Below, one piece after another: positions 1 to 64,000 of a stretch of DNA of 64,000 bases. The notes under the pieces are model-generated. The model saw only the letters and a program-made list of their open reading frames with translations, did not search any database and was not told the origin of the DNA. Location of the stretch: positions 1-64,000 of the forward strand of contig NBIV01000246.1 in the NCBI GenBank assembly GCA_003194525.1, read 5' to 3'. This stretch comes from Gracilariopsis chorda (lineage: Eukaryota; Rhodophyta; Florideophyceae; Gracilariales; Gracilariaceae). Each line of letters starts with the position of its first letter. Position 1 is the first letter of the stretch. Position numbers and translations under genes: made by a program.

Positions 1-1288
1 ATGGCGGTACATGGAACCACATGGTTAACAGAAAACCCAAGGGTGATGTTTACCTTGTAGTTATCATGCTTAAGAAAGCAAATAGGTCCCGATTAGTCAT
101 CTGCTCCTTCCTCTTCAGTGACCATAGGACGAACATCTATATAAGAACCAGCTGGTGCCGGTTGGCATTCCAAATGGGAACGGTTGGGATTGGCCTGCAG
201 CCCAACCTTTAGGCATTTTCGGCTGTGGTGGTACGGTCGCGGCTTCCTATGCCGTCTCCGCACCGGTGACTAGATTAAACTCTTGATTTCCAGGAGGTTG
301 CTCTTCTCCTGAACATGTTAGTTTTCCCCTGCTTGGCTAAGTACCACCTGATGGTTTCGCTGACGCACCTGTAGGAGCACTGCTCTAAACTGAGAGGTGA
401 CATTAGGACATGTCGTAGCAAAGTGGTAAGGTGACAGGCAAAACCACCAAAGGAGATTCCGAGTGGTTGGATTCCTAAAAGCCATCCAGGTTCCGCGCAT
501 TGGCGTCCTTTCCATCTGTTGGAAACGCCCCATATGTTACGAAGACCACTAACTCTGGGGTGGGGTCCTGCTAGTTGGTTGTATCGCGAGTACCTTTTGA
601 TCAGGGACGGACACCCGCGTGGCTGTCCTCGACCCCTTCAAGGCTGAGTCCAGGCTAGTGAAGGAGAGGCCGATGCGGTTGCAAGTCAGGTGTGTACCAA
701 GTATACGGTGCATCTAACAGGTTTGACAACGTGCGCAGTGTCCTCTGAAGGTGACAAATAATCCCCCTCCAGGATTCTCCGTTTCGGTTTACCCTTGCCA
801 GGCTTTGAAAACGTACTGAGCTGTCTTCGAACGGCTCGGTGAATGTCTCCAAGGGCTTGCGCAAATCGTTTGAGTCCGTTATAATCCACCTTTCAGTTTG
901 TCGGGAGGAAATTTCTCACCTGCGACCTAATGGCTTTGTCAGTGTTATGGGCTAACAACTACTTCAACCGCGTGGTGCTGAGTAGATTACCACACCGGGA
1001 GCCCATCGCGAAACAACGACTTTGCAAAATCGAATTCGGTTTGTCCAGACTTCTAATGGTAGCTTAGACGCTCAGCGAAAGCCTCTTGAATAACATCATC
1101 GGTCGCGTAGGTTTCCAAAAGGTAATTGACGACCTGCGGATAAGTTCGAAGCATCTCCGTTTGGTCTTCATCAACCGACATGGTACCTCCTTGCATATTA
1201 CTGTGAAGCAATGAAGCAGCCTGCTTCGTCAAGTAGAACTCTAATAAACCACATGGCTGCACCTTCTGAAAACCCATTTTGGGCACAA
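1..1288 (-). pseudogene. Ty3/gypsy gag, 3' half (relic E, part 2)
   Basis: Read on the minus strand, this continues the gag begun at 47217-48413. The stretch with TYPQVVNYLLETYATDD (about 1180-1110) matches TYPEVFHYLLETYATD in the C gag at 13080-13130, and the left end (about 70-20) matches the segment just before the C protease (DNYKV). Joining this piece directly to 48413 with one copy of ATTGC keeps the reading frame, so E was a single gag gene before element A landed in it. Several stops and frame changes make it dead. The window ends just before the expected protease DTG motif, so E's pol should lie left of position 1. Confidence 0.75.
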
Positions 1289-1293
1289 GCAAT
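1289..1293. repeat. Target site duplication of element A (3' side)
   Basis: GCAAT next to the 3' LTR is the reverse complement of ATTGC at 48409-48413. The two copies are in opposite orientation today because of the 37-kb inversion. Confidence 0.85.
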
Positions 1294-2092
1294 TGTGGTG
1301 CAATGCCCAAAGGGGAAAAACACCGAAAGACGTTCGGGATCTTCCTCTCACGAGGTGAACCCAGTTGGGTAGAGCCCTCCCAGAGGTGTCACGGCGAAGC
1401 CGGTTTGTAAGACCAGGGACACCTGTCGCGACTCGCGCAGGAGGTGAAGGCGAAGAATCGGTATCCGCGTGAGCGGGGTGTGATCCTCAGTAGAGGTATG
1501 TTTCCGTAAGTGGGGGTGTGTGAGCGGATGCGCACACGAGGGCCGCGGATAGCGGGAGGTGCTACCCTAAAAAGGGGAAAAAGGAAGGGCGAAGTGAGTC
1601 GCGAGAGCGACGGGGACGAACGGCGATGCCGGTAACAATATCCCTATACAGGGCGAAACACCAATGCAATTGGAACAATTATACTCCCAGTGATGGGTCC
1701 CTTTAGATGTGCAAGGGGGTTAGATATCCCGTGGTTTACGGCGTTTCCCTCCAAGGAGGAGTAGAGTACGGGCGCAAGCGGCAACAACTAGAGCCAATTC
1801 CCCAGGTTGGGGTTCCCTTGTTGGGGAAGGTTTACTGGTGCGACGGCAGTGCGCCGTCGCACTAAGTACTAGCTTCCCAGAAATGGGTGTGAATAATAAA
1901 TAATATTAACTAAAATACTCCACATTTCGTGGCAGCATCCACTACTGTGGCCAACCGCCAATTGACCCAAAACCCTGTCCCACGTGTCCATATCCACCAT
2001 AGTGGGGCGTAGTTCATATACACACTACACAACCGATAATATCGGGAAGCGTTCAAGTACCAAGAATCCCTCCCTGATGGCGTTGCACTTCA
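1294..2092 (-). repeat. 3' LTR of element A
   Basis: This 799-bp sequence is the near-identical reverse complement of 48414-49218. It starts TGAAGTGCAACG and ends TTGCACCACA on the minus strand, giving the TG...CA ends and short inverted termini of a Ty3/gypsy LTR. By eye the two LTRs differ at about 18 sites including small indels, more than the LTRs of B. An AT-rich block near 1890-1915 (reverse complement of TTAATATTATTTATTA) resembles the block before the TATA-like box in B's LTR and may be part of the U3 promoter. Confidence 0.92.
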
Positions 2093-2106
2093 TATCCTCC
2101 CCCCCT
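2093..2106 (-). other. Polypurine tract of element A
   Basis: On the minus strand this reads AGGGGGGGAGGATA directly before the TG of the 3' LTR, the expected place for the plus-strand DNA primer of an LTR retrotransposon. B has a matching tract at 40588-40599. Confidence 0.8.
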
Positions 2107-2150
2107 AAGACGGGAAAACGACCGCGGACGCGGAGGATTCCCAGACGAAA

Positions 2151-3989
2151 ATGGGTGATAAAAGCGCGTGCTCTGTCTCCGGTTCTCCGGTAAATCCCTC
2201 TGCACCAGAGTCATCGAGCGCACAAACAACAACAACAGCTACCCTCCGAAAGGGGGAAATGAACAACGACAACAATATCAACAACCACAGCCAACCTCCG
2301 AGACTTCTCGGGCGATACACCACCGGTTTCCGGTCAGTTCCCCTGCCTCAGGGCGATCGACATCCGGTACAACCGGGGAATATGGCTGCTGCAGCCGACC
2401 ATCCCTTCGCACTACCACCTTCGGTGGTGTCCTCCAGAACCACTCCGGTGTCCAACTGGCCAACCTACAACACCCTGGTGGGGCTCAACCCGATGAATCG
2501 GAATCACGCGTCGCGCCTGCGCCTTGCCCCGTGGTTCCACCCGGTCGCTGTCCTCAATGAGGGATTGGTCACCGCTTATGCGGATGGCTCAGACACCCTT
2601 CCGGGGGATCTGCCCAGAGCAGTCACCACATCGTGGGATTGCGTCACCGGATTGCGATTCCGCGTCACCACCTCCGAAGAAATTCGGGCGAGACCGTCGC
2701 TGCAGCGCAGACCGCGTTGACGCGCATGGCGTACCAACGGCAGAGCCGGGCTCCATTCGATGTACCGGTCCCACCGGAGTTTGGCTTTGACGTTAGCTAC
2801 TTCTGCACTCGCGGGGAGATTGGGTACGGCGAGAACCTGTTCCGCCTCGAGACCGTCGCTTGGAGTAATTTCCCCGCAGCGCGACAAAAAGCCCTTTGCT
2901 GGGAGCGACCGATTATTCGGGTGCAGTTCAGTACCTTCCCCGGCAATACCGGTCCAACTTTCTCCAAAACTTCATCCGCTACAAGCGGCGTTTGCGATCC
3001 CGATTCGGGTATTTTATCCCGTATCAGAACGTGGAGATAGAGCGGATTGCGCTGCCTCACCGACTAGGTCGGTATGTAGCACTCCCCGAGTGGTGGCGCT
3101 TCCATGAAGCCTGCCGGGGGTGCTACATAGAACTCCCGCCGGTACTTACGTACCTTGGTTCGCTGCTCATGCAGGATCCCCGGTCGGGTTGTGGTCCGTA
3201 GTGGTTACGGAGTGGGCGGCCTGCAGTGCGGCTTATATCCTCAACGAGGCGTACGACCAGTATCGTCTCTGGTTCCTTCAACCGCGTGTGCGGGCAGCGA
3301 TCCGAAACCTGGATCTTCGCATCCCCCTTGGGGGCCAGGCCAACAATGAAGAGGCCCTCCAATTACTTGGGTACATCGACAGCGTTAGCTGGAGTGAGGT
3401 CCCGCTGGAGCAAAGCGGTCGTGTGGATGGCGGTAGCGGTAACACCGGTGGTCCGGGACTCGGTAGAAACACCGCCTTTGCGGGGGATTTTATCTACTTC
3501 GACCCCTGGGAGTTCCGGGAAATTTCCTCCGAGGAGGCGCGCGAGCTTCGCGATACGCCCTGGCATGTGCCTGAAGACCACCCGGTGGGGTACGTCGATT
3601 CTGACGACTACTACCGCGCATACGGCGGGGATGATCCAATAGTCGATAACGAACCGGAAGAACCCGGGGAGATGGACGTAGAGGAAACCGGCGCTAGCGC
3701 GGAAGCTTTCCAAGAGGGGGTATCTCCGGCCGAGCCGGCTGCTGACCCTTCGGCGGCAAGTGCCGGACCTTCTATCCCCAGCGGGGTGACGGCGAATGAA
3801 AACGAAATCATCGCACGTTTCCCCCGAGGTGCCGGTCTGAGCGCTGCCGAGGTATCGGGGGATGTCACCACTATGGCGGACGCGTTGGCCTACCGCCTCG
3901 CTGGTGGTTACGCCCTGGACGATGGGGTGACTGAAACCTCTAGTCCAGTTTCCTGGTTCTTCTTTCCCTGGCTATGCCATTTAGTGTAG
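2151..3989 (+). pseudogene. Antisense accessory ORF of element A (broken)
   Basis: This is homologous to B's intact 615-codon antisense ORF at 40564-38717. It has the same place (between pol and the 3' LTR) and the same orientation (opposite to gag-pol). Shared blocks include LAPWFHP, FGY-IPYQNVE-ERI, the CRGCYIELPPV block, VVVTEWA, YDQYRLWF, RIPLGG and VPLEQSGR. The homology changes frame near 2640, near 2930 and near 3190, so three small indels break it. From 3190 to 3989 the frame is open and well conserved, with an acidic, Ser/Ala-rich tail. The start at 2151 fits an SGSPV motif shared with B's N-terminus. No known family is recognised. It begins 58 bp inside the LTR edge. Confidence 0.85.
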
Positions 3990-4125
3990 TGTAGTATTGT
4001 GGGGAGCTAGCTGCTCCCTTGAATAAACTTTCCCGTTTAGAACGGTGCTTCTCGGTTGAGTTCCCCGTCTTCGACGGACCTTGCCTTGTTATCCTTTCCT
4101 TTCGCTCTCCGCTCGCGCGGCAACG

Positions 4126-5300
4126 TTACCCAACTTGGGCATTAACCAGCGTGGATGGGGCTGCAGTTCCCGTTTGACGGTGGTATCGCAGGACCTGCGA
4201 CCGTGGGAGGTGTTCAATTGGCTCCCACGTATCCCCACTGGGGTCATACCCGTACCAGCGGACGCGGTATTGTAGAATCCCATCCTGGTCCCAGGTGTGT
4301 CCGACAAGTCGGTCTACTACGAACTCTCGTTCGTAGACCTGCCGGCCGTGCCGGGTGGTGGTTGTACTTCCTTGCGGGGGCTGCCCGCTGTGCGGTATAA
4401 TGTCCCTTAGCAGGGTGTTCGGCGATAACTCCGGCGTTGCCGTGCGCTGTGATAGCGGCCGCTGCTCATGCGGGAAGATATCCCTCAAGAGGGTGTGTGG
4501 TGCCACAGTTTTCACCGGCCAGTCAATCCCCATTGGGGCAGGTTCATTTCCGCTTTCGCGGTATTGCGGGCGAACTGCCAGTCGGCGGAGGACTTGGGCT
4601 CCGCCTTCGCGGTTGAGCTCACGAACTGCGAGTTGGCGGGAAGATGACCGCTCCTGCGGAATCGGCATTTCCACAATCCCCTGGGGGGTCCCGTGCGATA
4701 CGGTGATTGGGTGGCAAACCGCCTCCCTGCCAGGCGCACGAGCGCTCTGCACCATACGTTCCGGCGATGCCGTGGTGTCCCCGGCTACTGACGGGTTGCC
4801 TGGGGCTAACTCCGGTACACCGGTATTTTGGTCAAAATTCCCCTTTGGGGGGTGCCGGGCAGGTGCCGATGACACTCTTTTCAGGGGAATTGCCACTAAG
4901 CGCGGTGCACCATCTCCATGAGGAGGAGCAGCGTCCGGTACGACCGGTTTCGAGCGTGCGATGGCGTGCGTTATTCCCGAGTTCCTCGGTTCTTCGCCGC
5001 AGCGTTGCGGGGGTTGGCGCAAATTATTCCCCGTAGCGGGGGCTTCGATTCCATCAACGACGGGAGGCGTTTCCGGTGCTTGCGAGCCAGGGCTTAAAGC
5101 TTCGACTGCGGCCTGGCTGCCTTTTTCCCCAAGAGGGGTGTGGGTATTTCCCTGTGAGGCCGGCGTATCTGGGCGCCCCTTCTCTGCAAGGCGCGGGTCT
5201 GATCAACATGATTGAACCGCTTCCGCGGGGACTTCCACCAACGGCGGCTTCGAGGCATTGCCCTGCTGAGGGGATTGAGGGCAATCGTCACCATACTCCC
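4126..5300 (-). pseudogene. Pol 3' end of A: linker and chromodomain
   Basis: Minus-strand frame 5022-4126 ends in a chromodomain: EFVVDRLV, then YRVRWYGY, then DTWEPIEHLPRS. The aromatic positions F, W and Y expected for the methyl-lysine cage are present. The family role is to steer the integrase complex to marked chromatin. Upstream is a long Pro/Ser/Arg-rich linker. It lies in a different frame from the integrase part (5301-6584), with at least one frame change between about 5670 and 5030. The stop at 4126 faces the stop of the antisense ORF at 3989, so the two genes converge with a 136-bp gap. Confidence 0.8.
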
Positions 5301-8300
5301 TTATCGGGGATCCTTCCCTGACAGGGGTGTGCGGTTGTTGCGTTTCAACTTCCCGTGTAGCACGGTATATTTTCCGCGTTTGTGGCGATGCCTCCGGGGA
5401 TGGATCGGGCGATTGCCTTTCCGCTGCTGCGGTATTGGAGGGAGGCTTCTCTTTTTCCCGTGACAAACGGTGTATTTGCCGCTTTTGCGGGGCCTGCGCG
5501 TCTGGTTCCTGTTGCACAGCACTGCCCGGGAACGGGGGATTAGTGTCGCGTGACATACTCCGTGCTCCACGGTCAGTGTTCCGTATGTTACGGTGTGTTT
5601 CCCGTTGCGACGGCGATATCGTTCCTCGAAAACGAGTGTTCTCCTCCCCCTCCTTAGACGTAGCGGCGGGATAAGGGATAACAATCCCGCCTGGCGGGTA
5701 TAAATGCGCGCCAGTGGGGCAAACGTGGTAGGGGCGGGCGCTGAGGGGCCCGAATTACCCGGCTGAGCCGGTGAGTCCGACAGAGTCGGTAGGTCTGAGA
5801 GTCCCCGGCTGGGGTGTGGTAGTACCGTAGGTCTAGTACTCCCGGATGGTTCCGGTGTTGCAGAGTCCGTAGAAACGGGGTTGCCTGGATTCAGGACTAC
5901 CTCTGACGAGGGAGGAGGGGCAAGGACAACACGATCACGGGAAATCCGTTCGTGCGTGTCGCCCATCTCTACCACGACAGTGTCGGTGTTAACAGAGATG
6001 ACCTTGAAGGGTCCATCCGCCACAGGCGAGAGTTTGTGACGCTTCTCCCGTTCTGGGTTGTAGTACTCCTTCCTGATGAAGACGTAGTTATTTGCCCGAA
6101 TCGGGGACGGTTTCCCTCGCAAGCGAGCATCAAAATCCCGCTGGTAAGCGGCTTGGGCCCGTGCCATAGACTTCCGCGCAGCAGGGACCAGCTTAGAAAG
6201 CCATTGCTTCAATTGCTGCCGGTAGATACCCACAGATGGGAAATTGTCCAAGGTAGCTTGGGGTTCCAGCGCCACAGGGGGAGGTGTTCTAGATAGAACC
6301 AACTCGAATGGCGAAACTCCGGTAGTCCGGTGTACCTGCGTATTGTACGCGTAGGCTACCGCATCAGCGTAGAGATCCCAATTCGTTGGGTGGTCAGCGA
6401 TGTAGGAACGTAACGCCGCGAGTAACGTCCGGTTAAACCGTTTAACTTGCCCATTACATTGGGGGGTGGTAGGTAGTCGTGAACAAGTTCTTGACATCCA
6501 GGATGCGACAAACATCCTGGAAGAACTTGCTCGCGAATTGTTTCCCGTTATCAGAGAGCACCTCCACAGGGGGACCGTAGACAAAAATCCAGTGCGTCAC
6601 CAGAGCCTGGGCCACCGTGAGAGCGGTTATCCTCCGAAGAGGGACAGTCCGTACCAGCTTAGAAAAGCGGTCGGTGATGACAAGTAGAAACTTGTTTCCA
6701 CGTTTTGTGGTGAGTAGTGGTCCGAGAAGATCAATTGCGATAAACTCGAGTGGCGCCCTTGCGGGGAATAGTTTCATCTTCTTCGCATTTTTGCGGAGCT
6801 TGACGCAATTCTTCGCGCATTCGCTACAAAACCGCACAGTTGCGTAGCAATCCACCGCCATTGCGGGCCAATACAAATCCCTTCGCAGGGTTAGGTAGAG
6901 TTTCCTCCCACCTGGGTGACCTCCAATGGGGGCGTAGTGTGATAGATGTAACACCCGCGATTGCAGGGAATGTGGTACCACAATCTGTGGGCGGGCTTCG
7001 ACCTTCCTTACGAGGTAGCCTTTGTCGTTTACCCCGAAAGAGATATCTTCACCACCGTTGATAGGGGCACAAATTCTCGTACAGAATGGGTCGCCGAATT
7101 GTTCTCGGATGATTTCTTCCGGTGATACCGGTACAATGTTTCCCGGTAACGGGTTCTCAGATTTATCTCGCGATGCGAGTATTTCGTCAAAGTCAGCATC
7201 CTCGTCCCAGTTTTCTGGCCCAGCCTCGACGGCACATTCCGGATCATCCGGGTCCATGGCCATGAAACATGGGACTTCTTCATCCTCCGTTGGGAGTGCT
7301 TCCCCACTTGTGGGTAGCCGCGACAAAGCGTCGGCCTGGGTGTTCTGCGCACCCTTTTTATAAATGACTTGAAAGTCATATTCCGCGAGGCGGAGTCTCC
7401 AGCGCATGAGGCGTCCCGACGGGTCGGAGATATTCATTAACCACCTCAATGAGGAATGATCCGTGTACACGGTGAAGTGAACTCCCATAAGGTAGGGGCG
7501 CAGAGTGTTCATCGCCCATACGACGGCGGGGCACTCTTTCTCCGATACGGAGTAGTTCCGCTCATGAACATTGAGCGAGCGCGACCAATAACCAATTGGA
7601 TGTCGTTCCCCCTCGGGGGTGGTTTGAAGAAGAGCACAACCGACTTGGTAGTCGCTCGAGTCCGTATCTACGGAGTATGGCAACCCAAGTTTTGGGAGAT
7701 GTAGGATTGGTGCTGATGTGACAGCCTCCTTCAAGGAGTTAAAAGCTACCGATTGCTCGGGCGTAAATGTTCCCAGTTTTGGTGGGTTCCCCTTTCGCAA
7801 CAACGCGTTCAGGGGCGCCGCAGTATCCGAAAAGTTCGGGATAAACCGTCGATAGATGTTGACCAGCCCTAGAAAGGAGCGCAGTTCCGTTTGAGTACGG
7901 GTTTCTTTCGCCTCAACGAGGGATTTGACTCGAGCTTTCTCGATCGCTAACCGTCCAGGACGGATAATGTGACCCAGATACTTCACAGTATCTGTGAAAA
8001 ACTTGCATTTCCTCAACTTGAGGGTAATTCCCGCATCGCGTAGTACGGTCAGCACGTCTCGGAAGTGAGTGAGATGGTCGTCCAACGAGTTGGAGAAGAT
8101 GATAATATCATCAAGGTAGACCAGACAACTCCGCCACTTAAAGCGGTTGAGTAGAATATCTACTGCACGCTGAAAGGTGGCGGGGGCGTTGGTTAACCCA
8201 AATGGCATCCGCTTGAAGTGGTACGTTCCTGCGTGGCAGATGAATGCGGTTTTGTCGCGATCCTCCTGTCTCACAGGTACTTGCCAATATCCCCAATTGG

Positions 8301-9851
8301 CATCAAGGGCCGTGAACACGGTGGCGTCTCCAAGGGAGTCAATGCACTCGTCCATACGAGGGATGGGGTACGTGTCCCTAACAGTCACGGCATTGAGCCG
8401 GCGGTAGTCGACACAGAACCTCCAGGTTCCGTCGGCCATTAAAGCCAGTACAACTGCGGATGCCCAGGGTGATTGAGCGGGCTCAATCACACCTGCGCGG
8501 AGCATCTTGTCCACTTGGGACTGCTCCTCTTCCCGAGCTTTCGGACCTGCCCTGTAAGGGGGTTGTGCAACCGGTCGCGCACCGGGGATTAAATCGATCC
8601 GGTGTTCCGTTGCATTAATCTCGCCAAGCGAGCCATCCCACATTGTGGTGAATTCCCGTAACATAGTACGGAGTTTGTCGCGGTGTGACTCTGGCACGTG
8701 GCTGAAGTCCAGCGCTTCAAGTGCTTTTTCCGGATCAATCCGGTTGTTGCTCGATGGAGCATTGTCCTGTGGAACAGGTGTGGTTCGCAATTCCGAGTTA
8801 CTCGGTACGTTCGACGCTGAAGTAGCGGTTTCTTCCCCCTCCTTAGACTTGACGTCTTCGGACGGCGGGGCGAATTCCTCAGAAGAGGTGGTAACTCCGA
8901 GTACATCGGCGGCTGTCATCTTCGTTGGCAGCATTCCCATAAAATGGGGGGTTACACTCCCAACTACTTGGTGTTTGACCAGATACTGGGGGTGTTTGCC
9001 AAGGTTGGCAACCAGTATCCGGAAAGGGACATCCGGGGAAATGGAGACAATTCCATTAGCCAGCGCCAGCTGGGATTTCTCGTACAACGAGGCGAGGGGT
9101 TGTATAACCCGAAGACCGTGTTGACGGGAATTTACCTGCACCCAGACTTAGGACTCAGCCGGTATAGAAACCGAGGCAGCGACGCGGAGCTTGGTGGACT
9201 CGCAGGACGCGGGCGGTGGTTCCTGCGCAGCAGGGAGCGGAACGTGTTTCCGAGAGGACCGTTTTAGCGGGCGGCGAACAATCGGAACCGAAGATTCGTC
9301 GTCAAGTTCTACATGCCTGAGGCGGGGCCTGATTGCGTCGACAAATCTGTCGCAGTAATCACATCCCAGTATGACTGGTGCTGCCAATTAACGGCAAACG
9401 ATGAAGTCCAACTTCACCACAGAGGTACCAAGTCTCACGACGAGGTCCACTGTGCCCACCGTTTGTAACGGATTGTTGTTCGCATCCGAAATGTCGGGGG
9501 CTGCGTCAGAGCGGATACGCGACCGCACAAGCGGGGGTAACAATGATTCCACAACAAAGTTGGGGCCTGCACCTGTATCCAGGACGGTGAGAAACCTCAC
9601 CATAAACTGGGGGTCAAGGCCAAGGTCGGCATAGAACTTATAGTTGCGCTTGGCCAAGACCAAGACTCTACCGGGAATCCGGGGATTTTTACTCCGTATC
9701 GACGGGCGACGCAACACACCGAGGTGCGCAGAGTCCGCGTCAGCGGTGTCTTTCCTCGAGAGGACTTTCACCGGGGAGCGAGGCGAGGACGCCTCGGGTG
9801 CCAACAGCCTCGTTCTTGAGGACGCCTCTCCCAAACGGGGGACTCCCTCAG
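5301..9851 (-). pseudogene. Pol of element A: protease, RT, RNase H, integrase
   Basis: Domains in order on the minus strand: aspartic protease (VLDTGAGPNF, near 9570), reverse transcriptase (YLDD at 8118-8107), RNase H (DTDSSDYQVG, YTDHSSL), integrase zinc finger (HLSHY...GGHPGG...CSEC) and integrase core (AIDLLGP, LSDNGKQF). Two in-frame stops follow the protease (9390-9388 and 9150-9148; both look like CAA to TAA by comparison with B). An extra C in a run of C near 6463 shifts the frame inside the integrase core. The catalytic glutamate is replaced: A reads NGQVKRFNR where B reads NGQVERFNR. It starts in the -1 frame relative to gag, right after the gag stop. Not functional as it stands. 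Confidence 0.92.
5353..5646. repeat. Array of short CCG...CGG hairpins spaced 21 nt
   Basis: Small inverted repeats (4-5-bp stem, 3-5-nt loop) lie in the pol linker region: CCGTGTAGCACGG at 5353 with a second, one-wobble hairpin at 5374; CCGTGACAAACGG at 5458 with CCGCTTTTGCGG at 5479; CCGTGCTCCACGG at 5560, CCGTATGTTACGG at 5581, CCGTTGCGACGG at 5602; CTCGAAAACGAG at 5635. Within each group the offset is exactly 21 nt. Loops differ while stems stay paired. In the minus-strand frame 6584-5301 they give repeated GKYTV-HGK-like peptides. Confidence 0.7.
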
Positions 9852-12026
9852 TTAGTTTTCCGCGTTCGGCAGTGGGTTGGTTTCCTCGACAACGAGTGCT
9901 TCATCCCGTTGACGGAGGTTTCTATCCGCATAAGCGGGGGTTGCAACGGATGGTTGCGTGATCTCCCGAATCGGGGTGTATGAAGCTTGCTGCGCACGCG
10001 GGGTCTGTGGTAGGGCATGGGAAAAGTCCGTTTTAGCACGGAGGTAGGAAGCCGTCGGGACGGAACGTTTCTCCTCTGTAGTGAGGGCCTCGTATTTTGC
10101 CACCACCTTGGCCATATCCTTCAGTGAGCAGATACACTGAGGAGAGGTATGGCCATGGGCATAGCACAGGTGGCAAATGAGAGCCAACACCGCGACACGC
10201 CGATTATTATTCAGAGTATCGGAGAAGCGAATCGCAGTGCGGGTTTCAGTCCATCCAGGCCGTTGATAACGGGAATGACCGTTTGAAAACGGGAGTCGTT
10301 GGGGTTGAACCCGACTGTTACCACTGTACAAAACGGGGTCTTCCGTTCCCGTATCACGGGTCATCTCCGTCGTTGACGGCAAATCACTGGTGGGTATCGA
10401 CACACCATCCCCCTGCACTAAATGCACGGTATCAAATCCCTGTCCAGGGTTCCCATCCGCGGTGAGCGGGAGAGAGGAAGCTTCGCTTTCCAGCAACAAC
10501 GCCTTGGCGGATTTAGACCGATTGTTCGGAGTTCTTGCACGAAGTGCATCCCCTTCCGCTCGGGCGTGTTGGACCAGCTCGAGGTAGGTGATCCTCCGCT
10601 TGTCCTCCGGATAACGGGTAACTAAACTCCAGATTGCCGGGTCAAGACCATCGACGAACATGGTACTGCGCTCCCCAGCGGGGTATACGTTACCACATCT
10701 GTGGAAAGCCTTGTTAAGGCGCACCGAGTAATCGGTCTCGGTCTCTCCAGCACGCTGGCGTTTATCTCGCAAAGCGAGGATAGCCTGCTGAATAGCGGTG
10801 TTGGTGGCATAGGAGCGCAGAAGATACTGGACAGCCTGCGGCCAGCAAGTAACTCCTCCCTCGGAGGCGCGAGCAGATCCTCTGACAGAGGTGTATTGGT
10901 CCTCCGCCACTCCCCGTAAGAAATACGGTAAGGCAAAACAGGCTTGTACCTCATTCATACCGAGGATATCGGCCTCCGCTACAAAGCGGGATAGGAAATC
11001 CAGTACTTGGACTGAGTCCTCTCCAGTAAAATATTGGTTACGGAGCGAGAGCTGCATTCGCTTAATGCATTCTCGCACCTTTCCCGTACCACGGGGCGTA
11101 CGTCCAAGTGACGAGTCTTCGAGCCGGTAGTACCGGTATGATAAAAGCTTCCGGTAATCCGGGTTTGTCGGTTTCAATTCCCGGAGACCGGGGTGTCTTC
11201 TCCCCTTCTGGCGGGTTCGGACCACACCTTCAGTGGCCGATGACCGCTTCGAGCGGGAAGAGTAGCCTCGCTTCTCGTCCTCCGAGTCGGAGTCCGAGGA
11301 GCTCGAGCTAACCGAATAATTTCGGGATGATTCCGACGATGTCGAAGAATCGGAGTCCGAATATTTTCGGTGGTGTTTCCGTCGATGACGGCGTTTCTTC
11401 TTCCCAGCAAGCTGGTCGTTGTGCGATGCCTCGTTTACCGGATCACCCGGGGATGGTTTGTCCATGAGGACGAACTGCTCCAGCGTCTCCAGGCGGGCAC
11501 CAATCCGATCAAATCGGGCTTCAACTCCTTCGATGAAGGTTGCGGGATGTCCCAAACTCTCCAACACGGAGTTGACGTCCGACCGTAAAATACGGAGTTC
11601 CTCGGCGATTTCCTTTACGGGGGTTGCCAAGACCACCTCTTGGAGGGATTTTAGTTCCCCTACAATGGTGTCATGGGCGGTCCACAGAGCGCGGACCTGG
11701 GATTCCAGGGAAGTCCCCTGGGGGTTGTTATCGCCCGTTCCACGGGGGTTTGAACCCGCGACAGCGGGAGCAGGCCGGGGTGCCTGGAACACTGCGGCAA
11801 CACCCGGAGTCGATGCTGCATTCCCCTGCGGGGGTGATAACGAGGGCAAAAGGAGGTTCCGGGGTTCCCGGTCGGGGGTATCATTCCGCGTTGAAGCGGC
11901 ACCAGCACGGCTGGAACTTGTCCGTATAGGGATACGGAGTACGAACCGAACTTCGGAAATGTCCGCGTTGTCGCGGGAGCGACTACGCGTAACCACTGGC
12001 TCCGCATCGGAGGGATTTCTCGACAT
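9852..12026 (-). CDS. Gag of element A
   Basis: One open frame of 724 codons, starting MSRNPSDAEP, the same start as B's gag (MSRRPSSAEP). The upstream in-frame ATG at 12038 lies beyond the inversion breakpoint and belongs to element C, so 12026 is the better start. Order: variable Ser/Pro-rich N-terminus; a helical region with leucine-rich spacing; a strongly basic block (KKKRRHRRKHHRK) followed by a Ser/Asp/Glu run; the conserved capsid-like region (MQLSLRNQ, LDFLSRFVAEA, YFLRGVAEDQY); and a zinc knuckle CHLCYAHGHTSPQC (C-x2-C-x4-H-x4-C). It stops in GGAAAAC-TAA. Now cut off from its 5' LTR by the inversion, so it lacks its promoter. Confidence 0.9.
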   Translation of the reverse strand: MSRNPSDAEPVVTRSRSRDNADISEVRFVLRIPIRTSSSRAGAASTRNDTPDREPRNLLLPSLSPPQGNAASTPGVAAVFQAPRPAPAVAGSNPRGTGDNNPQGTSLESQVRALWTAHDTIVGELKSLQEVVLATPVKEIAEELRILRSDVNSVLESLGHPATFIEGVEARFDRIGARLETLEQFVLMDKPSPGDPVNEASHNDQLAGKKKRRHRRKHHRKYSDSDSSTSSESSRNYSVSSSSSDSDSEDEKRGYSSRSKRSSATEGVVRTRQKGRRHPGLRELKPTNPDYRKLLSYRYYRLEDSSLGRTPRGTGKVRECIKRMQLSLRNQYFTGEDSVQVLDFLSRFVAEADILGMNEVQACFALPYFLRGVAEDQYTSVRGSARASEGGVTCWPQAVQYLLRSYATNTAIQQAILALRDKRQRAGETETDYSVRLNKAFHRCGNVYPAGERSTMFVDGLDPAIWSLVTRYPEDKRRITYLELVQHARAEGDALRARTPNNRSKSAKALLLESEASSLPLTADGNPGQGFDTVHLVQGDGVSIPTSDLPSTTEMTRDTGTEDPVLYSGNSRVQPQRLPFSNGHSRYQRPGWTETRTAIRFSDTLNNNRRVAVLALICHLCYAHGHTSPQCICSLKDMAKVVAKYEALTTEEKRSVPTASYLRAKTDFSHALPQTPRAQQASYTPIREITQPSVATPAYADRNLRQRDEALVVEETNPLPNAEN

Positions 12027-12035
12027 AAACTTCGG
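12027..12035. other. Inversion breakpoint, left
   Basis: To the left is the start of A's gag (minus); to the right C's gag begins on the plus strand. AAACTTCGG here matches AAACTTCCGG on the minus strand at 49290-49281, a short shared sequence at the two joins. See the right breakpoint. Confidence 0.8.
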
Positions 12036-13913
12036 CAAGGCCCAAGGAATGATTATTAACAGCCTCAGGACTTAGCCGCTGCCATAACCACCCACCGTAT
12101 GGTGGAAGATATCACCGCTCTCCTATGGCTGCAACTCCGCTCTTGGTGCGATAACCAAGTGGAGCAGGTCCTTAGGGACCAACTGGATGGAGTATTACGG
12201 GAGCGCCTCTCCTCTCTGGCAGACCAACTGGTTCCTTAGGTTTTGCAATCAGATTTCCTCGTCAAGTCCATTGCCACGACCATCCAAGGGAAACTCACCC
12301 GCCAGGCAGGCACATTTCACAGCCCTCGGGCTGTTTCTCAAAGTTTACCATTGGACGCCCATCGCTCAACACATACCGGACCTCAAGGAGCAGCTATAGA
12401 AGTAGCCTCTCGCCTGGGTACAGCACAGGAAGGCCCATTGGGTTATATACCGCCTGGAGAAGAGAGACTCCAGAGGCAAAGAGACCGTGCAGGAGATATT
12501 ACCAATGGACAACACGGCATTCGGTACGCCAACGAGTACCTCGAGGACGATGAAGAGCTCGCCCAAAAGGAACTCGTAGATACCGAGACCCATAGGAAGA
12601 AGAGACGCAGCCAAAGGCGTAAGTCGAGGACGAACCATCGGAAGAGGCACCACTCGGACTCGAGCGATGACCATTCGGACTCGTGGAACTCTTCCGATAC
12701 CGATACGGATGAGGCGGATGTTCGGCTCCTCAAACCATTGCTCATGACTGATGAGCTTTTCCAGAAGTTCTTAGACGTGAACACGTACCTTTTGATGCAT
12801 TGGTCCACGCGGTACACGTCATCGGTCGCCAAAAAGATTGCCAGGTGGGCGAAGAGAATGCAACTGACCGTCCCGGACGAGTTTTCTGGGTAGGATCCCA
12901 TTACAGTCCTTAGGTTCTTGACCTCGTTCCAGGTGGCCTGTGACTAGAATGGTGTCCATGAACGAGCGGCGCTTCATTGCTTCCAGGTTTTCCCAAGTGG
13001 GCAAGCAAAGGACCAAGTGGTTGCCAAGATCTCCGGCTCGGCCAACCCCATTGATGCCCGAGATCTGGAGTTCCTAAGGACCTATCCAGAGGTTTTTCAT
13101 TACCTGTTGGAAACGTATGCGACTGATTCTCACATAATGGACGCCTATCAGGACGTACTTGGATACCACCAGAGTTCCAGCATGTCCGAAACGGACTACG
13201 CCGACTAACTTTGGACTAGAGCCCGCAGGTGCGGGAATGTGTTCTCCGAGGGTTGGCTGAAGCGACATTCTATCGCTGGATTGCTCCCTGCGAAACAGAC
13301 GCAAGTCCGAAACCACCACACTGCCCATCTGGACTTGACTCTGCGTGAGCTGGTGACGTATGCCGAAGGACACGGCAAGACCTATAGGACTTCAAGTCGA
13401 ACGGGTGACGCAGATAATAGGGGTCGCGCAAGACTCCTGACCAGAGGAGTGAAGGCCCACATGATAGAGTCCCCGTCGGCGTCAGACTCGGCCTTTGGAA
13501 ATTCAGACACCGCAGATGATCTTGCGGTGAGCTTCTCCTCAGCTCTGTCAGGAGCACCATCGGCCTTTTCGTCAGGAACAACCACCCCATCGGCCCCGGC
13601 GACACCCCATTATTCTCCGATTGCCCCCAGGAAGGACTTCATTACGAAATCCAATCAGGCCTGTTATATTTGTCTTTCCACGGCCGGGCCGTGTGACTGC
13701 ATAAATACTATGCCTGAAGACATCCGCAAGGGAATTATGGCGCGAAGGGAGGAGAACTATCAGGGTCGCCGAGCCGAGGGTCACTTCTGTAGGAACTTCC
13801 CTCCGAGGACCACTGGAGCGCCAGGGAGCCCAAAGTATGTGACTTCCCTGAACACATCGGTGAAGCAGCCTGAGGTCAACATGGTTGAAGACCCAAGGGA
13901 TAGCCTCGAATAA
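12036..13913 (+). pseudogene. Gag of element C (without its N-terminus)
   Basis: This continues the gag whose first about 90 codons lie at 49558-49281 on the minus strand. Several frames and stops: about 12075-12238 (SWCDNQVEQVLRDQLD region), 12243-12893 (basic block followed by Ser/Asp-rich HHSDSSDDHSDS, as in A), stop at 12891-12893, a degraded part to 13016, 13017-13208 (TYPEVFHYLLETYATD), then 13239-13913. The zinc-knuckle region reads CYIC...CDC and has lost the histidine. It differs strongly from A and B gag but has the same order of parts, so C is a separate family. Confidence 0.8.
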
Positions 13914-13991
13914 CTGGACGGACAGGGCGATCTTGCGGTGCTCACGCCGCAGGAAAACGACCAGAGGGACGCATAGAGGAGTGTCGTCCTT

Positions 13992-16900
13992 CTTATAACT
14001 GCCACCTCAAACCATCGGACTCGCAGACCATAGGAGCTGAGAAGAGAATGAAACCAGAGGACGAAATGACAGGGGTCTTGAGTGGGTTGTGTGCTGTACA
14101 CCAATGGGAAGACCTGGAGGACGCTGTTTGTGTCTTAAGGAAGGATAACTACAAGGTACAGGGAACTTTGGGACTACAGGCCAATACCACAAGGACGTTT
14201 ACGGCTGTATTGGATACTGGAGCAGGCCCCAACCTGGTACATCCAAAGGTCTTACCATTGGGCTCGGAAAGGATGATACAGGAAAAGAAGTCCCGAAGGT
14301 AACGGACGCATCACTTCGGCCGATGGACATTCGCGGAATACTTCCGCATTACGTCCAATTGGGTCACCTGAAGGTTAAGACTTGGTTTCTTGTATGTCCG
14401 AATCTGGGGGCAGAAGGGATCCTAGGAACGAGCTTTATTGATAGATGTGTAAAGGAAATCTATCCTGCCCAAAAGAGGGTCGCTTTCCATCGAGGACAAC
14501 CATTGGCGATTGTCAGCTCGCGCCTTGGAACCGAGACTGCCCCAGCTAAGGTCAAGTTTCCCACGAGGACCGTGTCCAACAAGGTCAGATTGGCAAAAGC
14601 GATTGTCATGCTGCCTATGACCCAGGTATCCGCTGCAGCGATATGCGAGTCCTCAGGTCTGATTTTGTTGCAAAACCATCCCAAGTTGGTAACAAAACAC
14701 CTTTCCCTCATAGCCAATGGAGTAATGAATGTGGTACACAACCGGCCCTTTGCGGTCACCATGAGCAACTTCCGTGACAAGCCTAAAAGGCCACCCAAGG
14801 GTGCAGTGGTGGGGGTATATATGCCTGCTCCACTGGTCATTATGGAGATTGATGCGGATAAGTGGCTTCCTGGGGGTGAAACACCTGCCAATTGGGAAAA
14901 CGACATCAACCTTGGCGACGACTTTGGACCATATAGGAAACAAGTAATTGATCTCCTCAAGGACTTTGCTAGCATTCGGAGTGGAAAGCTCGGCGAGATT
15001 GACGCCACAAGGCATCGAATTGACCTTAAGGACGAGGCCACGCCCCAATATCAGCATCCATATCGGAGTGGACTAAAAGGACAAGAAGTGGTAGTCAGGG
15101 AGGTAGAGAAGATGAAGTCCGCTGGGGTCAATGAGCGCGCACTATCGACTGAGGCCGAATGGGCTAGCCGTTTTGTCTCAGTGGCCAAAAAAGAGGGGAC
15201 CGTACGGTATTGTATTGATTACCGCGAACTAAATGCGGTTACCAAGAGGGATACTTATCCTATCCCCTGAATGGAAAACTGTTTAGATTACCTTGGGGAC
15301 GCGCAAATTTTTACCACGTTGGATGCCAATTGTGGGTATTGGCAGGTTCCCATGGACGACAAGGCAAAGTCGCTGACTACCTTCACGACCCAGGAAGAAC
15401 TATTTCCATTTACACGGATAGCCTTTGGTCTTATGAATGGACCAGCTACTTTCCAGCGGGCCATGGACATCATTTTGTCCAGGGTTATATGGAAATTCGC
15501 CTTGGTCTACCTTGATGATGTGATCATCTTTTCCATGTCCATTAGGAAACACTTTGCACATGTGAAGGAAGTTCTTAGGTTACTCCAGCGGGCTGGCGTC
15601 ACACTGAAAATGAAGAAGTGTTTCTTCTTCCAGCCCTCCGTGGACTACCTTGAACATGTGGTCCTGCCGGGTAAAATCCAATTGGCCCAAGGTACAACAA
15701 AGGCCATATCGGAAGCACGACCCCTAGGACCCATACGGAGTTGCGCTCCTTCCTTGGCCGTTGTAATTTTTACGGTAGGTTTGACCCAGGGTTCGCGAAA
15801 ATTGCAGCACCTCTCAATAAGATGCTGAAGAAAGGGACCCCTTCGGAATTTGACGACCTCACAGACGAGCAGTATGAGGCCTACCAGAACCTCAAGGACC
15901 ATTTGGTTAATCCGCCGGTCTTGGCGCTACCCAAGGCCAATAAACCGTAAATCCTAGATACGGACGCATCTGCTACCCAAGTGGGCTGTGCCCTACTCCA
16001 AGAGCAGGAGTCCCCTAAGGATTACCGCCCAGTTGGCTACTGGAGTACGTCCCAGACCAAGGCCGAAAGGAACTATAGCACCACGGAAAAGGAATGTTTG
16101 GCCATCGTGTGGTCAGTGCTCCATCTTCGGCCTTATTTGGAAGGAACTCGCTTTACCATTAGGACAGATCGCCACTCCCTCCAATGGCTACTGAACATGA
16201 CGGATGCATCCTCCCGTCTGGCCCGATGGAGATTGCGCCTGGCTGAATTCGATTACGAAGTGACCTATAGGCCAGAACTGAAATATCAGGCCGCAGATGC
16301 GCTGTCACCCATCCTGACCAATGGTACGCACAAAACTCCCCTGCACGATGAGATTCTCATCATCTGGGACGGACCACAGTACACTGATGACTAGGGAGAT
16401 TAACCACCGGTGGCTGAGGTGAGAATGGCCGGATGGACGGACGAACACGGCGAAGCGATCTTATGCGCCATGGACTGGGAAGATCAACCATAGGATATCC
16501 ATATGGTCCAGTCAGAAAGCGCGGATCTTACGCCAATAACCCTCGAGGAATTATTTCAGGCCCAGAAAACGGACGAATACTGCGTCCAGATAGGATAGAA
16601 AGTAAGGACCTCTGGGTCGCTGTTTGATTATGACCGCCGAGGCATATTATGTCGCAGGTCACCATTGAATGAGGCGATACAGCAGGTAGTGCCTAAGGCC
16701 TTACGGGCATGCCTGCTTTACCTCGCGCACTATCCGAGGTTGGCTGGCCTTCCTGCCGGGACTAAGATGTGTCAGACCCTGAGAAGATATTTTTACTTGC
16801 CTCTGATGGCCAATGACATAATGGAGACCGCAAGAACTTGTGCACCATGCGCAAAATTCCGAGGGACATAAGCGGTACATGAAGGGAAACTGAAGTTATT

Positions 16901-18461
16901 CCCAGCGGCCGGGGCTTTAGAGTTCATTGCTATGGATATCCTAGGGCCATTTCTGAAGTCGACCCACGGCAACCGATTTATATGGTTGATTACCGATCGG
17001 TTTGCCAAGTTGACCTGAGCAATTCCGCTCAACTCAACAACCGCCACGGACGTCGCCATGGCTTGCCTTGCATTGGATTTATCCCTATGGACTGCCGCTC
17101 TATCTCCTTACGTACAGTGGCTCTCAGTTTATCTCCAAAGTTTTAGAGCATGTGTGCTTGGCCTTAGGTCTAAAACATCTCATCACCACCACGTACCATC
17201 CTCAGACCAATGGACAAGCCGAAAGGTTTAACCAAACCCTGGCCAAGAGGCTAGTTTACTACGTTTCCGAGCACCAATTGGAATGGGATGACTATGTTCA
17301 GCCGCTGATCTATGCATATAATAATCAAGTACATAAGTCCACTGGTGCAACTCCTTTTGAACTCACCCTCATACGTGCCCCTGCGCCGTACATGGTTGAC
17401 CTACAAACCTAGGAGCACCTCAGGACATAACGGAGGAAATGACTCCCGCCCAGGCCAAATGGTATTCGTGGAAGCGAATTGATCCTATATTGAAGGCCGC
17501 GCAGACCACGTTGGCCAAAGCGCAAGGGCACTATTAGACCGATATCGATCGGTCCATTTGGTTTACACCACAAGTGGCCGTCGGAGATTACGTTCACTTG
17601 GACAGACCACCGAAGGAAAAGCCCGAGGACGAGGATATCATCAAGAAGCTGTTGCCAAAGTCCACTGGGTCTTTCAAGGTACTTAAGACCCTCGGGCACA
17701 CGGTTACTATCGACCGAGATGGGCTCCAGAACACAGTCACAATGAACCGAGTCTCTCTGGCGCCACGCCCACCTTCAACTGAACCATTGGACTCGCGCGC
17801 TTTCCCTTCGTCCCAAACCCCACCCTCCATCTCTACGCAACCACGAGTCAATGACCTTACAAACCCTCAGGGACCGCAGGTCTCTGGGGATCCAGAAGGC
17901 CCCTCCCCCGATGGCTACGGTCCCCTGGATGATATGGTACTCCCGGAAGAAGTACCTGACCCTATGGAAACCCCCGACGCTGTTCCTTCGGACGCTGACG
18001 GGTACGGTCCCCTCGACCAGATGGACCTACCGGAGGACACCGGAATGAACGACCAACGGGAGTATGTCGTCGACTGCATCGTTTCCCCTGGGCTCACCGA
18101 CGATGGCGAAGTGCGCTACAAAGTCCGTTGGTATGGCTATGAGCCCAAGGACGATACTTGGCTCCCGAGGTCAGACATCCCGGATAAATTTGTAGCCTGC
18201 TATTTGTCAAAAACAGGCCACACGGAGCGTGAACTTAAGGAGGGGGTATCCCTGGCTACCAATTTGCGAAAGCACGGGCCCAATCCGCCTCCACGCAATA
18301 GAAACACTGCTTTTGGCCACGGTGCCCACGGAACTGCCTCCCACGCCGCCCCACTCACTGGCCCCGCGCCAGTTCTTCCAAAGGTTTACGGCAACGATGA
18401 CCAACTTGGACGCCACATAACGCCGAAGTCCCTGGGTCATCAAGGCCGAAAACTTGAGTAA
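13992..18461 (+). pseudogene. Pol of element C: protease to chromodomain
   Basis: Domains in order: protease (VLDTGAGPNLVHP, near 14211), RT (YCIDYRELNAV at about 15215; YLDDVIIF at about 15510), RNase H (DTDASATQVGCALL; TEKECLAIVW), integrase zinc finger (LAHYPRLAG-PAG...CAPC, second His replaced by Leu), integrase core (MDILGP; LTYSGSQF; NGQAERFN) and a C-terminal part with chromodomain (EYVVDCIVSPG, YKVRWYGYEP, DTWLPRSDIP). The second catalytic Asp of the integrase is Tyr. Frame breaks or stops near 14302, 15270, 15720, 15950, 16394, 17018, 17410 and 17536. From 17574 to 18461 it is open. Not active. Confidence 0.88.
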
Positions 18462-18624
18462 CGAAGCGCAGACGGCTCACCTATAAGGAAAATGGACCAA
18501 AATCCCAGGGACTTGTTTCAAAACCGACCTAGTGGTATTGAAGGGTAGAGATGAAGACCAATGGTGCGCGACAGAGAAGACGCACACCTTGACGCAAGAA
18601 GGGCCAGAAATGGAACCATAGTGT

Positions 18625-20558
18625 TTACTGAGGACTACTGGCCATAAAAAAGACCACTAGCGACGCAGCCGGTTGAGAAGGGGATCCCATGCAGGTGCCT
18701 TTGCGAGCCAGACTCCGGGCGGAAGAGGATGAGGCACCACCAGCGGACTCCGTGTCCGAAAGGTTAAGACCAAAGCGGTTACCAAGGTCTGTCTCGACAC
18801 GCTCGGACAATACCTTTGAATTCACCTCCAGGATGGTCGCTAAGGCGTCTTTGACCTCTTGGTTATGCTGAACCAGCGAGTAGTACCGCCAAGCCCGACG
18901 AACCCAGGATTGGGCGGAACGAAAAGCCTCTACGATACCAGTGGGTTCAAGGATACCAATGGACGTGCATACCTTCTTCAGTTCATCGAAGGCCATTGTA
19001 ATCACCTCTGGAATGACCGGCACGGGAGGCGGAGGATGGACCACAGGGGCGGAAACCGTCATGGACATAGTAGGTGGGGAACCCAAGGAACCGATGGACG
19101 CCTCTGGGGGCTCTACAACGGCAACCTCGTGCGCTGGCAGGAAAGACGGTGCTACCGATGGGGCCGGTACAGGAACTACCGCCTGCTCCCGTACTGGAGG
19201 ACGAAGACAATCTTCGTGAAACCCAATGTCCTGAGGGTAGTAATCTGGCACGGACTGACGTGGCTCGTTCACGGGGACAGCCAGAAATAGTTTGGCCTGA
19301 TGGACGTTCCCGTCTTCATTGTCTAAAGGATGTTGCGGGATCGAGAAGAGGGTGTCGGTTTCATAATCGTACCAAAGAAACCCGGGGGTGTGCGCCCAGT
19401 CGACCTGAAGGACATAATCCAATAGGGGCTCCGCCTCTTCACTCTCGTACTCCGTACCCCGGACAATGTTCTGCACGTCCAACTCACGAATGAGCCAGAT
19501 CAAGGGCCGCGGAAGAGGCACGAGTCAGCGTTCAGGACTTGGAAGAACCTGCTCGTTCTAGATACGGCAGTCGGGCTCCCGGACGCTAGCTTGGACCCCA
19601 TAGCGGGCGTTATCCAGAAATGCCATCAAACAGAACAGGGCCCTTTCGGCGAAAAAAAAAACTGCCAGGTCAGCCAGGGGAGACGTTTAGTGAAGTCCCC
19701 CTGGAGCTCATAGGTGTGGTAGGTCAGCACAGACAGAGTAGGGACCATAAGGAGATTAGAAACGTGCCAGATGGCAGCCTCAGGTCCGGCGCTAAGTGAA
19801 GGTAGCATGAGATATAGAGAAGACCTGTGGGACGGAGGCATATCGTGTAATTCCACTTGCTGCCAACAGAAGAAGTACTTGAGGTTGGTTCGAATACGAC
19901 CATCGAGTTCGATCATATCATTCCAATAGGTCCGTTTCGATAACCAGTACAAGCGGTTGTATGGAGGTCTGAAGCAGACTAACCCCAGGATTTTATGACC
20001 AGGGGGGACGAAAGGAGCCCTTAGGGTCGCCATGCATCGAATACAAGTCCTTCAGGAGCTTGTTTACTCTCCATTGGTAATCCGCCTCCTCGCCGCAGCG
20101 GACAAAGGGCATATCCGGTAGGACCAGATAGTGGCAGCGCGCAACCGAACGGGCATCAGCAGGAAGGTGGAGCCAACGGTTGTACCAGGAGTTCTTCTTC
20201 GCACAGGCGTAGTTGGGGATCGCAGCGAACCACCGGGCATCGAATGATTGGTCAAATACCGCACAGACTCGGCGAATGAACTTGGTAGATGGGTACTCCT
20301 CACGTTCATAGGATTCCGACCCAAAGTGTGGTCGTACTTCTCCCCGGGGGGGGCATATGCACTGCTGGGGACCAGATCCATGTTGGTCGATTCTACAGTT
20401 ATTGCCACCCAAGGGGTACGCTCGAAGCTGCCATATTCCAAAAGGTAGCCACGGGAGCGCCTATATGCCCCCGAGGACATGGCGTAGACGCCGTCAACAA
20501 GCCAGCACAGCAGACACGGCGCCAGGGGAAACCAACGGTCAGGAATCTGAAAGGCCAA
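18625..20558 (-). pseudogene. Antisense accessory ORF of element C (diverged, broken)
   Basis: Minus-strand frames 20558-20320, 20412-19993, 20033-19626 and 19521-18625 form one broken gene, opposite to C's gag-pol and between its chromodomain and 3' LTR. Similarity to B's antisense protein is weak but in order: LPADAR near WRSVPAARQDA; YFFCWQQVELHD near YMIPYQNVEVER; IRELDV...LLDYVLQVDWAHTP near IRALDL...LLDFIDQVDWASVP. The C-terminal part (19100-18625) is Pro/Val-rich and then charged. Place, direction and this ordered similarity suggest a common origin older than the split of the two families. Exact start not determined. Function unknown. Confidence 0.65.
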
Positions 20559-20994
20559 GGGAATGCATCACGATATACCGAAGGGGCGGGTATGGAGGAT
20601 GCACGAAGGTGGTATGCGAAGAAAAGAGCGACCAGAAGGACGAGGTTATCTAGAGGGAAGTATGGGCGTCTACGCCGGGGGTCGGTGAAATGCAGGAGCA
20701 CGAGGAGTGCCGCGCAGTTGAGGCTCACTAGTTAATGAGGCCCCCTCGTAGGCGACCAATGGCATGGTAGCGGCCACGTGCCACGTGCCGAAGAAGCAAC
20801 CTGATGGACGTAAACCGGGATGGCCGCCGTACTTGCTGTGGAAAGGCCGACCAGCCATGTCAACCAGGAGGCGAGAGACCTAATCGGGGGAGAGGACGCA
20901 AGATCAACAACCTTATTGGGCGGGAGGAAAGAACGCCAGCGGAAGAAAAGGATACCTCACCGACGTGGAAGTGGCCGACGGGACGTCGGATCTT

Positions 20995-21007
20995 AAGGGA
21001 GGAGGTA
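20995..21007 (+). other. Polypurine tract of element C
   Basis: AAGGGAGGAGGTA ends directly at the first base of the 3' LTR, matching the tracts of A and B in position and composition. Between the antisense ORF (from 20558) and here, about 440 bases hold no other gene I can support. Confidence 0.8.
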
Positions 21008-21533
21008 TGTAGGAGAATGACCATTGGGCAGGTGCAGTGGTGACGTAACCATGGGGCTGGGCTGGCAGATGTCAGAACATTGCTGGCCGAAATATTCCAC
21101 GTGGCCAAGCTGGGTGCCTATGCAGAAGATACGAGGGGACAGTACGAGTTCCAAGGCACTGTGGCCATAGGTTTTGTTATGTAGCCAATTTTATGTAATT
21201 TGTTAAGATAGTTTCCGGAGGTCAGAGCGCCTCGCCAGTCATATAGGTTGGCTCGAGTGCCACCGATCTCTGAAGCGTAAAGACAAGCACCCTCACCGTC
21301 TTCTTGCCGCCATATGCAGCCACTAGGACTCCAAAGGCCTCCAAGCTATTGCTACCATTCTACCGACCTGTAGGGACTTGAGATAGCGCCCGCCCACTGC
21401 GCCCCGCTGCCAGTTGGTGCCAGCGTCACTAGTAGACCCAGTGGATTGTCACCCCAGTGGTTCGCTCTCTGCCGCTACTAACCCCTAGTAGACTACTACC
21501 CCAGTTGGCAAAAGGGCGTATTATTCTACTACA
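21008..21533 (+). repeat. 3' LTR of element C
   Basis: 526 bp, starts TGTAGGAGAATGACC and ends TTCTACTACA. The reverse complement is at 49685-50210, with the same length and clearly more substitutions than between B's LTRs. Unlike A and B it is short and begins TGTAG rather than TGAAGTGCAA, which supports treating C as a different family. Confidence 0.92.
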
Positions 21534-21538
21534 CCTGC
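21534..21538. repeat. Target site duplication of element C (3' side)
   Basis: CCTGC follows the LTR. Its partner is GCAGG at 50211-50215, inverted today by the 37-kb inversion. Confidence 0.85.
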
Positions 21539-22850
21539 CGTTTTCAACGGGTAATTGTTAGAGTCAGAAATGTCGATAACCCTTTTTTGAAGAATTGGCC
21601 GCGGATTTCCGGTAATAAAAGATATTCAATAATGAAGTTTGGGCCAGCACCGGTATCAAAGATGGACAGATGACGCAACATATACTGCTGGGAAAGGCCA
21701 AGGTCGGCGAAGACTTTAATATTTTGCTTGGCCATAACCATGACTCTTTCTGAGATCCAGTTGTTCTTGAAAAATATCCACGGGCGATGCAACGCAACAT
21801 AATACAAAAACGGCCACCACAGACGATACCACGAGTGTGGTAACGTTTTTGTTGAAAAGATAGTGACAGGGAGCGATGCTTGGACGCCTCGGGCGCCTTG
21901 GGTCTCAACTTGCCTGGCTTTCCAACGGAGACTACTCCACTCAGTTTCCCTGAGCTGCTTCCCCTACAGGGGCGATAGTATGTGCCAGCAGTTCCTGTGG
22001 GTCATCCCACATGGCGTTCACACTTGCAAAGAAGGCGGTTGGAACCGAGTTTTTATCTGACGGCACGGCCACTTTTGATGCGTGGGTGGTGTTTTGAAGA
22101 GACAATTCCGCTTTCGCGCGAAGGTAAGAAGCTATCAGAACAGATGCCTTCTCATTGGGAGTCAATGGTTCATAACAAACCATGATTGTGGGCATCTCTC
22201 TCAGAGTAAGACCACAGCGCCGAGACTTATGTCCGTGGTCATAGCAGATGTGACATATCAACTTTCGAGTGAGTTTGGCCTTCTGTCCATTGTCCTGGAA
22301 CTTTGCCGCGGGGCGTATATCGACCCACCTAGGCCTTTTGGAACGGAATCCACTGGAATGGTTGGCGTGTGGGGCTCGAGCAGGAAAAATATCTGCATAT
22401 GGCAGCTGAGTATTCTCCCTTTTCGATGCTTTTGTCAACAGAAGCTCCGTAGTCCGGAGTGCTACCAAATCCTCACGACTGAAATGCAAGCTATCCACCT
22501 CTGTGCGAAGTTAATCCTGGGACATCATGAATATCGATGATGGGGCTGCCTCCATATGGAGCGCTCTATATTTCACCCCATTAGTGAAACGTGCACGAAT
22601 AGCCCACTTCAGCGTATCGAACAAGCTCCAAGTAGGTAGCGTTCTGCTTATTCGCGTGGCGTTGAATAACACCGGTGCAAATAGATCATTCAATGCATTA
22701 ATCAACATGGTACATGGCTCAAACGACGAGTAACCGTTACCAAAACGGTGGAAAGCCTTGTTCATTCGAACTGAATACTCGATTTTTGTTTCCTTTGGGA
22801 GCTACTTATTGTCGCGTAGCGAGAGAGTAGCCTTATCCAAATAGCCTACT
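21539..22850 (-). pseudogene. Gag and protease start of relic D
   Basis: Read on the minus strand: gag from a LSLRDN block (near 22820), VRMNKAFHRFGNGYSS (22760-22710), a zinc knuckle CHICYDHGHKSRRC (near 22255-22210), then the protease start with VMAKQNIKVFADLGL and IFDTGAGPNFI (near 21655). It ends inside the protease at the C insertion site. The frame continues without loss at 50216 on the plus strand if one CCTGC copy is removed. Closest to A and B in sequence, with stops and frameshifts throughout. Confidence 0.8.
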
Positions 22851-22892
22851 CAGCTGGTATTTGACAGTCATTTAATTATAAAACACTTTAAT

Positions 22893-25800
22893 CTCTTGAC
22901 CTAGAATCTGGAACTATACCTATTGGCTTTGAGAAGAAGAATTTAGAAGGAAGTGTATTTTGGAACCGGTTGGTTTTGGTTATTATTAGAACGCAATTCA
23001 GTGAAACACGAGTGTACTCTTTCGACATTTCAACAATAAACACAAGGTCCAAAAATTCATCGAGCCGAAAAACGGGGTCCTCCCAGGGACTAACCTACGG
23101 TGGTGCAACTCAAGTTCGATTTAGATAGCATTACCAGGATGGTGATTGACCGAGCTATTAACCAGCTTGCATTTGACGTAGCTTGCATATCACGTACTGG
23201 CATGAACTTTTCAATTCCTCGAGCAGATGGATTGAAGGTACATAGACCAAATCGTGCAGCAGCACCAATGGGTGACCTCGCAGAGCCCCCAGATGTTTCC
23301 AGTAATGACGCCAATAGATCAAAGTAACCCATGGATTTTCTCAGTAAGGAAGGCTATTCATCCATCTCTTCCCATAAGCCCAACTGGTTAGAAGCTCTCC
23401 GGCCCATTTCAAAGACGGGCAGACCTTCGGGTAGATGAAGGCTCGGGGTATACTTATCTTCCAGAACCAACTAGTAGAACCAAGCAGATTGGTCTAGCTT
23501 GGAGAATGAGCGGCAAAGAAGTCCAAAAAGAGAGAAAAGGACCAGTACGAGAAGGGGAAAGACATCAACAAAAGCTGACCCTGCACCATAGCAGGCGAAA
23601 AACACCTAAATATTGGGCCTCAGGCCACTCTAAACCGGTCCTTTTTGGAACAGCAATCAGCAATAATGGTTTGTTTTATGCATGTTCACTTCTTGGTTAC
23701 TGGAAAGGATGCGCTAGAGGGCCAATCAGTACCAAACATCTTTCTGAAGCATGGTAAATACAAGGTAGGCAACACCTTTGGTATTTCTGTTAAACATTTG
23801 GTCCAGTGCACTGCAATCTTGCATACGGGAGACGGATCAAATTTAGTTAATGCCAACTTATTATCTCCAAAATTGTGAGACAGTGTAGAACTATGTTCTC
23901 TAACGAACGCTTTAGTGGATGCGAGGAAGTGAACAATAGCCGTACGTGGCAGTCTTGGCCTACTGATATTCGTTATAACCCTGAAGGCCCGGGTACGATT
24001 TATCGTCATCAACGAAATGGCAAGAGATTTTATCCTTGGAAAAACGTTCATTTACAACTGATTCAGAGCAATCTTGCTTCAAATCAGAACGGTTTTTTCA
24101 ACAAAAATCTGGTAGTAGCCATTCTTGGTCGGCATAGGTCGACAATCGCATTGTGATCAAGACAAGATACGCCTCTGGCCACTGTATCCAGTAAGGATCA
24201 AAACGCGAAGCTCATTTGGATCCCTCCCATGCACCAAGCGCTAGCCAAGTGGTGGGAGCAACTGGGGCTCGTAACACTTGAAAGCCACCACGAGGTACTG
24301 GAATGCCAAATGAAAGTGATTGAAAATGAAATCTTCGACAACTTACTAAATCAAACTGTTCAGGTATGCTTGAGCAGCGTCAGTAATCATACGGTTAAGC
24401 TACCCAACAAAACCGTTGTTGCATTTGCACCTTCCACCCCAGTTAATATTTTTACACTGAAATAATCAAGGGCGTCTGGAGAACTCCACTCTGAGAAGTG
24501 TTAGGGATTACCAGATCGCCGAATAAAAGAAACCATCCAAGCCGATAAAAGCCGATACAGCACCAAAACAGAACGGAAATACCAACTGGGAAGAGAATGT
24601 AGCCATCGGATCTTAAGGGCAACCTTGCAAGGCTGGTATCCTCGACATATTTAATCCCTTCAGTGCCATGTGTTCAGTTCATCTAAGGGTAGTCAAAGCC
24701 ATGCAGAAGTGTATCGACTTGACTCCTGTACCCAAGTCGATATATCAACAACCATACTGGTCAGGTCCGAAGGCCCGAGAGGTTGGATTCCAAGAGATGG
24801 AAAGAATGTTGAAAGATGGGGATGTCGAGCCGCCATATGTAGAGCAGGGCAGCCCAGTGTTATTTCTCCAATTAGAGGGAAACCCAGAAATGAGGGTTTG
24901 GTATCGACTACCGAAACCTAAACGCCGTTATGGTCAGGGATTCGTATCCGGTACCTAGAATAGACGAATGTCTCGATGCCCTCAAAGATTCGAAAATCTT
25001 CACCAGACTGGACGCTAATTGCGGTTACTGGAAAATAGGGATACCCGAGGATGATAGGGACAAGGTGACGATCACCTGCCACGCTGGTCTTTTCCGCTTC
25101 TTCTGAATGCCATTGAGTTTGCGAAACGCGCCCTGTACGTTCGAGAAGGCTCTGGATATAATCCTATCAAATTTACGATGGCAGACCGCACTGTTCTATA
25201 CATATAACGCATTCAACTATTTCCGATCGGGTAAAGAACTTGTTGGGCACGTCTGAACGGTGCTCTAGCTCTTGAAAGATACCAGGGTCACGCTCAATTT
25301 AGGTAAATGCGTCTTCTTCTCTCAAACTTTAGAGTAACTGGGTCATAGGATCAGCCCAGATCGCCTGCTGGTAGCCAAAAAGAAACATCCGCCCAGGGAG
25401 CCAAGATATCACAGACCCAAACTGATATACGCTCCTTTATTGTTTTGTTTAATGTGTACTGAAGGTTCGTCAAGCGCTTCGCCAAGTCTGCAGCTCCCCT
25501 GAACAGGACCCCGCAGAACGGACAACCTGATCGGGTATGATTCCTTGTGGGGAACAAGATTCAAGCATTCTAGAAGCTCAACGCTGCTCGAACTCCACAT
25601 TAATATTCGATTCACTCAAGTCTGGTTACGAATATACCCTTAATACGAACACATTCTCCGCTCAGGGAACATGTTGCCTATTGCAAGCCCATGTGGATAG
25701 GAGCAAGCTACTAGTTGGGTATCGGAGTAGGGAACTCACCAGAATGTAGTAGAACTACACCGTGATCGATAAGAAATGACGAGTGGTTGTGTGGAGCGTG

Positions 25801-26520
25801 CATTTGCTTCATTTTAACATAAATTGAACGACATTAACCATGCAGAGAGAGCAAGATGCCTTGAGGTAGCTACTGTGCGTTGCAACTGCTTTTGGATGGT
25901 GACCTAGATAGAAGAAAAGATTGTCGGACTTTCAGAGTTACACTACGGCTTGAGCGTGGAGCACAACGTGTTCGATGCCATGTTACACTTGAATATCAAT
26001 TGCGAAGAACAGGAATCAGTGGAGGACTGTATCAAGTGCTTCAATATCTAAATGGTTAAAGATTTATAAAAAGGAAAACCCGAGGTACATAAGTTCTGAG
26101 AAGAATAGGAAAAGCTTTCATTAGGCTATTGTACAAGATGATACACCACAAGGGGTATTCATAGTGAGAGAGAAGTGTTCAATTACTACCAAAGTGGAAT
26201 TATTCCAAAAGAAACCTGTAGATGTTGCAAGTCAATACTAACCTGGTTTGGAATATTATACGCAGTTTAGGATAGGCCATAAAGGTTACTTAGTCAGACG
26301 ATCCACTTTGAATTGCCTGGATCAAAAGTTCGTACCAGAGTTCATCCACCAAAAAGATTATCCCCGTTTCTTACCACGCACGGCTTTTACATCATCGGGG
26401 AAACAAATGTAATGTGCTCTACGAAGAAATACCTACTGATCCTTTTTGTCTCAAGATGTTTGTAGCTATGTGGAGAGATGCAACTCTTGCACTTAAACCC
26501 GGGGATTGTATTTGGAAAGA
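22893..26520 (+). pseudogene. Relic G: PBS, gag and pol of C/E type
   Basis: Starts with a decayed primer-binding-site match (CTCTTGACCTAGAATCTGG, 22893-22911), then a gag start like that of E at 47217 (IIRTQFSE, near 22985), KFDLDSITRMVIDRA (23105), protease (ILHTGDGSNLV, near 23820; Asp replaced by His), RT (PYWSGPKAREVGFQEMERML, 24745; LDANCGYWKIGIPEDDRDK, 25010) and faint RNase H and integrase remains (RSRELTRM 25730; CNSC 26480). The RT active-site region near 25190-25215 no longer codes for YLDD. Stops everywhere. No LTR seen at either end: the 5' side runs directly into D's gag and the 3' side fades out. Confidence 0.7.
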
Positions 26521-28600
26521 TCGTTCACAAACTCAACCGTCAAATCTGTCGGCTGGTGTTCTTCGTTGGGCTATTTTGCAGCCGCCTTGGGCCCCTGCGC
26601 TTGGCCACCAGCTCTTTGATATATTCCAAACTTGCAATCATTTACATGTCTGCATTTCACCTTCGCACCAGATACCGCTCTGCTTTCTTCTTGCCCCCCG
26701 CCGTACCGCATCTCTACTGCAAATTATGAAGAACGATGTTCATACAAGAGGAAACAGTTTTTTAACATAATAGAAACGAGTAATAGCACATATCAATCCT
26801 ATCTCTCCAAATATTCAATTACTGCACGGGCCACAGCCAGCATAACACCCCATACAAGGGGACACAGACGGATGTCCGCAACGAAAACCATATCTTCAAG
26901 AATAACTTGTATATAAAAAAGGGGAAAAGGTTTCAAACGATGCTGGAGAGAATAATGCAGCTCACAAACCGATAGCGCTTCCTCTGTGGAAGGCTCTGCT
27001 TCGGGGTATTCGTCACCAATGAAACTACTGCGAGCATGGGGTGGTTTCAGGGAAGAATTGTCAGATATCTTTCGAATGAGCGGGATGAAATTCGAACGTG
27101 AATGCTTAGTTATGGTAAGAGCGTTGGAAAACTGTTGTTGGAATCACTTAGTGTCATCACCATATCTTTTATAGGCACAAAATAAACCTTAGAGGTACAA
27201 TAACTTGCTCTAAGCTGTTTCATGATGGTACGGATGTGACCTATGATAGGGTATTATGCGTTCTTGCGTAGAGCTAGTATGCAAAACTAGAGGGAAGGCA
27301 TATACAACAATTATATATAAAATCCTGGGGTCGGCTGCCTCCAAACAAACCCGGGCCAGACTACTTCTCCTCCTCATGGCAGCCCCTAACTTATTTTTAA
27401 GCTGTCGGCGCCTCTTTGCCTGCAACACTATTCTACGCCACTTTCCCTCCATAAATGTGCAGGTTGGTCTCTTGCACGTCTTGAAAGACTCAGCAGCCAC
27501 GGTCTGTTACCACACCAGCTGGATTATTTATCACAACTACATAGCTTCTGCCGGACCTCAAGTGCTGGTCGGGCACGTCACCAAGTTTGCTCTAAGCCGC
27601 GTAATAAACCTAAGATTGCGATCTAAGGACGTGGTCGTGCATAATAGTTGAAAAAGTTCGTATCTTTAGCTCAATAAGCTTAAAGTTTTGGTGAAGCAAC
27701 TGTTGTTACCGTAGTTCTTCTTCACCTTTAGTAGTGGACCAATACCGTAAACGCTTCTACCATCATCTATTTTTGCCTTGTATTAATCGCGATTGTGCCG
27801 TTTTTGCGCCTGTTACTGCAGTGCTTAGGTTACTATTCACCCTTTTTGGTGTACCGTCTATTGGCAATGCACGTATTTGTTGGTACCGTTCAGCTATAAA
27901 TCTATTTCCGATCCACTCTCGGGCCAAGAAAGGTACAATAAGGGCGTTTGTCGCCCATTTTGATGAAAGCGTGAAACATAACTCTCACAGTCTCACCGGT
28001 CTTTGCAAAAGCTTTTCAAATCAGTTATTGGTTGTTTAGATCTTAAAAGCAGTGGTTTACCTGTGTAATTGCGGTCCAAGAAAAAATGTCGGGTGTCAGG
28101 CTTTTTGTAGAAGTATGATGATGATTCAACACATGTCTTAGGTCTTTCATATGGTTGCAGCTTTGAGATAACAGAATATACACTAACTCTTGGATCTAAT
28201 GAACACATATATCTGATGCTTTCACTGATCAGTATAGTGATCCTGACTTATTTTCAGTTTTAAAGGTTAAGGGACCTTGCGATCAGAAGATTGATCATAA
28301 GATGAGCAAAGTAAGGCCACTTTCACTACCAGTTTTGACTCGTGGATCCACTTCCATCTCATTGGTGCGATCTCAAAAAGCATCTTTTCACTTTAGAGAT
28401 ACACTTGCAAGTTCTACATCTAGAATCCCCTTTCTTCTCACAAAGTTGCAGGGTCCTCTTTGTCTAACTTCCTCCAGACTCTTTTTACCCCTCACGAAAC
28501 TGTCTAACTCGCTTCCAAGATTTTAGATTCCTCTAAGAATCTCTTAAAGGTCGTATAACAGATACAACTGTGTGTTTGCTGGCATCTCTTAACAGCACCT
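26521..28600. other. No supported gene
   Basis: AT-richer than the elements around it. Short open frames (26414-26770, 27256-27651, 27734-28039) show no motif I recognise and no consistent codon signal. It may be decayed transposon DNA leading into relic H, but nothing here proves it. Confidence 0.4.
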
Positions 28601-28613
28601 GTGCGCTGAGTGC

Positions 28614-29837
28614 TTGTTAACACCAACTCCCATGATACACATAGACACTCCCACCATAGCTCTGACTTTGTCTGAACCAGAAACTTTTCTTGTGTCATCC
28701 ACAAGAAAAAACAGCGCGCAGGTACAGCCGACAAATGGTAATGATGCTAACAACAGGAATGTACCTGTGACCACATCTAAAAACATGGCTATTTCTTTGC
28801 CTGCGCCAAGCAACGGACACCATGCGCTTGAACTTGTTCGACTTGGTCATGCAACACTGAGAGGACGCCGTAGGGGACGCGGACGTTCTAGAAGAAGAGG
28901 CCGTGGCAGAGAACGAGGACGTGGACTAGGCACGAGTGCTGGTCACACTGCTCGTGGAAACCAAGACGACCATAGTCAAGGATGGAACATTAGTTTTTCA
29001 CAGTGTGTCTCATTGAAGCTGGAGCAATCATTCGCTCGAAAAGTTATACACGAGCGCGCAAGACTTTTGTGGAAAACCTTGGCTGGAAAGATAAAACTAG
29101 AGTGCGTCGTTCGGGACATTCCACTGAAAAGGGGTGGGTTTTTTATTTTGTTCATGAATCGCGTTCTTCTACAGCTCAGAGAGTAACTCAATGAAGTCAT
29201 CAGGGTGCGGAAGCTTTGTATTGACGCCATCAAGTTTTCCGAGGTATAACACTACGTCGCAGTACTACTGTTGTCCCATACAACCGGGTTTAGCTTTTGC
29301 AAGACCGTTGATGTACTCTGACAGTCTGGTAGTTCCGTGACCTCTCTCGAGAGGATTCGGTTCATTGCGAGCAACATCTTTGTACTTTCCCCTACGGGCT
29401 GTGGCCAGAATTGGAGGATGGAACTGAACTGGCAGCGAGACCAGACGCAACAGCTTGGAGATTTTGCGCAGCATTCTTTTAGAGACACGACGAAAGTGTT
29501 TCCTCGTTCCTCTTCATCTCCTTTCTACTTTAGATGACGATCTATACAGTATCCGTGCAAATGACAATCAAAAGAAATGCTGAGCGCAAGAAAAGCGGAC
29601 AAGAAGGGACGCTTTGGGGATGCTGTGGCTGATTCACTGCTCAGAATTGTGCTCGCCTTGCATTTTACACGTCGAGGAGAATGTTACTGTTATTCGGTTC
29701 CTCGCTTGTTTGAGGTGCTAACAGAGGGTTTCTGGGAGGGCACCACCAACAATTTCTTAGTTACTGCGGATAGAGATTACGACAAGGCGTCTTTTATGAA
29801 GCTGTTGACTGAATTTGGGTTCAGCTCAGTATTTGTA
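28614..29837 (+). pseudogene. Relic H, part 1: transposase-like gene
   Basis: Frame 28614-29186 has an Arg/Gly-rich run (about 28859-28945). Another frame (29003-29194) holds ENLGWKDKTRVRRSGHSTEKG, and the last (29577-29837) holds RIVLALHFTRR and TADRDYDKASFMKLLTEFGFSSVFVM. The pattern is that of a decayed transposase or transposon-borne gene with several frameshifts. A PiggyBac-like origin is possible but I cannot establish it. The final frame continues exactly at 41503 once element B and one ATGCC are removed. Confidence 0.5.
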
Positions 29838-29842
29838 ATGCC
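29838..29842. repeat. Target site duplication of element B (5' side)
   Basis: ATGCC, repeated directly at 41503-41507. Confidence 0.93.
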
Positions 29843-30745
29843 TGAAGTGCAATCCTCCAGGAGAAAGGCTCAGCGATGCCCTGTGGACTTGATGTTTTTG
29901 CCGCTTTCGCATGTTTATGATTGCTACCGCTATTAGCGGGTGTCTCAGCCCTCAGCGGATCCGCACTGGGCACCAGGTGCACACCTGTGCATGCGCCGTG
30001 TGCCGCCCAAGGTGTGAGTGGACCACGTGTGACACGGATAGTCAAGAGGAGGTTGGCACCACGGTGTGGACATTTAGTTAACTTATATTTATTATTTATT
30101 ATTTATCTACGCTACAGTAGGGAGATTACTACACTATATAGTGGCTCGGCGACCTCGCCCTGACACTGAGTAAACTCCCCCAACCAGGGGTTCTTGGCTC
30201 TAAGTCTTTTCCGCTTTCGCGAGTCTTCTACACTCCTCGGAGGTAAAGCCGCGTTACTAACGGTAGACCTATCCACCCTGCGTCACTAGGAGTATCACCG
30301 CCTTGGGCACTTGTCACTTAATTCACCACCGCCGTGTTCTCGCCCCTGTATAGGGTTTCTTTTGTACCTTTTTCCGTGGTCCCGTTGGCCCACACCCCCG
30401 TCGCCCCCAATCGGGCATCCCCCGTATTTCCCCTACCCCACTCTCGTGGTTTCTGCCCCTTTGTGTGGTTGCCCGTCACCGCTGACGCGTGTCTCTCGTG
30501 CCGGTATCCCGTGACGTCTTCCCCACTTACGTGGACTCGTGCTCCTTGGAAGGGCTGTTTTCCCATTCGTGGTGATCCTAATCCTACCGTTTCAACTCTC
30601 CCCGCTTGGCGTGAGGGTGAGCCTCGGCTTTACAACCCGACTTCGTCCTGCTCATCCGGAGAGGCTCCGTTCGCTGTGTTACCCCATCGAGGGGAAGATT
30701 CCGAACGTCTTCGTGTGTTGTCCCGCTTGCGGGTATTGCACTACA
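29843..30745 (+). repeat. 5' LTR of element B
   Basis: 903 bp, TGAAGTGCAATCC... to ...TTGCACTACA. I counted eight mismatches by eye against the 3' LTR (40600-41502), under 1 percent, so the insertion is recent. A TATATA box-like sequence lies at 30136-30141, preceded by an AT-rich run (30078-30105), which fits a U3 promoter with transcription starting some 25-30 bp later. Several short perfect hairpins such as CCGCTATTAGCGG (near 29929) and CCCGCTTGCGGG (30722) are present. Confidence 0.95.
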
Positions 30746-30748
30746 AAG

Positions 30749-30770
30749 TGGTCTCCCGACCTAGAATCGG
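30749..30770 (+). other. Primer binding site of element B
   Basis: Begins TGGTCTCCCGACCTAGAATC, three bases after the LTR end. TGG pairs with the CCA end of a tRNA. The same sequence occurs in A (49222) and a variant in C (49682, TGGTCTACCGACCTAG), F (57990) and G. The tRNA has not been identified: its 3' end should be complementary to this. Confidence 0.85.
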
Positions 30771-30860
30771 AAACGGTTAGGTTTTGTATGACCTCCCCTC
30801 GGAGATTCACTGTCCAAATTTTTGGTTTCTTACCACTTCGTGGGAGTTTTTGGTCTACAC

Positions 30861-32975
30861 ATGTCTCGGCGACCATCCTCCGCCGAACCCGTTGTCACGC
30901 GGAGTCGTTCCGTCAGTGACGTGGAACAGGCAGAGATCTCGAAGGTCCCCGCTGGCAACCCTCGACGTGCCACTTGGAAAGGCAAGTCGAAGGGCCAAGA
31001 CTCGTCGAGAGCCCAGAAACCCCCGCCTAAGGCGTTGAAGGACGCTCCCAACTCTGGTGTCGACCCGGCTTCTGCCGATGTAGCTGCACCCCGGAGGGGA
31101 GACCCCGATACCGACGCCCCCCCTAGTGTCCAAGCGCAGCTTGAGGAGATGCGTGAAGCACACAATGCCCTCGTGGAGGAGTTTGAAGTCCTGCGTGTCA
31201 GGTTTGATACCTCTTCTATGAAGGATTTGGTTGAGGACATTCGCCTTTTAAGGGCGGATGTCAACACTGTGTTGGAATGTTTTGGTGATCCTGCCAACTA
31301 TGTTGAGAATGTGGAAACCCGATTTGATCGTGTCAGTGCCCGTCTGAGGACGTTGGAGCAAACTATCTTGATGGATGACAACGTCCCGGGTGAAGCCGCT
31401 GCTGTCTCGCAAAAAGCGAAGCGCGAAAAGAAAGATTCTACCCGCCGCACTCGTAAGAAGCAGCCCAAGCACGATCCCGACTCGTCGGATTCCTCCCTGT
31501 CTTCACAGGATTCTCCCCATTCAGATGGTTTGGTTTCGTCGGATTCTTCATCGGACGATGATCGTCGCCGACGCCCGTCCCATTCTAAACGGTCTTCTTC
31601 CACCCAAGGTGTGATTCGCCCCCGGAGGAAGGGAAGGAAACACTTAGGATTGAGGGAACTCAAATGTACTAATCCCCTCTACAAGAGGTTGGTATCGTAC
31701 TGATATTATCGGCTTGAGGACTCCTCATTGGATCGTACACCCCGTGGTACGGGTAAGGTGAAGGACTGCATAAAGCGTATGCAGCTTTCCCTTCGTAACC
31801 AGTCCTTTTCTGGAGATGATCCAATATTGGTGTTAGACTTCCTCGGAAGATTCGTTTCCGAAGCGAACATACTTGGTATGAACGAAGGACAGGCGTTTAT
31901 TGCCCTACCGTACTTTCTGCGTGGCCTCGCTGAGGATCAATACAACTCTGTAAGAGGTTCTTCCCGAGCCTCCGAAGGAGGTGTAACGTGCTGGCCGGAA
32001 GCGGTTCAGTACCTCTTGCGATCCTACGCGACGAACAACGCTATTCAAGCGGCTATTCTCGCTTTACGCGATACCCGCCAGAAATGTGGAGAGACGGAAA
32101 CCGAATTCTCGGTACGCCTCAATAAGGCTTTCCACAGGTGTGGCAATGTTTACTCGTCGGGAGAGCGCTGCACCATGTACATCGATGGATTGGATCCGGC
32201 AATCCGTACGCTGGTGGCCCGATATCGGGAGGATCGTCGTAACACCACCTACCTGGAGTTGATTCAACACGCGCAAGCGGAAGGTGATGCACTTCGAGCT
32301 CGTATCCCTGCATCGAAGTCTCGTCCCGCCAAGGCGTTGATGATGGAAGCCAGTTCACCATCTTTATCGCTAGCAGCTAGTGGACGCCCTTCAAGGGACT
32401 GCGATAACGTTTACCTCACTCAGGCCGGCGCTCAGTCTATTCCGACCACGGAACTGCCGTCCACGACGGATGCGTCCTACGACACAGCTCAGGAGAATTC
32501 CCTGCTGTATGTTGACGGACCCCGTGTTCACGGACCTCGCATCCCCTATTCGAATGGTGCCCTCCGGCAGAGTCGTCCAGGATGGAAGGATACCCGCCCA
32601 GCGGTGAGACACACGGATGATCGTTCCGGTCAGGCGCCCCCACGCTCGGGAGTCGTATGCCACATATGTTACGAACACGGTCACATTTCACCGGACTGCA
32701 TCCTCACTTTGAGAGAAGTAACCCGAGTGATCGGTAACTATGAAGCCCTTACTCCAGCGGAGAAGCAGACCGTTCCGATTGCCTCGTACTTACGAGCGAA
32801 GACGGACTTCCCCCGGAATATCCCGGATACGAACCCACGACACGCGTTGCTTTCCCCTGCTGAGCAGGTCACTAACCCCCGTCTTGTTCGACAAGACAAC
32901 CTCGCTAGCGCTCCACTGCTAGTGGTTCAGGATTCTGAGACCCCGCCTCAGGCGGAACGGGCTCAGGAAAACTGA
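30861..32975 (+). pseudogene. Gag of element B (one internal stop)
   Basis: 704 codons from MSRRPSSAEPVV to a stop at 32973-32975. A single TGA at 31701-31703 interrupts it. A has CGA (Arg) there (LLSYRYYRL), so one C-to-T change made the stop; the frame continues unbroken after it. Parts: Ser/Pro-rich N-terminus, helical segment, basic plus Ser/Asp-rich block, capsid-like region (MQLSLRNQSFSG, LDFLGRFVSEA, LPYFLRGLAEDQY), zinc knuckle CHICYEHGHISPDC (C-x2-C-x4-H-x4-C). Binds and packages the element RNA in related elements. The stop follows GGAAAAC, the same junction as in A. Confidence 0.92.
32966..32975 (+). promoter_or_regulatory. Candidate -1 frameshift site between gag and pol
   Basis: G-GAA-AAC followed at once by the gag stop TGA. 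Pol is open in the -1 frame across this point. A has the same GGAAAAC then TAA (9861-9852), though the flanks differ. The heptamer is not a textbook X-XXY-YYZ, so frameshifting here is inference. Re-initiation is the alternative. Confidence 0.45.
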
Positions 32976-35900
32976 TTTTGGGAGTCTCCCCTACGGGAGA
33001 GGCGCCCTCAGAGTTGAGGTTGAAGGCGCCCGAGGCGTCACTGCCTCGCTCCCCGATCAAAATCCTTACTAGGAAACAGGCCGTCTCAGACGTGAACTCT
33101 GAACACTTTAGTGTTCTGCGTCGACCGTGGAAACGTGTTCGAAACAACCGGTTCCCGGACCGAGTTTTGGTAATGGCCAAGAGAAACTACAAGGTATATG
33201 CTGACCTTGGCCTTTCCACCCAGTTTATGGTGCGAGTTCTCACTGTTTTGGACACAGGTGCAGGCCCGAACTTCATCGTTGAGTCCCTCCTGCCACCGTC
33301 ATTGCAGTCTCAGATCCGCCATGGCGTGATACCGGATGTCGCGGATGCGAATGATAACCCGTTATCAACGGTTGGGACAATCGACCTGGTCGTGCGCCTT
33401 GGCTCCTTTCTTGTGAAACTCAACTTTATTGTTTGTCGGAAACTTGCCGCCCCTTTGATCTTGGGATGCGACTTCTGTGACAGATTCGTCGATGCCATCA
33501 GGCCCCGTCTAAGACGTGTGGAAATGGAAGACGGCTCCTCCGTTTCGATCGTACGTCGTCCTCTACGACGTGCCTCGAAGAAGCACGTTCCATTACCTGC
33601 TGCGCAGGAACCCCCACCGGCTTCCCGGGACTGTACAAAGCTCCGCGTTGCCGCGTCTGTCCAACTTCCACCGGAATCCCAAGTTTGGGTACGAGTCACT
33701 TCCCGTCAACACGGTTTACGAGTAATTCAACCCCTTTCATCCCTATATGATAGGTATCAACTCGCCGTGGCGAATGGAGTAGCTCAAATTGAGCCCGACA
33801 AACCGTTTAACGTGTTGGTCGCCAATCTAGGCCCTACACCCCAGTCACTGGTGAAAAACCAAGTCATTGGCTCGGTAATGCCCCACCCCACCGCGATGGT
33901 TCCCACGAGAATGACTGCCGCCGATGTCCTCGGTCTCGTTCACTCTAAGGAGGGGGAGGACACTGCCGTCCAAATGCCGAAATGCTCGGATGCTAAGCCC
34001 GTTCCAACGAGTTACGACCGGATTGATCCCGTGAAAGAACTCGAGGAACTTGACCTCGGTCATGTGCCGGAGTCGCACCGTGAACGTCTCCGTGAGATGC
34101 TACGGGATTTCACCACAATTTGGGATGGCTCCTTAGGGGAGATTGCCACAACGGAACACCGGATTGACTTGCTACCTGATACCAGGCCGATCGCTCAGCA
34201 CCCCTATAGGGCAGGCCCTAGAGCTCGAGAAGAGGAAGACTTCCAAGTGGAAAAGATGCTCCGAGCTGGAGTAATTGAACCGGCTCAGCCGCCGTGAGCA
34301 TCTCCAGTGGTACTGGCTCCGAAACCAGATGGATCCTGGCGCTTTTGCATCGACTACCGTCGACTGAACGCCGTAACCATCAAGGATGTGTACCCGATCC
34401 CACGAATGGATGAATACATCGATTCACTCGGAAGTGCTACCGTTTTCACGGCTCTAGACGCCAATTGGGGATACTGGCAGGTGCCCGTCAGGAAACAGGA
34501 CCGCGACAAGACTGCTTTTGTCTGTCACTCCGGACTCTACCGTTTCAAACGGATGCCTTTTGGTTTGACCAATGCTCCCGCTACTTTCCAGCGTGCTATC
34601 GACATACTACTTGCTCGCTTTAAATGGCGTACATGCCTCGTCTACCTGGACGATATCATAGTATTCTCAGATAATCTGGATGACCACCTCACACACGTGA
34701 GAGATATCATGACCACGCTACGTGAGGCTGGAGTTACTCTCAAGTTGAGGAAATGTGAGTTCTTTACAGATACAGTGAAGTATCTGGGCCACATAATCCG
34801 CCCTGGGCGTGTGATGATCGAGGAAGCTCGAGTTAAGTCGCTCCGTCAAGCGAAGGAACCCGCCACTCAAACGGAACTACGCTCCTTTCTAGGATTAGTC
34901 AACGTCTATCGACGGTTTATCCCGAATTGTGCGGACATCTCAGCACCCTTGAACGCGCTCTTGCGGAAAGGCCAACCACCGAAATTGGAACCTTTTACGT
35001 CTGTCGAGACGAATGCGTTTAACTCCCTCAAGGGGGCTGTAACATCAGCACCGATCTTATCGTTACCGAAACCTGGACTACCGTTTACCGTAGACACGGA
35101 TGCTAGTGACTACCAAGTAGGTTGCGCTCTCTTTCAGACAACTCCGGAAGGATAACGAACCCCTATTGGGTACTGGTCACGCTCACTGAATGTTCACGAG
35201 CGGAATTACTCCGTCTCAGAGAAAGAGTGTCTTGCAGTCGTGTGGGCACTCTCCACTCTCCGCCCCTATCTTATGGGTGTGCACTTCACCGTTTACACGG
35301 ATCACTCGTCATTACGATGGCTCATGACAGTCTCTGAACCGTCAGGCCGCTTAATGCGCTGGAGACTCCGCCTTGCGGAATTCGACTTCGAGTTGATCTA
35401 CAAGAAGGGCACAAAGAACGCTCAGGCGGACGCGCTGTCGCGTTTACCCACGGATGGTGAAACTCTACCCACTGGGGACGAGGACATTCCTTGCTTCGTC
35501 GTCGACGGTCGAGAACCGGAGGCCCCGGACCGTGAACCCGATAACTCGGATGAAGAACCGGAATCGGATGATGACCTGGACGCACTACACGTCTCGGACG
35601 ATGCTCAGAAACCCCCACCGGGTAATTTCGTGCCAATACCCCCGGAGGAGATGGTCAGAGAACAACAAGGTGATCCCTTCTGTACTCAGATTCGCGCCCG
35701 ACTTAATGGCGGCGTGCAACTCCCTTTCGAGGTGAATGATGTTGGATACCTCGTCAGGACGGTTCAAACAACCCCACAAGTAGTGGTACCGCATACTCTA
35801 CAATCTAGAGTGTTGCACTTGTCGCACTACGCGAAACTTGGTGGACACGCAGGTGGACGGAAACTTTACCTCACGTTGCGACGGAGTTATTATTGGCCAG

Positions 35901-38527
35901 CCATGGCTGTGGAATGCTACGCGACTGTGCGGTCATGCACGGAGTGTGCCAAAAACCGGGTCAAACTCCGGAAGCACTCAACGAAGTTGAAGTTATTTCC
36001 AGCATGGGCCCCTCTCGAGTTTGTCGCAATTGACCTCTTGGGACCGCTGCTCACCACAAAGCGTGGACATAAGTTTTTACTCGTTATCACGGATCGTTTC
36101 TCCAAGTTGGTTCGCACCGTACCTTTACGGAAGATATCCGCTTTCGCGGTGGCGCAAGCCTTCGTCACCCATTGGGTATTTGTCTACGGACCACCGGTTA
36201 ACATTCTATCCGATAACGGAAAGCAATTCGCATCGCGATTCTTCGAAGATGTGTGTCGGATTCTCGATATCAAGAATCTGTTCACAACGACCTACCACCC
36301 CCAGTGTAATGGGCAAGTCGAGCGGTTTAACCGAACGCTGTTAGCCTCTCTCCGTTCTTACGTTGCTGATCACCCCAAAACATGGGACTTGTACACTGAC
36401 GCCTTGACGTTTGCGTATAACACACAGGTACACCGTACAACGGGTTTGACTCCATTTGGATTGGTACTTTCGCGTCATCCGCCCGCCGTAGCGTTGGAAC
36501 CCCAGCCTACGCTGGCAAACTTCCCTTCCGTGAAGGATTATCGCCAACGATGGAAAGCGTGGCTTACGAAGTTAATCCCGGTCGCCCGGAGCTCTATGGC
36601 TCGAGCACAGGCCGCGTACAAGCGTGATTTTGACTCTCGTGTACGAGGTACAGCACCGCCAATTAAGGAGGGTGACTACGTCTTCGTCCGTAAGGAGCAC
36701 TGGAACCCTGATAAGGAGAAACGGCATAAGCTCTCACCCGTCGCGAACGGTCCCTACAAGGTCATATCAGTGGATAACGACACCTTAGTGGTGGAAATGA
36801 ACGACGCTCAGGAGCGAATTTCCCGCGATCGCGTTGTTATGGCACCGCCACCATTCGTAGAGGTTGCTTACCAAGATGAGAACAAACACACCCCAGCGGA
36901 ACAACCTACATCTGTGGTTAACAGGCCTTCTGTGTTGCCACACCCTTCAAGGGAACTCTCAGATATACCGTCCTTATCGGACGCAGGCCCGAATGGCCTT
37001 TCTTCTCTAACGCCACCGCGCGGTGTCTATCCCCGCAGTTTGGGCGCTTCTACCACTCCCCATGCCGCTCCGTCTAAGGAGGGGGAGGAGGATCCTAACT
37101 CTCGTCGAGAGACTGAAACCGATTCGTTGCGTCATGACAACCGTGGTGCACGGACCTCCGGACACATCGAAAAGGATAATAGTGGACCGAGAGTTCCGTC
37201 TACTGACGTGCCATCTTCGCATTTGCATGCTACAGCTACTGCTGAACCCTCTCGAGGAAGTTCTACCGCATCTGCGCCAGATCGCACTCCCCACCAGGAT
37301 TCTAGTCGTCAAGATGCACCACACTGTGGGAAGTCCCTCGCCAAAGTGAAATCATCGCAGGAAACTATTCGCGTTCGCGATACTGAACCGGCTGTGCCGT
37401 CGAGCGTTGATCCGCATTCCGTGGGTCACGGTTCGTTAACAACAGCTACGCTGGATAATGCAGAGCAGGTCCTCACGGGATCCTCTGAGCCGACTACACC
37501 GGACGTGGTAACTTCTACTGCATGGCAGAACACACCGGCCAGGGCGGGCAAGCACACTGTACAGGACGGAAGGAAAACGACCAGCAAGCTGGATTCTGGT
37601 TTAGGACCATCGCGCAGTAGCGAACTCGCTCCGAGTGTCTCGGTTGATCCGGACAGTGTCACCGAGGTCGCACCGGTCACTCCGGAAGGAAAGCACGTCA
37701 AAGACGGAAATAATTCGTCGCCGAGGCGAGCCAACACACCGGCAGCACCGTTGCAACCGCCCTCACGTGAGGAGGCGGAACGCGACACGGCGCAGACAAC
37801 CCTCGACCATCCGTTGCAAACGGCACGTGACCGCCACACCGTACGGACGGCAATGGCACCAGTCACCGCCCGAGGCGAGCCGACGCGTACTGTACGACGC
37901 ACCGTGGTGCAACCGACTTCGCCGTCTGGAGCACCCCCGTCAAGACGGATATCTACACCCAAACCTGTGGTTCGCGACCCAGATGCTCATCTTTCAGATG
38001 CGTTAGAAGCCCCTCAAAAGGTATGGTCAATAGACGCCCCCTCAAGGAGCGAAGAAACCGCGAAGCGGGATACTTTAACCCACAGCAAGGGTCCCGATAC
38101 GCACCATCAAGTGGTCGACGCAACCGGCCGTGCCGAGGACCTCCAGACCCGCGAAACGGATGAACCTACCCGGAAACCGGTTAATGACCCCTCAAAGGGC
38201 ATGGACAGGCAGTACCAAGCCATGCCCCTTCCGGGGAAGACTGTCCAACACCCACCAGTGGTGGTAGAGCCTGCCGTGCAGGACGCGATAATGCGAACAC
38301 GGCGAGGCCGGGAAGTCTACAAGCAGGAGTTTGTTATTGACCACATTGTGGATCATTCTTACCATCCAGATGGTTACATCCAGTACCGCGTACGCTGGTA
38401 CGGTTTCGGGCACGAATATGATTCGGATGAGCCGATAGAGCACCTCCCACGTTCGAAAGTGGTGTCATATCATCGCAGAACGCGAACGGGAATCCCGGCA
38501 TCGGTGATAAACGCCCAACTGGGATAA
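32972..38527 (+). pseudogene. Pol of element B: protease, RT, RNase H, integrase, chromodomain
   Basis: Domains in order: aspartic protease (DTGAGPNF, 33251), RT (CIDYRRLNAV, 34348; YLDD, 34643-34654), RNase H (DTDASDYQVGCAL, 35095; KECLAVVWAL), integrase zinc finger (HYAKLGGHAGG...CTEC, 35820-35950), integrase core with all three acidic residues in place (AIDLLGP, LSDNGKQF, NGQVERFN), a 450-residue Ser/Thr/Pro-rich linker (36900-38290), and a chromodomain (EFVIDHIVDHS, YRVRWYGF). The chromodomain has DSDEP where A has DTWEP. Two in-frame stops, 34295-34297 (TGG to TGA) and 35153-35155 (TAA), interrupt an otherwise open frame. Apart from these single-base stops the gene looks whole. Confidence 0.93.
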
Positions 38528-38716
38528 GCAAGCCACTGCGGTGGAAGGAAGGAAATGAAGGATCGAGTTGTGGTATGGAAAGGAAGAAAGGAAAGGAAAG
38601 AAGAAGGAACACAAGTCAACTTGGATTTTATTCGATACGATCGATGGAACACCGACTAGTCGGAGGACTACACTACGTCACAAGGTTGCACCCCCATGGT
38701 GAGGGAACACGCCCCC

Positions 38717-40564
38717 TTACGGGTTGGAACCGCCCCCACCTTGGTGGTTATTTCCCTGGAGTCGGGCTATCAGAGCATCCCGCATCGCGGTGACATCGCC
38801 ACTGGCCTCGTTACCTCCCAGCCCCACTTGGCGGAGGAACTGAGAGAGCACGGCAGCCTGACCCGCAGGGGCCACGTTCGCCTCACCTGGCGTAGAGGAC
38901 CCACCAGTGGGAAGACCGACCGACGGATCGGACGGCTGACCCGCAGGGGCAACTCCAGGAGTATCCATGCCATATGGTTCTCCCTCCGCCTCGGCGTGAC
39001 CGGCACCTTCGTTGGGCTCGTTGTCGAACATCGGATCCTCACCGTCGTAGACGTTGTAGTACTCATCGGCGTCAACAAAACCAGTCGGATGCCCCTCGGG
39101 GATATATCTCGGTGCAAACCGGAGCTCGTTCGCTTCCTCCGCGGAGATCTCATGCCCCTCCCAAGGGTTAAAGTAGATGAAGTCACCCGCGAGCGGAGTT
39201 CGACGCCCTGGCGACAGGTCCTGTATTCTGCTACCGGCAGTACGCCCACTCTGCTCTAGAGGAACTGAAGCCCAGTCAACCTGGTCGATGAAATCGAGGA
39301 GTCCCGCTACTTCGTCAGCGTTTGCCTCACCACCTAGTGGGATTCGTAAGTCCAGCGCTCGGATGGCGGTACGAACCCGCAACGGGATGAACCACAGTCT
39401 GTACTGGTCATAAACCTCCCAGAAGATGAAAGCCGCTGTGCAGACCGCCCATTCGGTGACCACCACGGACCAGAGCCCGGACTGAGGATCCTCGATGAGG
39501 TATGAGCCGTAATACGTGATCACGGGAGGCAACTCGATGTAGCAACCTCGGCACGCTTCGAGATGCGACCACCACGGTGGAATGGGAACGTACCGACCCC
39601 GTCGGTTCACCACGCGGATGCGTTCGACTTCCACGTTTTGATACGGAATCATATACCCGAATCGGGACCGTGCTTGCCGCTCAAAGCGTATCATCGACAA
39701 GAAGTTGGCTCTCGCCAAGCGACGCATATAGCGGAATTCAGCCCGAATGATGGGTCGTGTCCAGCAAACCGCGTCTTGACGCGCCGCGGGAACGCTTCTC
39801 CACAAGAGTGGTTCCAAACCCGCGAGGCGGTCGAGGTACCCCATTTCACCTTGGGTGCGATACAATCCGATGTCGGAGCCCATACCATCGGGGATGGGGT
39901 ACTCAAAGGGAGCCCGGCGAAGCCGTTGATGAGCGAGTAAGACCAACGCCGCGTGCGCGGAAGCTGCTGATTCCCGACCCCGTCGGATTACCGTGTGCAC
40001 GGGTATCGCTATGCGGTTGCGCCAATCCCACGAAGTGGTCACGATTGCTGGAACGTCGCCCGGTAGCATTCCGTTTCCATCGGTATACATCGCCAGAAGC
40101 GCATCATTGAACACCGCAGTCGGGTGGAACCACGGCGCCAGCCAGAGAGTCATCGCGTGTTTCGCAGGCTGCAGTCCGACCAGCATGTCGTATGACGGCC
40201 ACGCTGCCATTGGATACCCTCCCGCGGGAGTTGCACTCGCATTTGCGCCTGGATGCTGCGACGAAGTCGAGAGACCGCTCTGCGGTAGAGGCACGGAATG
40301 AAATCCGGAGAAGTACTGTAACGGTGTGTTGTCGCCGGCGTTGCTGTTGTTGCCGTCGTTGTCGTTGTTGTTGTTCATCGTAGATGAAGGAAGCCGAGGA
40401 ATCGGAGAAGAAGGCCGCGAAATCGTGTGTGTTGTTGGAAAAACCTCGTGAGAGTTGCTCGAAGATTCGCTGTTCGCAGCTGTGTGCTCGTTACCCCGAG
40501 TGGGATCGAGAACCGGCGAGCCGGACTTACATTTAAGGACCTTTTCCGGTGCTTCCGTCGCCAT
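38717..40564 (-). CDS. Antisense accessory protein of element B, intact
   Basis: 615 codons, no interruption, on the strand opposite to gag-pol. Start MATEAPEKVLK; 35 bp separate it from the 3' LTR, whose U3 end faces it. Residues 1-90 are polar and disordered (Asn/Asp/Ser runs); 100-510 form a dense, Trp/Tyr-rich core with LAPWFHP (142-148), FGYMIPYQNVEVERI (302-316), CRGCYIELPPV (338-348), VVVTEWA (367-373), EVYDQYRLWF (383-392), LDLRIPLGG (404-412), VPLEQSGR (434-441); 511-615 is acidic then Gly-rich. No signal peptide or membrane segment obvious. No known domain recognised; not a gag, envelope or RNase H that I can see. Conserved in A, C and D. In B it stays open although gag and pol carry stops. 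Confidence 0.85.
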   Translation of the reverse strand: MATEAPEKVLKCKSGSPVLDPTRGNEHTAANSESSSNSHEVFPTTHTISRPSSPIPRLPSSTMNNNNDNDGNNSNAGDNTPLQYFSGFHSVPLPQSGLSTSSQHPGANASATPAGGYPMAAWPSYDMLVGLQPAKHAMTLWLAPWFHPTAVFNDALLAMYTDGNGMLPGDVPAIVTTSWDWRNRIAIPVHTVIRRGRESAASAHAALVLLAHQRLRRAPFEYPIPDGMGSDIGLYRTQGEMGYLDRLAGLEPLLWRSVPAARQDAVCWTRPIIRAEFRYMRRLARANFLSMIRFERQARSRFGYMIPYQNVEVERIRVVNRRGRYVPIPPWWSHLEACRGCYIELPPVITYYGSYLIEDPQSGLWSVVVTEWAVCTAAFIFWEVYDQYRLWFIPLRVRTAIRALDLRIPLGGEANADEVAGLLDFIDQVDWASVPLEQSGRTAGSRIQDLSPGRRTPLAGDFIYFNPWEGHEISAEEANELRFAPRYIPEGHPTGFVDADEYYNVYDGEDPMFDNEPNEGAGHAEAEGEPYGMDTPGVAPAGQPSDPSVGLPTGGSSTPGEANVAPAGQAAVLSQFLRQVGLGGNEASGDVTAMRDALIARLQGNNHQGGGGSNP

Positions 40565-40587
40565 CGTGGATGTCGTATTCGCACCTC

Positions 40588-40599
40588 AGGAGGGGGATA
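40588..40599 (+). other. Polypurine tract of element B
   Basis: AGGAGGGGGATA abuts the 3' LTR. It also lies in the 35-bp gap upstream of the antisense ORF. Confidence 0.82.
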
Positions 40600-41502
40600 T
40601 GAAGTGCAATCCTCCAGGAGAAAGGCTCAGCGATGCCCTGTGGACTTGATGTTTTTGCCGCTTTCGCGTGTTTATGATTACTACCGCTATTAGCGGGTGT
40701 CTCATCCCTCAGCGGATCCGCACTGGGCGCCAGGTGCACACCTATGCATGCGCCGTGTGCCGCCCAAGGTGTGAGTGGACCACGTGTGACACGGATAGTC
40801 AAGAGGAGGTTGGCACCACGGTGTGGACATTTAGTTAACTTATATTTATTATTTATTATTTATCTACGCTACAGTAGGGAGATTACTACACTATATAGTG
40901 GCTCGGCGACCTCGCCCTGACACTGAGTAAACTCCCCCAACCAGGGGTTCTTGGCTCTAAGCCTTTTCCGCTTTCGCGAGTCTTCTACACTCCTCGGAGG
41001 TAAAGCCGCGTTACTAACGGTAGACCTATCCACCCTGCGTCACTAGGAGTATCACCGCCTTGGGCACTTGTCACTTAATTCACCACCGCCGTGTTCTCGC
41101 CCCTGTATAGGGTTTCTTTTGTACCTTTTTCCGTGGTCCCGTTGGCCCACACCCCCGTCGCCCCCAATCGGGCATCCCCCGTATTTCCCTTACCCCACTC
41201 TCGTGGTTTCTGCCCCTTTGTGTGGTTGCCCGTCACCGCTGACGCGTGTCTCTCGTGCCGGTATCCCGTGACGTCTTCCCCACTTACGTGGACTCGTGCT
41301 CCTTGGAAGGGCTGTTTTCCCATTCGTGGTGATCCTAATCCTACCGTTTCAACTCACCCCGCTTGGCGTGAGGGTGAGCCTCGGCTTTACAACCCGACTT
41401 CGTCCTGCTCATCCGGAGAGGCTCCGTTCGCTGTGTTACCCCATCGAGGGGAAGATTCCGAACGTCTTCGTGTGTTGTCCCGCTTGCGGGTATTGCACTA
41501 CA
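40600..41502 (+). repeat. 3' LTR of element B
   Basis: 903 bp, same length and ends as the 5' LTR at 29843-30745. Its U3 edge is directly upstream of the antisense ORF, so it is the obvious place for a promoter firing in the reverse direction. Confidence 0.95.
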
Positions 41503-41507
41503 ATGCC
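41503..41507. repeat. Target site duplication of element B (3' side)
   Basis: ATGCC, direct repeat of 29838-29842. Confidence 0.93.
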
Positions 41508-42785
41508 CGACCACCTACTCTGCCTTCATTCATTTGTTTCCTCTTCGTACCTTAGCCCCAGCAGGGTTGATGTCGACGAAGGGTCGGCAAATGGGCGAGG
41601 CGAACGAGAATGGCCTCGCTGCGGGTGCAAGCAAAAACGGGGATAGTGGCATTGCTTCCGACGAATATTTGGACAGAAGGGGGGGTTTTGTTGTCGAAGA
41701 CAACCCACAGCTTGGAACTCAGGTTTTTTTGCAACAAAGAATGTTGGATCCTCGGATGCATCGGTTGTTGGGCAGGAGAGGAACTTACTGCAGTGGCTGT
41801 TCAACAACATTGGATGATTGGTTTACGATTTTGTATGACGGACAATTTTTATCTAAGATGTCTACAGAGGCTATGAGGCGGGGCACAGCGAACGAGGACG
41901 CAGTGCTAGACGTATTTCATGTCCTTCTATTTGTAAAAGACGTTTTCGAAGGCCGTTTGCTCTCTCAGAGAGACGCCACCTAACTCGCCTGCTCTCCGGA
42001 CAGGATAGCGCTCCTCAAGAAGACTACTTTGCAACGTTTCAGTTCCGCTGTTGGGTCCGGTGCAGGTTCAGTCCATAGTTCAGATCATACTTCTGTATAT
42101 GCGACAGTTGAAATCAAGATGCGTGTGGCTGCATCATGGCTTGGTCATACCGTCACGTTCTCGACATCGGAACCGGTACAGTGCGAAATTGGAGCTGCCC
42201 AGTTTCATAGCAAGCTCACCAAAGAGCACATGGCTCAGATTTTGCACCAGATGTTGGTGCTTGGCCTCACCAGTGCTGTTTAAATTGCAGCGCAGAGGCT
42301 GGTATTCTATACATCGTTGTGATTATGTGTCCTACCACGGTTCAAATGAATTTTTATTGGACTATTAAATCTTTAGCTGCACCGCTTGTTGCGTGGGCGT
42401 ACGAAGAAGATGCAGTTACTCCGCCCCTTGTTTCTACATCACTGTACTCTACAACTACGACACGGCTTGATTTTTGGCTCATCTTCGATGGGCATGTCAA
42501 GGTGTATAGCAATTGTTTGACGCTCAAATTGTTTAACACAGTATTTTTACTCTAAAACAAAGGCAGGACTAGATGGGGTCACACAGCAGAGGGCGATTCT
42601 GCGCAGGTTTGCTTCCCATTTTAAGTGCGAACAGAAGATAGTGTCGCACACTCTCAAAACGATTGCCATCAACGCCTTCCTTGCCTGGCGGATGTTTGAC
42701 CGGCAAATGTTTTTAGAATCTGAAGAGACTTTTAAGTCTATTGATAACTTCAGAATTTTTTTTGAACAAGGTTCAGGCAACTTCT
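41508..42785 (+). pseudogene. Relic H, part 2: nuclease-like C-terminal region
   Basis: Continues the frame of 29577-29837 (VM, then PDHLLCLHSFV) and then changes frame. Traits: EYLDRRGGFVVEDNPQLGTQVF (41660), STEAMRRGTANEDAV (41865), then ACSPDR...VEIKMRVA (about 41985-42130) and KEHMAQILHQMLVLGL (42223). A Ser-Pro-Asp followed by Glu-x-Lys with a downstream Gln-rich helix is the pattern of YqaJ/lambda-exonuclease type PD-(D/E)XK nucleases. I rate this as likely but unproven. A last segment (42560-42785, with INAFLAWRM) is also coding-like. Many stops. Confidence 0.5.
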
Positions 42786-43732
42786 GATTTTATTTATGTT
42801 TTCTCGAAACCGCTTTTATGTTATGCTGATTTATTGGCGGTTCGAGAAGGGCAAGAAGACGTTACCGACAACTAGCTGCTTCCCGAAACAGAAGCTGCAA
42901 GACTAATTCTTATTTCTCAAGCACGGACAAGAAAATGCATGCTGCTTTTCAATAGTTCAGATAGTGTCAACTTTTGCTTGGCTATTTCCCGTAATGTTCC
43001 AAAGCAAGGGAAAATCTTGTATTGCGTGATGTGAGGCCAACACAAATGCAAATGGAGAGGGCATTGCTCTTATTATTTTTGTCGTATTGGCAACTTCAAG
43101 TTGTGTATAAGGATATACGGTGGACTTAAAAAGAGCTGTTGAAGTTTCTGGCATTTTTGCAAGGTTTTGAAGCTGAAAACCACGCCAAGTCTTGTTTGAA
43201 TTTCTACCATGGAACAAAAATCTGAGGTTATTGAATAAGGAGCAGAAAGAGAGTTATTGGAAACTAATAAGTCGACAAATTTGCCAATGACGCAAACAGA
43301 ATAGATAGTGGTTCAGCGACGTGCCTCAAAGTGACTGTTGCAAATAATAGTAGGGCAACCATCAGATCATGACACTGCAAGCTCAATCACTGCAGCTGAT
43401 GTACGTTTAAGGCAAAAACAGTGGCGAGAGTAAACCAATTGCTACTGGTGCATAGCTCTGCTAAATTGTTCAAAACAATACATACTGAGTGCTGCGAATG
43501 TTAAAAAATGCCTTCATTGATAACTATACTGATAAAAACCTCTTCTTGAGGCCTTGCAAAATTAATCTAGCGGTTGAACTTTGAAAGCGTGCTGGGCGAT
43601 TTTTATTGCATATCATGCGGTAAAACTTCGTGTATAGAAGCTGATAAACATCTTGTATGCCTCCTCTCTTTTAATGTTTGAAGTGTTGCCGTTCACCAAA
43701 CTATTACACTCCAGAGCATTGAGATCACTATG
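42786..43732. other. No supported gene
   Basis: AT-rich, with no ORF showing a known motif on either strand. A minus-strand frame at 43217-42957 is open but unrecognised. Possibly the decayed end of relic H. Confidence 0.4.
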
Positions 43733-43737
43733 CAGAG
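43733..43737. repeat. Target site duplication of the copia-type element (left)
   Basis: CAGAG, repeated directly at 44911-44915. Confidence 0.88.
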
Positions 43738-43834
43738 TGAGACAAGAGAAAATCGATGCTCCCTTCCCTCTGGTTGTCTCGCTGGCGGGCAGAGACTTTA
43801 TTGTGTGTCGCTACGTGTACACTACGTGATGACA
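43738..43834 (-). repeat. 3' LTR of the gag-only copia-type element
   Basis: 97 bp. On the minus strand it starts TGTCATCACG and ends CTTGTCTCA. It matches 44814-44910 with a handful of substitutions. Very short for an LTR. Confidence 0.88.
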
Positions 43835-43948
43835 GCGTGATTATGTGTTCGCGTCTGTTTGAGAGCGCACGTCAGTGCGTGATGACACGCCCTCCGACGC
43901 GAGCAGGTGAGTGCGGGTCGATATCAAACATTTTCTGGGGTGGTCGGG

Positions 43949-44809
43949 TTATTGTTGATTTAGAATGCTCTCGTATTGTTCCAGGCGGTGTTGGGTTTCA
44001 CTAATAGTGGTTGGGGGTCTGTCAAGCATTAGATTGACAGCTCGTTGAGAAAAACGATGGTCATTAACAAGGCCCTGAAGAATGTAGTTGATGGTCACTC
44101 GTTCGTCGGATATTCCAGGAGTATTGGCTGAAATGTATTTGCGGCGAATAGCGAGGGGGCTCGCAATGTATTCCGAGATAGTTCCAGTGCGGCGGAGGTT
44201 CATTGCTTCAGTGGTGAGGCTAAAGTACTTTTTAGCCGATTGATTGTCAATAACGCGTTGGATACCGTGAAATATTGCTGCTGGGGACTGATTGAAGATC
44301 GTAGGATCAGCGAGCATGTCACTGACATCTTCAGTGATGCTTTTTGTAATGATACGGCGGAGATTGGCGGTCGCTTTGTGGTCTTCGCTGGTCGTGGGTT
44401 GAAATGTGATGGAAAGTAGTTGTTGATATTCATGTTCCGTAAGAATATCGTCAAGGTTTTGTCTCCACTGGATATAATTTTGGGCAGTGAGTTCAACGAG
44501 TTCTTCTGTAAACCGCCAGGAAGGATGAGTTATTGGCATTGCAGGGAAACTAGATTGAGAAGGCCAGCTCATTGTATAACTGGAGCTGGTGGTTTGAAGT
44601 TTGGCGTTTGTCCACAAATCTGACCAGATGAAACTAGTTTCACGGTAGTGCGCACGTTTTTCGCGGTCCGTGAGGTGGGAAAACGAATGTGGACGAAGAC
44701 AGGGAGATACGGGAGCAACGATCTGACCAGGAAACACGGGAGCAACGCTCTGACCGCGGATCGATTGCGGTTGTTTATGTTTGTGGCGCTGTGGCGCGCT
44801 GGTGCCCAT
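43949..44809 (-). CDS. Gag-like protein of the copia-type element
   Basis: Intact, 286 codons if it starts at the ATG at 44809-44807 (MGTSAPQRHKHK). The frame is open for 34 more codons into the LTR (to 44911), but that ATG lies outside the transcript start expected from the LTR. Features: a disordered N-terminus, then a helical region with SWRFTEELVELTAQNYIQWRQ, LADPTIFNQSP, ANTPGISDERVTINYILQGL. The NYIQW / W-x-x-L and I...YILQGL pattern fits the copia gag (UBN2) family. No zinc knuckle, so RNA binding would rest on the basic N-terminus. The start codon lies inside the primer site. Confidence 0.75.
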   Translation of the reverse strand: MGTSAPQRHKHKQPQSIRGQSVAPVFPGQIVAPVSPCLRPHSFSHLTDREKRAHYRETSFIWSDLWTNAKLQTTSSSYTMSWPSQSSFPAMPITHPSWRFTEELVELTAQNYIQWRQNLDDILTEHEYQQLLSITFQPTTSEDHKATANLRRIITKSITEDVSDMLADPTIFNQSPAAIFHGIQRVIDNQSAKKYFSLTTEAMNLRRTGTISEYIASPLAIRRKYISANTPGISDERVTINYILQGLVNDHRFSQRAVNLMLDRPPTTISETQHRLEQYESILNQQ

Positions 44810-44813
44810 AACC
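44799..44813 (-). other. Half-tRNA primer binding site (initiator Met)
   Basis: The plus strand CTGGTGCCCATAACC closely resembles the anticodon arm of eukaryotic initiator tRNA-Met (CTGGGCCCATAACC). The minus strand, directly adjoining the 5' LTR, would pair with it. Copia-type elements with half-tRNA primers are known. The gag ATG pairs with the CAU anticodon. Confidence 0.7.
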
Positions 44814-44910
44814 TGAGACAAGAGAGAATCGATGCTCCCTTCCCTCTGGCAGTCTCGCCGGTGGGCAGGGACTTTATTGTGTGTCGCTACGTGTACACTA
44901 CGTGATGACA
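44814..44910 (-). repeat. 5' LTR of the gag-only copia-type element
   Basis: 97 bp, same as 43738-43834. Confidence 0.88.
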
Positions 44911-44915
44911 CAGAG
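44911..44915. repeat. Target site duplication of the copia-type element (right)
   Basis: CAGAG, direct repeat of 43733-43737. Confidence 0.88.
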
Positions 44916-45288
44916 AAAACCCTCGATACTGTGACCCCAAAAGACGGTGGGCCAAAAGGCTGCTTAAAGTCACTGTAATGCGATGGTTACTGTACCAGAT
45001 TACGTCTTGCACAAGTGTCATGACTAAATGGTGCTGGAAGATGGTACCACACAACTGTTGCCCATCAAATGCAGACGTTCACAGAGATGTGACTTGAACT
45101 TTACAAAAACTCAATAACGGTTGCGAAAAAACATACCTCAATTAGTAGGCATACTGCAAATAAGCTGCATCAAACAACATTTTCTCACGATTATGCTGTA
45201 TGTTGACCATTACGACTTACCTTCTTCCTCTTCTGTCCTTCCGCAAAACGCATTTTTGTTACTGTTCACTGTCGTAAGGCTTCAAAGT
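44916..45288. other. No supported gene
   Basis: AT-rich spacer before the pogo-like relic. I see no terminal inverted repeat for that relic in it. Confidence 0.4.
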
Positions 45289-46152
45289 ATGAGTGAAAAA
45301 AGGAAGCGACCTTCCTTTGATGTTAAACAAGAGGCGCTTTTCAAACTCGGCGTTCTTGTTTATGGGACTTTTGCCACATCCCAGATCAACCCAGAGACCA
45401 AGAAGCACTGGAAAGCTATAGATGTGGCCGTTCATTCAAACGTCTCAAAGGCTGCCGTATTTGGTTGGAAGAAGCAGGCCAAAAAGACAATGGGGCGGCA
45501 CCTCAGCTCCTGGGTCGCCAAGAAGGTATCAAGGATAACAACATTCCATCATCCTGACCTTGAAGCTGCAATAGCGCAGTACATGCGCGAGCGAATGATT
45601 TATATGAGAGGCGAGTTTTTATTTAGAGCTGATGTGGTTTGCAAAGCAGCTCTTTAAATACGTGACAAAATGGTCACAATAATCAAGGAGATGGTGGAAT
45701 CCACATCAGAAGTTGGAAATAAAGCGAAGATTGAGCTTCGAATCAAAGCATTAGAAGGATTTAAGGGCAGCAATGCCTGGATTGCCAACTTTAGGAAATG
45801 AAATGGCATGCAAAGTAGCAATGGTCTTGGAGAGATTGGAAACTTCGATGAACAAACAATCCCAGATGCACAGGATATCATGCAACAAAAATTGGCAACA
45901 TACGATGCAGCCAAAATATCAAAAATGATTGAATTGGCCGTCTTGTACCGATCATTTCCGAGCAGAGCTATTTGCCCATCATCCGACACAGGCCCATATA
46001 AGCGATTTAAGGATATACTCACAGCAGTGCTCACAGTTTTTGTAGATGGGACCAAGGCGCCATTAACGATCATTGGAAAGTCCAAAAAACCAAAACGTTT
46101 TCCCCGGCACTTAGATCACATGCGTGATCTTTGTATTTTCTACCAAAGCTAG
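45289..46152 (+). pseudogene. Pogo/Tigger-like transposase relic (1)
   Basis: Starts MSEKRKRPSFDVKQ. A helix-turn-helix part with AIDVAVHSNVSKAAVFGWKKQ is followed by a CENP-B-type DNA-binding segment (HHPDLEAAIAQYMRERMI, then NAWIANFRK) and the first part of a DDE domain (MIELAVLYRSFPSR, YKRFKDILTAVLTVFVDGT, IIGKSKKPKRF). Stops at 45655-45657 and 45799-45801 break it, and the last two-thirds of the DDE domain are missing. In this family the first catalytic Asp follows an I-x-N-x-D-E pattern; here it reads I-SKMIEL, so the Asp is lost. Confidence 0.7.
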
Positions 46153-47216
46153 AGGAACGCCTGGAATACACAATTGTTATGGAAAAGAACAAGGTTAAGA
46201 AGGGCCTTCGGCCCTACCATTCTTTACTGCAGTTGTCACGTCTGCATCTTGCCTGCAGGAGAGAGTGGTAGGCCCGGAGCTTGAGCGGTCACAAACCTGA
46301 TAATCAAACGTTTTGGTTGTCCAAAACATTTGATTTTCATTGGTGCAGAAACTTGGCGAACCAAAAAAGGTTCAAAACATGAATGTGAAGCATGATTTGG
46401 GATGCTGGCGCAGTTTGCGCCAAAAATTTAAATCGTGCATTTTACCTATTTTTTAAGTGGTACGAAGGTCGTCGTCGCACAAATTTTTAGCTATTTTAGA
46501 CAGTACAAGGGTACGAAAAGAAGGGGGAGCTACAAGGGCGAGTAGTTGCGAGTGTTATTGATAACTGTTCCGCACATGCAGTCGATTATGACAAATACAA
46601 GCATGTCGATTCCTTTTTCCTCCCCCTAAATATGACTTAATGCCTCCAGTCGGTACATGCAGGTATTAGACGTTCATTCAAGTGTGCCATTAGGCGTACT
46701 ATTGTGGACAACATTCTAATGTATGTTGACTCGGAAATGGGTGTGATACAGTGAGATCTGATCTTATGGGCAGTGCAACGCGTGCTGGGCCAATTGGTGA
46801 GTGTGCCACGTGGGTTCGAGTGGCTAACTAATTAGTTTACTATTTAATTTTTTTAGATAGGTAGTGACACCCCGCTACTGTAGTGTGGGTTCATGCCACT
46901 AACGCAGCTCCCAACGTATGCTACGTAGCCAAATGCACCTGAGATTGAGCCTCGCTCACGCTTAAGGTGGGTGCAGCGCTCCCTCACCAAGGATGGTAAA
47001 GGTAAGCACCTCTTGGCTAAGTGTGATACCAACTGGTTTCTACAGTCAACCTCTTGGTTTAGTTAAGACTGTTAAGGATTTCACAAACTGTGTGCGCTGG
47101 ACTACGAACACTACCAATTGGTTACGGTAAGCCAGCCTGGGTATCTTGCGCCCTTAGTGGTTTCGTACTGCCACACATAATCAGTTACCCAACTTCCAAT
47201 CTTCACGTCGGGTGGT
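46153..47216. other. No supported gene; probable leader or LTR of relic E
   Basis: No coding motif. The part from about 46860 to 47216 directly precedes E's gag and should contain what is left of its LTR end, PBS and leader, but I could not fix an LTR edge because E's other LTR is outside the window. A TATGTACC-poor, AT-rich start near 46835-46860 resembles LTR promoter regions of the other families. Confidence 0.35.
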
Positions 47217-48408
47217 TTGATTATCATTAGAAAGCGATTTAGTGAACCATCAGTTTACCAATTAGATATACCGCACTTAAAAAAAAGGTCTAGAGGTTCG
47301 TCGAATCAAGGAACGGGCGCTGGTCCGTCCCAAAGATTCGTTGAACCAAGCTTAGACAACCCGGAGAAACTATTGAGAAGAACTACCGTACAGTTCAATG
47401 CCGAAGAAGGGGATCAGACGGCGGAGGATGCCACTCCCCCAGTAACCAATGTGGTAGAGACCGCGTCCCCGGTGGGCTCGAGGACTGGTGCCATATCTGA
47501 CCAACTGGTAGCAGAAAAAGAAACGGAGAAAACTAAGATGGTGCTACCTAAGTTGGATTTGGATACAAATACCAAGATGGTGGTTGGCCATGTTACACAT
47601 CAGCTGCCCGACCAAATAACCCCATTGGTTTTCTAATTCCTGGAGCATAGCACTCGGGAATATGTTGACCGATTGGTACAGGAGTCCGTGCAAGAACACC
47701 AATTGGTGGCCCCGCAGTGCTCAAGAACCGTCCCGGTACTGAAACCAACCGGTAAGGGTAAGCTACAGGTTTTATCGGTCATGCGGGCTATCCAGCCATC
47801 CCTTCCTAATAACCAAACTTGTGGGAAGCTTTCCGACCCATTTCGGAAACGGACAGACCTTCAGGTAGACGAAGGCTCGGTGTATATATACCTTCCGGAA
47901 TCACCAGATAGAGCCAAGCAGGGACCCTATGGACAAGAATTTGATGGTTGTGGTTCATCAAGCTCAGAGAAAGAGCCGTGAAGGAGAACAAGAGGGAAGC
48001 AGAAGACCAATAGGAGAAGGAGAAAGGGCCATGGGTCGGACCCTGACTCCTCAGACTCCAGTACTGATACGGATGCGTCGGAGAATGACGAGCACTGTGA
48101 AGGTAAGAAAACGAGGAAGGATAAGCACCGTCGAAAGGCGAAAAGGAAAGATCAAACGGTATGAACCATCCGATGATAATGAGTCCGATACGGACTCGGA
48201 CCTGGAAGTTATTCGGCCGTTGAACGACTTCTTCACAAAGGCGGTTGACTATATGACCTACAGGTTACGGAACAAGGATTCTGAGTATAACTCACGAGTG
48301 GCTCAGAAGATTATCAAGTAGTACAAACGGCTTGGTTTCCAAATGGGTGATATGACCTTCACAGTTGATGATCCCATTGCCATTATTGATTTTTTCTAAA
48401 GGTTCAAG
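47217..48408 (+). pseudogene. Gag 5' half of relic E
   Basis: C-type gag start (IIRKRFSEPSVYQLD), then MVLPKLDLDTNTKMVV (similar to G at 23090), a basic block near 48080-48165, a Ser/Asp/Glu-rich run (SDDNESDTDSD, 48165-48205), and RPLNDFFTKAVDYMTYRL. Stops at 47634-47636, 48319-48321 and 48396-48400. The frame runs into element A's target site; the rest is at 1293-1 on the other side of the inversion. Confidence 0.78.
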
Positions 48409-48413
48409 ATTGC
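48409..48413. repeat. Target site duplication of element A (5' side)
   Basis: ATTGC; partner (reverse complement) at 1289-1293. Confidence 0.85.
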
Positions 48414-49218
48414 TGAAGTGCAACGCCCTCAGGGAGGGATTCTTGGTACTTGAACGCTTTCCCGATATTATCGGTTGTGTAGTGTGTATATGAACTACGC
48501 CCCACTATGGTGGATATGGACACGTGGGACAAGGTTTTGGGTCAATTGGCGGTTGGCCACAGTAGTGGATGTTGCCACGAAATGTGGAGTATTTTAGTTA
48601 ATATTATTTATTACTTTCACACCCATTTCTGGGAAGCTAGTACTTAGTGCGACGGCGCACTGCCGTCGCATCAGTAAACCTTCCCCAACAAGGGACCCCA
48701 ACCTGGGGAATTGGCTCTAGTTGTTGCCGCTTGCGCCCGTACTCTACTCCTCCTTGGAGGGAAACGCCGTAAACCACGGGACATCTAACCCCCTTGCACA
48801 TCTAAAGGGACCCATCACTGGGAGTATAATTGTTCCAATTGCATTGGTGTTTCGCCTTCTATAGGGATATTGTTACCGGCATCACCGTTCGTCCCCGTCG
48901 CTCTCGCGACTCACTTCGCCCTTCCTTTTTCCCCTTTTTAGGGTAGCACCTCCCGCTATCCGCAACCCTCTTGTGCGCATCCGCTCACACACCCCCACTT
49001 ACGTGGAAACATACCTCTACTGAGGATCACACCCCGCTCACGCGGATACCGATTCTTCGCCTTCACCTCCCTGCGCGAGTCGCGACAGGTGTCCCTGGTC
49101 TTACAAACCGGCTTCGCCGTGACACCTCTGGGAGGGCTCTACCCAACTGGGTTCACCTCGTGAGAGGAAGATCCCGAACGTCTTTCGGTGTTTTTCTCCT
49201 TTGGGGCATTGCACCACA
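48414..49218 (+). repeat. 5' LTR of element A
   Basis: 805 bp, TGAAGTGCAACG... to ...TTGCACCACA. It is a reverse-complement partner of 1294-2092. Followed by two or three spacer bases and the PBS, which identifies it as the 5' LTR. It is now in the opposite orientation to the rest of the element. Confidence 0.92.
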
Positions 49219-49221
49219 AAG

Positions 49222-49243
49222 TGGTCTCCCGACCTAGAATCGG
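49222..49243 (+). other. Primer binding site of element A
   Basis: Identical to B's PBS over its first 20 bases and more (TGGTCTCCCGACCTAGAATC). The leader then runs to 49280, where the inversion cuts it; the next base of the element in its own direction is just before the gag ATG at 12026. Confidence 0.85.
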
Positions 49244-49280
49244 TTTTTGTTTTCCCTCTTACGAGGTTTGTTTTTATTTA

Positions 49281-49290
49281 CCGGAAGTTT
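49281..49290. other. Inversion breakpoint, right
   Basis: CCGGAAGTTT. Left of it is A's leader (plus), right of it C's gag N-terminus (minus). Its reverse complement AAACTTCCGG almost matches AAACTTCGG at 12027-12035. Confidence 0.8.
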
Positions 49291-49558
49291 CGTGATCGTT
49301 TCCCGTCGTAACGGTATCTTTGAGCTGATCCATACTCTGACGGAGGCGAGCGACCAATGGCGAATCTCTGGGTATCCTTTCAGGATTCTCCACAGCGTCT
49401 ATAACACGTCCACCTGAGTGGCTGCGGGTACTCCTACGGTCACTATTACTCTCCGCCGTTTGGGCGGCCAATGGGGCTACGGCGACTGTGGGAGGTGCGG
49501 CGGCACCCGAGGTTTCTTGTTGGTTTTCGTTCCTTGGGTTCGGTTGTTGGCTATCCAT
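49281..49558 (-). pseudogene. Gag N-terminus of element C
   Basis: About 92 codons from MDSQQPNPRNENQQ, about 125 bp inside the 5' LTR, Pro/Ala/Ser-rich then charged (VENPERIPRDSPLVARLRQ). It belongs to the gag at 12036-13913. It is cut by the inversion after HETS. Confidence 0.75.
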
Positions 49559-49660
49559 ACGGTCGATGTTGCTTTTGAGCCAGTTTAGTTGACTAATAGT
49601 CCAATGGTAGAAGTCCTATGCGTAAACGTCTTTCTTTAAGGTCCAAACGGCTGTTCCTGT

Positions 49661-49682
49661 GGGCTTCTAGGTCGGTAGACCA
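49661..49682 (-). other. Primer binding site of element C
   Basis: Minus strand TGGTCTACCGACCTAGAAGC, two bases from the LTR end; one base different from A and B in the first 16, so probably the same tRNA. Confidence 0.8.
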
Positions 49683-49684
49683 GT

Positions 49685-50210
49685 TGCAGTAGAGTAATTC
49701 GTTCTTTGGCCAGCTGGCGTAGTGGTTTACTAGGGGATAGTAGCGGCAGAATGCCAGCCACTGCGGTCAAAATCCACTGGGTCTACTAGTGACGCTGGCA
49801 CCAACTGGCAGCGAGGCGCAATGGGCGGGCGCTATCTCAAGTCCCTACAGGTCGGGAGAATAGTAGCAACGGCGTGGAGGGCTTTGGAGTCCTACTGGCT
49901 GAATATGGCGGCAAGAAGACGGTGAGGGTGTTTGTCTTTATGCTTCAGAGATCGTCGGCACTCGAGCCAACCTATATGGCTGGCGAGGCGCTCTGACCTC
50001 CGGAAACTATCCTAACAAATTACATAAAACTAGAAAAATAATAAAACCTATGGCCACAGTGCCTTGGCACTCGCACTGTCCCCTCGTATATTCTGCATAG
50101 GCACCCAGCTTGGCCACGTGAAATATTTCGGCCAGCAATGTTCTGACCTCTGACAGCCCAGCCCCATGGTTATTTCACCACTGCACCTGCCCAATGGTCA
50201 TTCTCCTACA
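49685..50210 (-). repeat. 5' LTR of element C
   Basis: 526 bp, partner of 21008-21533. Ends CTACTGCA here against CTACTACA in the 3' copy. Confidence 0.92.
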
Positions 50211-50215
50211 GCAGG
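50211..50215. repeat. Target site duplication of element C (5' side)
   Basis: GCAGG; partner CCTGC at 21534-21538. Confidence 0.85.
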
Positions 50216-53200
50216 TATGGTTTCAATCGTTGTGAAGGTTGGAAAGGTTATGCAACTGCAACTGATCATTTACAAAACGCTTGCAAATTCCATTATCTTG
50301 AGATGTGACTTCTTTGATCGATTTCTCGATTGGATTTGGCCACAGTGGCCGGAGGTTGAATTAGAAGACGGCTGGAAAGTGCCGGTTTCTTTTTTTCGTT
50401 GCCTGCCAGGTCCCTCTTCAAAATTTGTCCCTTTACCAGCTCCCTCACAGGATTCTACACCTCCAAAAGAGTGGCCAACGCTTCTTGTTGCACGATCCGT
50501 CGCTCTTCCTCCTGAATCACAGTAGCGATAGATGTAACAGCCGCTCTTCGAGGATTAAGAGTTGTTCAAGAGCTGAAATATGAGAAATATCAGCTTGGCC
50601 CGGCGAATGGTATAGTCAAATAGCCCATGAACACCCTTCCCAGTACTTGCTTGGTAATCCTGGTAAGCAGGTCTAGTATCTAGCGATGACCCAAGTTGTT
50701 GGAACTGTGTTACCGTAACCAACGGCTTTGATACCCAATAAGATGTCAGCCGCCAAGATGCTTTAACTCACTCCAATCTGAGAAGACGCTGCTAAATCTA
50801 AGGAGAGAGAGTGGGAACGCTGGTTTGCTGCAGCAGAACAACAAGAGCGACTTGGAAGTGAAGGTCATTACTACGGGTTAGGAGAAGCTCGAACTTGTTA
50901 AGAAGATAGAAGAGTTGAATCTCCGACACTTTTCAGGTTTCCACAGCGAAAAAGTAGATGATATGTTACATGAGTTCACAACCATGGAAAATGATTCTCT
51001 TGGAGAGTTGTACACCACAGAACACTGTATTGAACTCGTGTCTGGGGCACGGCCGACTATACTGCACTCATATGGAGCACGCCGGACAGCACGGGAGGAG
51101 AAACAATTTCAAGTCGATAAGATGCTATGGGCAGGCGTTATTGAGCAGTTTTAGTCGACATGGGCATCTCCAGTCGTACTGTTTCCGAAACCAGACGAGT
51201 TCTGGCGCTTTTGTATCGATTATCGACGCTTTAATGCTGATAAAATCAAGAATGGGTATCCGAAAGCTTGCATGGACGAATAAATGAACTCTGTTGGTGA
51301 GGCTCAGGTGTTCTCCACATGGGATGCAAACTGGGGTTACGGCCAGGTACTTGTCAGACCAGAAGACCGTGATGAAACTGCATCTGTATGCCATTCTGGA
51401 TTTCATAGCTTCGAGCGTATGCTGTTCGGGCTACCGAATGCCCCTACTACATTTCAGCTTGCGTTAGATATTCTTCTCACATGTTTCATCTTGCGGAGTT
51501 TTCACGTGTATTTTGACGATATCATTGTCTTCTCCAGTACGCTGGACGATCACTTCGAACATCTTTGAGAGATTCTGACCACGTTTCGTGATGCTGGAAT
51601 TACTTTGAATTCAAGAAAGTGGTAATGGTTTACCAAATTGGTCAAGCATGTCGGACACGTTTTTCCGTCCATGACGATTACTGATCGAGGAAGCTCATGT
51701 TTAGTCCCTCGAGGAGGCTAAGCACCTGACCACTCAGACGGAATAACGATTCTTCCTAAGAATGTGCGACGTCTACCTAGGCTCCATTTCCAGCTCATCC
51801 AGGATCGCAGGACCGCTCAACGAACTCCTAAAGAAAGAACAGCCGCCAAAACTGGATCCCTTTACACCCGCTCAAGGGGAAGTCTTTGATTATCTCAAAG
51901 AGACAGTTACCTCTGTCTTTATTTTATCATTAAAGTAGAAGGATTTGCCTTTCACTGTAGACACGGATTATAGTTATTAGCAAGGTGGTTTTGCGTTGTT
52001 TCAAACCACAACCGATGGGGAACGCAACCCAATTCTATATTTATGACGAACACTTAACGTTCACGAAAAGAATTATTCTGTATCAGAGAAGGAATGTCTT
52101 GCCATGATTTACAGACATTACGGCCATATCTTATGGACACCTAATTTACTGTCATAACGGATTATCCCGCACTACGATGGTTAATGTCAATAGGAGAGCC
52201 TTCGGGACTTGTAATAAGCTGGAGGCTTCGGCTGGTCGAGTTGGACTATGAATTTTCCTGTAAAAAGGTATTCTCAACATTTAGGAGGATGTATTAGCTT
52301 GCTGAGAGATGGGGGGTGAAGCACTCTTCATTGAAGACGAATAAGAAATGCAGTGGTTTCTCTTTCAGGAGGATGACCAAGATTTGGATCTGATGTCAGA
52401 CGATGTCTGTGGTGAACTACTCGTTTCAAATGGAGAAGACCCGGAGATGGAATCTTTCACCGCCACTACTCCCAAACATCTGGTTTGCCAATAGCTCTGA
52501 GACTCGTTTTGTACGAAAATACTCGCCCACATCATTAGCAGTGCTCATATTTATTTTGGAGTCAATTTAAAGGGATTTCTGGTCAGAACATTTCATTCTA
52601 ACCTGCAGATGGTAGATCCTCACTCGCGTCCATCACGTGTTCTACATCTATCCCATAACTAGAAGATTTCGGCTCACCCTGGTGCTAGGAAGATGTAGAC
52701 AAAGCTCCGTTGGTATTTGTACTGGCCCATTTTAGTGATTGATTGTTTCTCAATGGTGAGAAATTGTACACAATATTCTCGAAAAGGAATTACGCTTCGT
52801 TGCCATGCGAAGAAATTGTTTATGTTGTTGGCACGGGCTTCTCTGGAATTTGTGGCTGTCGACTTACTTGGTAAGTTCATCCAGAGATCTCGTGCCGGTA
52901 AGTGTTTGCTCGTGATAACGGATAGGTTTTCTAGATTGTTCCAGACAGTTCCATTGAAAAAGATTATCACTCGTAGCGTTGCAGAAGCTTTGTTCCGACA
53001 CTGGGTCTTGGTATACCGCCTGCCTGTTAATATCCTTTTGGAGAATGGACGAGAGTTTGTGCGTCGTTTCTTTCAAGACTTTTGTCGAGTACTCGATGAG
53101 AAGAATTTTATTACAACGAACTATCACCCCCAATGTCATGGGCGGGTTGAACGATCTAACTGTACTCTTTTGTCGGTACTCGGTGCTGACAGGGTTGAAC

Positions 53201-55219
53201 ATCCAAGAACTTGGCATATTTTCATGGATACAACTACGTATGCATCGAATACGAAATTTCACAAAGTTACTGGTTTATCTGCACTTGGATTGGTTTTCTC
53301 TCGGTCACCACCACCGGTAGCAGTCGAGCTTCAACCATTCTTGGATAGGTTCCCTTCCACAACGGATCAATATACCCAATGGAAGAATTGGCTAACCACG
53401 ATCGTACCGCTCCAAGTTGTCTGTGGCGAAGGTAAAATGGGCGTATAATCGGAACCTCGATGCACAGATCTGCTGGTCTCTTCCATCCCTCCAGAAGGAA
53501 CAATTTGCATTCTTTTGGAATGAATATTATAATCGTGACAAGGAGAAACGTCACAAGCCTTTACCTATTGTGGATGGTCCCTAGGAGGTCGTCGAAGTCG
53601 ATAAGGACACAGTAGTACTAGAATTTGGTGATAACCATGAGCTCTGTTCTCCAGATCGAGTGGTTCAAGCCCATACATTTATAAGGAGGCAATTTCACCC
53701 CAGAACGGAATGGTAGATAGAATGACAAGCACATATTCACTGAAGGAAATTGGAAAAGCCCCTGGTGGGAAACGGGTCCCTTTGCGAGGTCTTACTAGCT
53801 TTCAGTCCTTTTCTTCAACCGATTTCTCAGTACAGAAGCAATTGGTTCTCAATTGCTCTTTAGCGCCTGTTCATCTGCCATGGGACGTGCTTTTGGCTTC
53901 CGATTTCACTTCACTGAAAGAAGGGGGAGGAGATTGTGCGCTCTTGAAACGAACAACTACTGGTGTTGCAATCATTGTCTAATAGTATTCATACGTGGAC
54001 CTCTAAAGTTCAATTATCCCTTCGGGATATCCAAGCCGGCTCAGCTAAGATCGCTCCAAATATCTGCTCCACAACACCGCATACGCGTGCTAATTGTAAA
54101 AAAACATAGTACAACCGTTGCGGAGGATAGTACTCTTGTTAGCAAGGACATGTCTCGCCCGTCAGACAGAAATTATTCATATTAGAACGCTTAATTATCT
54201 CATTCCGTCAAGGTACTATCACATTATAGTGATAACTTTCGCAAAGCATCCTCGACGGAGTCAGAATTGGAAACTGACCAATAAAATATAGTGGACACAA
54301 AAGGTGTCGGGATTAGTGAACTAGTTACCACTGATACTCCTTCATTCTGACACAATACCGTCCCTGATGTCTAGTCTTCACCGCAGCTCGCTGCACGCTC
54401 GAAGACAGTCACGACAGATCCCGAAAAAATCAGCAAGCAACCGTTCTCCAGATTACAAGACACAGTACAAAGTGGAAAAAATTGGCCCCAAGATGGGTCA
54501 TGTTCGCTTATCATCTCTACTTAGTGTAGAAGGCACACATGATATCTGTAGAAGAGGCCAGAGACACCAAGAGATCGATATTGAAAGTTGAAGTACAGCC
54601 CAGACTAGGGTAATTGACATTGCAACAACAGGAGCGCTGTCGCACGCCACGCCACGCGATTCGCCACGCGTCCAAGCCAGTGGAGGGTCGTTGTCACCAG
54701 TGGCCACTATTGGCACCAACCAGTAGACGCACCTTTGTAACGTGCACGTTAATTTGGTGCAACAGATTTGGCTCCCCGGTATGAACCCTCGCAGAGCGCG
54801 AATAAGTTCCCCGTGAAATCACGGAATCTTGGCCACTATCACTTAAGGAATCTCGGAGCCTCTTGATGTGGAAGGGGACGAACGCTCATAGAAGCCCACT
54901 GAATCTGTTCTAAACATCAGTTCTACCCATTCGGGTAGTTACATCATCGATGCAGCCGTCATGTTAGTCCGTATAGTGGACGCGTGAAGACATTGCGACG
55001 CAGGACGTGTTCTAACTGGAGTTTGTTATCGACACCATCGTGGGACAAAAGTACCATCCCGATGGGTTCATGTAATACCATGTCCGTTGTTACGGCTTTT
55101 TACCATCGATGGACATGGGTGAACCGGTTGAACATCTCTCCCGTTCTGTTATCGTGCAATACCATGGCCGTAAAATATCGGCTCTGACGAGTAACATCGA
55201 TCAGGCCCTTGTAGGGTAG
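50216..55219 (+). pseudogene. Pol of relic D: protease end to chromodomain
   Basis: Starts in mid-protease (MVSIVVKVGKVMQL, LRCDFFDRF) and continues with RT (LDILLTCF...VYFDDIIVF, near 51510), weak RNase H (51955-52250), integrase (FVAVDLLGKF near 52850; LLENGREF near 53037; GRVERSN near 53145) and a worn chromodomain (EFVIDTIVGQKYHPDG, GEPVEHLSRS, 55018-55160). The second catalytic Asp of the integrase is Glu, and Trp in VRW of the chromodomain is Cys. Many stops. Gag and protease start lie at 22850-21539. Sequence is closest to A/B. No own LTR found. Confidence 0.8.
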
Positions 55220-55639
55220 CCTCAAGCGGTAGCAACAGGGCACAATGGGGCATGAAAACCGTACTATTATAGTGGAGAAGAATTATGAGTAGAAGAAAAG
55301 CCCTGGAAATGAAAGAAGTGAAGAAGCCTTGAAGAAGAAAGGAAGAAATCGGAAAGAGAAGATCGAATGGAATTGTATGTTTGGATACCCCGAAAGAGAG
55401 GAGAAGAAGAAAATTAACAGAGAAGCAAATACTATTGGAAACTATTTCTATGATACTACCCGCTATTCGGGCTCACAACAACCAAGCCACTTGGCAACTC
55501 AACCACTCTCTAGTTCCTAGGAAGAGGGCTCTCCAAGGTCTGGTTAATCCCTATGATTCTGGTTAGCATACACCCGCGCGCAGAGAGCACCTTGCATCCG
55601 CAAGACGTCATTAGATGCTAAGTTGGACAGCTCAGACTT

Positions 55640-56555
55640 CTGAGGAAACGGAGATATCACATGGGCATTCAGGGCTTTACTCATCACGGACGTGGCTGAT
55701 GCCTCTGGTTTGGGGGAAACAAGAACCGGCGCAGCCGAAGGACCAGATGAAGTCGTAGGGAAAAAAGACGTCGGAACCGAAGTTTACGGGTATTAATGTC
55801 CCCGGTCACTGATTAACAAGATCTCCCCATGCCACAGGCGCATTCCCGTCATCCTCATCATGAGCATCATCCAACATTGTATTTTGTGCATCCGCCACGT
55901 GGAAGAACTCGTGGGTGACGACAAACCTAGTTAGGTTTCCCTCCACCGTAGTTCTCTCTGCTTCTCGCAGTATGAATGCCTCGCATCGAGTATTCGTCAC
56001 TCGTGTCCACGGATCTTAAAAGGTGAAATCACACGCAAGGGCATTCCTTTTCCGTGGTGATCCCTCGCTCGTGTCTAACTCATCGTTGCAAGCCGACCAG
56101 GCCACTTGCACCGCATTCCAATGTGTATGGTCGATAAAATCGAGTAGACACATCAGCTCTGAAACGTTTTCAGTGTGACCAAGCGTCATTGAGAAGTTCA
56201 GGAACCGGATACGACGACCAAGTGTCAGTGAGATGTAGCAAAGGGCAATATTGGTCGTAAACCTCGTGGGAAAGGTATACAGCCGTTCGCGCATCCCATT
56301 CTGTGTTCACAACGGACCACCAACCCGTGAACGGGATGATTAGTGGTTGGCTAGCCACATAGTGATGCAAGGGGTGAGCTCCACATAGCACCCCAGGCAC
56401 AAACCTCAGTGGAGGCCCACATGAATGAAATCGGAACATATCTTCCACACATGTGGCAAGGGCGAAGTCCATTCCCTTCATTGTTCTGATAAGATATATG
56501 ATATCTCCAAAGGGAACAGCTTCGTCGTTCAAAACGAATCATTCTCTGAAGATGC
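55640..56555 (-). pseudogene. Antisense accessory ORF of relic D (C-terminal part)
   Basis: Opposite to D's pol, as in A, B and C. Recognisable: MIRFERRSCSLWRYHISYQNN (56550-56490), WWSVVNTEWDARTAVYLSHEVYDQY (56320-56245), LLDFIDHTHWNAV (56140-56100), NALACDF (56040) and a weaker tail with EFFHVADAQNTML (about 55910-55865). The N-terminal half is missing: at about 56556 the sequence switches to a gag on the same strand. Broken by frame changes near 56290 and elsewhere. Confidence 0.75.
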
Positions 56556-57800
56556 TCCTCAGTGGGATATAAATTAAAACATTGGTAGAAAGCCTTGTTA
56601 AATCGCACCAAAAAATCGGTTTTCGACTCACCAAGATGTTGGCCAGTGTCTCACAGGGCACGTATGTCCTGTTGAATCGCAGTGATGGTTGCAAATGACC
56701 TAAGGAAGTACTAAAACGCTGAGGCCAACCATTGATCCCTCCTACATAGTCGAGTGATGAACCTCTCACAGAGTGATATTGGTCTTTCATGAGTCCCCAA
56801 AGAAAGTACGGCAAAGAAATGTAGGCTTGGCCTTTACTCATTCCAAGGATGTAGGCTTCTGCTACAAATTGTGCCAATAAATCTAACATCAAGATTAGGT
56901 CTTCCCCAGAAAACAACTGGTTTTGAAGCGAGAGTTGCATGCATTTCATGCGATCTTTTGTGTTTTCCGTACATTGCTTGTACGATCCAATAAAGAGTGC
57001 TCCAAACTGTAGTACCGGTATGACAGGAGCTTCTTGAAGAGACAATTGGTGGGCTTCAGCTCTTTCAGAACTGCGTGCTTCCTCGCTTTGATGCAAGTGC
57101 AAATCATAACATGAGTGGCTGAAGATTGTTTAGAGCCTGACAAAGGGTTAGGGCAGACACTTTACGGTGAAGAGTGGGACGATTCGAAATCATATGACGA
57201 GATTGAGGAGGGCGAGGAGTCCGTATCATACCCTCTTCGCCTTTTGCGATCATTTCGACCATCCTGTTTTCCTCCCTTGTCTGAAACAGCTAACGGCTCA
57301 GCAGGTTGTTTCTCAACCAATTTTATTTATTTCAACGTCTCAAAATGGTCTCGGATAAGATGGAATATCCCAAGAATTTGCTCCACAAAGACTGAGGGGC
57401 TACCAAAGAACTCAAGGATTGAGTTCAAGTCAGCAGGTAACGTACGGAGATCCTCAGAAAAATTATGGAAAGCAACTTCACCATCCTTCTTGAAAAGGAA
57501 ATCAGGCTCCTCTCCAAGGACGACTTGAGCTTCCCCACAAAAGCGGAGTTGCTTTTCCACAGTTGGAGAAATAAGAATGCGGGTGACATTCTTTGCCAGT
57601 GGCGGAACCAGAGCGGCTAAGAAGGCTAGCTGTCCACAACCGGGTAGGGGAGTAGGGGTAATCATCGGAGGCTTTGCTGGTCCCGAAGCCGGCGTGCCAG
57701 TAAGCCCACCGGTATGAGACCATGAGGGCACCGGAATCCACGAAGGTTGCAAGGATTCACCGGCGCCAGTCTGACGGCGCGTCCTCGATCGGTTCTTGGG
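56556..57800 (-). pseudogene. Gag fragment of relic F
   Basis: Minus strand, A/B type: MKCMQLSLQNQLFSGEDL (56950-56900), LDLLAQFVAEAYILGMSKGQA, LPYFLWGLMKDQYHSVRGSS (56815-56755), VRFNKAFYQC (56610-56580), and upstream the helical region (DFLFKKDGEVAFHN, 57510-57465). Preceded by a PBS and an LTR remnant. At its 3' side it is joined to the antisense ORF of D in one open frame (56611-56351). It overlaps the gag part of D at 22850-22700, so it is from a different copy. Confidence 0.75.
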
Positions 57801-57970
57801 CGAAATGAAGACAACTACCGTTTTACAGGTTCAAACGAACAACCCACCAAGTGAGGACATAAGGCTTTCTACGAAGGGTACAAGCGAAAACAAGCAATCA
57901 AAACCTCGAATGAGTGGTAGTCTTCCGATTTTAATCGTGACCGGACTGCCAAGAGAAGAGAGAAGAATCG

Positions 57971-57990
57971 AAGTGTATGTCGGGAGACCA
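57971..57990 (-). other. Primer binding site of relic F
   Basis: Minus strand TGGTCTCCCGACATACACTT; the first 12 bases equal the PBS of A and B. Confidence 0.65.
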
Positions 57991-58110
57991 GTTTAGAGGG
58001 AAACTCTAACAGCAGAAAAACACCACGAAGACGTTCGGGATTTTTTCTGCAAAGAAAAAACTAGCTAACAGACCACTCTTTGGAAAGGCACAACGAAGTC
58101 CGCCTGTAGT
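57991..58110 (-). repeat. Decayed LTR end of relic F
   Basis: The block CACGAAGACGTTCGGGA (58023-58039) is shared with the U5 end of the LTRs of A and B in the same orientation. Further upstream I cannot follow the LTR. Confidence 0.5.
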
Positions 58111-58700
58111 TCCAAGGCCAGTCCGTCTCCGCAACCGAACAGAGCTGAAACAGTTTCTAATATCCATGCGGAAGCGGTGAAAGTACACAATAGAGATCAA
58201 ATGAAAACTCAAAATGAAGAATAGGGGCTCGAGGGAAAGAGAGAAAGAGAATGCAAAACGGGAGCGTGGCCAAAGGAGTGGTTACGAGACAACAGGCGGT
58301 GCGAACGAGAAAATTAACCCAATTGCTGGGGCGAGCATAAGACAATAGTCGGTATTAAGAAGTACACACGATGTGGTGATACTCTAAACGATGCAAGGGC
58401 GGATGAACTTACCTAGGTACGGGCGATCACGCAAAGTTCGGTGAAGACGGGCCAAAGCCGAAAGTTTCAAAGCCGGAAATTCCTTGGTTGACCCAAGGGT
58501 GGTTTACTGGGGGGGGATTGCTCAACCTCCTAAGTAGTGTAGCGCGCATTTACTGACAGTAGGGCTCGCGATCAAAAAGTTTCCACTTAATATCTGTAGT
58601 ACTTTCTAAAATATATAAATAAATATTAACATTAGCCTTGCCCTGTAAAACTGTGCAACACATGTACTTGCACCTCGCATCGAATTCAGTCCTCGTTCCG
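58111..58700. other. No supported gene
   Basis: Might contain the rest of F's LTR, but no clear match by eye. Nothing else seen. Confidence 0.35.
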
Positions 58701-58710
58701 TGTCATTCAC

Positions 58711-59570
58711 GTGTGCTACCTGTATTTCGTCTGGTCTACAACCGTTCAAAAACACGCACAAGCGGCAGTACATCTCATAAAGAGTTCCAAGCGCAATGGA
58801 GAAGAAATTATTAAGTCTTCCAAATCCCCACCGAAGGGCGTTGCACTTCACTTTGTTTTGATTCAAAATTCAAAGAGAACCAAAGATGCAAGTGATGGGG
58901 TTACTGTAATGGCTGTCATCTCCGCTGATGCCAAAGAATTGAAGCCAGTAATGGTATACTGGGTACAACGCGCAAAACTGAGTTATATACACGGCGTTCT
59001 GCAGATATTTCATGAATGTTTACGAATATGTTATTTATTTAAGCATAATTTTCTGTTGTAGATGGCGCAGTGTTCTTTGATTGTGCAAAACCATTCATGT
59101 CAAAGACGGAAGACGTTAAAAGTGGAAAATTTCTTTTATGGGATAGTTATGCGATGCACCTGTAGTTTCATGCACTGGAATTCCTGCGCAAGAATCATGT
59201 GCTTTTCATGTCAATGCCATGCCACGCCAGCAATATCTTGCAGTCTCTTGAATTAAGCGTCTCCACTGCCTAGACGTCGTATCTGCAAGGAGTAAGGCAT
59301 CGTCTAGCGAGAGGTCTTGATAGTATTAAATGCTTTTGGCCACTGTCTCAATACTGCGCTGCCAGAGTCAGTGACTGTTACTAATATTTGTAGTGGGATT
59401 AAGATTTGTAGTTGGTTTAAGTGCTCAGTTATATGGATTCGTGCGAATTTGGCCTTTTTGGAGCCCTTGAAAAAAATGTGTTGTCTGCTGCCGAGGATAG
59501 TCGAAGAGATTAGAAATCTTAGCAAAGAGGTTCATGAAAAATTGCCGTCAGTCATAAAGTATAGTTGAGT
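58711..59570 (+). pseudogene. Pogo-like transposase relic (2)
   Basis: DDE-type core in pieces: VTVMAVISADAKELKPVMVY (58899-58960), then DGAVFFDCAKPFMSK (59060-59105), KFLLWDSYAMHL, FHALEFLRKNHV and LPCHASNILQSLELSV-like pieces (59125-59265). The order (strand with the first Asp, DGY-like second Asp followed by H-x-L, then the Pro/His/Gln-Leu-Asp block) is that of the DDE_1 family used by pogo, Tigger and CENP-B. The second Asp is kept but followed by Ser; several stops and frame changes. It shows no close similarity to relic 1 at 45289, so it is a different family. Confidence 0.6.
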
Positions 59571-62500
59571 GCGATGTGGATGAAAAAAGAAACATTCAGG
59601 TGTCGAAAACAAATGGCATGCATTTGACAGTTGAGAATGTTTTAAGTGCACTGGAAGCTCGCCCATACAGCGAGAGCTCTTTAAAAAGTGTCAAAAAGAT
59701 TCAGCAATTGATTGACTAAGTTCCGAAGCACAATAAATTGGCGAATCATCTTAGTTCTACACACAAGAAAAGTGCAGTGTGCAGTGAAGCACCAAAACGA
59801 ACCTCTAGTACGCGTGATGTTCTGGCAATTATGGAGATCGTTGGCATGGAATGTGGTAATGAACAGTAAGATTGACAATATGCGGCTAAGATTTTGGCCG
59901 AAAGCGGTAGTTTTAAACCATTGGCCCATGTTGATGGATGGGTGTGATCGGGTTCAGTGTGTTATGCTAACTTGGTGGCCTTGATATGGATTTATCATTG
60001 GTTTTGTAGTTGCTGGCAGGCCTTCGACACGCGCGACGAGGTTCATTGATGTTCGAGAATGGCCTGCTATGGCGACGTCCATTGTTTTGGTTCTCCATTG
60101 TGACGTACTACACCGTTGGCTAGGAAAATGTTTTGGCTTGTATTCGACTGAGACAAATACTTACCAAAGCTTTGAGATTGTAAATTGGACGGCTGCAAGT
60201 GAAGTGTTGGGTTCTGAGATTCAGGCTTGCAAAAGAACGGAGCACATCCGATGAATGTCATGTTGAACAGTTACGATAGAACGCATAGAACGTATGTTTA
60301 GAAATACTCTAACGCGGTGAAGGGGTGTGCTGAATCAACTTTATGTCGAATATGTCAGAAATCCAACCAATCATAACCCAGTTTCCTCATATGACACTTT
60401 TCATATTTCATCCAAAACCTAACTTTTTTCGGCAATTTAATGCATGGCAAATCATACAAATTTACCTCAGATTTCAAGTACATTAAGCCTCTCCTACTGC
60501 ATAAACGGAACCAGAGAACATTTTAATGGCCAATCAAAGCTGCGTTACACTGAACATTCTTTAAGCCTCATATTTGAATTTGGCGCCACTCCAGTTTCTA
60601 CACAAAATCTTGGGTCAAACTTGGCACAGTGCGCACCAGCATCGTCTACGTGCAATACCAGCAACTTCAACACAATATCACTTTCGTCATGAACTCCAAA
60701 TCTTTTTGATGGTTGTAGTCGCTCATTTCTAAACAGCGTCTGTGCCCAATTTCAGAGAGTCAAAACCATTCTGCAAACTACTAAGCGCATAGAAAATTGG
60801 TTTCTTTTCGTTCACGATGACAAAAGTTGTAGATTTTACTTAAGGAGGTATTATTGAGAACATCAATCTGATCCAGTCTGAAAGTGAAGATTCACACTTC
60901 GCGAGTTGTCAAGAGCGTACCATACCTTCCAGAAAAACTGAGATTGTATTCCGACTCTAAAACTTATTCAGCAACCTCCGAACGCACAAAAATATACTCC
61001 TAGATGACTCACCGCTTGAAAAGAGAAGCAAACGAGCGTTGAAATTTCATTTGACGATCTGTTGCACAAATGAGCCTTCAAATGATACTTTCAAATGTTT
61101 CATTACATACGCAAAGCCAGGTAAGATGCTTTGTAATGTTCTTTTGTGCTCTGAAGTACTCGAGTTGTAGCCTCGCTCTGTTGATGTTATATGTCACCCT
61201 GATTTGGGAGTGAGAATGACTCGAATGGCATCTAAGTACAGAGCAAAGAAAATCGTCTCAGCCAACGAGTAACACGTAGAGAACCTGATTGGCGGTCTAA
61301 CTGAGAGGCTGTACGACAAGGACTGTGATGTTCGTAGAATATTTGTCACTATCTATCTGAATCAGTGTCACGGGGTGCCCTTTATTGTAGAAAGAGACGT
61401 CAATCAGGCTGGGAAGAAGAGAAAACCTTATGAAGTTCGGCGACAGTGTCGCTTTCAAATGCCCCGCATACATCAAGAAGTTCCTTGCGGCAGTCAGTGA
61501 CCGTCTTTTTTCTGTGAAACATGTGATTTGGAAGTTCGAGATCTCTAACTACATTTCAGATGAGCTATAGTATCCTGTTCAAGAAGAAGCTTACTGCTGT
61601 GGACCTAACCTTCTTTCTGCACTCTTAAATATTGCTCGACCGAAAAGATTCATGCCCAACATAAGCTTCAAATTTCGCTACAAATCCAGTGAAACCGAAC
61701 ACTTCAGATGGTGTTGCGTTGAAGAAAGGGTTCGGAATAATTTGAGTACTAGTGTTAAGTACGGAGTTCTGCACTCATGTGAAGTTACTGTCGACGATTA
61801 AGTACTATTGAATCGTAAGTTTTAGTCTAAAAGACGGCGGGAACATCTTGGAGAGTCGAGTTACGGAAGGTTCAAAAGGGGTAAAATGAAGTTTGAGAAA
61901 GCGGATCATGAGCAAGTTGTGCTCACTACGAAGCGAAAGATGAATTCTCAGACACATTTCAGGTTGCGTCCTTCATCATTGAGACCATAATTGACGGAAT
62001 AAGCTTTGATAATGAAGAGATTATAGAGAAGGGGGTGGACTTGAATGGAAATGTATCTTCGACATCAGAGGACAATTATAGATTGCGCTGGGATATGGTC
62101 TTGTTTGATTTCCCACATTTTTGTAGGGTCTATCGAAAGAGAGATACTCATATGGACTACATTTTTATCGTGAGGGGGTGAAGAAAACGAGGCAGTAGTG
62201 CATGTCTGTTAGGCTTCGCTGTCTTCAGTTTGTTTCACTATGGAAATGCAAGGCAGCAGTCAACTACAAACTACGTTCGGATAGATGTACGTGGTTCGTG
62301 AGCAATTCACTTTTTCATACCAACATCTCTTCAAACCTTGAGGAAAAGGAAACACCCAACCGTGCGAAAGCCGTATGTTCTTCCATTTTGTTTTCTTTGT
62401 CCAGCAATTTCAAAGCGGAAACGGTACCAAAACTGAGCATCCAAAAAAGAAATGCTCATAATAGTACAACTATTGACCGAAAGGAAAGAATGACATTCTC

Positions 62501-62640
62501 TTCTGTGCCGGGAACTTGTAAAACAATGATTGAACCAGAGAAAAACGCTATAACATCAGCTACCAATGTTCAAGCCTAAGACAGGCACTCTTGCAAAAAT
62601 TGGGAACACTTACGTGCATGACATTGTATAGGGTGGTGGC
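59571..62640. other. No supported gene
   Basis: Three kilobases of AT-rich sequence with only short open frames (for example 59712-59984, 60444-60692, 62202-62579). Some stretches between 61000 and 62160 have a coding look across frames, but I recognise no family. Probably decayed transposon DNA, including the 5' part of the MULE relic. Confidence 0.35.
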
Positions 62641-62649
62641 AAGGGGAAA

Positions 62650-63882
62650 ATGGAGCAAAGTGAAACGCCAAAGACAATGGACGACCACAGAAGTCAAATG
62701 GATTACATTGACTATCTTTTTCATCAGAAAAATACACAGCTTGAACAAGTCCTGAGTGAAGAAGTGCTATTTGAGACCAATAAGCGCGGTAAGCACGACT
62801 ATGAAAAAACGCAGAGCACAGCATATGGGCATGAGAAGGAGATTTCTGAACGGGAGAGTGAAGATAAGGGCAAGTACTTTCAGCATCAGAAGACATACGC
62901 GGCCATAATGTCACTTGTATACGGCTTAGCAGCTTATATTTCAGAAAAGGATGTACTGAAACGTATTCAGTACATAGGAGAAGCATTTGGCTATCCGTTT
63001 TCTGTTTGAGACTCAAAGTACCAAGATAATGACGATGATGGAAGACTAAGTAAATTACCATTAGAGCGCGGATTGTTAGTGTGTAAGAGACATAGGGAGG
63101 AAAGATGTAAGTTCATTATGACTGTCACAAATACTCAGGGCGCACTGTCTGATGACGTAGGTGAGGGGCAGAATGCCAGTACCTGGAGGTATTGTTGTCA
63201 CATGCCCATAGTTTTTCATAACCATGATCCTGGAGAAAGAGCTTTTATTAAATGCCTACCTCTGAAGACCACACAACAAGCATTGAAGATGTACAATATG
63301 TTAAAGATGTCGTAAAAAGAAGTTCTACTGTACTTAGAAGACAATTAATTTATTCAGATTGACAGGGAAGTCTTGCGAGAGCATATGAAGTATATGAGGA
63401 ACAAGAACAGTCCTCGTGATAAATACTGCTTTCGTTTGTTCCAATCTTCATTTGAGCTACAAGAAGAGAACCCACGACATAAAATATTCTTCTCAACAAC
63501 CAGGACCAACACAATGCACTCTACCACTTGGATGTTGGAACAGTGGCGTGATGGCTAGGAGCGCTACGGAATTGTTCCTGGTGTTAGCATTGACTGCAAG
63601 GCCATTGCAAATCGCTTCAGTCATCCATTAATTTTAATCAATGGTCAAACTCCAACAGGGCAGTTATGTACCTTTATGGGTTTCGTTCCCTCAGAGACTG
63701 AAGAAAGCTTTAAGTACATCCTGCAAAAGTTCAGATCCACTTTCCAAGTATCTCTAGGAATAGGTGTAGTGAGCCAGAATGCTGAGGTGATTGGTGCGAT
63801 CCCAACACTTCTCCCAAACACTTTCATCACCCTCCAGGACTGGCATCCCAACAAAAACCAGTTAAAGAACGTTGCGGCGTAG
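62650..63882 (+). pseudogene. MULE-type transposase relic
   Basis: Three pieces. 62650-63009 is unrecognised and charged. 63073-63315 holds a zinc-finger pattern C-x6-C...HNH (CKRHREERC, FHNHDPGE) of the WRKY/GCM1-FLYWCH type common in MULE transposases. 63540-63882 has SIDCKAIANRFSHPLILING, TPTGQLCTFMGF, ETEESFKYILQKFR and LPNTFITLQDWHPNKN, the Mutator-like DDE core. In this core the second Asp (normally in V-x-D-x-D/Q) reads VSQNAE and the Cys/His of the third block is changed. Stops at 63007-63009, 63313-63315 and 63556-63558. Ends near 63882; the last 118 bases show nothing. Confidence 0.65.
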
Positions 63883-64000
63883 TAGAGTAAGATATCAAGA
63901 CCATCATGTTCGAAAGACCTGTCTTCAGATCTTCATGCAATCAGAAGGAGTGGAAACATGGAATGCTTTCAGAGACGGAGGGCAGCATTTGAACAGAAGT

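What the first reader, a model, noticed from the sequence alone, without database searches (positions are those of the whole stretch)
38717..40564. A conserved antisense protein carried by two families of chromodomain Ty3/gypsy elements
B has an intact 615-codon ORF on the strand opposite to gag-pol, between the chromodomain and the 3' LTR. The same place and direction hold in A (2151-3989), C (20558-18625) and relic D (56555-55640). A and D share strong blocks with B; C shares only scattered blocks in the same order, so the gene is older than the split of the families. It is kept open in B, where gag and pol have stops. Antisense ORFs are known in a few plant Tat/Grande-type elements, but I recognise no similarity to them or to any domain. 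It could be an element-encoded accessory factor such as a silencing suppressor, regulator or structural protein.
Basis: partly seen in the sequence, partly recalled or inferred. Interest (0 to 1): 0.87.

Follow-up and report, generated by a model that had tools for sequence, protein, structure and literature searches.

The report
Antisense gene in seaweed retrotransposons
Many families of jumping genes in a red seaweed carry, back to front next to their end, the same unknown protein gene, and evolution has kept it working, so these elements seem to need it.

Summary
The window is Gracilariopsis chorda (red alga). B is a complete Ty3/gypsy chromodomain element (LTRs 29843-30745 and 40600-41502, target duplication ATGCC). 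Its 615-codon ORF runs against gag-pol between the chromodomain and the polypurine tract. The same gene lies opposite the chromodomain in at least six lineages of elements here; relatives occur in Agarophyton chilense and in unnamed contigs. C, the doubtful case, is a true distant relative. The frame is a protein gene under purifying selection: dN/dS between lineages is about 0.2-0.3. In 19 family-A copies, shared changes are 0.23-0.29 of neutral with no stops, private ones 0.52-0.64 with four stops: selection while elements spread, relaxed after insertion. No Pfam, PHROGs or convincing PDB relative; AlphaFold gave no usable model. Best reading: an accessory gene, probably transcribed from an antisense promoter in the 3' LTR, whose product acts in the nucleus as regulator or anti-silencing factor; the role is inferred. 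Antisense genes at this place are known in flowering-plant Retand/Grande-type elements and fungal Boty; this protein family, host phylum and chromodomain setting appear new.

The parts
38717..40564 (-). antisense accessory gene of element B, 615 aa, intact
29843..30745 (+). 5' LTR of element B (903 bp, TGAAGTGCAAT...ATTGCACTACA)
40600..41502 (+). 3' LTR of element B (903 bp, 8 differences from the 5' LTR); expected seat of the antisense promoter (inferred)
   Evidence: promoter not tested
29838..29842 (.). target-site duplication ATGCC, left
41503..41507 (.). target-site duplication ATGCC, right
40565..40599 (.). 35-bp spacer between the antisense ATG and the 3' LTR, with the polypurine tract (AGGAGGGGGATA)
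30861..32975 (+). gag of B (named by position, no Pfam match for 31779-32975), interrupted by a stop at 31701
33173..38527 (+). pol of B (RNase H, integrase and chromodomain matched by Pfam in 35273-38527; protease and RT part named by position), interrupted by stops at 34295 and 35153
38330..38473 (+). chromodomain at the end of B pol
   Evidence: PF00385, 25.3 bits
2178..3908 (+). antisense gene of element A, broken by frameshifts in this copy; its family has many open copies (595 aa)
18676..20244 (-). antisense gene of element C, broken (matches in two frames); distant relative
18063..18188 (+). chromodomain at the end of C pol
   Evidence: PF00385, 31.6 bits
55839..56542 (-). relic of the antisense gene in element D

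Best explanation
It is a true protein-coding accessory gene of red-algal chromodomain Ty3/gypsy elements, placed tail to tail with pol. Shown here: the conserved place and strand, the common descent across lineages, and purifying selection that acts on spreading lineages and is relaxed after insertion. Inferred: the mRNA starts from an antisense promoter inside the 3' LTR, because only 35-57 bp separate the ATG from the LTR in the four lineages measured (about 0.8 likely). Inferred: the product is a trans-acting factor. It has a tryptophan- and arginine-rich core of about 380 residues, a proline/acidic tail and a short conserved C-terminal segment, and very few lysines in lineages A and B. Most likely it acts in the nucleus on transcription, silencing or integration of the element (about 0.4).
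For: Layout: 64 of 68 B-type antisense rows have a chromodomain end on the opposite strand within 3 kb; 61 of the 83 B-type chromodomain ends have the gene, most gaps 196-197 bp, none on the same strand. Same layout for 20 of 20 L061/L062-type and 12 of 12 L034/L040-type genes that I picked out, and for at least 34 of 58 A-type and 33 of 53 '643-aa' genes (limits in the full report). Selection: dN/dS 0.22-0.31 between lineages, pN/pS 0.32 over 120 pairs of A copies; 0.18 for L061-L062. In 19 A copies the shared N/S is 0.68-0.72 against 2.5-2.9 neutral (p 1e-8 to 2e-6, no stops), private 1.54-1.57 with 4 stops. Depth: relatives in Agarophyton chilense group with the L061/L062 lineage, not with B. 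Spacer from ATG to LTR 35 bp in B, 47 in L034 and L040, 55-57 in three A copies; in lineages other than B the LTR start is taken from the motif. Lysine 2 of 595 in A (L049) and 4 of 615 in B, against 40-48 in pol pieces of 828-1084 aa.
Against: No transcript or protein evidence was available. No promoter motif is shared: a TATATA palindrome lies 333 bp upstream in B, but no TATA-like word was found upstream in the three A copies looked at. No classical nuclear-localisation pattern in B or A, though one occurs in L062, L064, P0002 and several others. Both AlphaFold models are poor (mean pLDDT 36.8 and 46.7). Selection within 30 B copies is weak (shared N/S 1.63 with 4 stops, private 2.06 with 17 stops, neutral 2.5-2.9). 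dS between lineages is above 1, so those ratios are rough. 22 of 83 B-type chromodomain ends lack a listed gene.
Confidence: 0.6

Rival explanations
1. Structural or packaging role: the product is a particle, nucleocapsid-like, movement or envelope-like protein rather than a nuclear regulator.
For: It is long (about 600 aa), abundant in copies and nearly as conserved as gag (pN 0.32 against 0.26 for gag between A and B). The weak models are mainly helical. In L062, L061 and P0010 one stretch of the core reaches a 19-residue Kyte-Doolittle mean of 1.85-1.99, so a membrane segment is not excluded there.
Against: Highest mean only 1.09 in A (L049) and 1.62 (one window) in B, so a common membrane anchor is unlikely. 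The element already has gag. Antisense expression separates it from the genomic RNA. No gag or env family matches the protein.
Confidence: 0.22
2. Ubiquitin-system adaptor: a lysine-poor protein that directs a host restriction or silencing factor to degradation while escaping ubiquitylation itself.
For: Lysine-free runs of 561 residues in A (L049), 480 in B and 467 in L034. In A there are 2 lysine codons where base composition predicts about 11, while asparagine codons (same first two bases) are 27 against 11. Lysine deserts are reported as common in ubiquitin-system proteins (PMC10169902 and PMC10665810, start of abstract in a search listing only).
Against: Not a constant feature: P0010 has 35 lysines, P0011 has 17 and L064 has 15. 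The gag piece of B is also lysine-poor (7 of 398). No adaptor family matched in Pfam.
Confidence: 0.1
3. Antisense RNA regulation with an incidental reading frame: the transcript, not the protein, matters (as proposed for some plant and fly elements).
For: Antisense transcripts from LTR elements may act without a protein (PMC7264820, passages).
Against: Third-position excess, dN/dS of 0.2-0.3, no stops among shared changes in A, and proteins 30-54% identical to B across lineages require a protein. An RNA role in addition is not excluded.
Confidence: 0.04
4. A gene of foreign origin (host gene or unknown virus) captured by one element and since inherited; the present function is unrelated to transposition.
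For: No relative outside this family was found, so the source is unknown. Capture of extra ORFs by LTR elements is documented (PMC5408684 and PMC7264820, passages).
Against: Three searches of 5.8 billion proteins, each limited to about 8,000 candidates, gave 14 relatives, none with a Pfam domain. Selection acts on the copies that spread, not on one fixed locus. Capture may explain the origin but not the upkeep.
Confidence: 0.04

Closest known systems
TRP28 (PF04195) antisense ORFs of flowering-plant Retand elements (PMC11963269, passages)
   Same: Ty3/gypsy element; ORF between pol and 3' LTR, antisense, kept in nearly all young families; function unknown, regulatory role proposed.
   Different: Retand is a non-chromovirus lineage of flowering plants. 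No TRP28 or other Pfam match here. Host is a red alga and the element carries a chromodomain.
maize Grande gene23, rice RIRE2, bean PvRetro13 antisense ORFs (PMC7264820, passages)
   Same: Same place and direction. Grande gene23 is reported as transcribed antisense from its own promoter, with a nuclear protein.
   Different: No shared Pfam family found; PvRetro13's SMC domain is absent. Their sequences were not aligned to ours. Here the ATG lies 35-57 bp from the LTR, so the promoter would have to be in the LTR.
fungal Boty element (named in PMC7264820, passages)
   Same: Antisense ORF between pol and 3' LTR outside plants.
   Different: Its sequence was not compared here.
HTLV antisense gene (HBZ), antisense promoter in the 3' LTR (PMC11963269 and PMC7264820, passages)
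   Same: Antisense gene next to the 3' LTR with a promoter expected in the LTR.
   Different: No bZIP (a domain of HBZ by recall) or other known domain matched here; sequences were not compared.

Membership tests
antisense additional ORF (aORF-3R) of LTR retrotransposons | lies between pol and 3' LTR, on the strand opposite to gag-pol | tested here: met
antisense additional ORF (aORF-3R) of LTR retrotransposons | present in most copies of a family, not a one-off capture | tested here: met
   61 of 83 B-type chromodomain ends; more than 200 matches over several lineages
antisense additional ORF (aORF-3R) of LTR retrotransposons | antisense transcription | not testable with these tools
   no RNA data on hand
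Retand TRP28 proteins | TRP28 domain PF04195 | tested here: not met
   Pfam scan of 18 aligned members with limit E 10 (filters drop most matches above 0.1), no PF04195
Retand TRP28 proteins | non-chromovirus (no chromodomain in the element) | tested here: not met
   PF00385 in B and C
PvRetro13 antisense ORF | SMC domain | tested here: not met
   no such Pfam match
HBZ-like antisense proteins | bZIP domain (recalled) | tested here: not met
   no bZIP match in Pfam
HBZ-like antisense proteins | antisense promoter in the 3' LTR | not testable with these tools
   only implied by the short spacer
envelope-like ORF3 | sense strand relative to gag-pol | tested here: not met
envelope-like ORF3 | transmembrane segment | tested here: inconclusive
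   none in A, one marginal window in B, but 1.85-1.99 in L061, L062 and P0010; no signal-peptide program was run
chromovirus (Ty3/gypsy with chromodomain), for the host element | RNase H, integrase, then chromodomain, between LTRs | tested here: met
   the RT part itself was not scanned
SAP/HeH-type DNA-binding segment at the C-terminus | significant match to a SAP, LEM or Ish1 model | tested here: not met
   best Ish1 E 0.09 in one of ten proteins, below cut-off; no SAP, LEM or Ish1 chain among the 4 PDB rows

The most novel reading that the evidence does not exclude
Red-algal chromodomain elements have carried, since before the Gracilariopsis-Agarophyton split, their own counter-defence or targeting protein, lysine-poor in several lineages, expressed antisense from the 3' LTR. 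It would disarm host silencing, or steer chromodomain-guided integration, much as retroviral accessory proteins do, with an unknown fold.
Probability: 0.2. Interest if true: 0.85.

Novelty: new variant of a known kind. Interest (0 to 1): 0.64.

Why it matters
Antisense genes between pol and the 3' LTR have been described mainly in flowering-plant elements; in the passages that I read the case for their need rests on presence and conservation. Here a large protein family with no known relative shows the signature of a gene required for spread: shared changes constrained, private changes relaxed, in an element kind with many lineages and in two genera. It makes the old question of whether such genes serve the element testable with hundreds of natural copies, and suggests that antisense accessory genes arose more than once. 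It also warns annotators: at least one Gracilariopsis chorda protein record (BWQ96_03215) is this element gene, and a second (BWQ96_10156) is a family member whose context could not be checked.

Tried and rejected
An intron in the P0001 lineage, suggested by two-piece matches at residue ~490, was rejected: in P0001's sister copies L032-L034 and the related L040 the frame runs through that point, while the copy behind P0001 (L031) has a frame break there. A non-autonomous form without chromodomain for the L031-L036 lineage was rejected: a chromodomain lies about 1.45-1.9 kb away. A C-terminal SAP/Ish1-like domain was not supported; the C-terminal profile matched IcmE chains at E 6e-7 only by summing many 11-residue repeats (best single one i-E 97), and SecDF over one helix (E 0.03 and 0.34). 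Fold: AlphaFold models poor, one Foldseek search of PDB, best match E 9. Viral contigs: two scans, none. Plasmids: none. PHROGs: none for 5 proteins. A shared antisense TATA box: not found. The openness of B alone as proof: rejected as weak.

Papers: eight searches that bear on prior art listed nothing on antisense ORFs in red-algal elements. The library is open access only and I saw listings, plus passages of PMC11963269, PMC7264820 and PMC5408684.

Full report
WHERE IT IS. The window is part of contig C246 of a 91.3-Mb assembly. The named protein P0001 (BWQ96_03215, Gracilariopsis chorda) is listed on a contig of 445,473 bases, the length of C30 in this assembly, and matches C30 at 100% over residues 1-491. 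So the host is Gracilariopsis chorda, Gracilariaceae, a red alga. Element B is a complete insertion with 903-bp LTRs, 8 differences between them, and ATGCC duplicated on both sides.

THE ORF. It spans 38717-40564 minus, 615 aa, and every other frame of the stretch holds 12 to 22 stops. pol ends at 38527 with a chromodomain, so the two genes are tail to tail, 189 bp apart. The antisense ATG is 35 bp from the 3' LTR, with the polypurine tract between them. The spacer is 47 bp in L034 and L040 and 55-57 bp in three A copies, where the LTR start is taken from the motif.

HOW COMMON. Each genome search scores only the best candidates, so all counts are lower bounds. B-type: 68 of the 74 rows (the other 6 are A-type); of the 30 B loci fetched, 15 keep an ORF of 603-615 aa. 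A-type: 58 of the 82 rows by hand count, 55 of them without a stop; of 19 fetched, 18 keep 594-613 aa. A group with open frames mostly of 643 aa: 53 of the 82 rows, not fetched. L061/L062 types: 20 rows picked from the 74; further rows at 49-64% identity were not used. L034/L040 types: 12 places; a thirteenth (C158) was left out. C-type: 148 rows, many old and with stops, plus ten places with an open frame of 738 aa in two-piece matches (one row with a stop).

LAYOUT. I took the 83 B-type rows out of the 150. Of these chromodomain ends 61 have the gene downstream on the opposite strand and none has it on the same strand; 64 of the 68 antisense rows have the chromodomain. Misses were not examined one by one. 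In one search I pasted chromodomain rows that I had picked (450 rows in all): 50 for A, 36 for '643', 24 for L061/L062 and 12 for L034/L040. With these, 34 of 58 A-type, 33 of 53 '643', 20 of 20 L061/L062 and 12 of 12 L034/L040 genes have a chromodomain end opposite within 3 kb. Because the rows were picked, the numbers are lower bounds and say nothing on same-strand cases. C in the window has the same layout: chromodomain at 18063-18188 plus, antisense relic at 18676-20244 minus.

HOMOLOGY. B matches A and D directly. For C, L064 (open, 735 aa) matches the window's C relic (E 2e-102) and B's frame (E 5e-8, 23%) by tblastn. The profile of 14 B/A/L034/L040/L061/L062-type and P0001/P0002 proteins gives L064 33.1 bits (best of 500 shuffles 2.1); hhalign gives score 89.3 (best of 60 shuffles 24.5; the true pair was run with -mact 0.05, the shuffles with the default). 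The first two protein searches found P0001 and P0002 only. A third, with L062, L061 and L064, found 12 more: four from Agarophyton chilense, one from G. chorda (BWQ96_10156) and seven from unnamed contigs. Residues R217, E240, R278, R296, G303, P307 and E336 (B numbering) are invariant in the 18 aligned rows (P0001 and P0006 left out). In a 19-row tree (these 18 and L064) the Agarophyton rows group with L061, L062 and the unnamed P0003 (100/99), apart from the B/A/L034/L040 group (98/100); L064 and P0002 are long branches. The gene thus predates the split of the two genera, unless it moved between them. Layout in Agarophyton could not be seen.

SELECTION. Nei-Gojobori dN/dS: B-L034 0.22, B-L040 0.27, L034-L040 0.28, L034-L042 0.28, L040-L042 0.31; dS is above 1 in all and saturated for B-L042. 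L061-L062 0.18. Yardsticks between A and B: RT 0.06, integrase end 0.10, gag 0.14, antisense 0.11; with dS saturated, pN is safer (RT 0.12, gag 0.26, antisense 0.32). Within A, 16 open copies (of 19; L046, L052 and L055 left out) give mean pN/pS 0.32 over 120 pairs. On all 19 copies, each variant against copy L042 was counted once, variants held by 18 or more being skipped. Shared changes: 37 silent, 25 replacement, 0 stops. Private changes: 44 silent, 69 replacement, 4 stops. Neutral N/S is 2.5-2.9. With L049 as reference the result is alike. This contrast is what a gene needed for spreading should show. Against it: in 30 B copies the signal is weak (shared N/S 1.63 with 4 stops, private 2.06 with 17 stops), and B against its nearest copy gives 0.82, as expected of a family now decaying.

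WHAT THE PROTEIN LOOKS LIKE. A variable N-terminus, a conserved core of about 380 residues rich in W, Y and R, a proline/acidic tail and a C-terminal segment with the pattern FLR..GL......GD...L...L..RL. No family passes its cut-off in Pfam or appears in PHROGs. PDB sequence matches are absent or not convincing. AlphaFold failed twice. Hydropathy shows no membrane segment in A and one marginal window in B, but 1.85-1.99 in L061, L062 and P0010. Lysine is scarce in A, B and L034 although asparagine codons, which share their first two bases, are frequent; this is not constant across the family. Basic nuclear-signal-like patterns occur in L062, L064 and several distant members, not in A or B.

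HOW IT MOST LIKELY WORKS. Shown: a conserved protein gene of the element, antisense, at a fixed place, under selection during spread. Inferred from anatomy: transcription starts in the 3' LTR on the antisense strand, since there is almost no other room; the 5' LTR copy would fire outward. Inferred from analogy: a trans-acting accessory factor in the nucleus, as reported for Grande gene23 (PMC7264820, passages). Whether it activates LTR transcription, blocks silencing, aids integration or directs degradation cannot be told from sequence.

NOVELTY. Antisense ORFs at this place are a known kind (PMC7264820 and PMC11963269, passages), also outside plants (Boty). New here, as far as eight literature searches show, are the red-algal hosts, the chromodomain elements and a protein family with no known relative. 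I therefore call it a new variant of a known kind.

Noticed in passing
window 43738-44910: Two 97-nt direct repeats (94%) flank a single 286-aa minus-strand ORF (43949-44809) with no significant Pfam match; perhaps a tiny non-autonomous LTR element with only a gag-like gene (a guess).
   Followed up: partly
window 1306-2048 and 48459-49205: Inverted copies, 90-99% alike: sequence beside the antisense gene of A, probably its LTR, recurs at 48.5-49.2 kb.
   Followed up: no
window 21008-21537 and 49681-50210: Inverted copies, 91% alike, beside element C; probably a C-type LTR that recurs in the D region.
   Followed up: no
G. chorda records BWQ96_03215 (P0001) and BWQ96_10156 (P0012): Both annotated proteins belong to this family, and their matches come in two pieces although the frame is open in sister copies, so the annotated introns may be artefacts.
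   Followed up: partly
C556:9657-11110 and the same place in the other L031-L036 copies: In this lineage about 1.45 kb or more separates the antisense gene from the chromodomain, against about 200 bp in B, A and L061; its content is unknown.
   Followed up: no
L049:1480-3264: This family A protein has 2 lysines in 595 residues and a 561-residue lysine-free run.
   Followed up: partly
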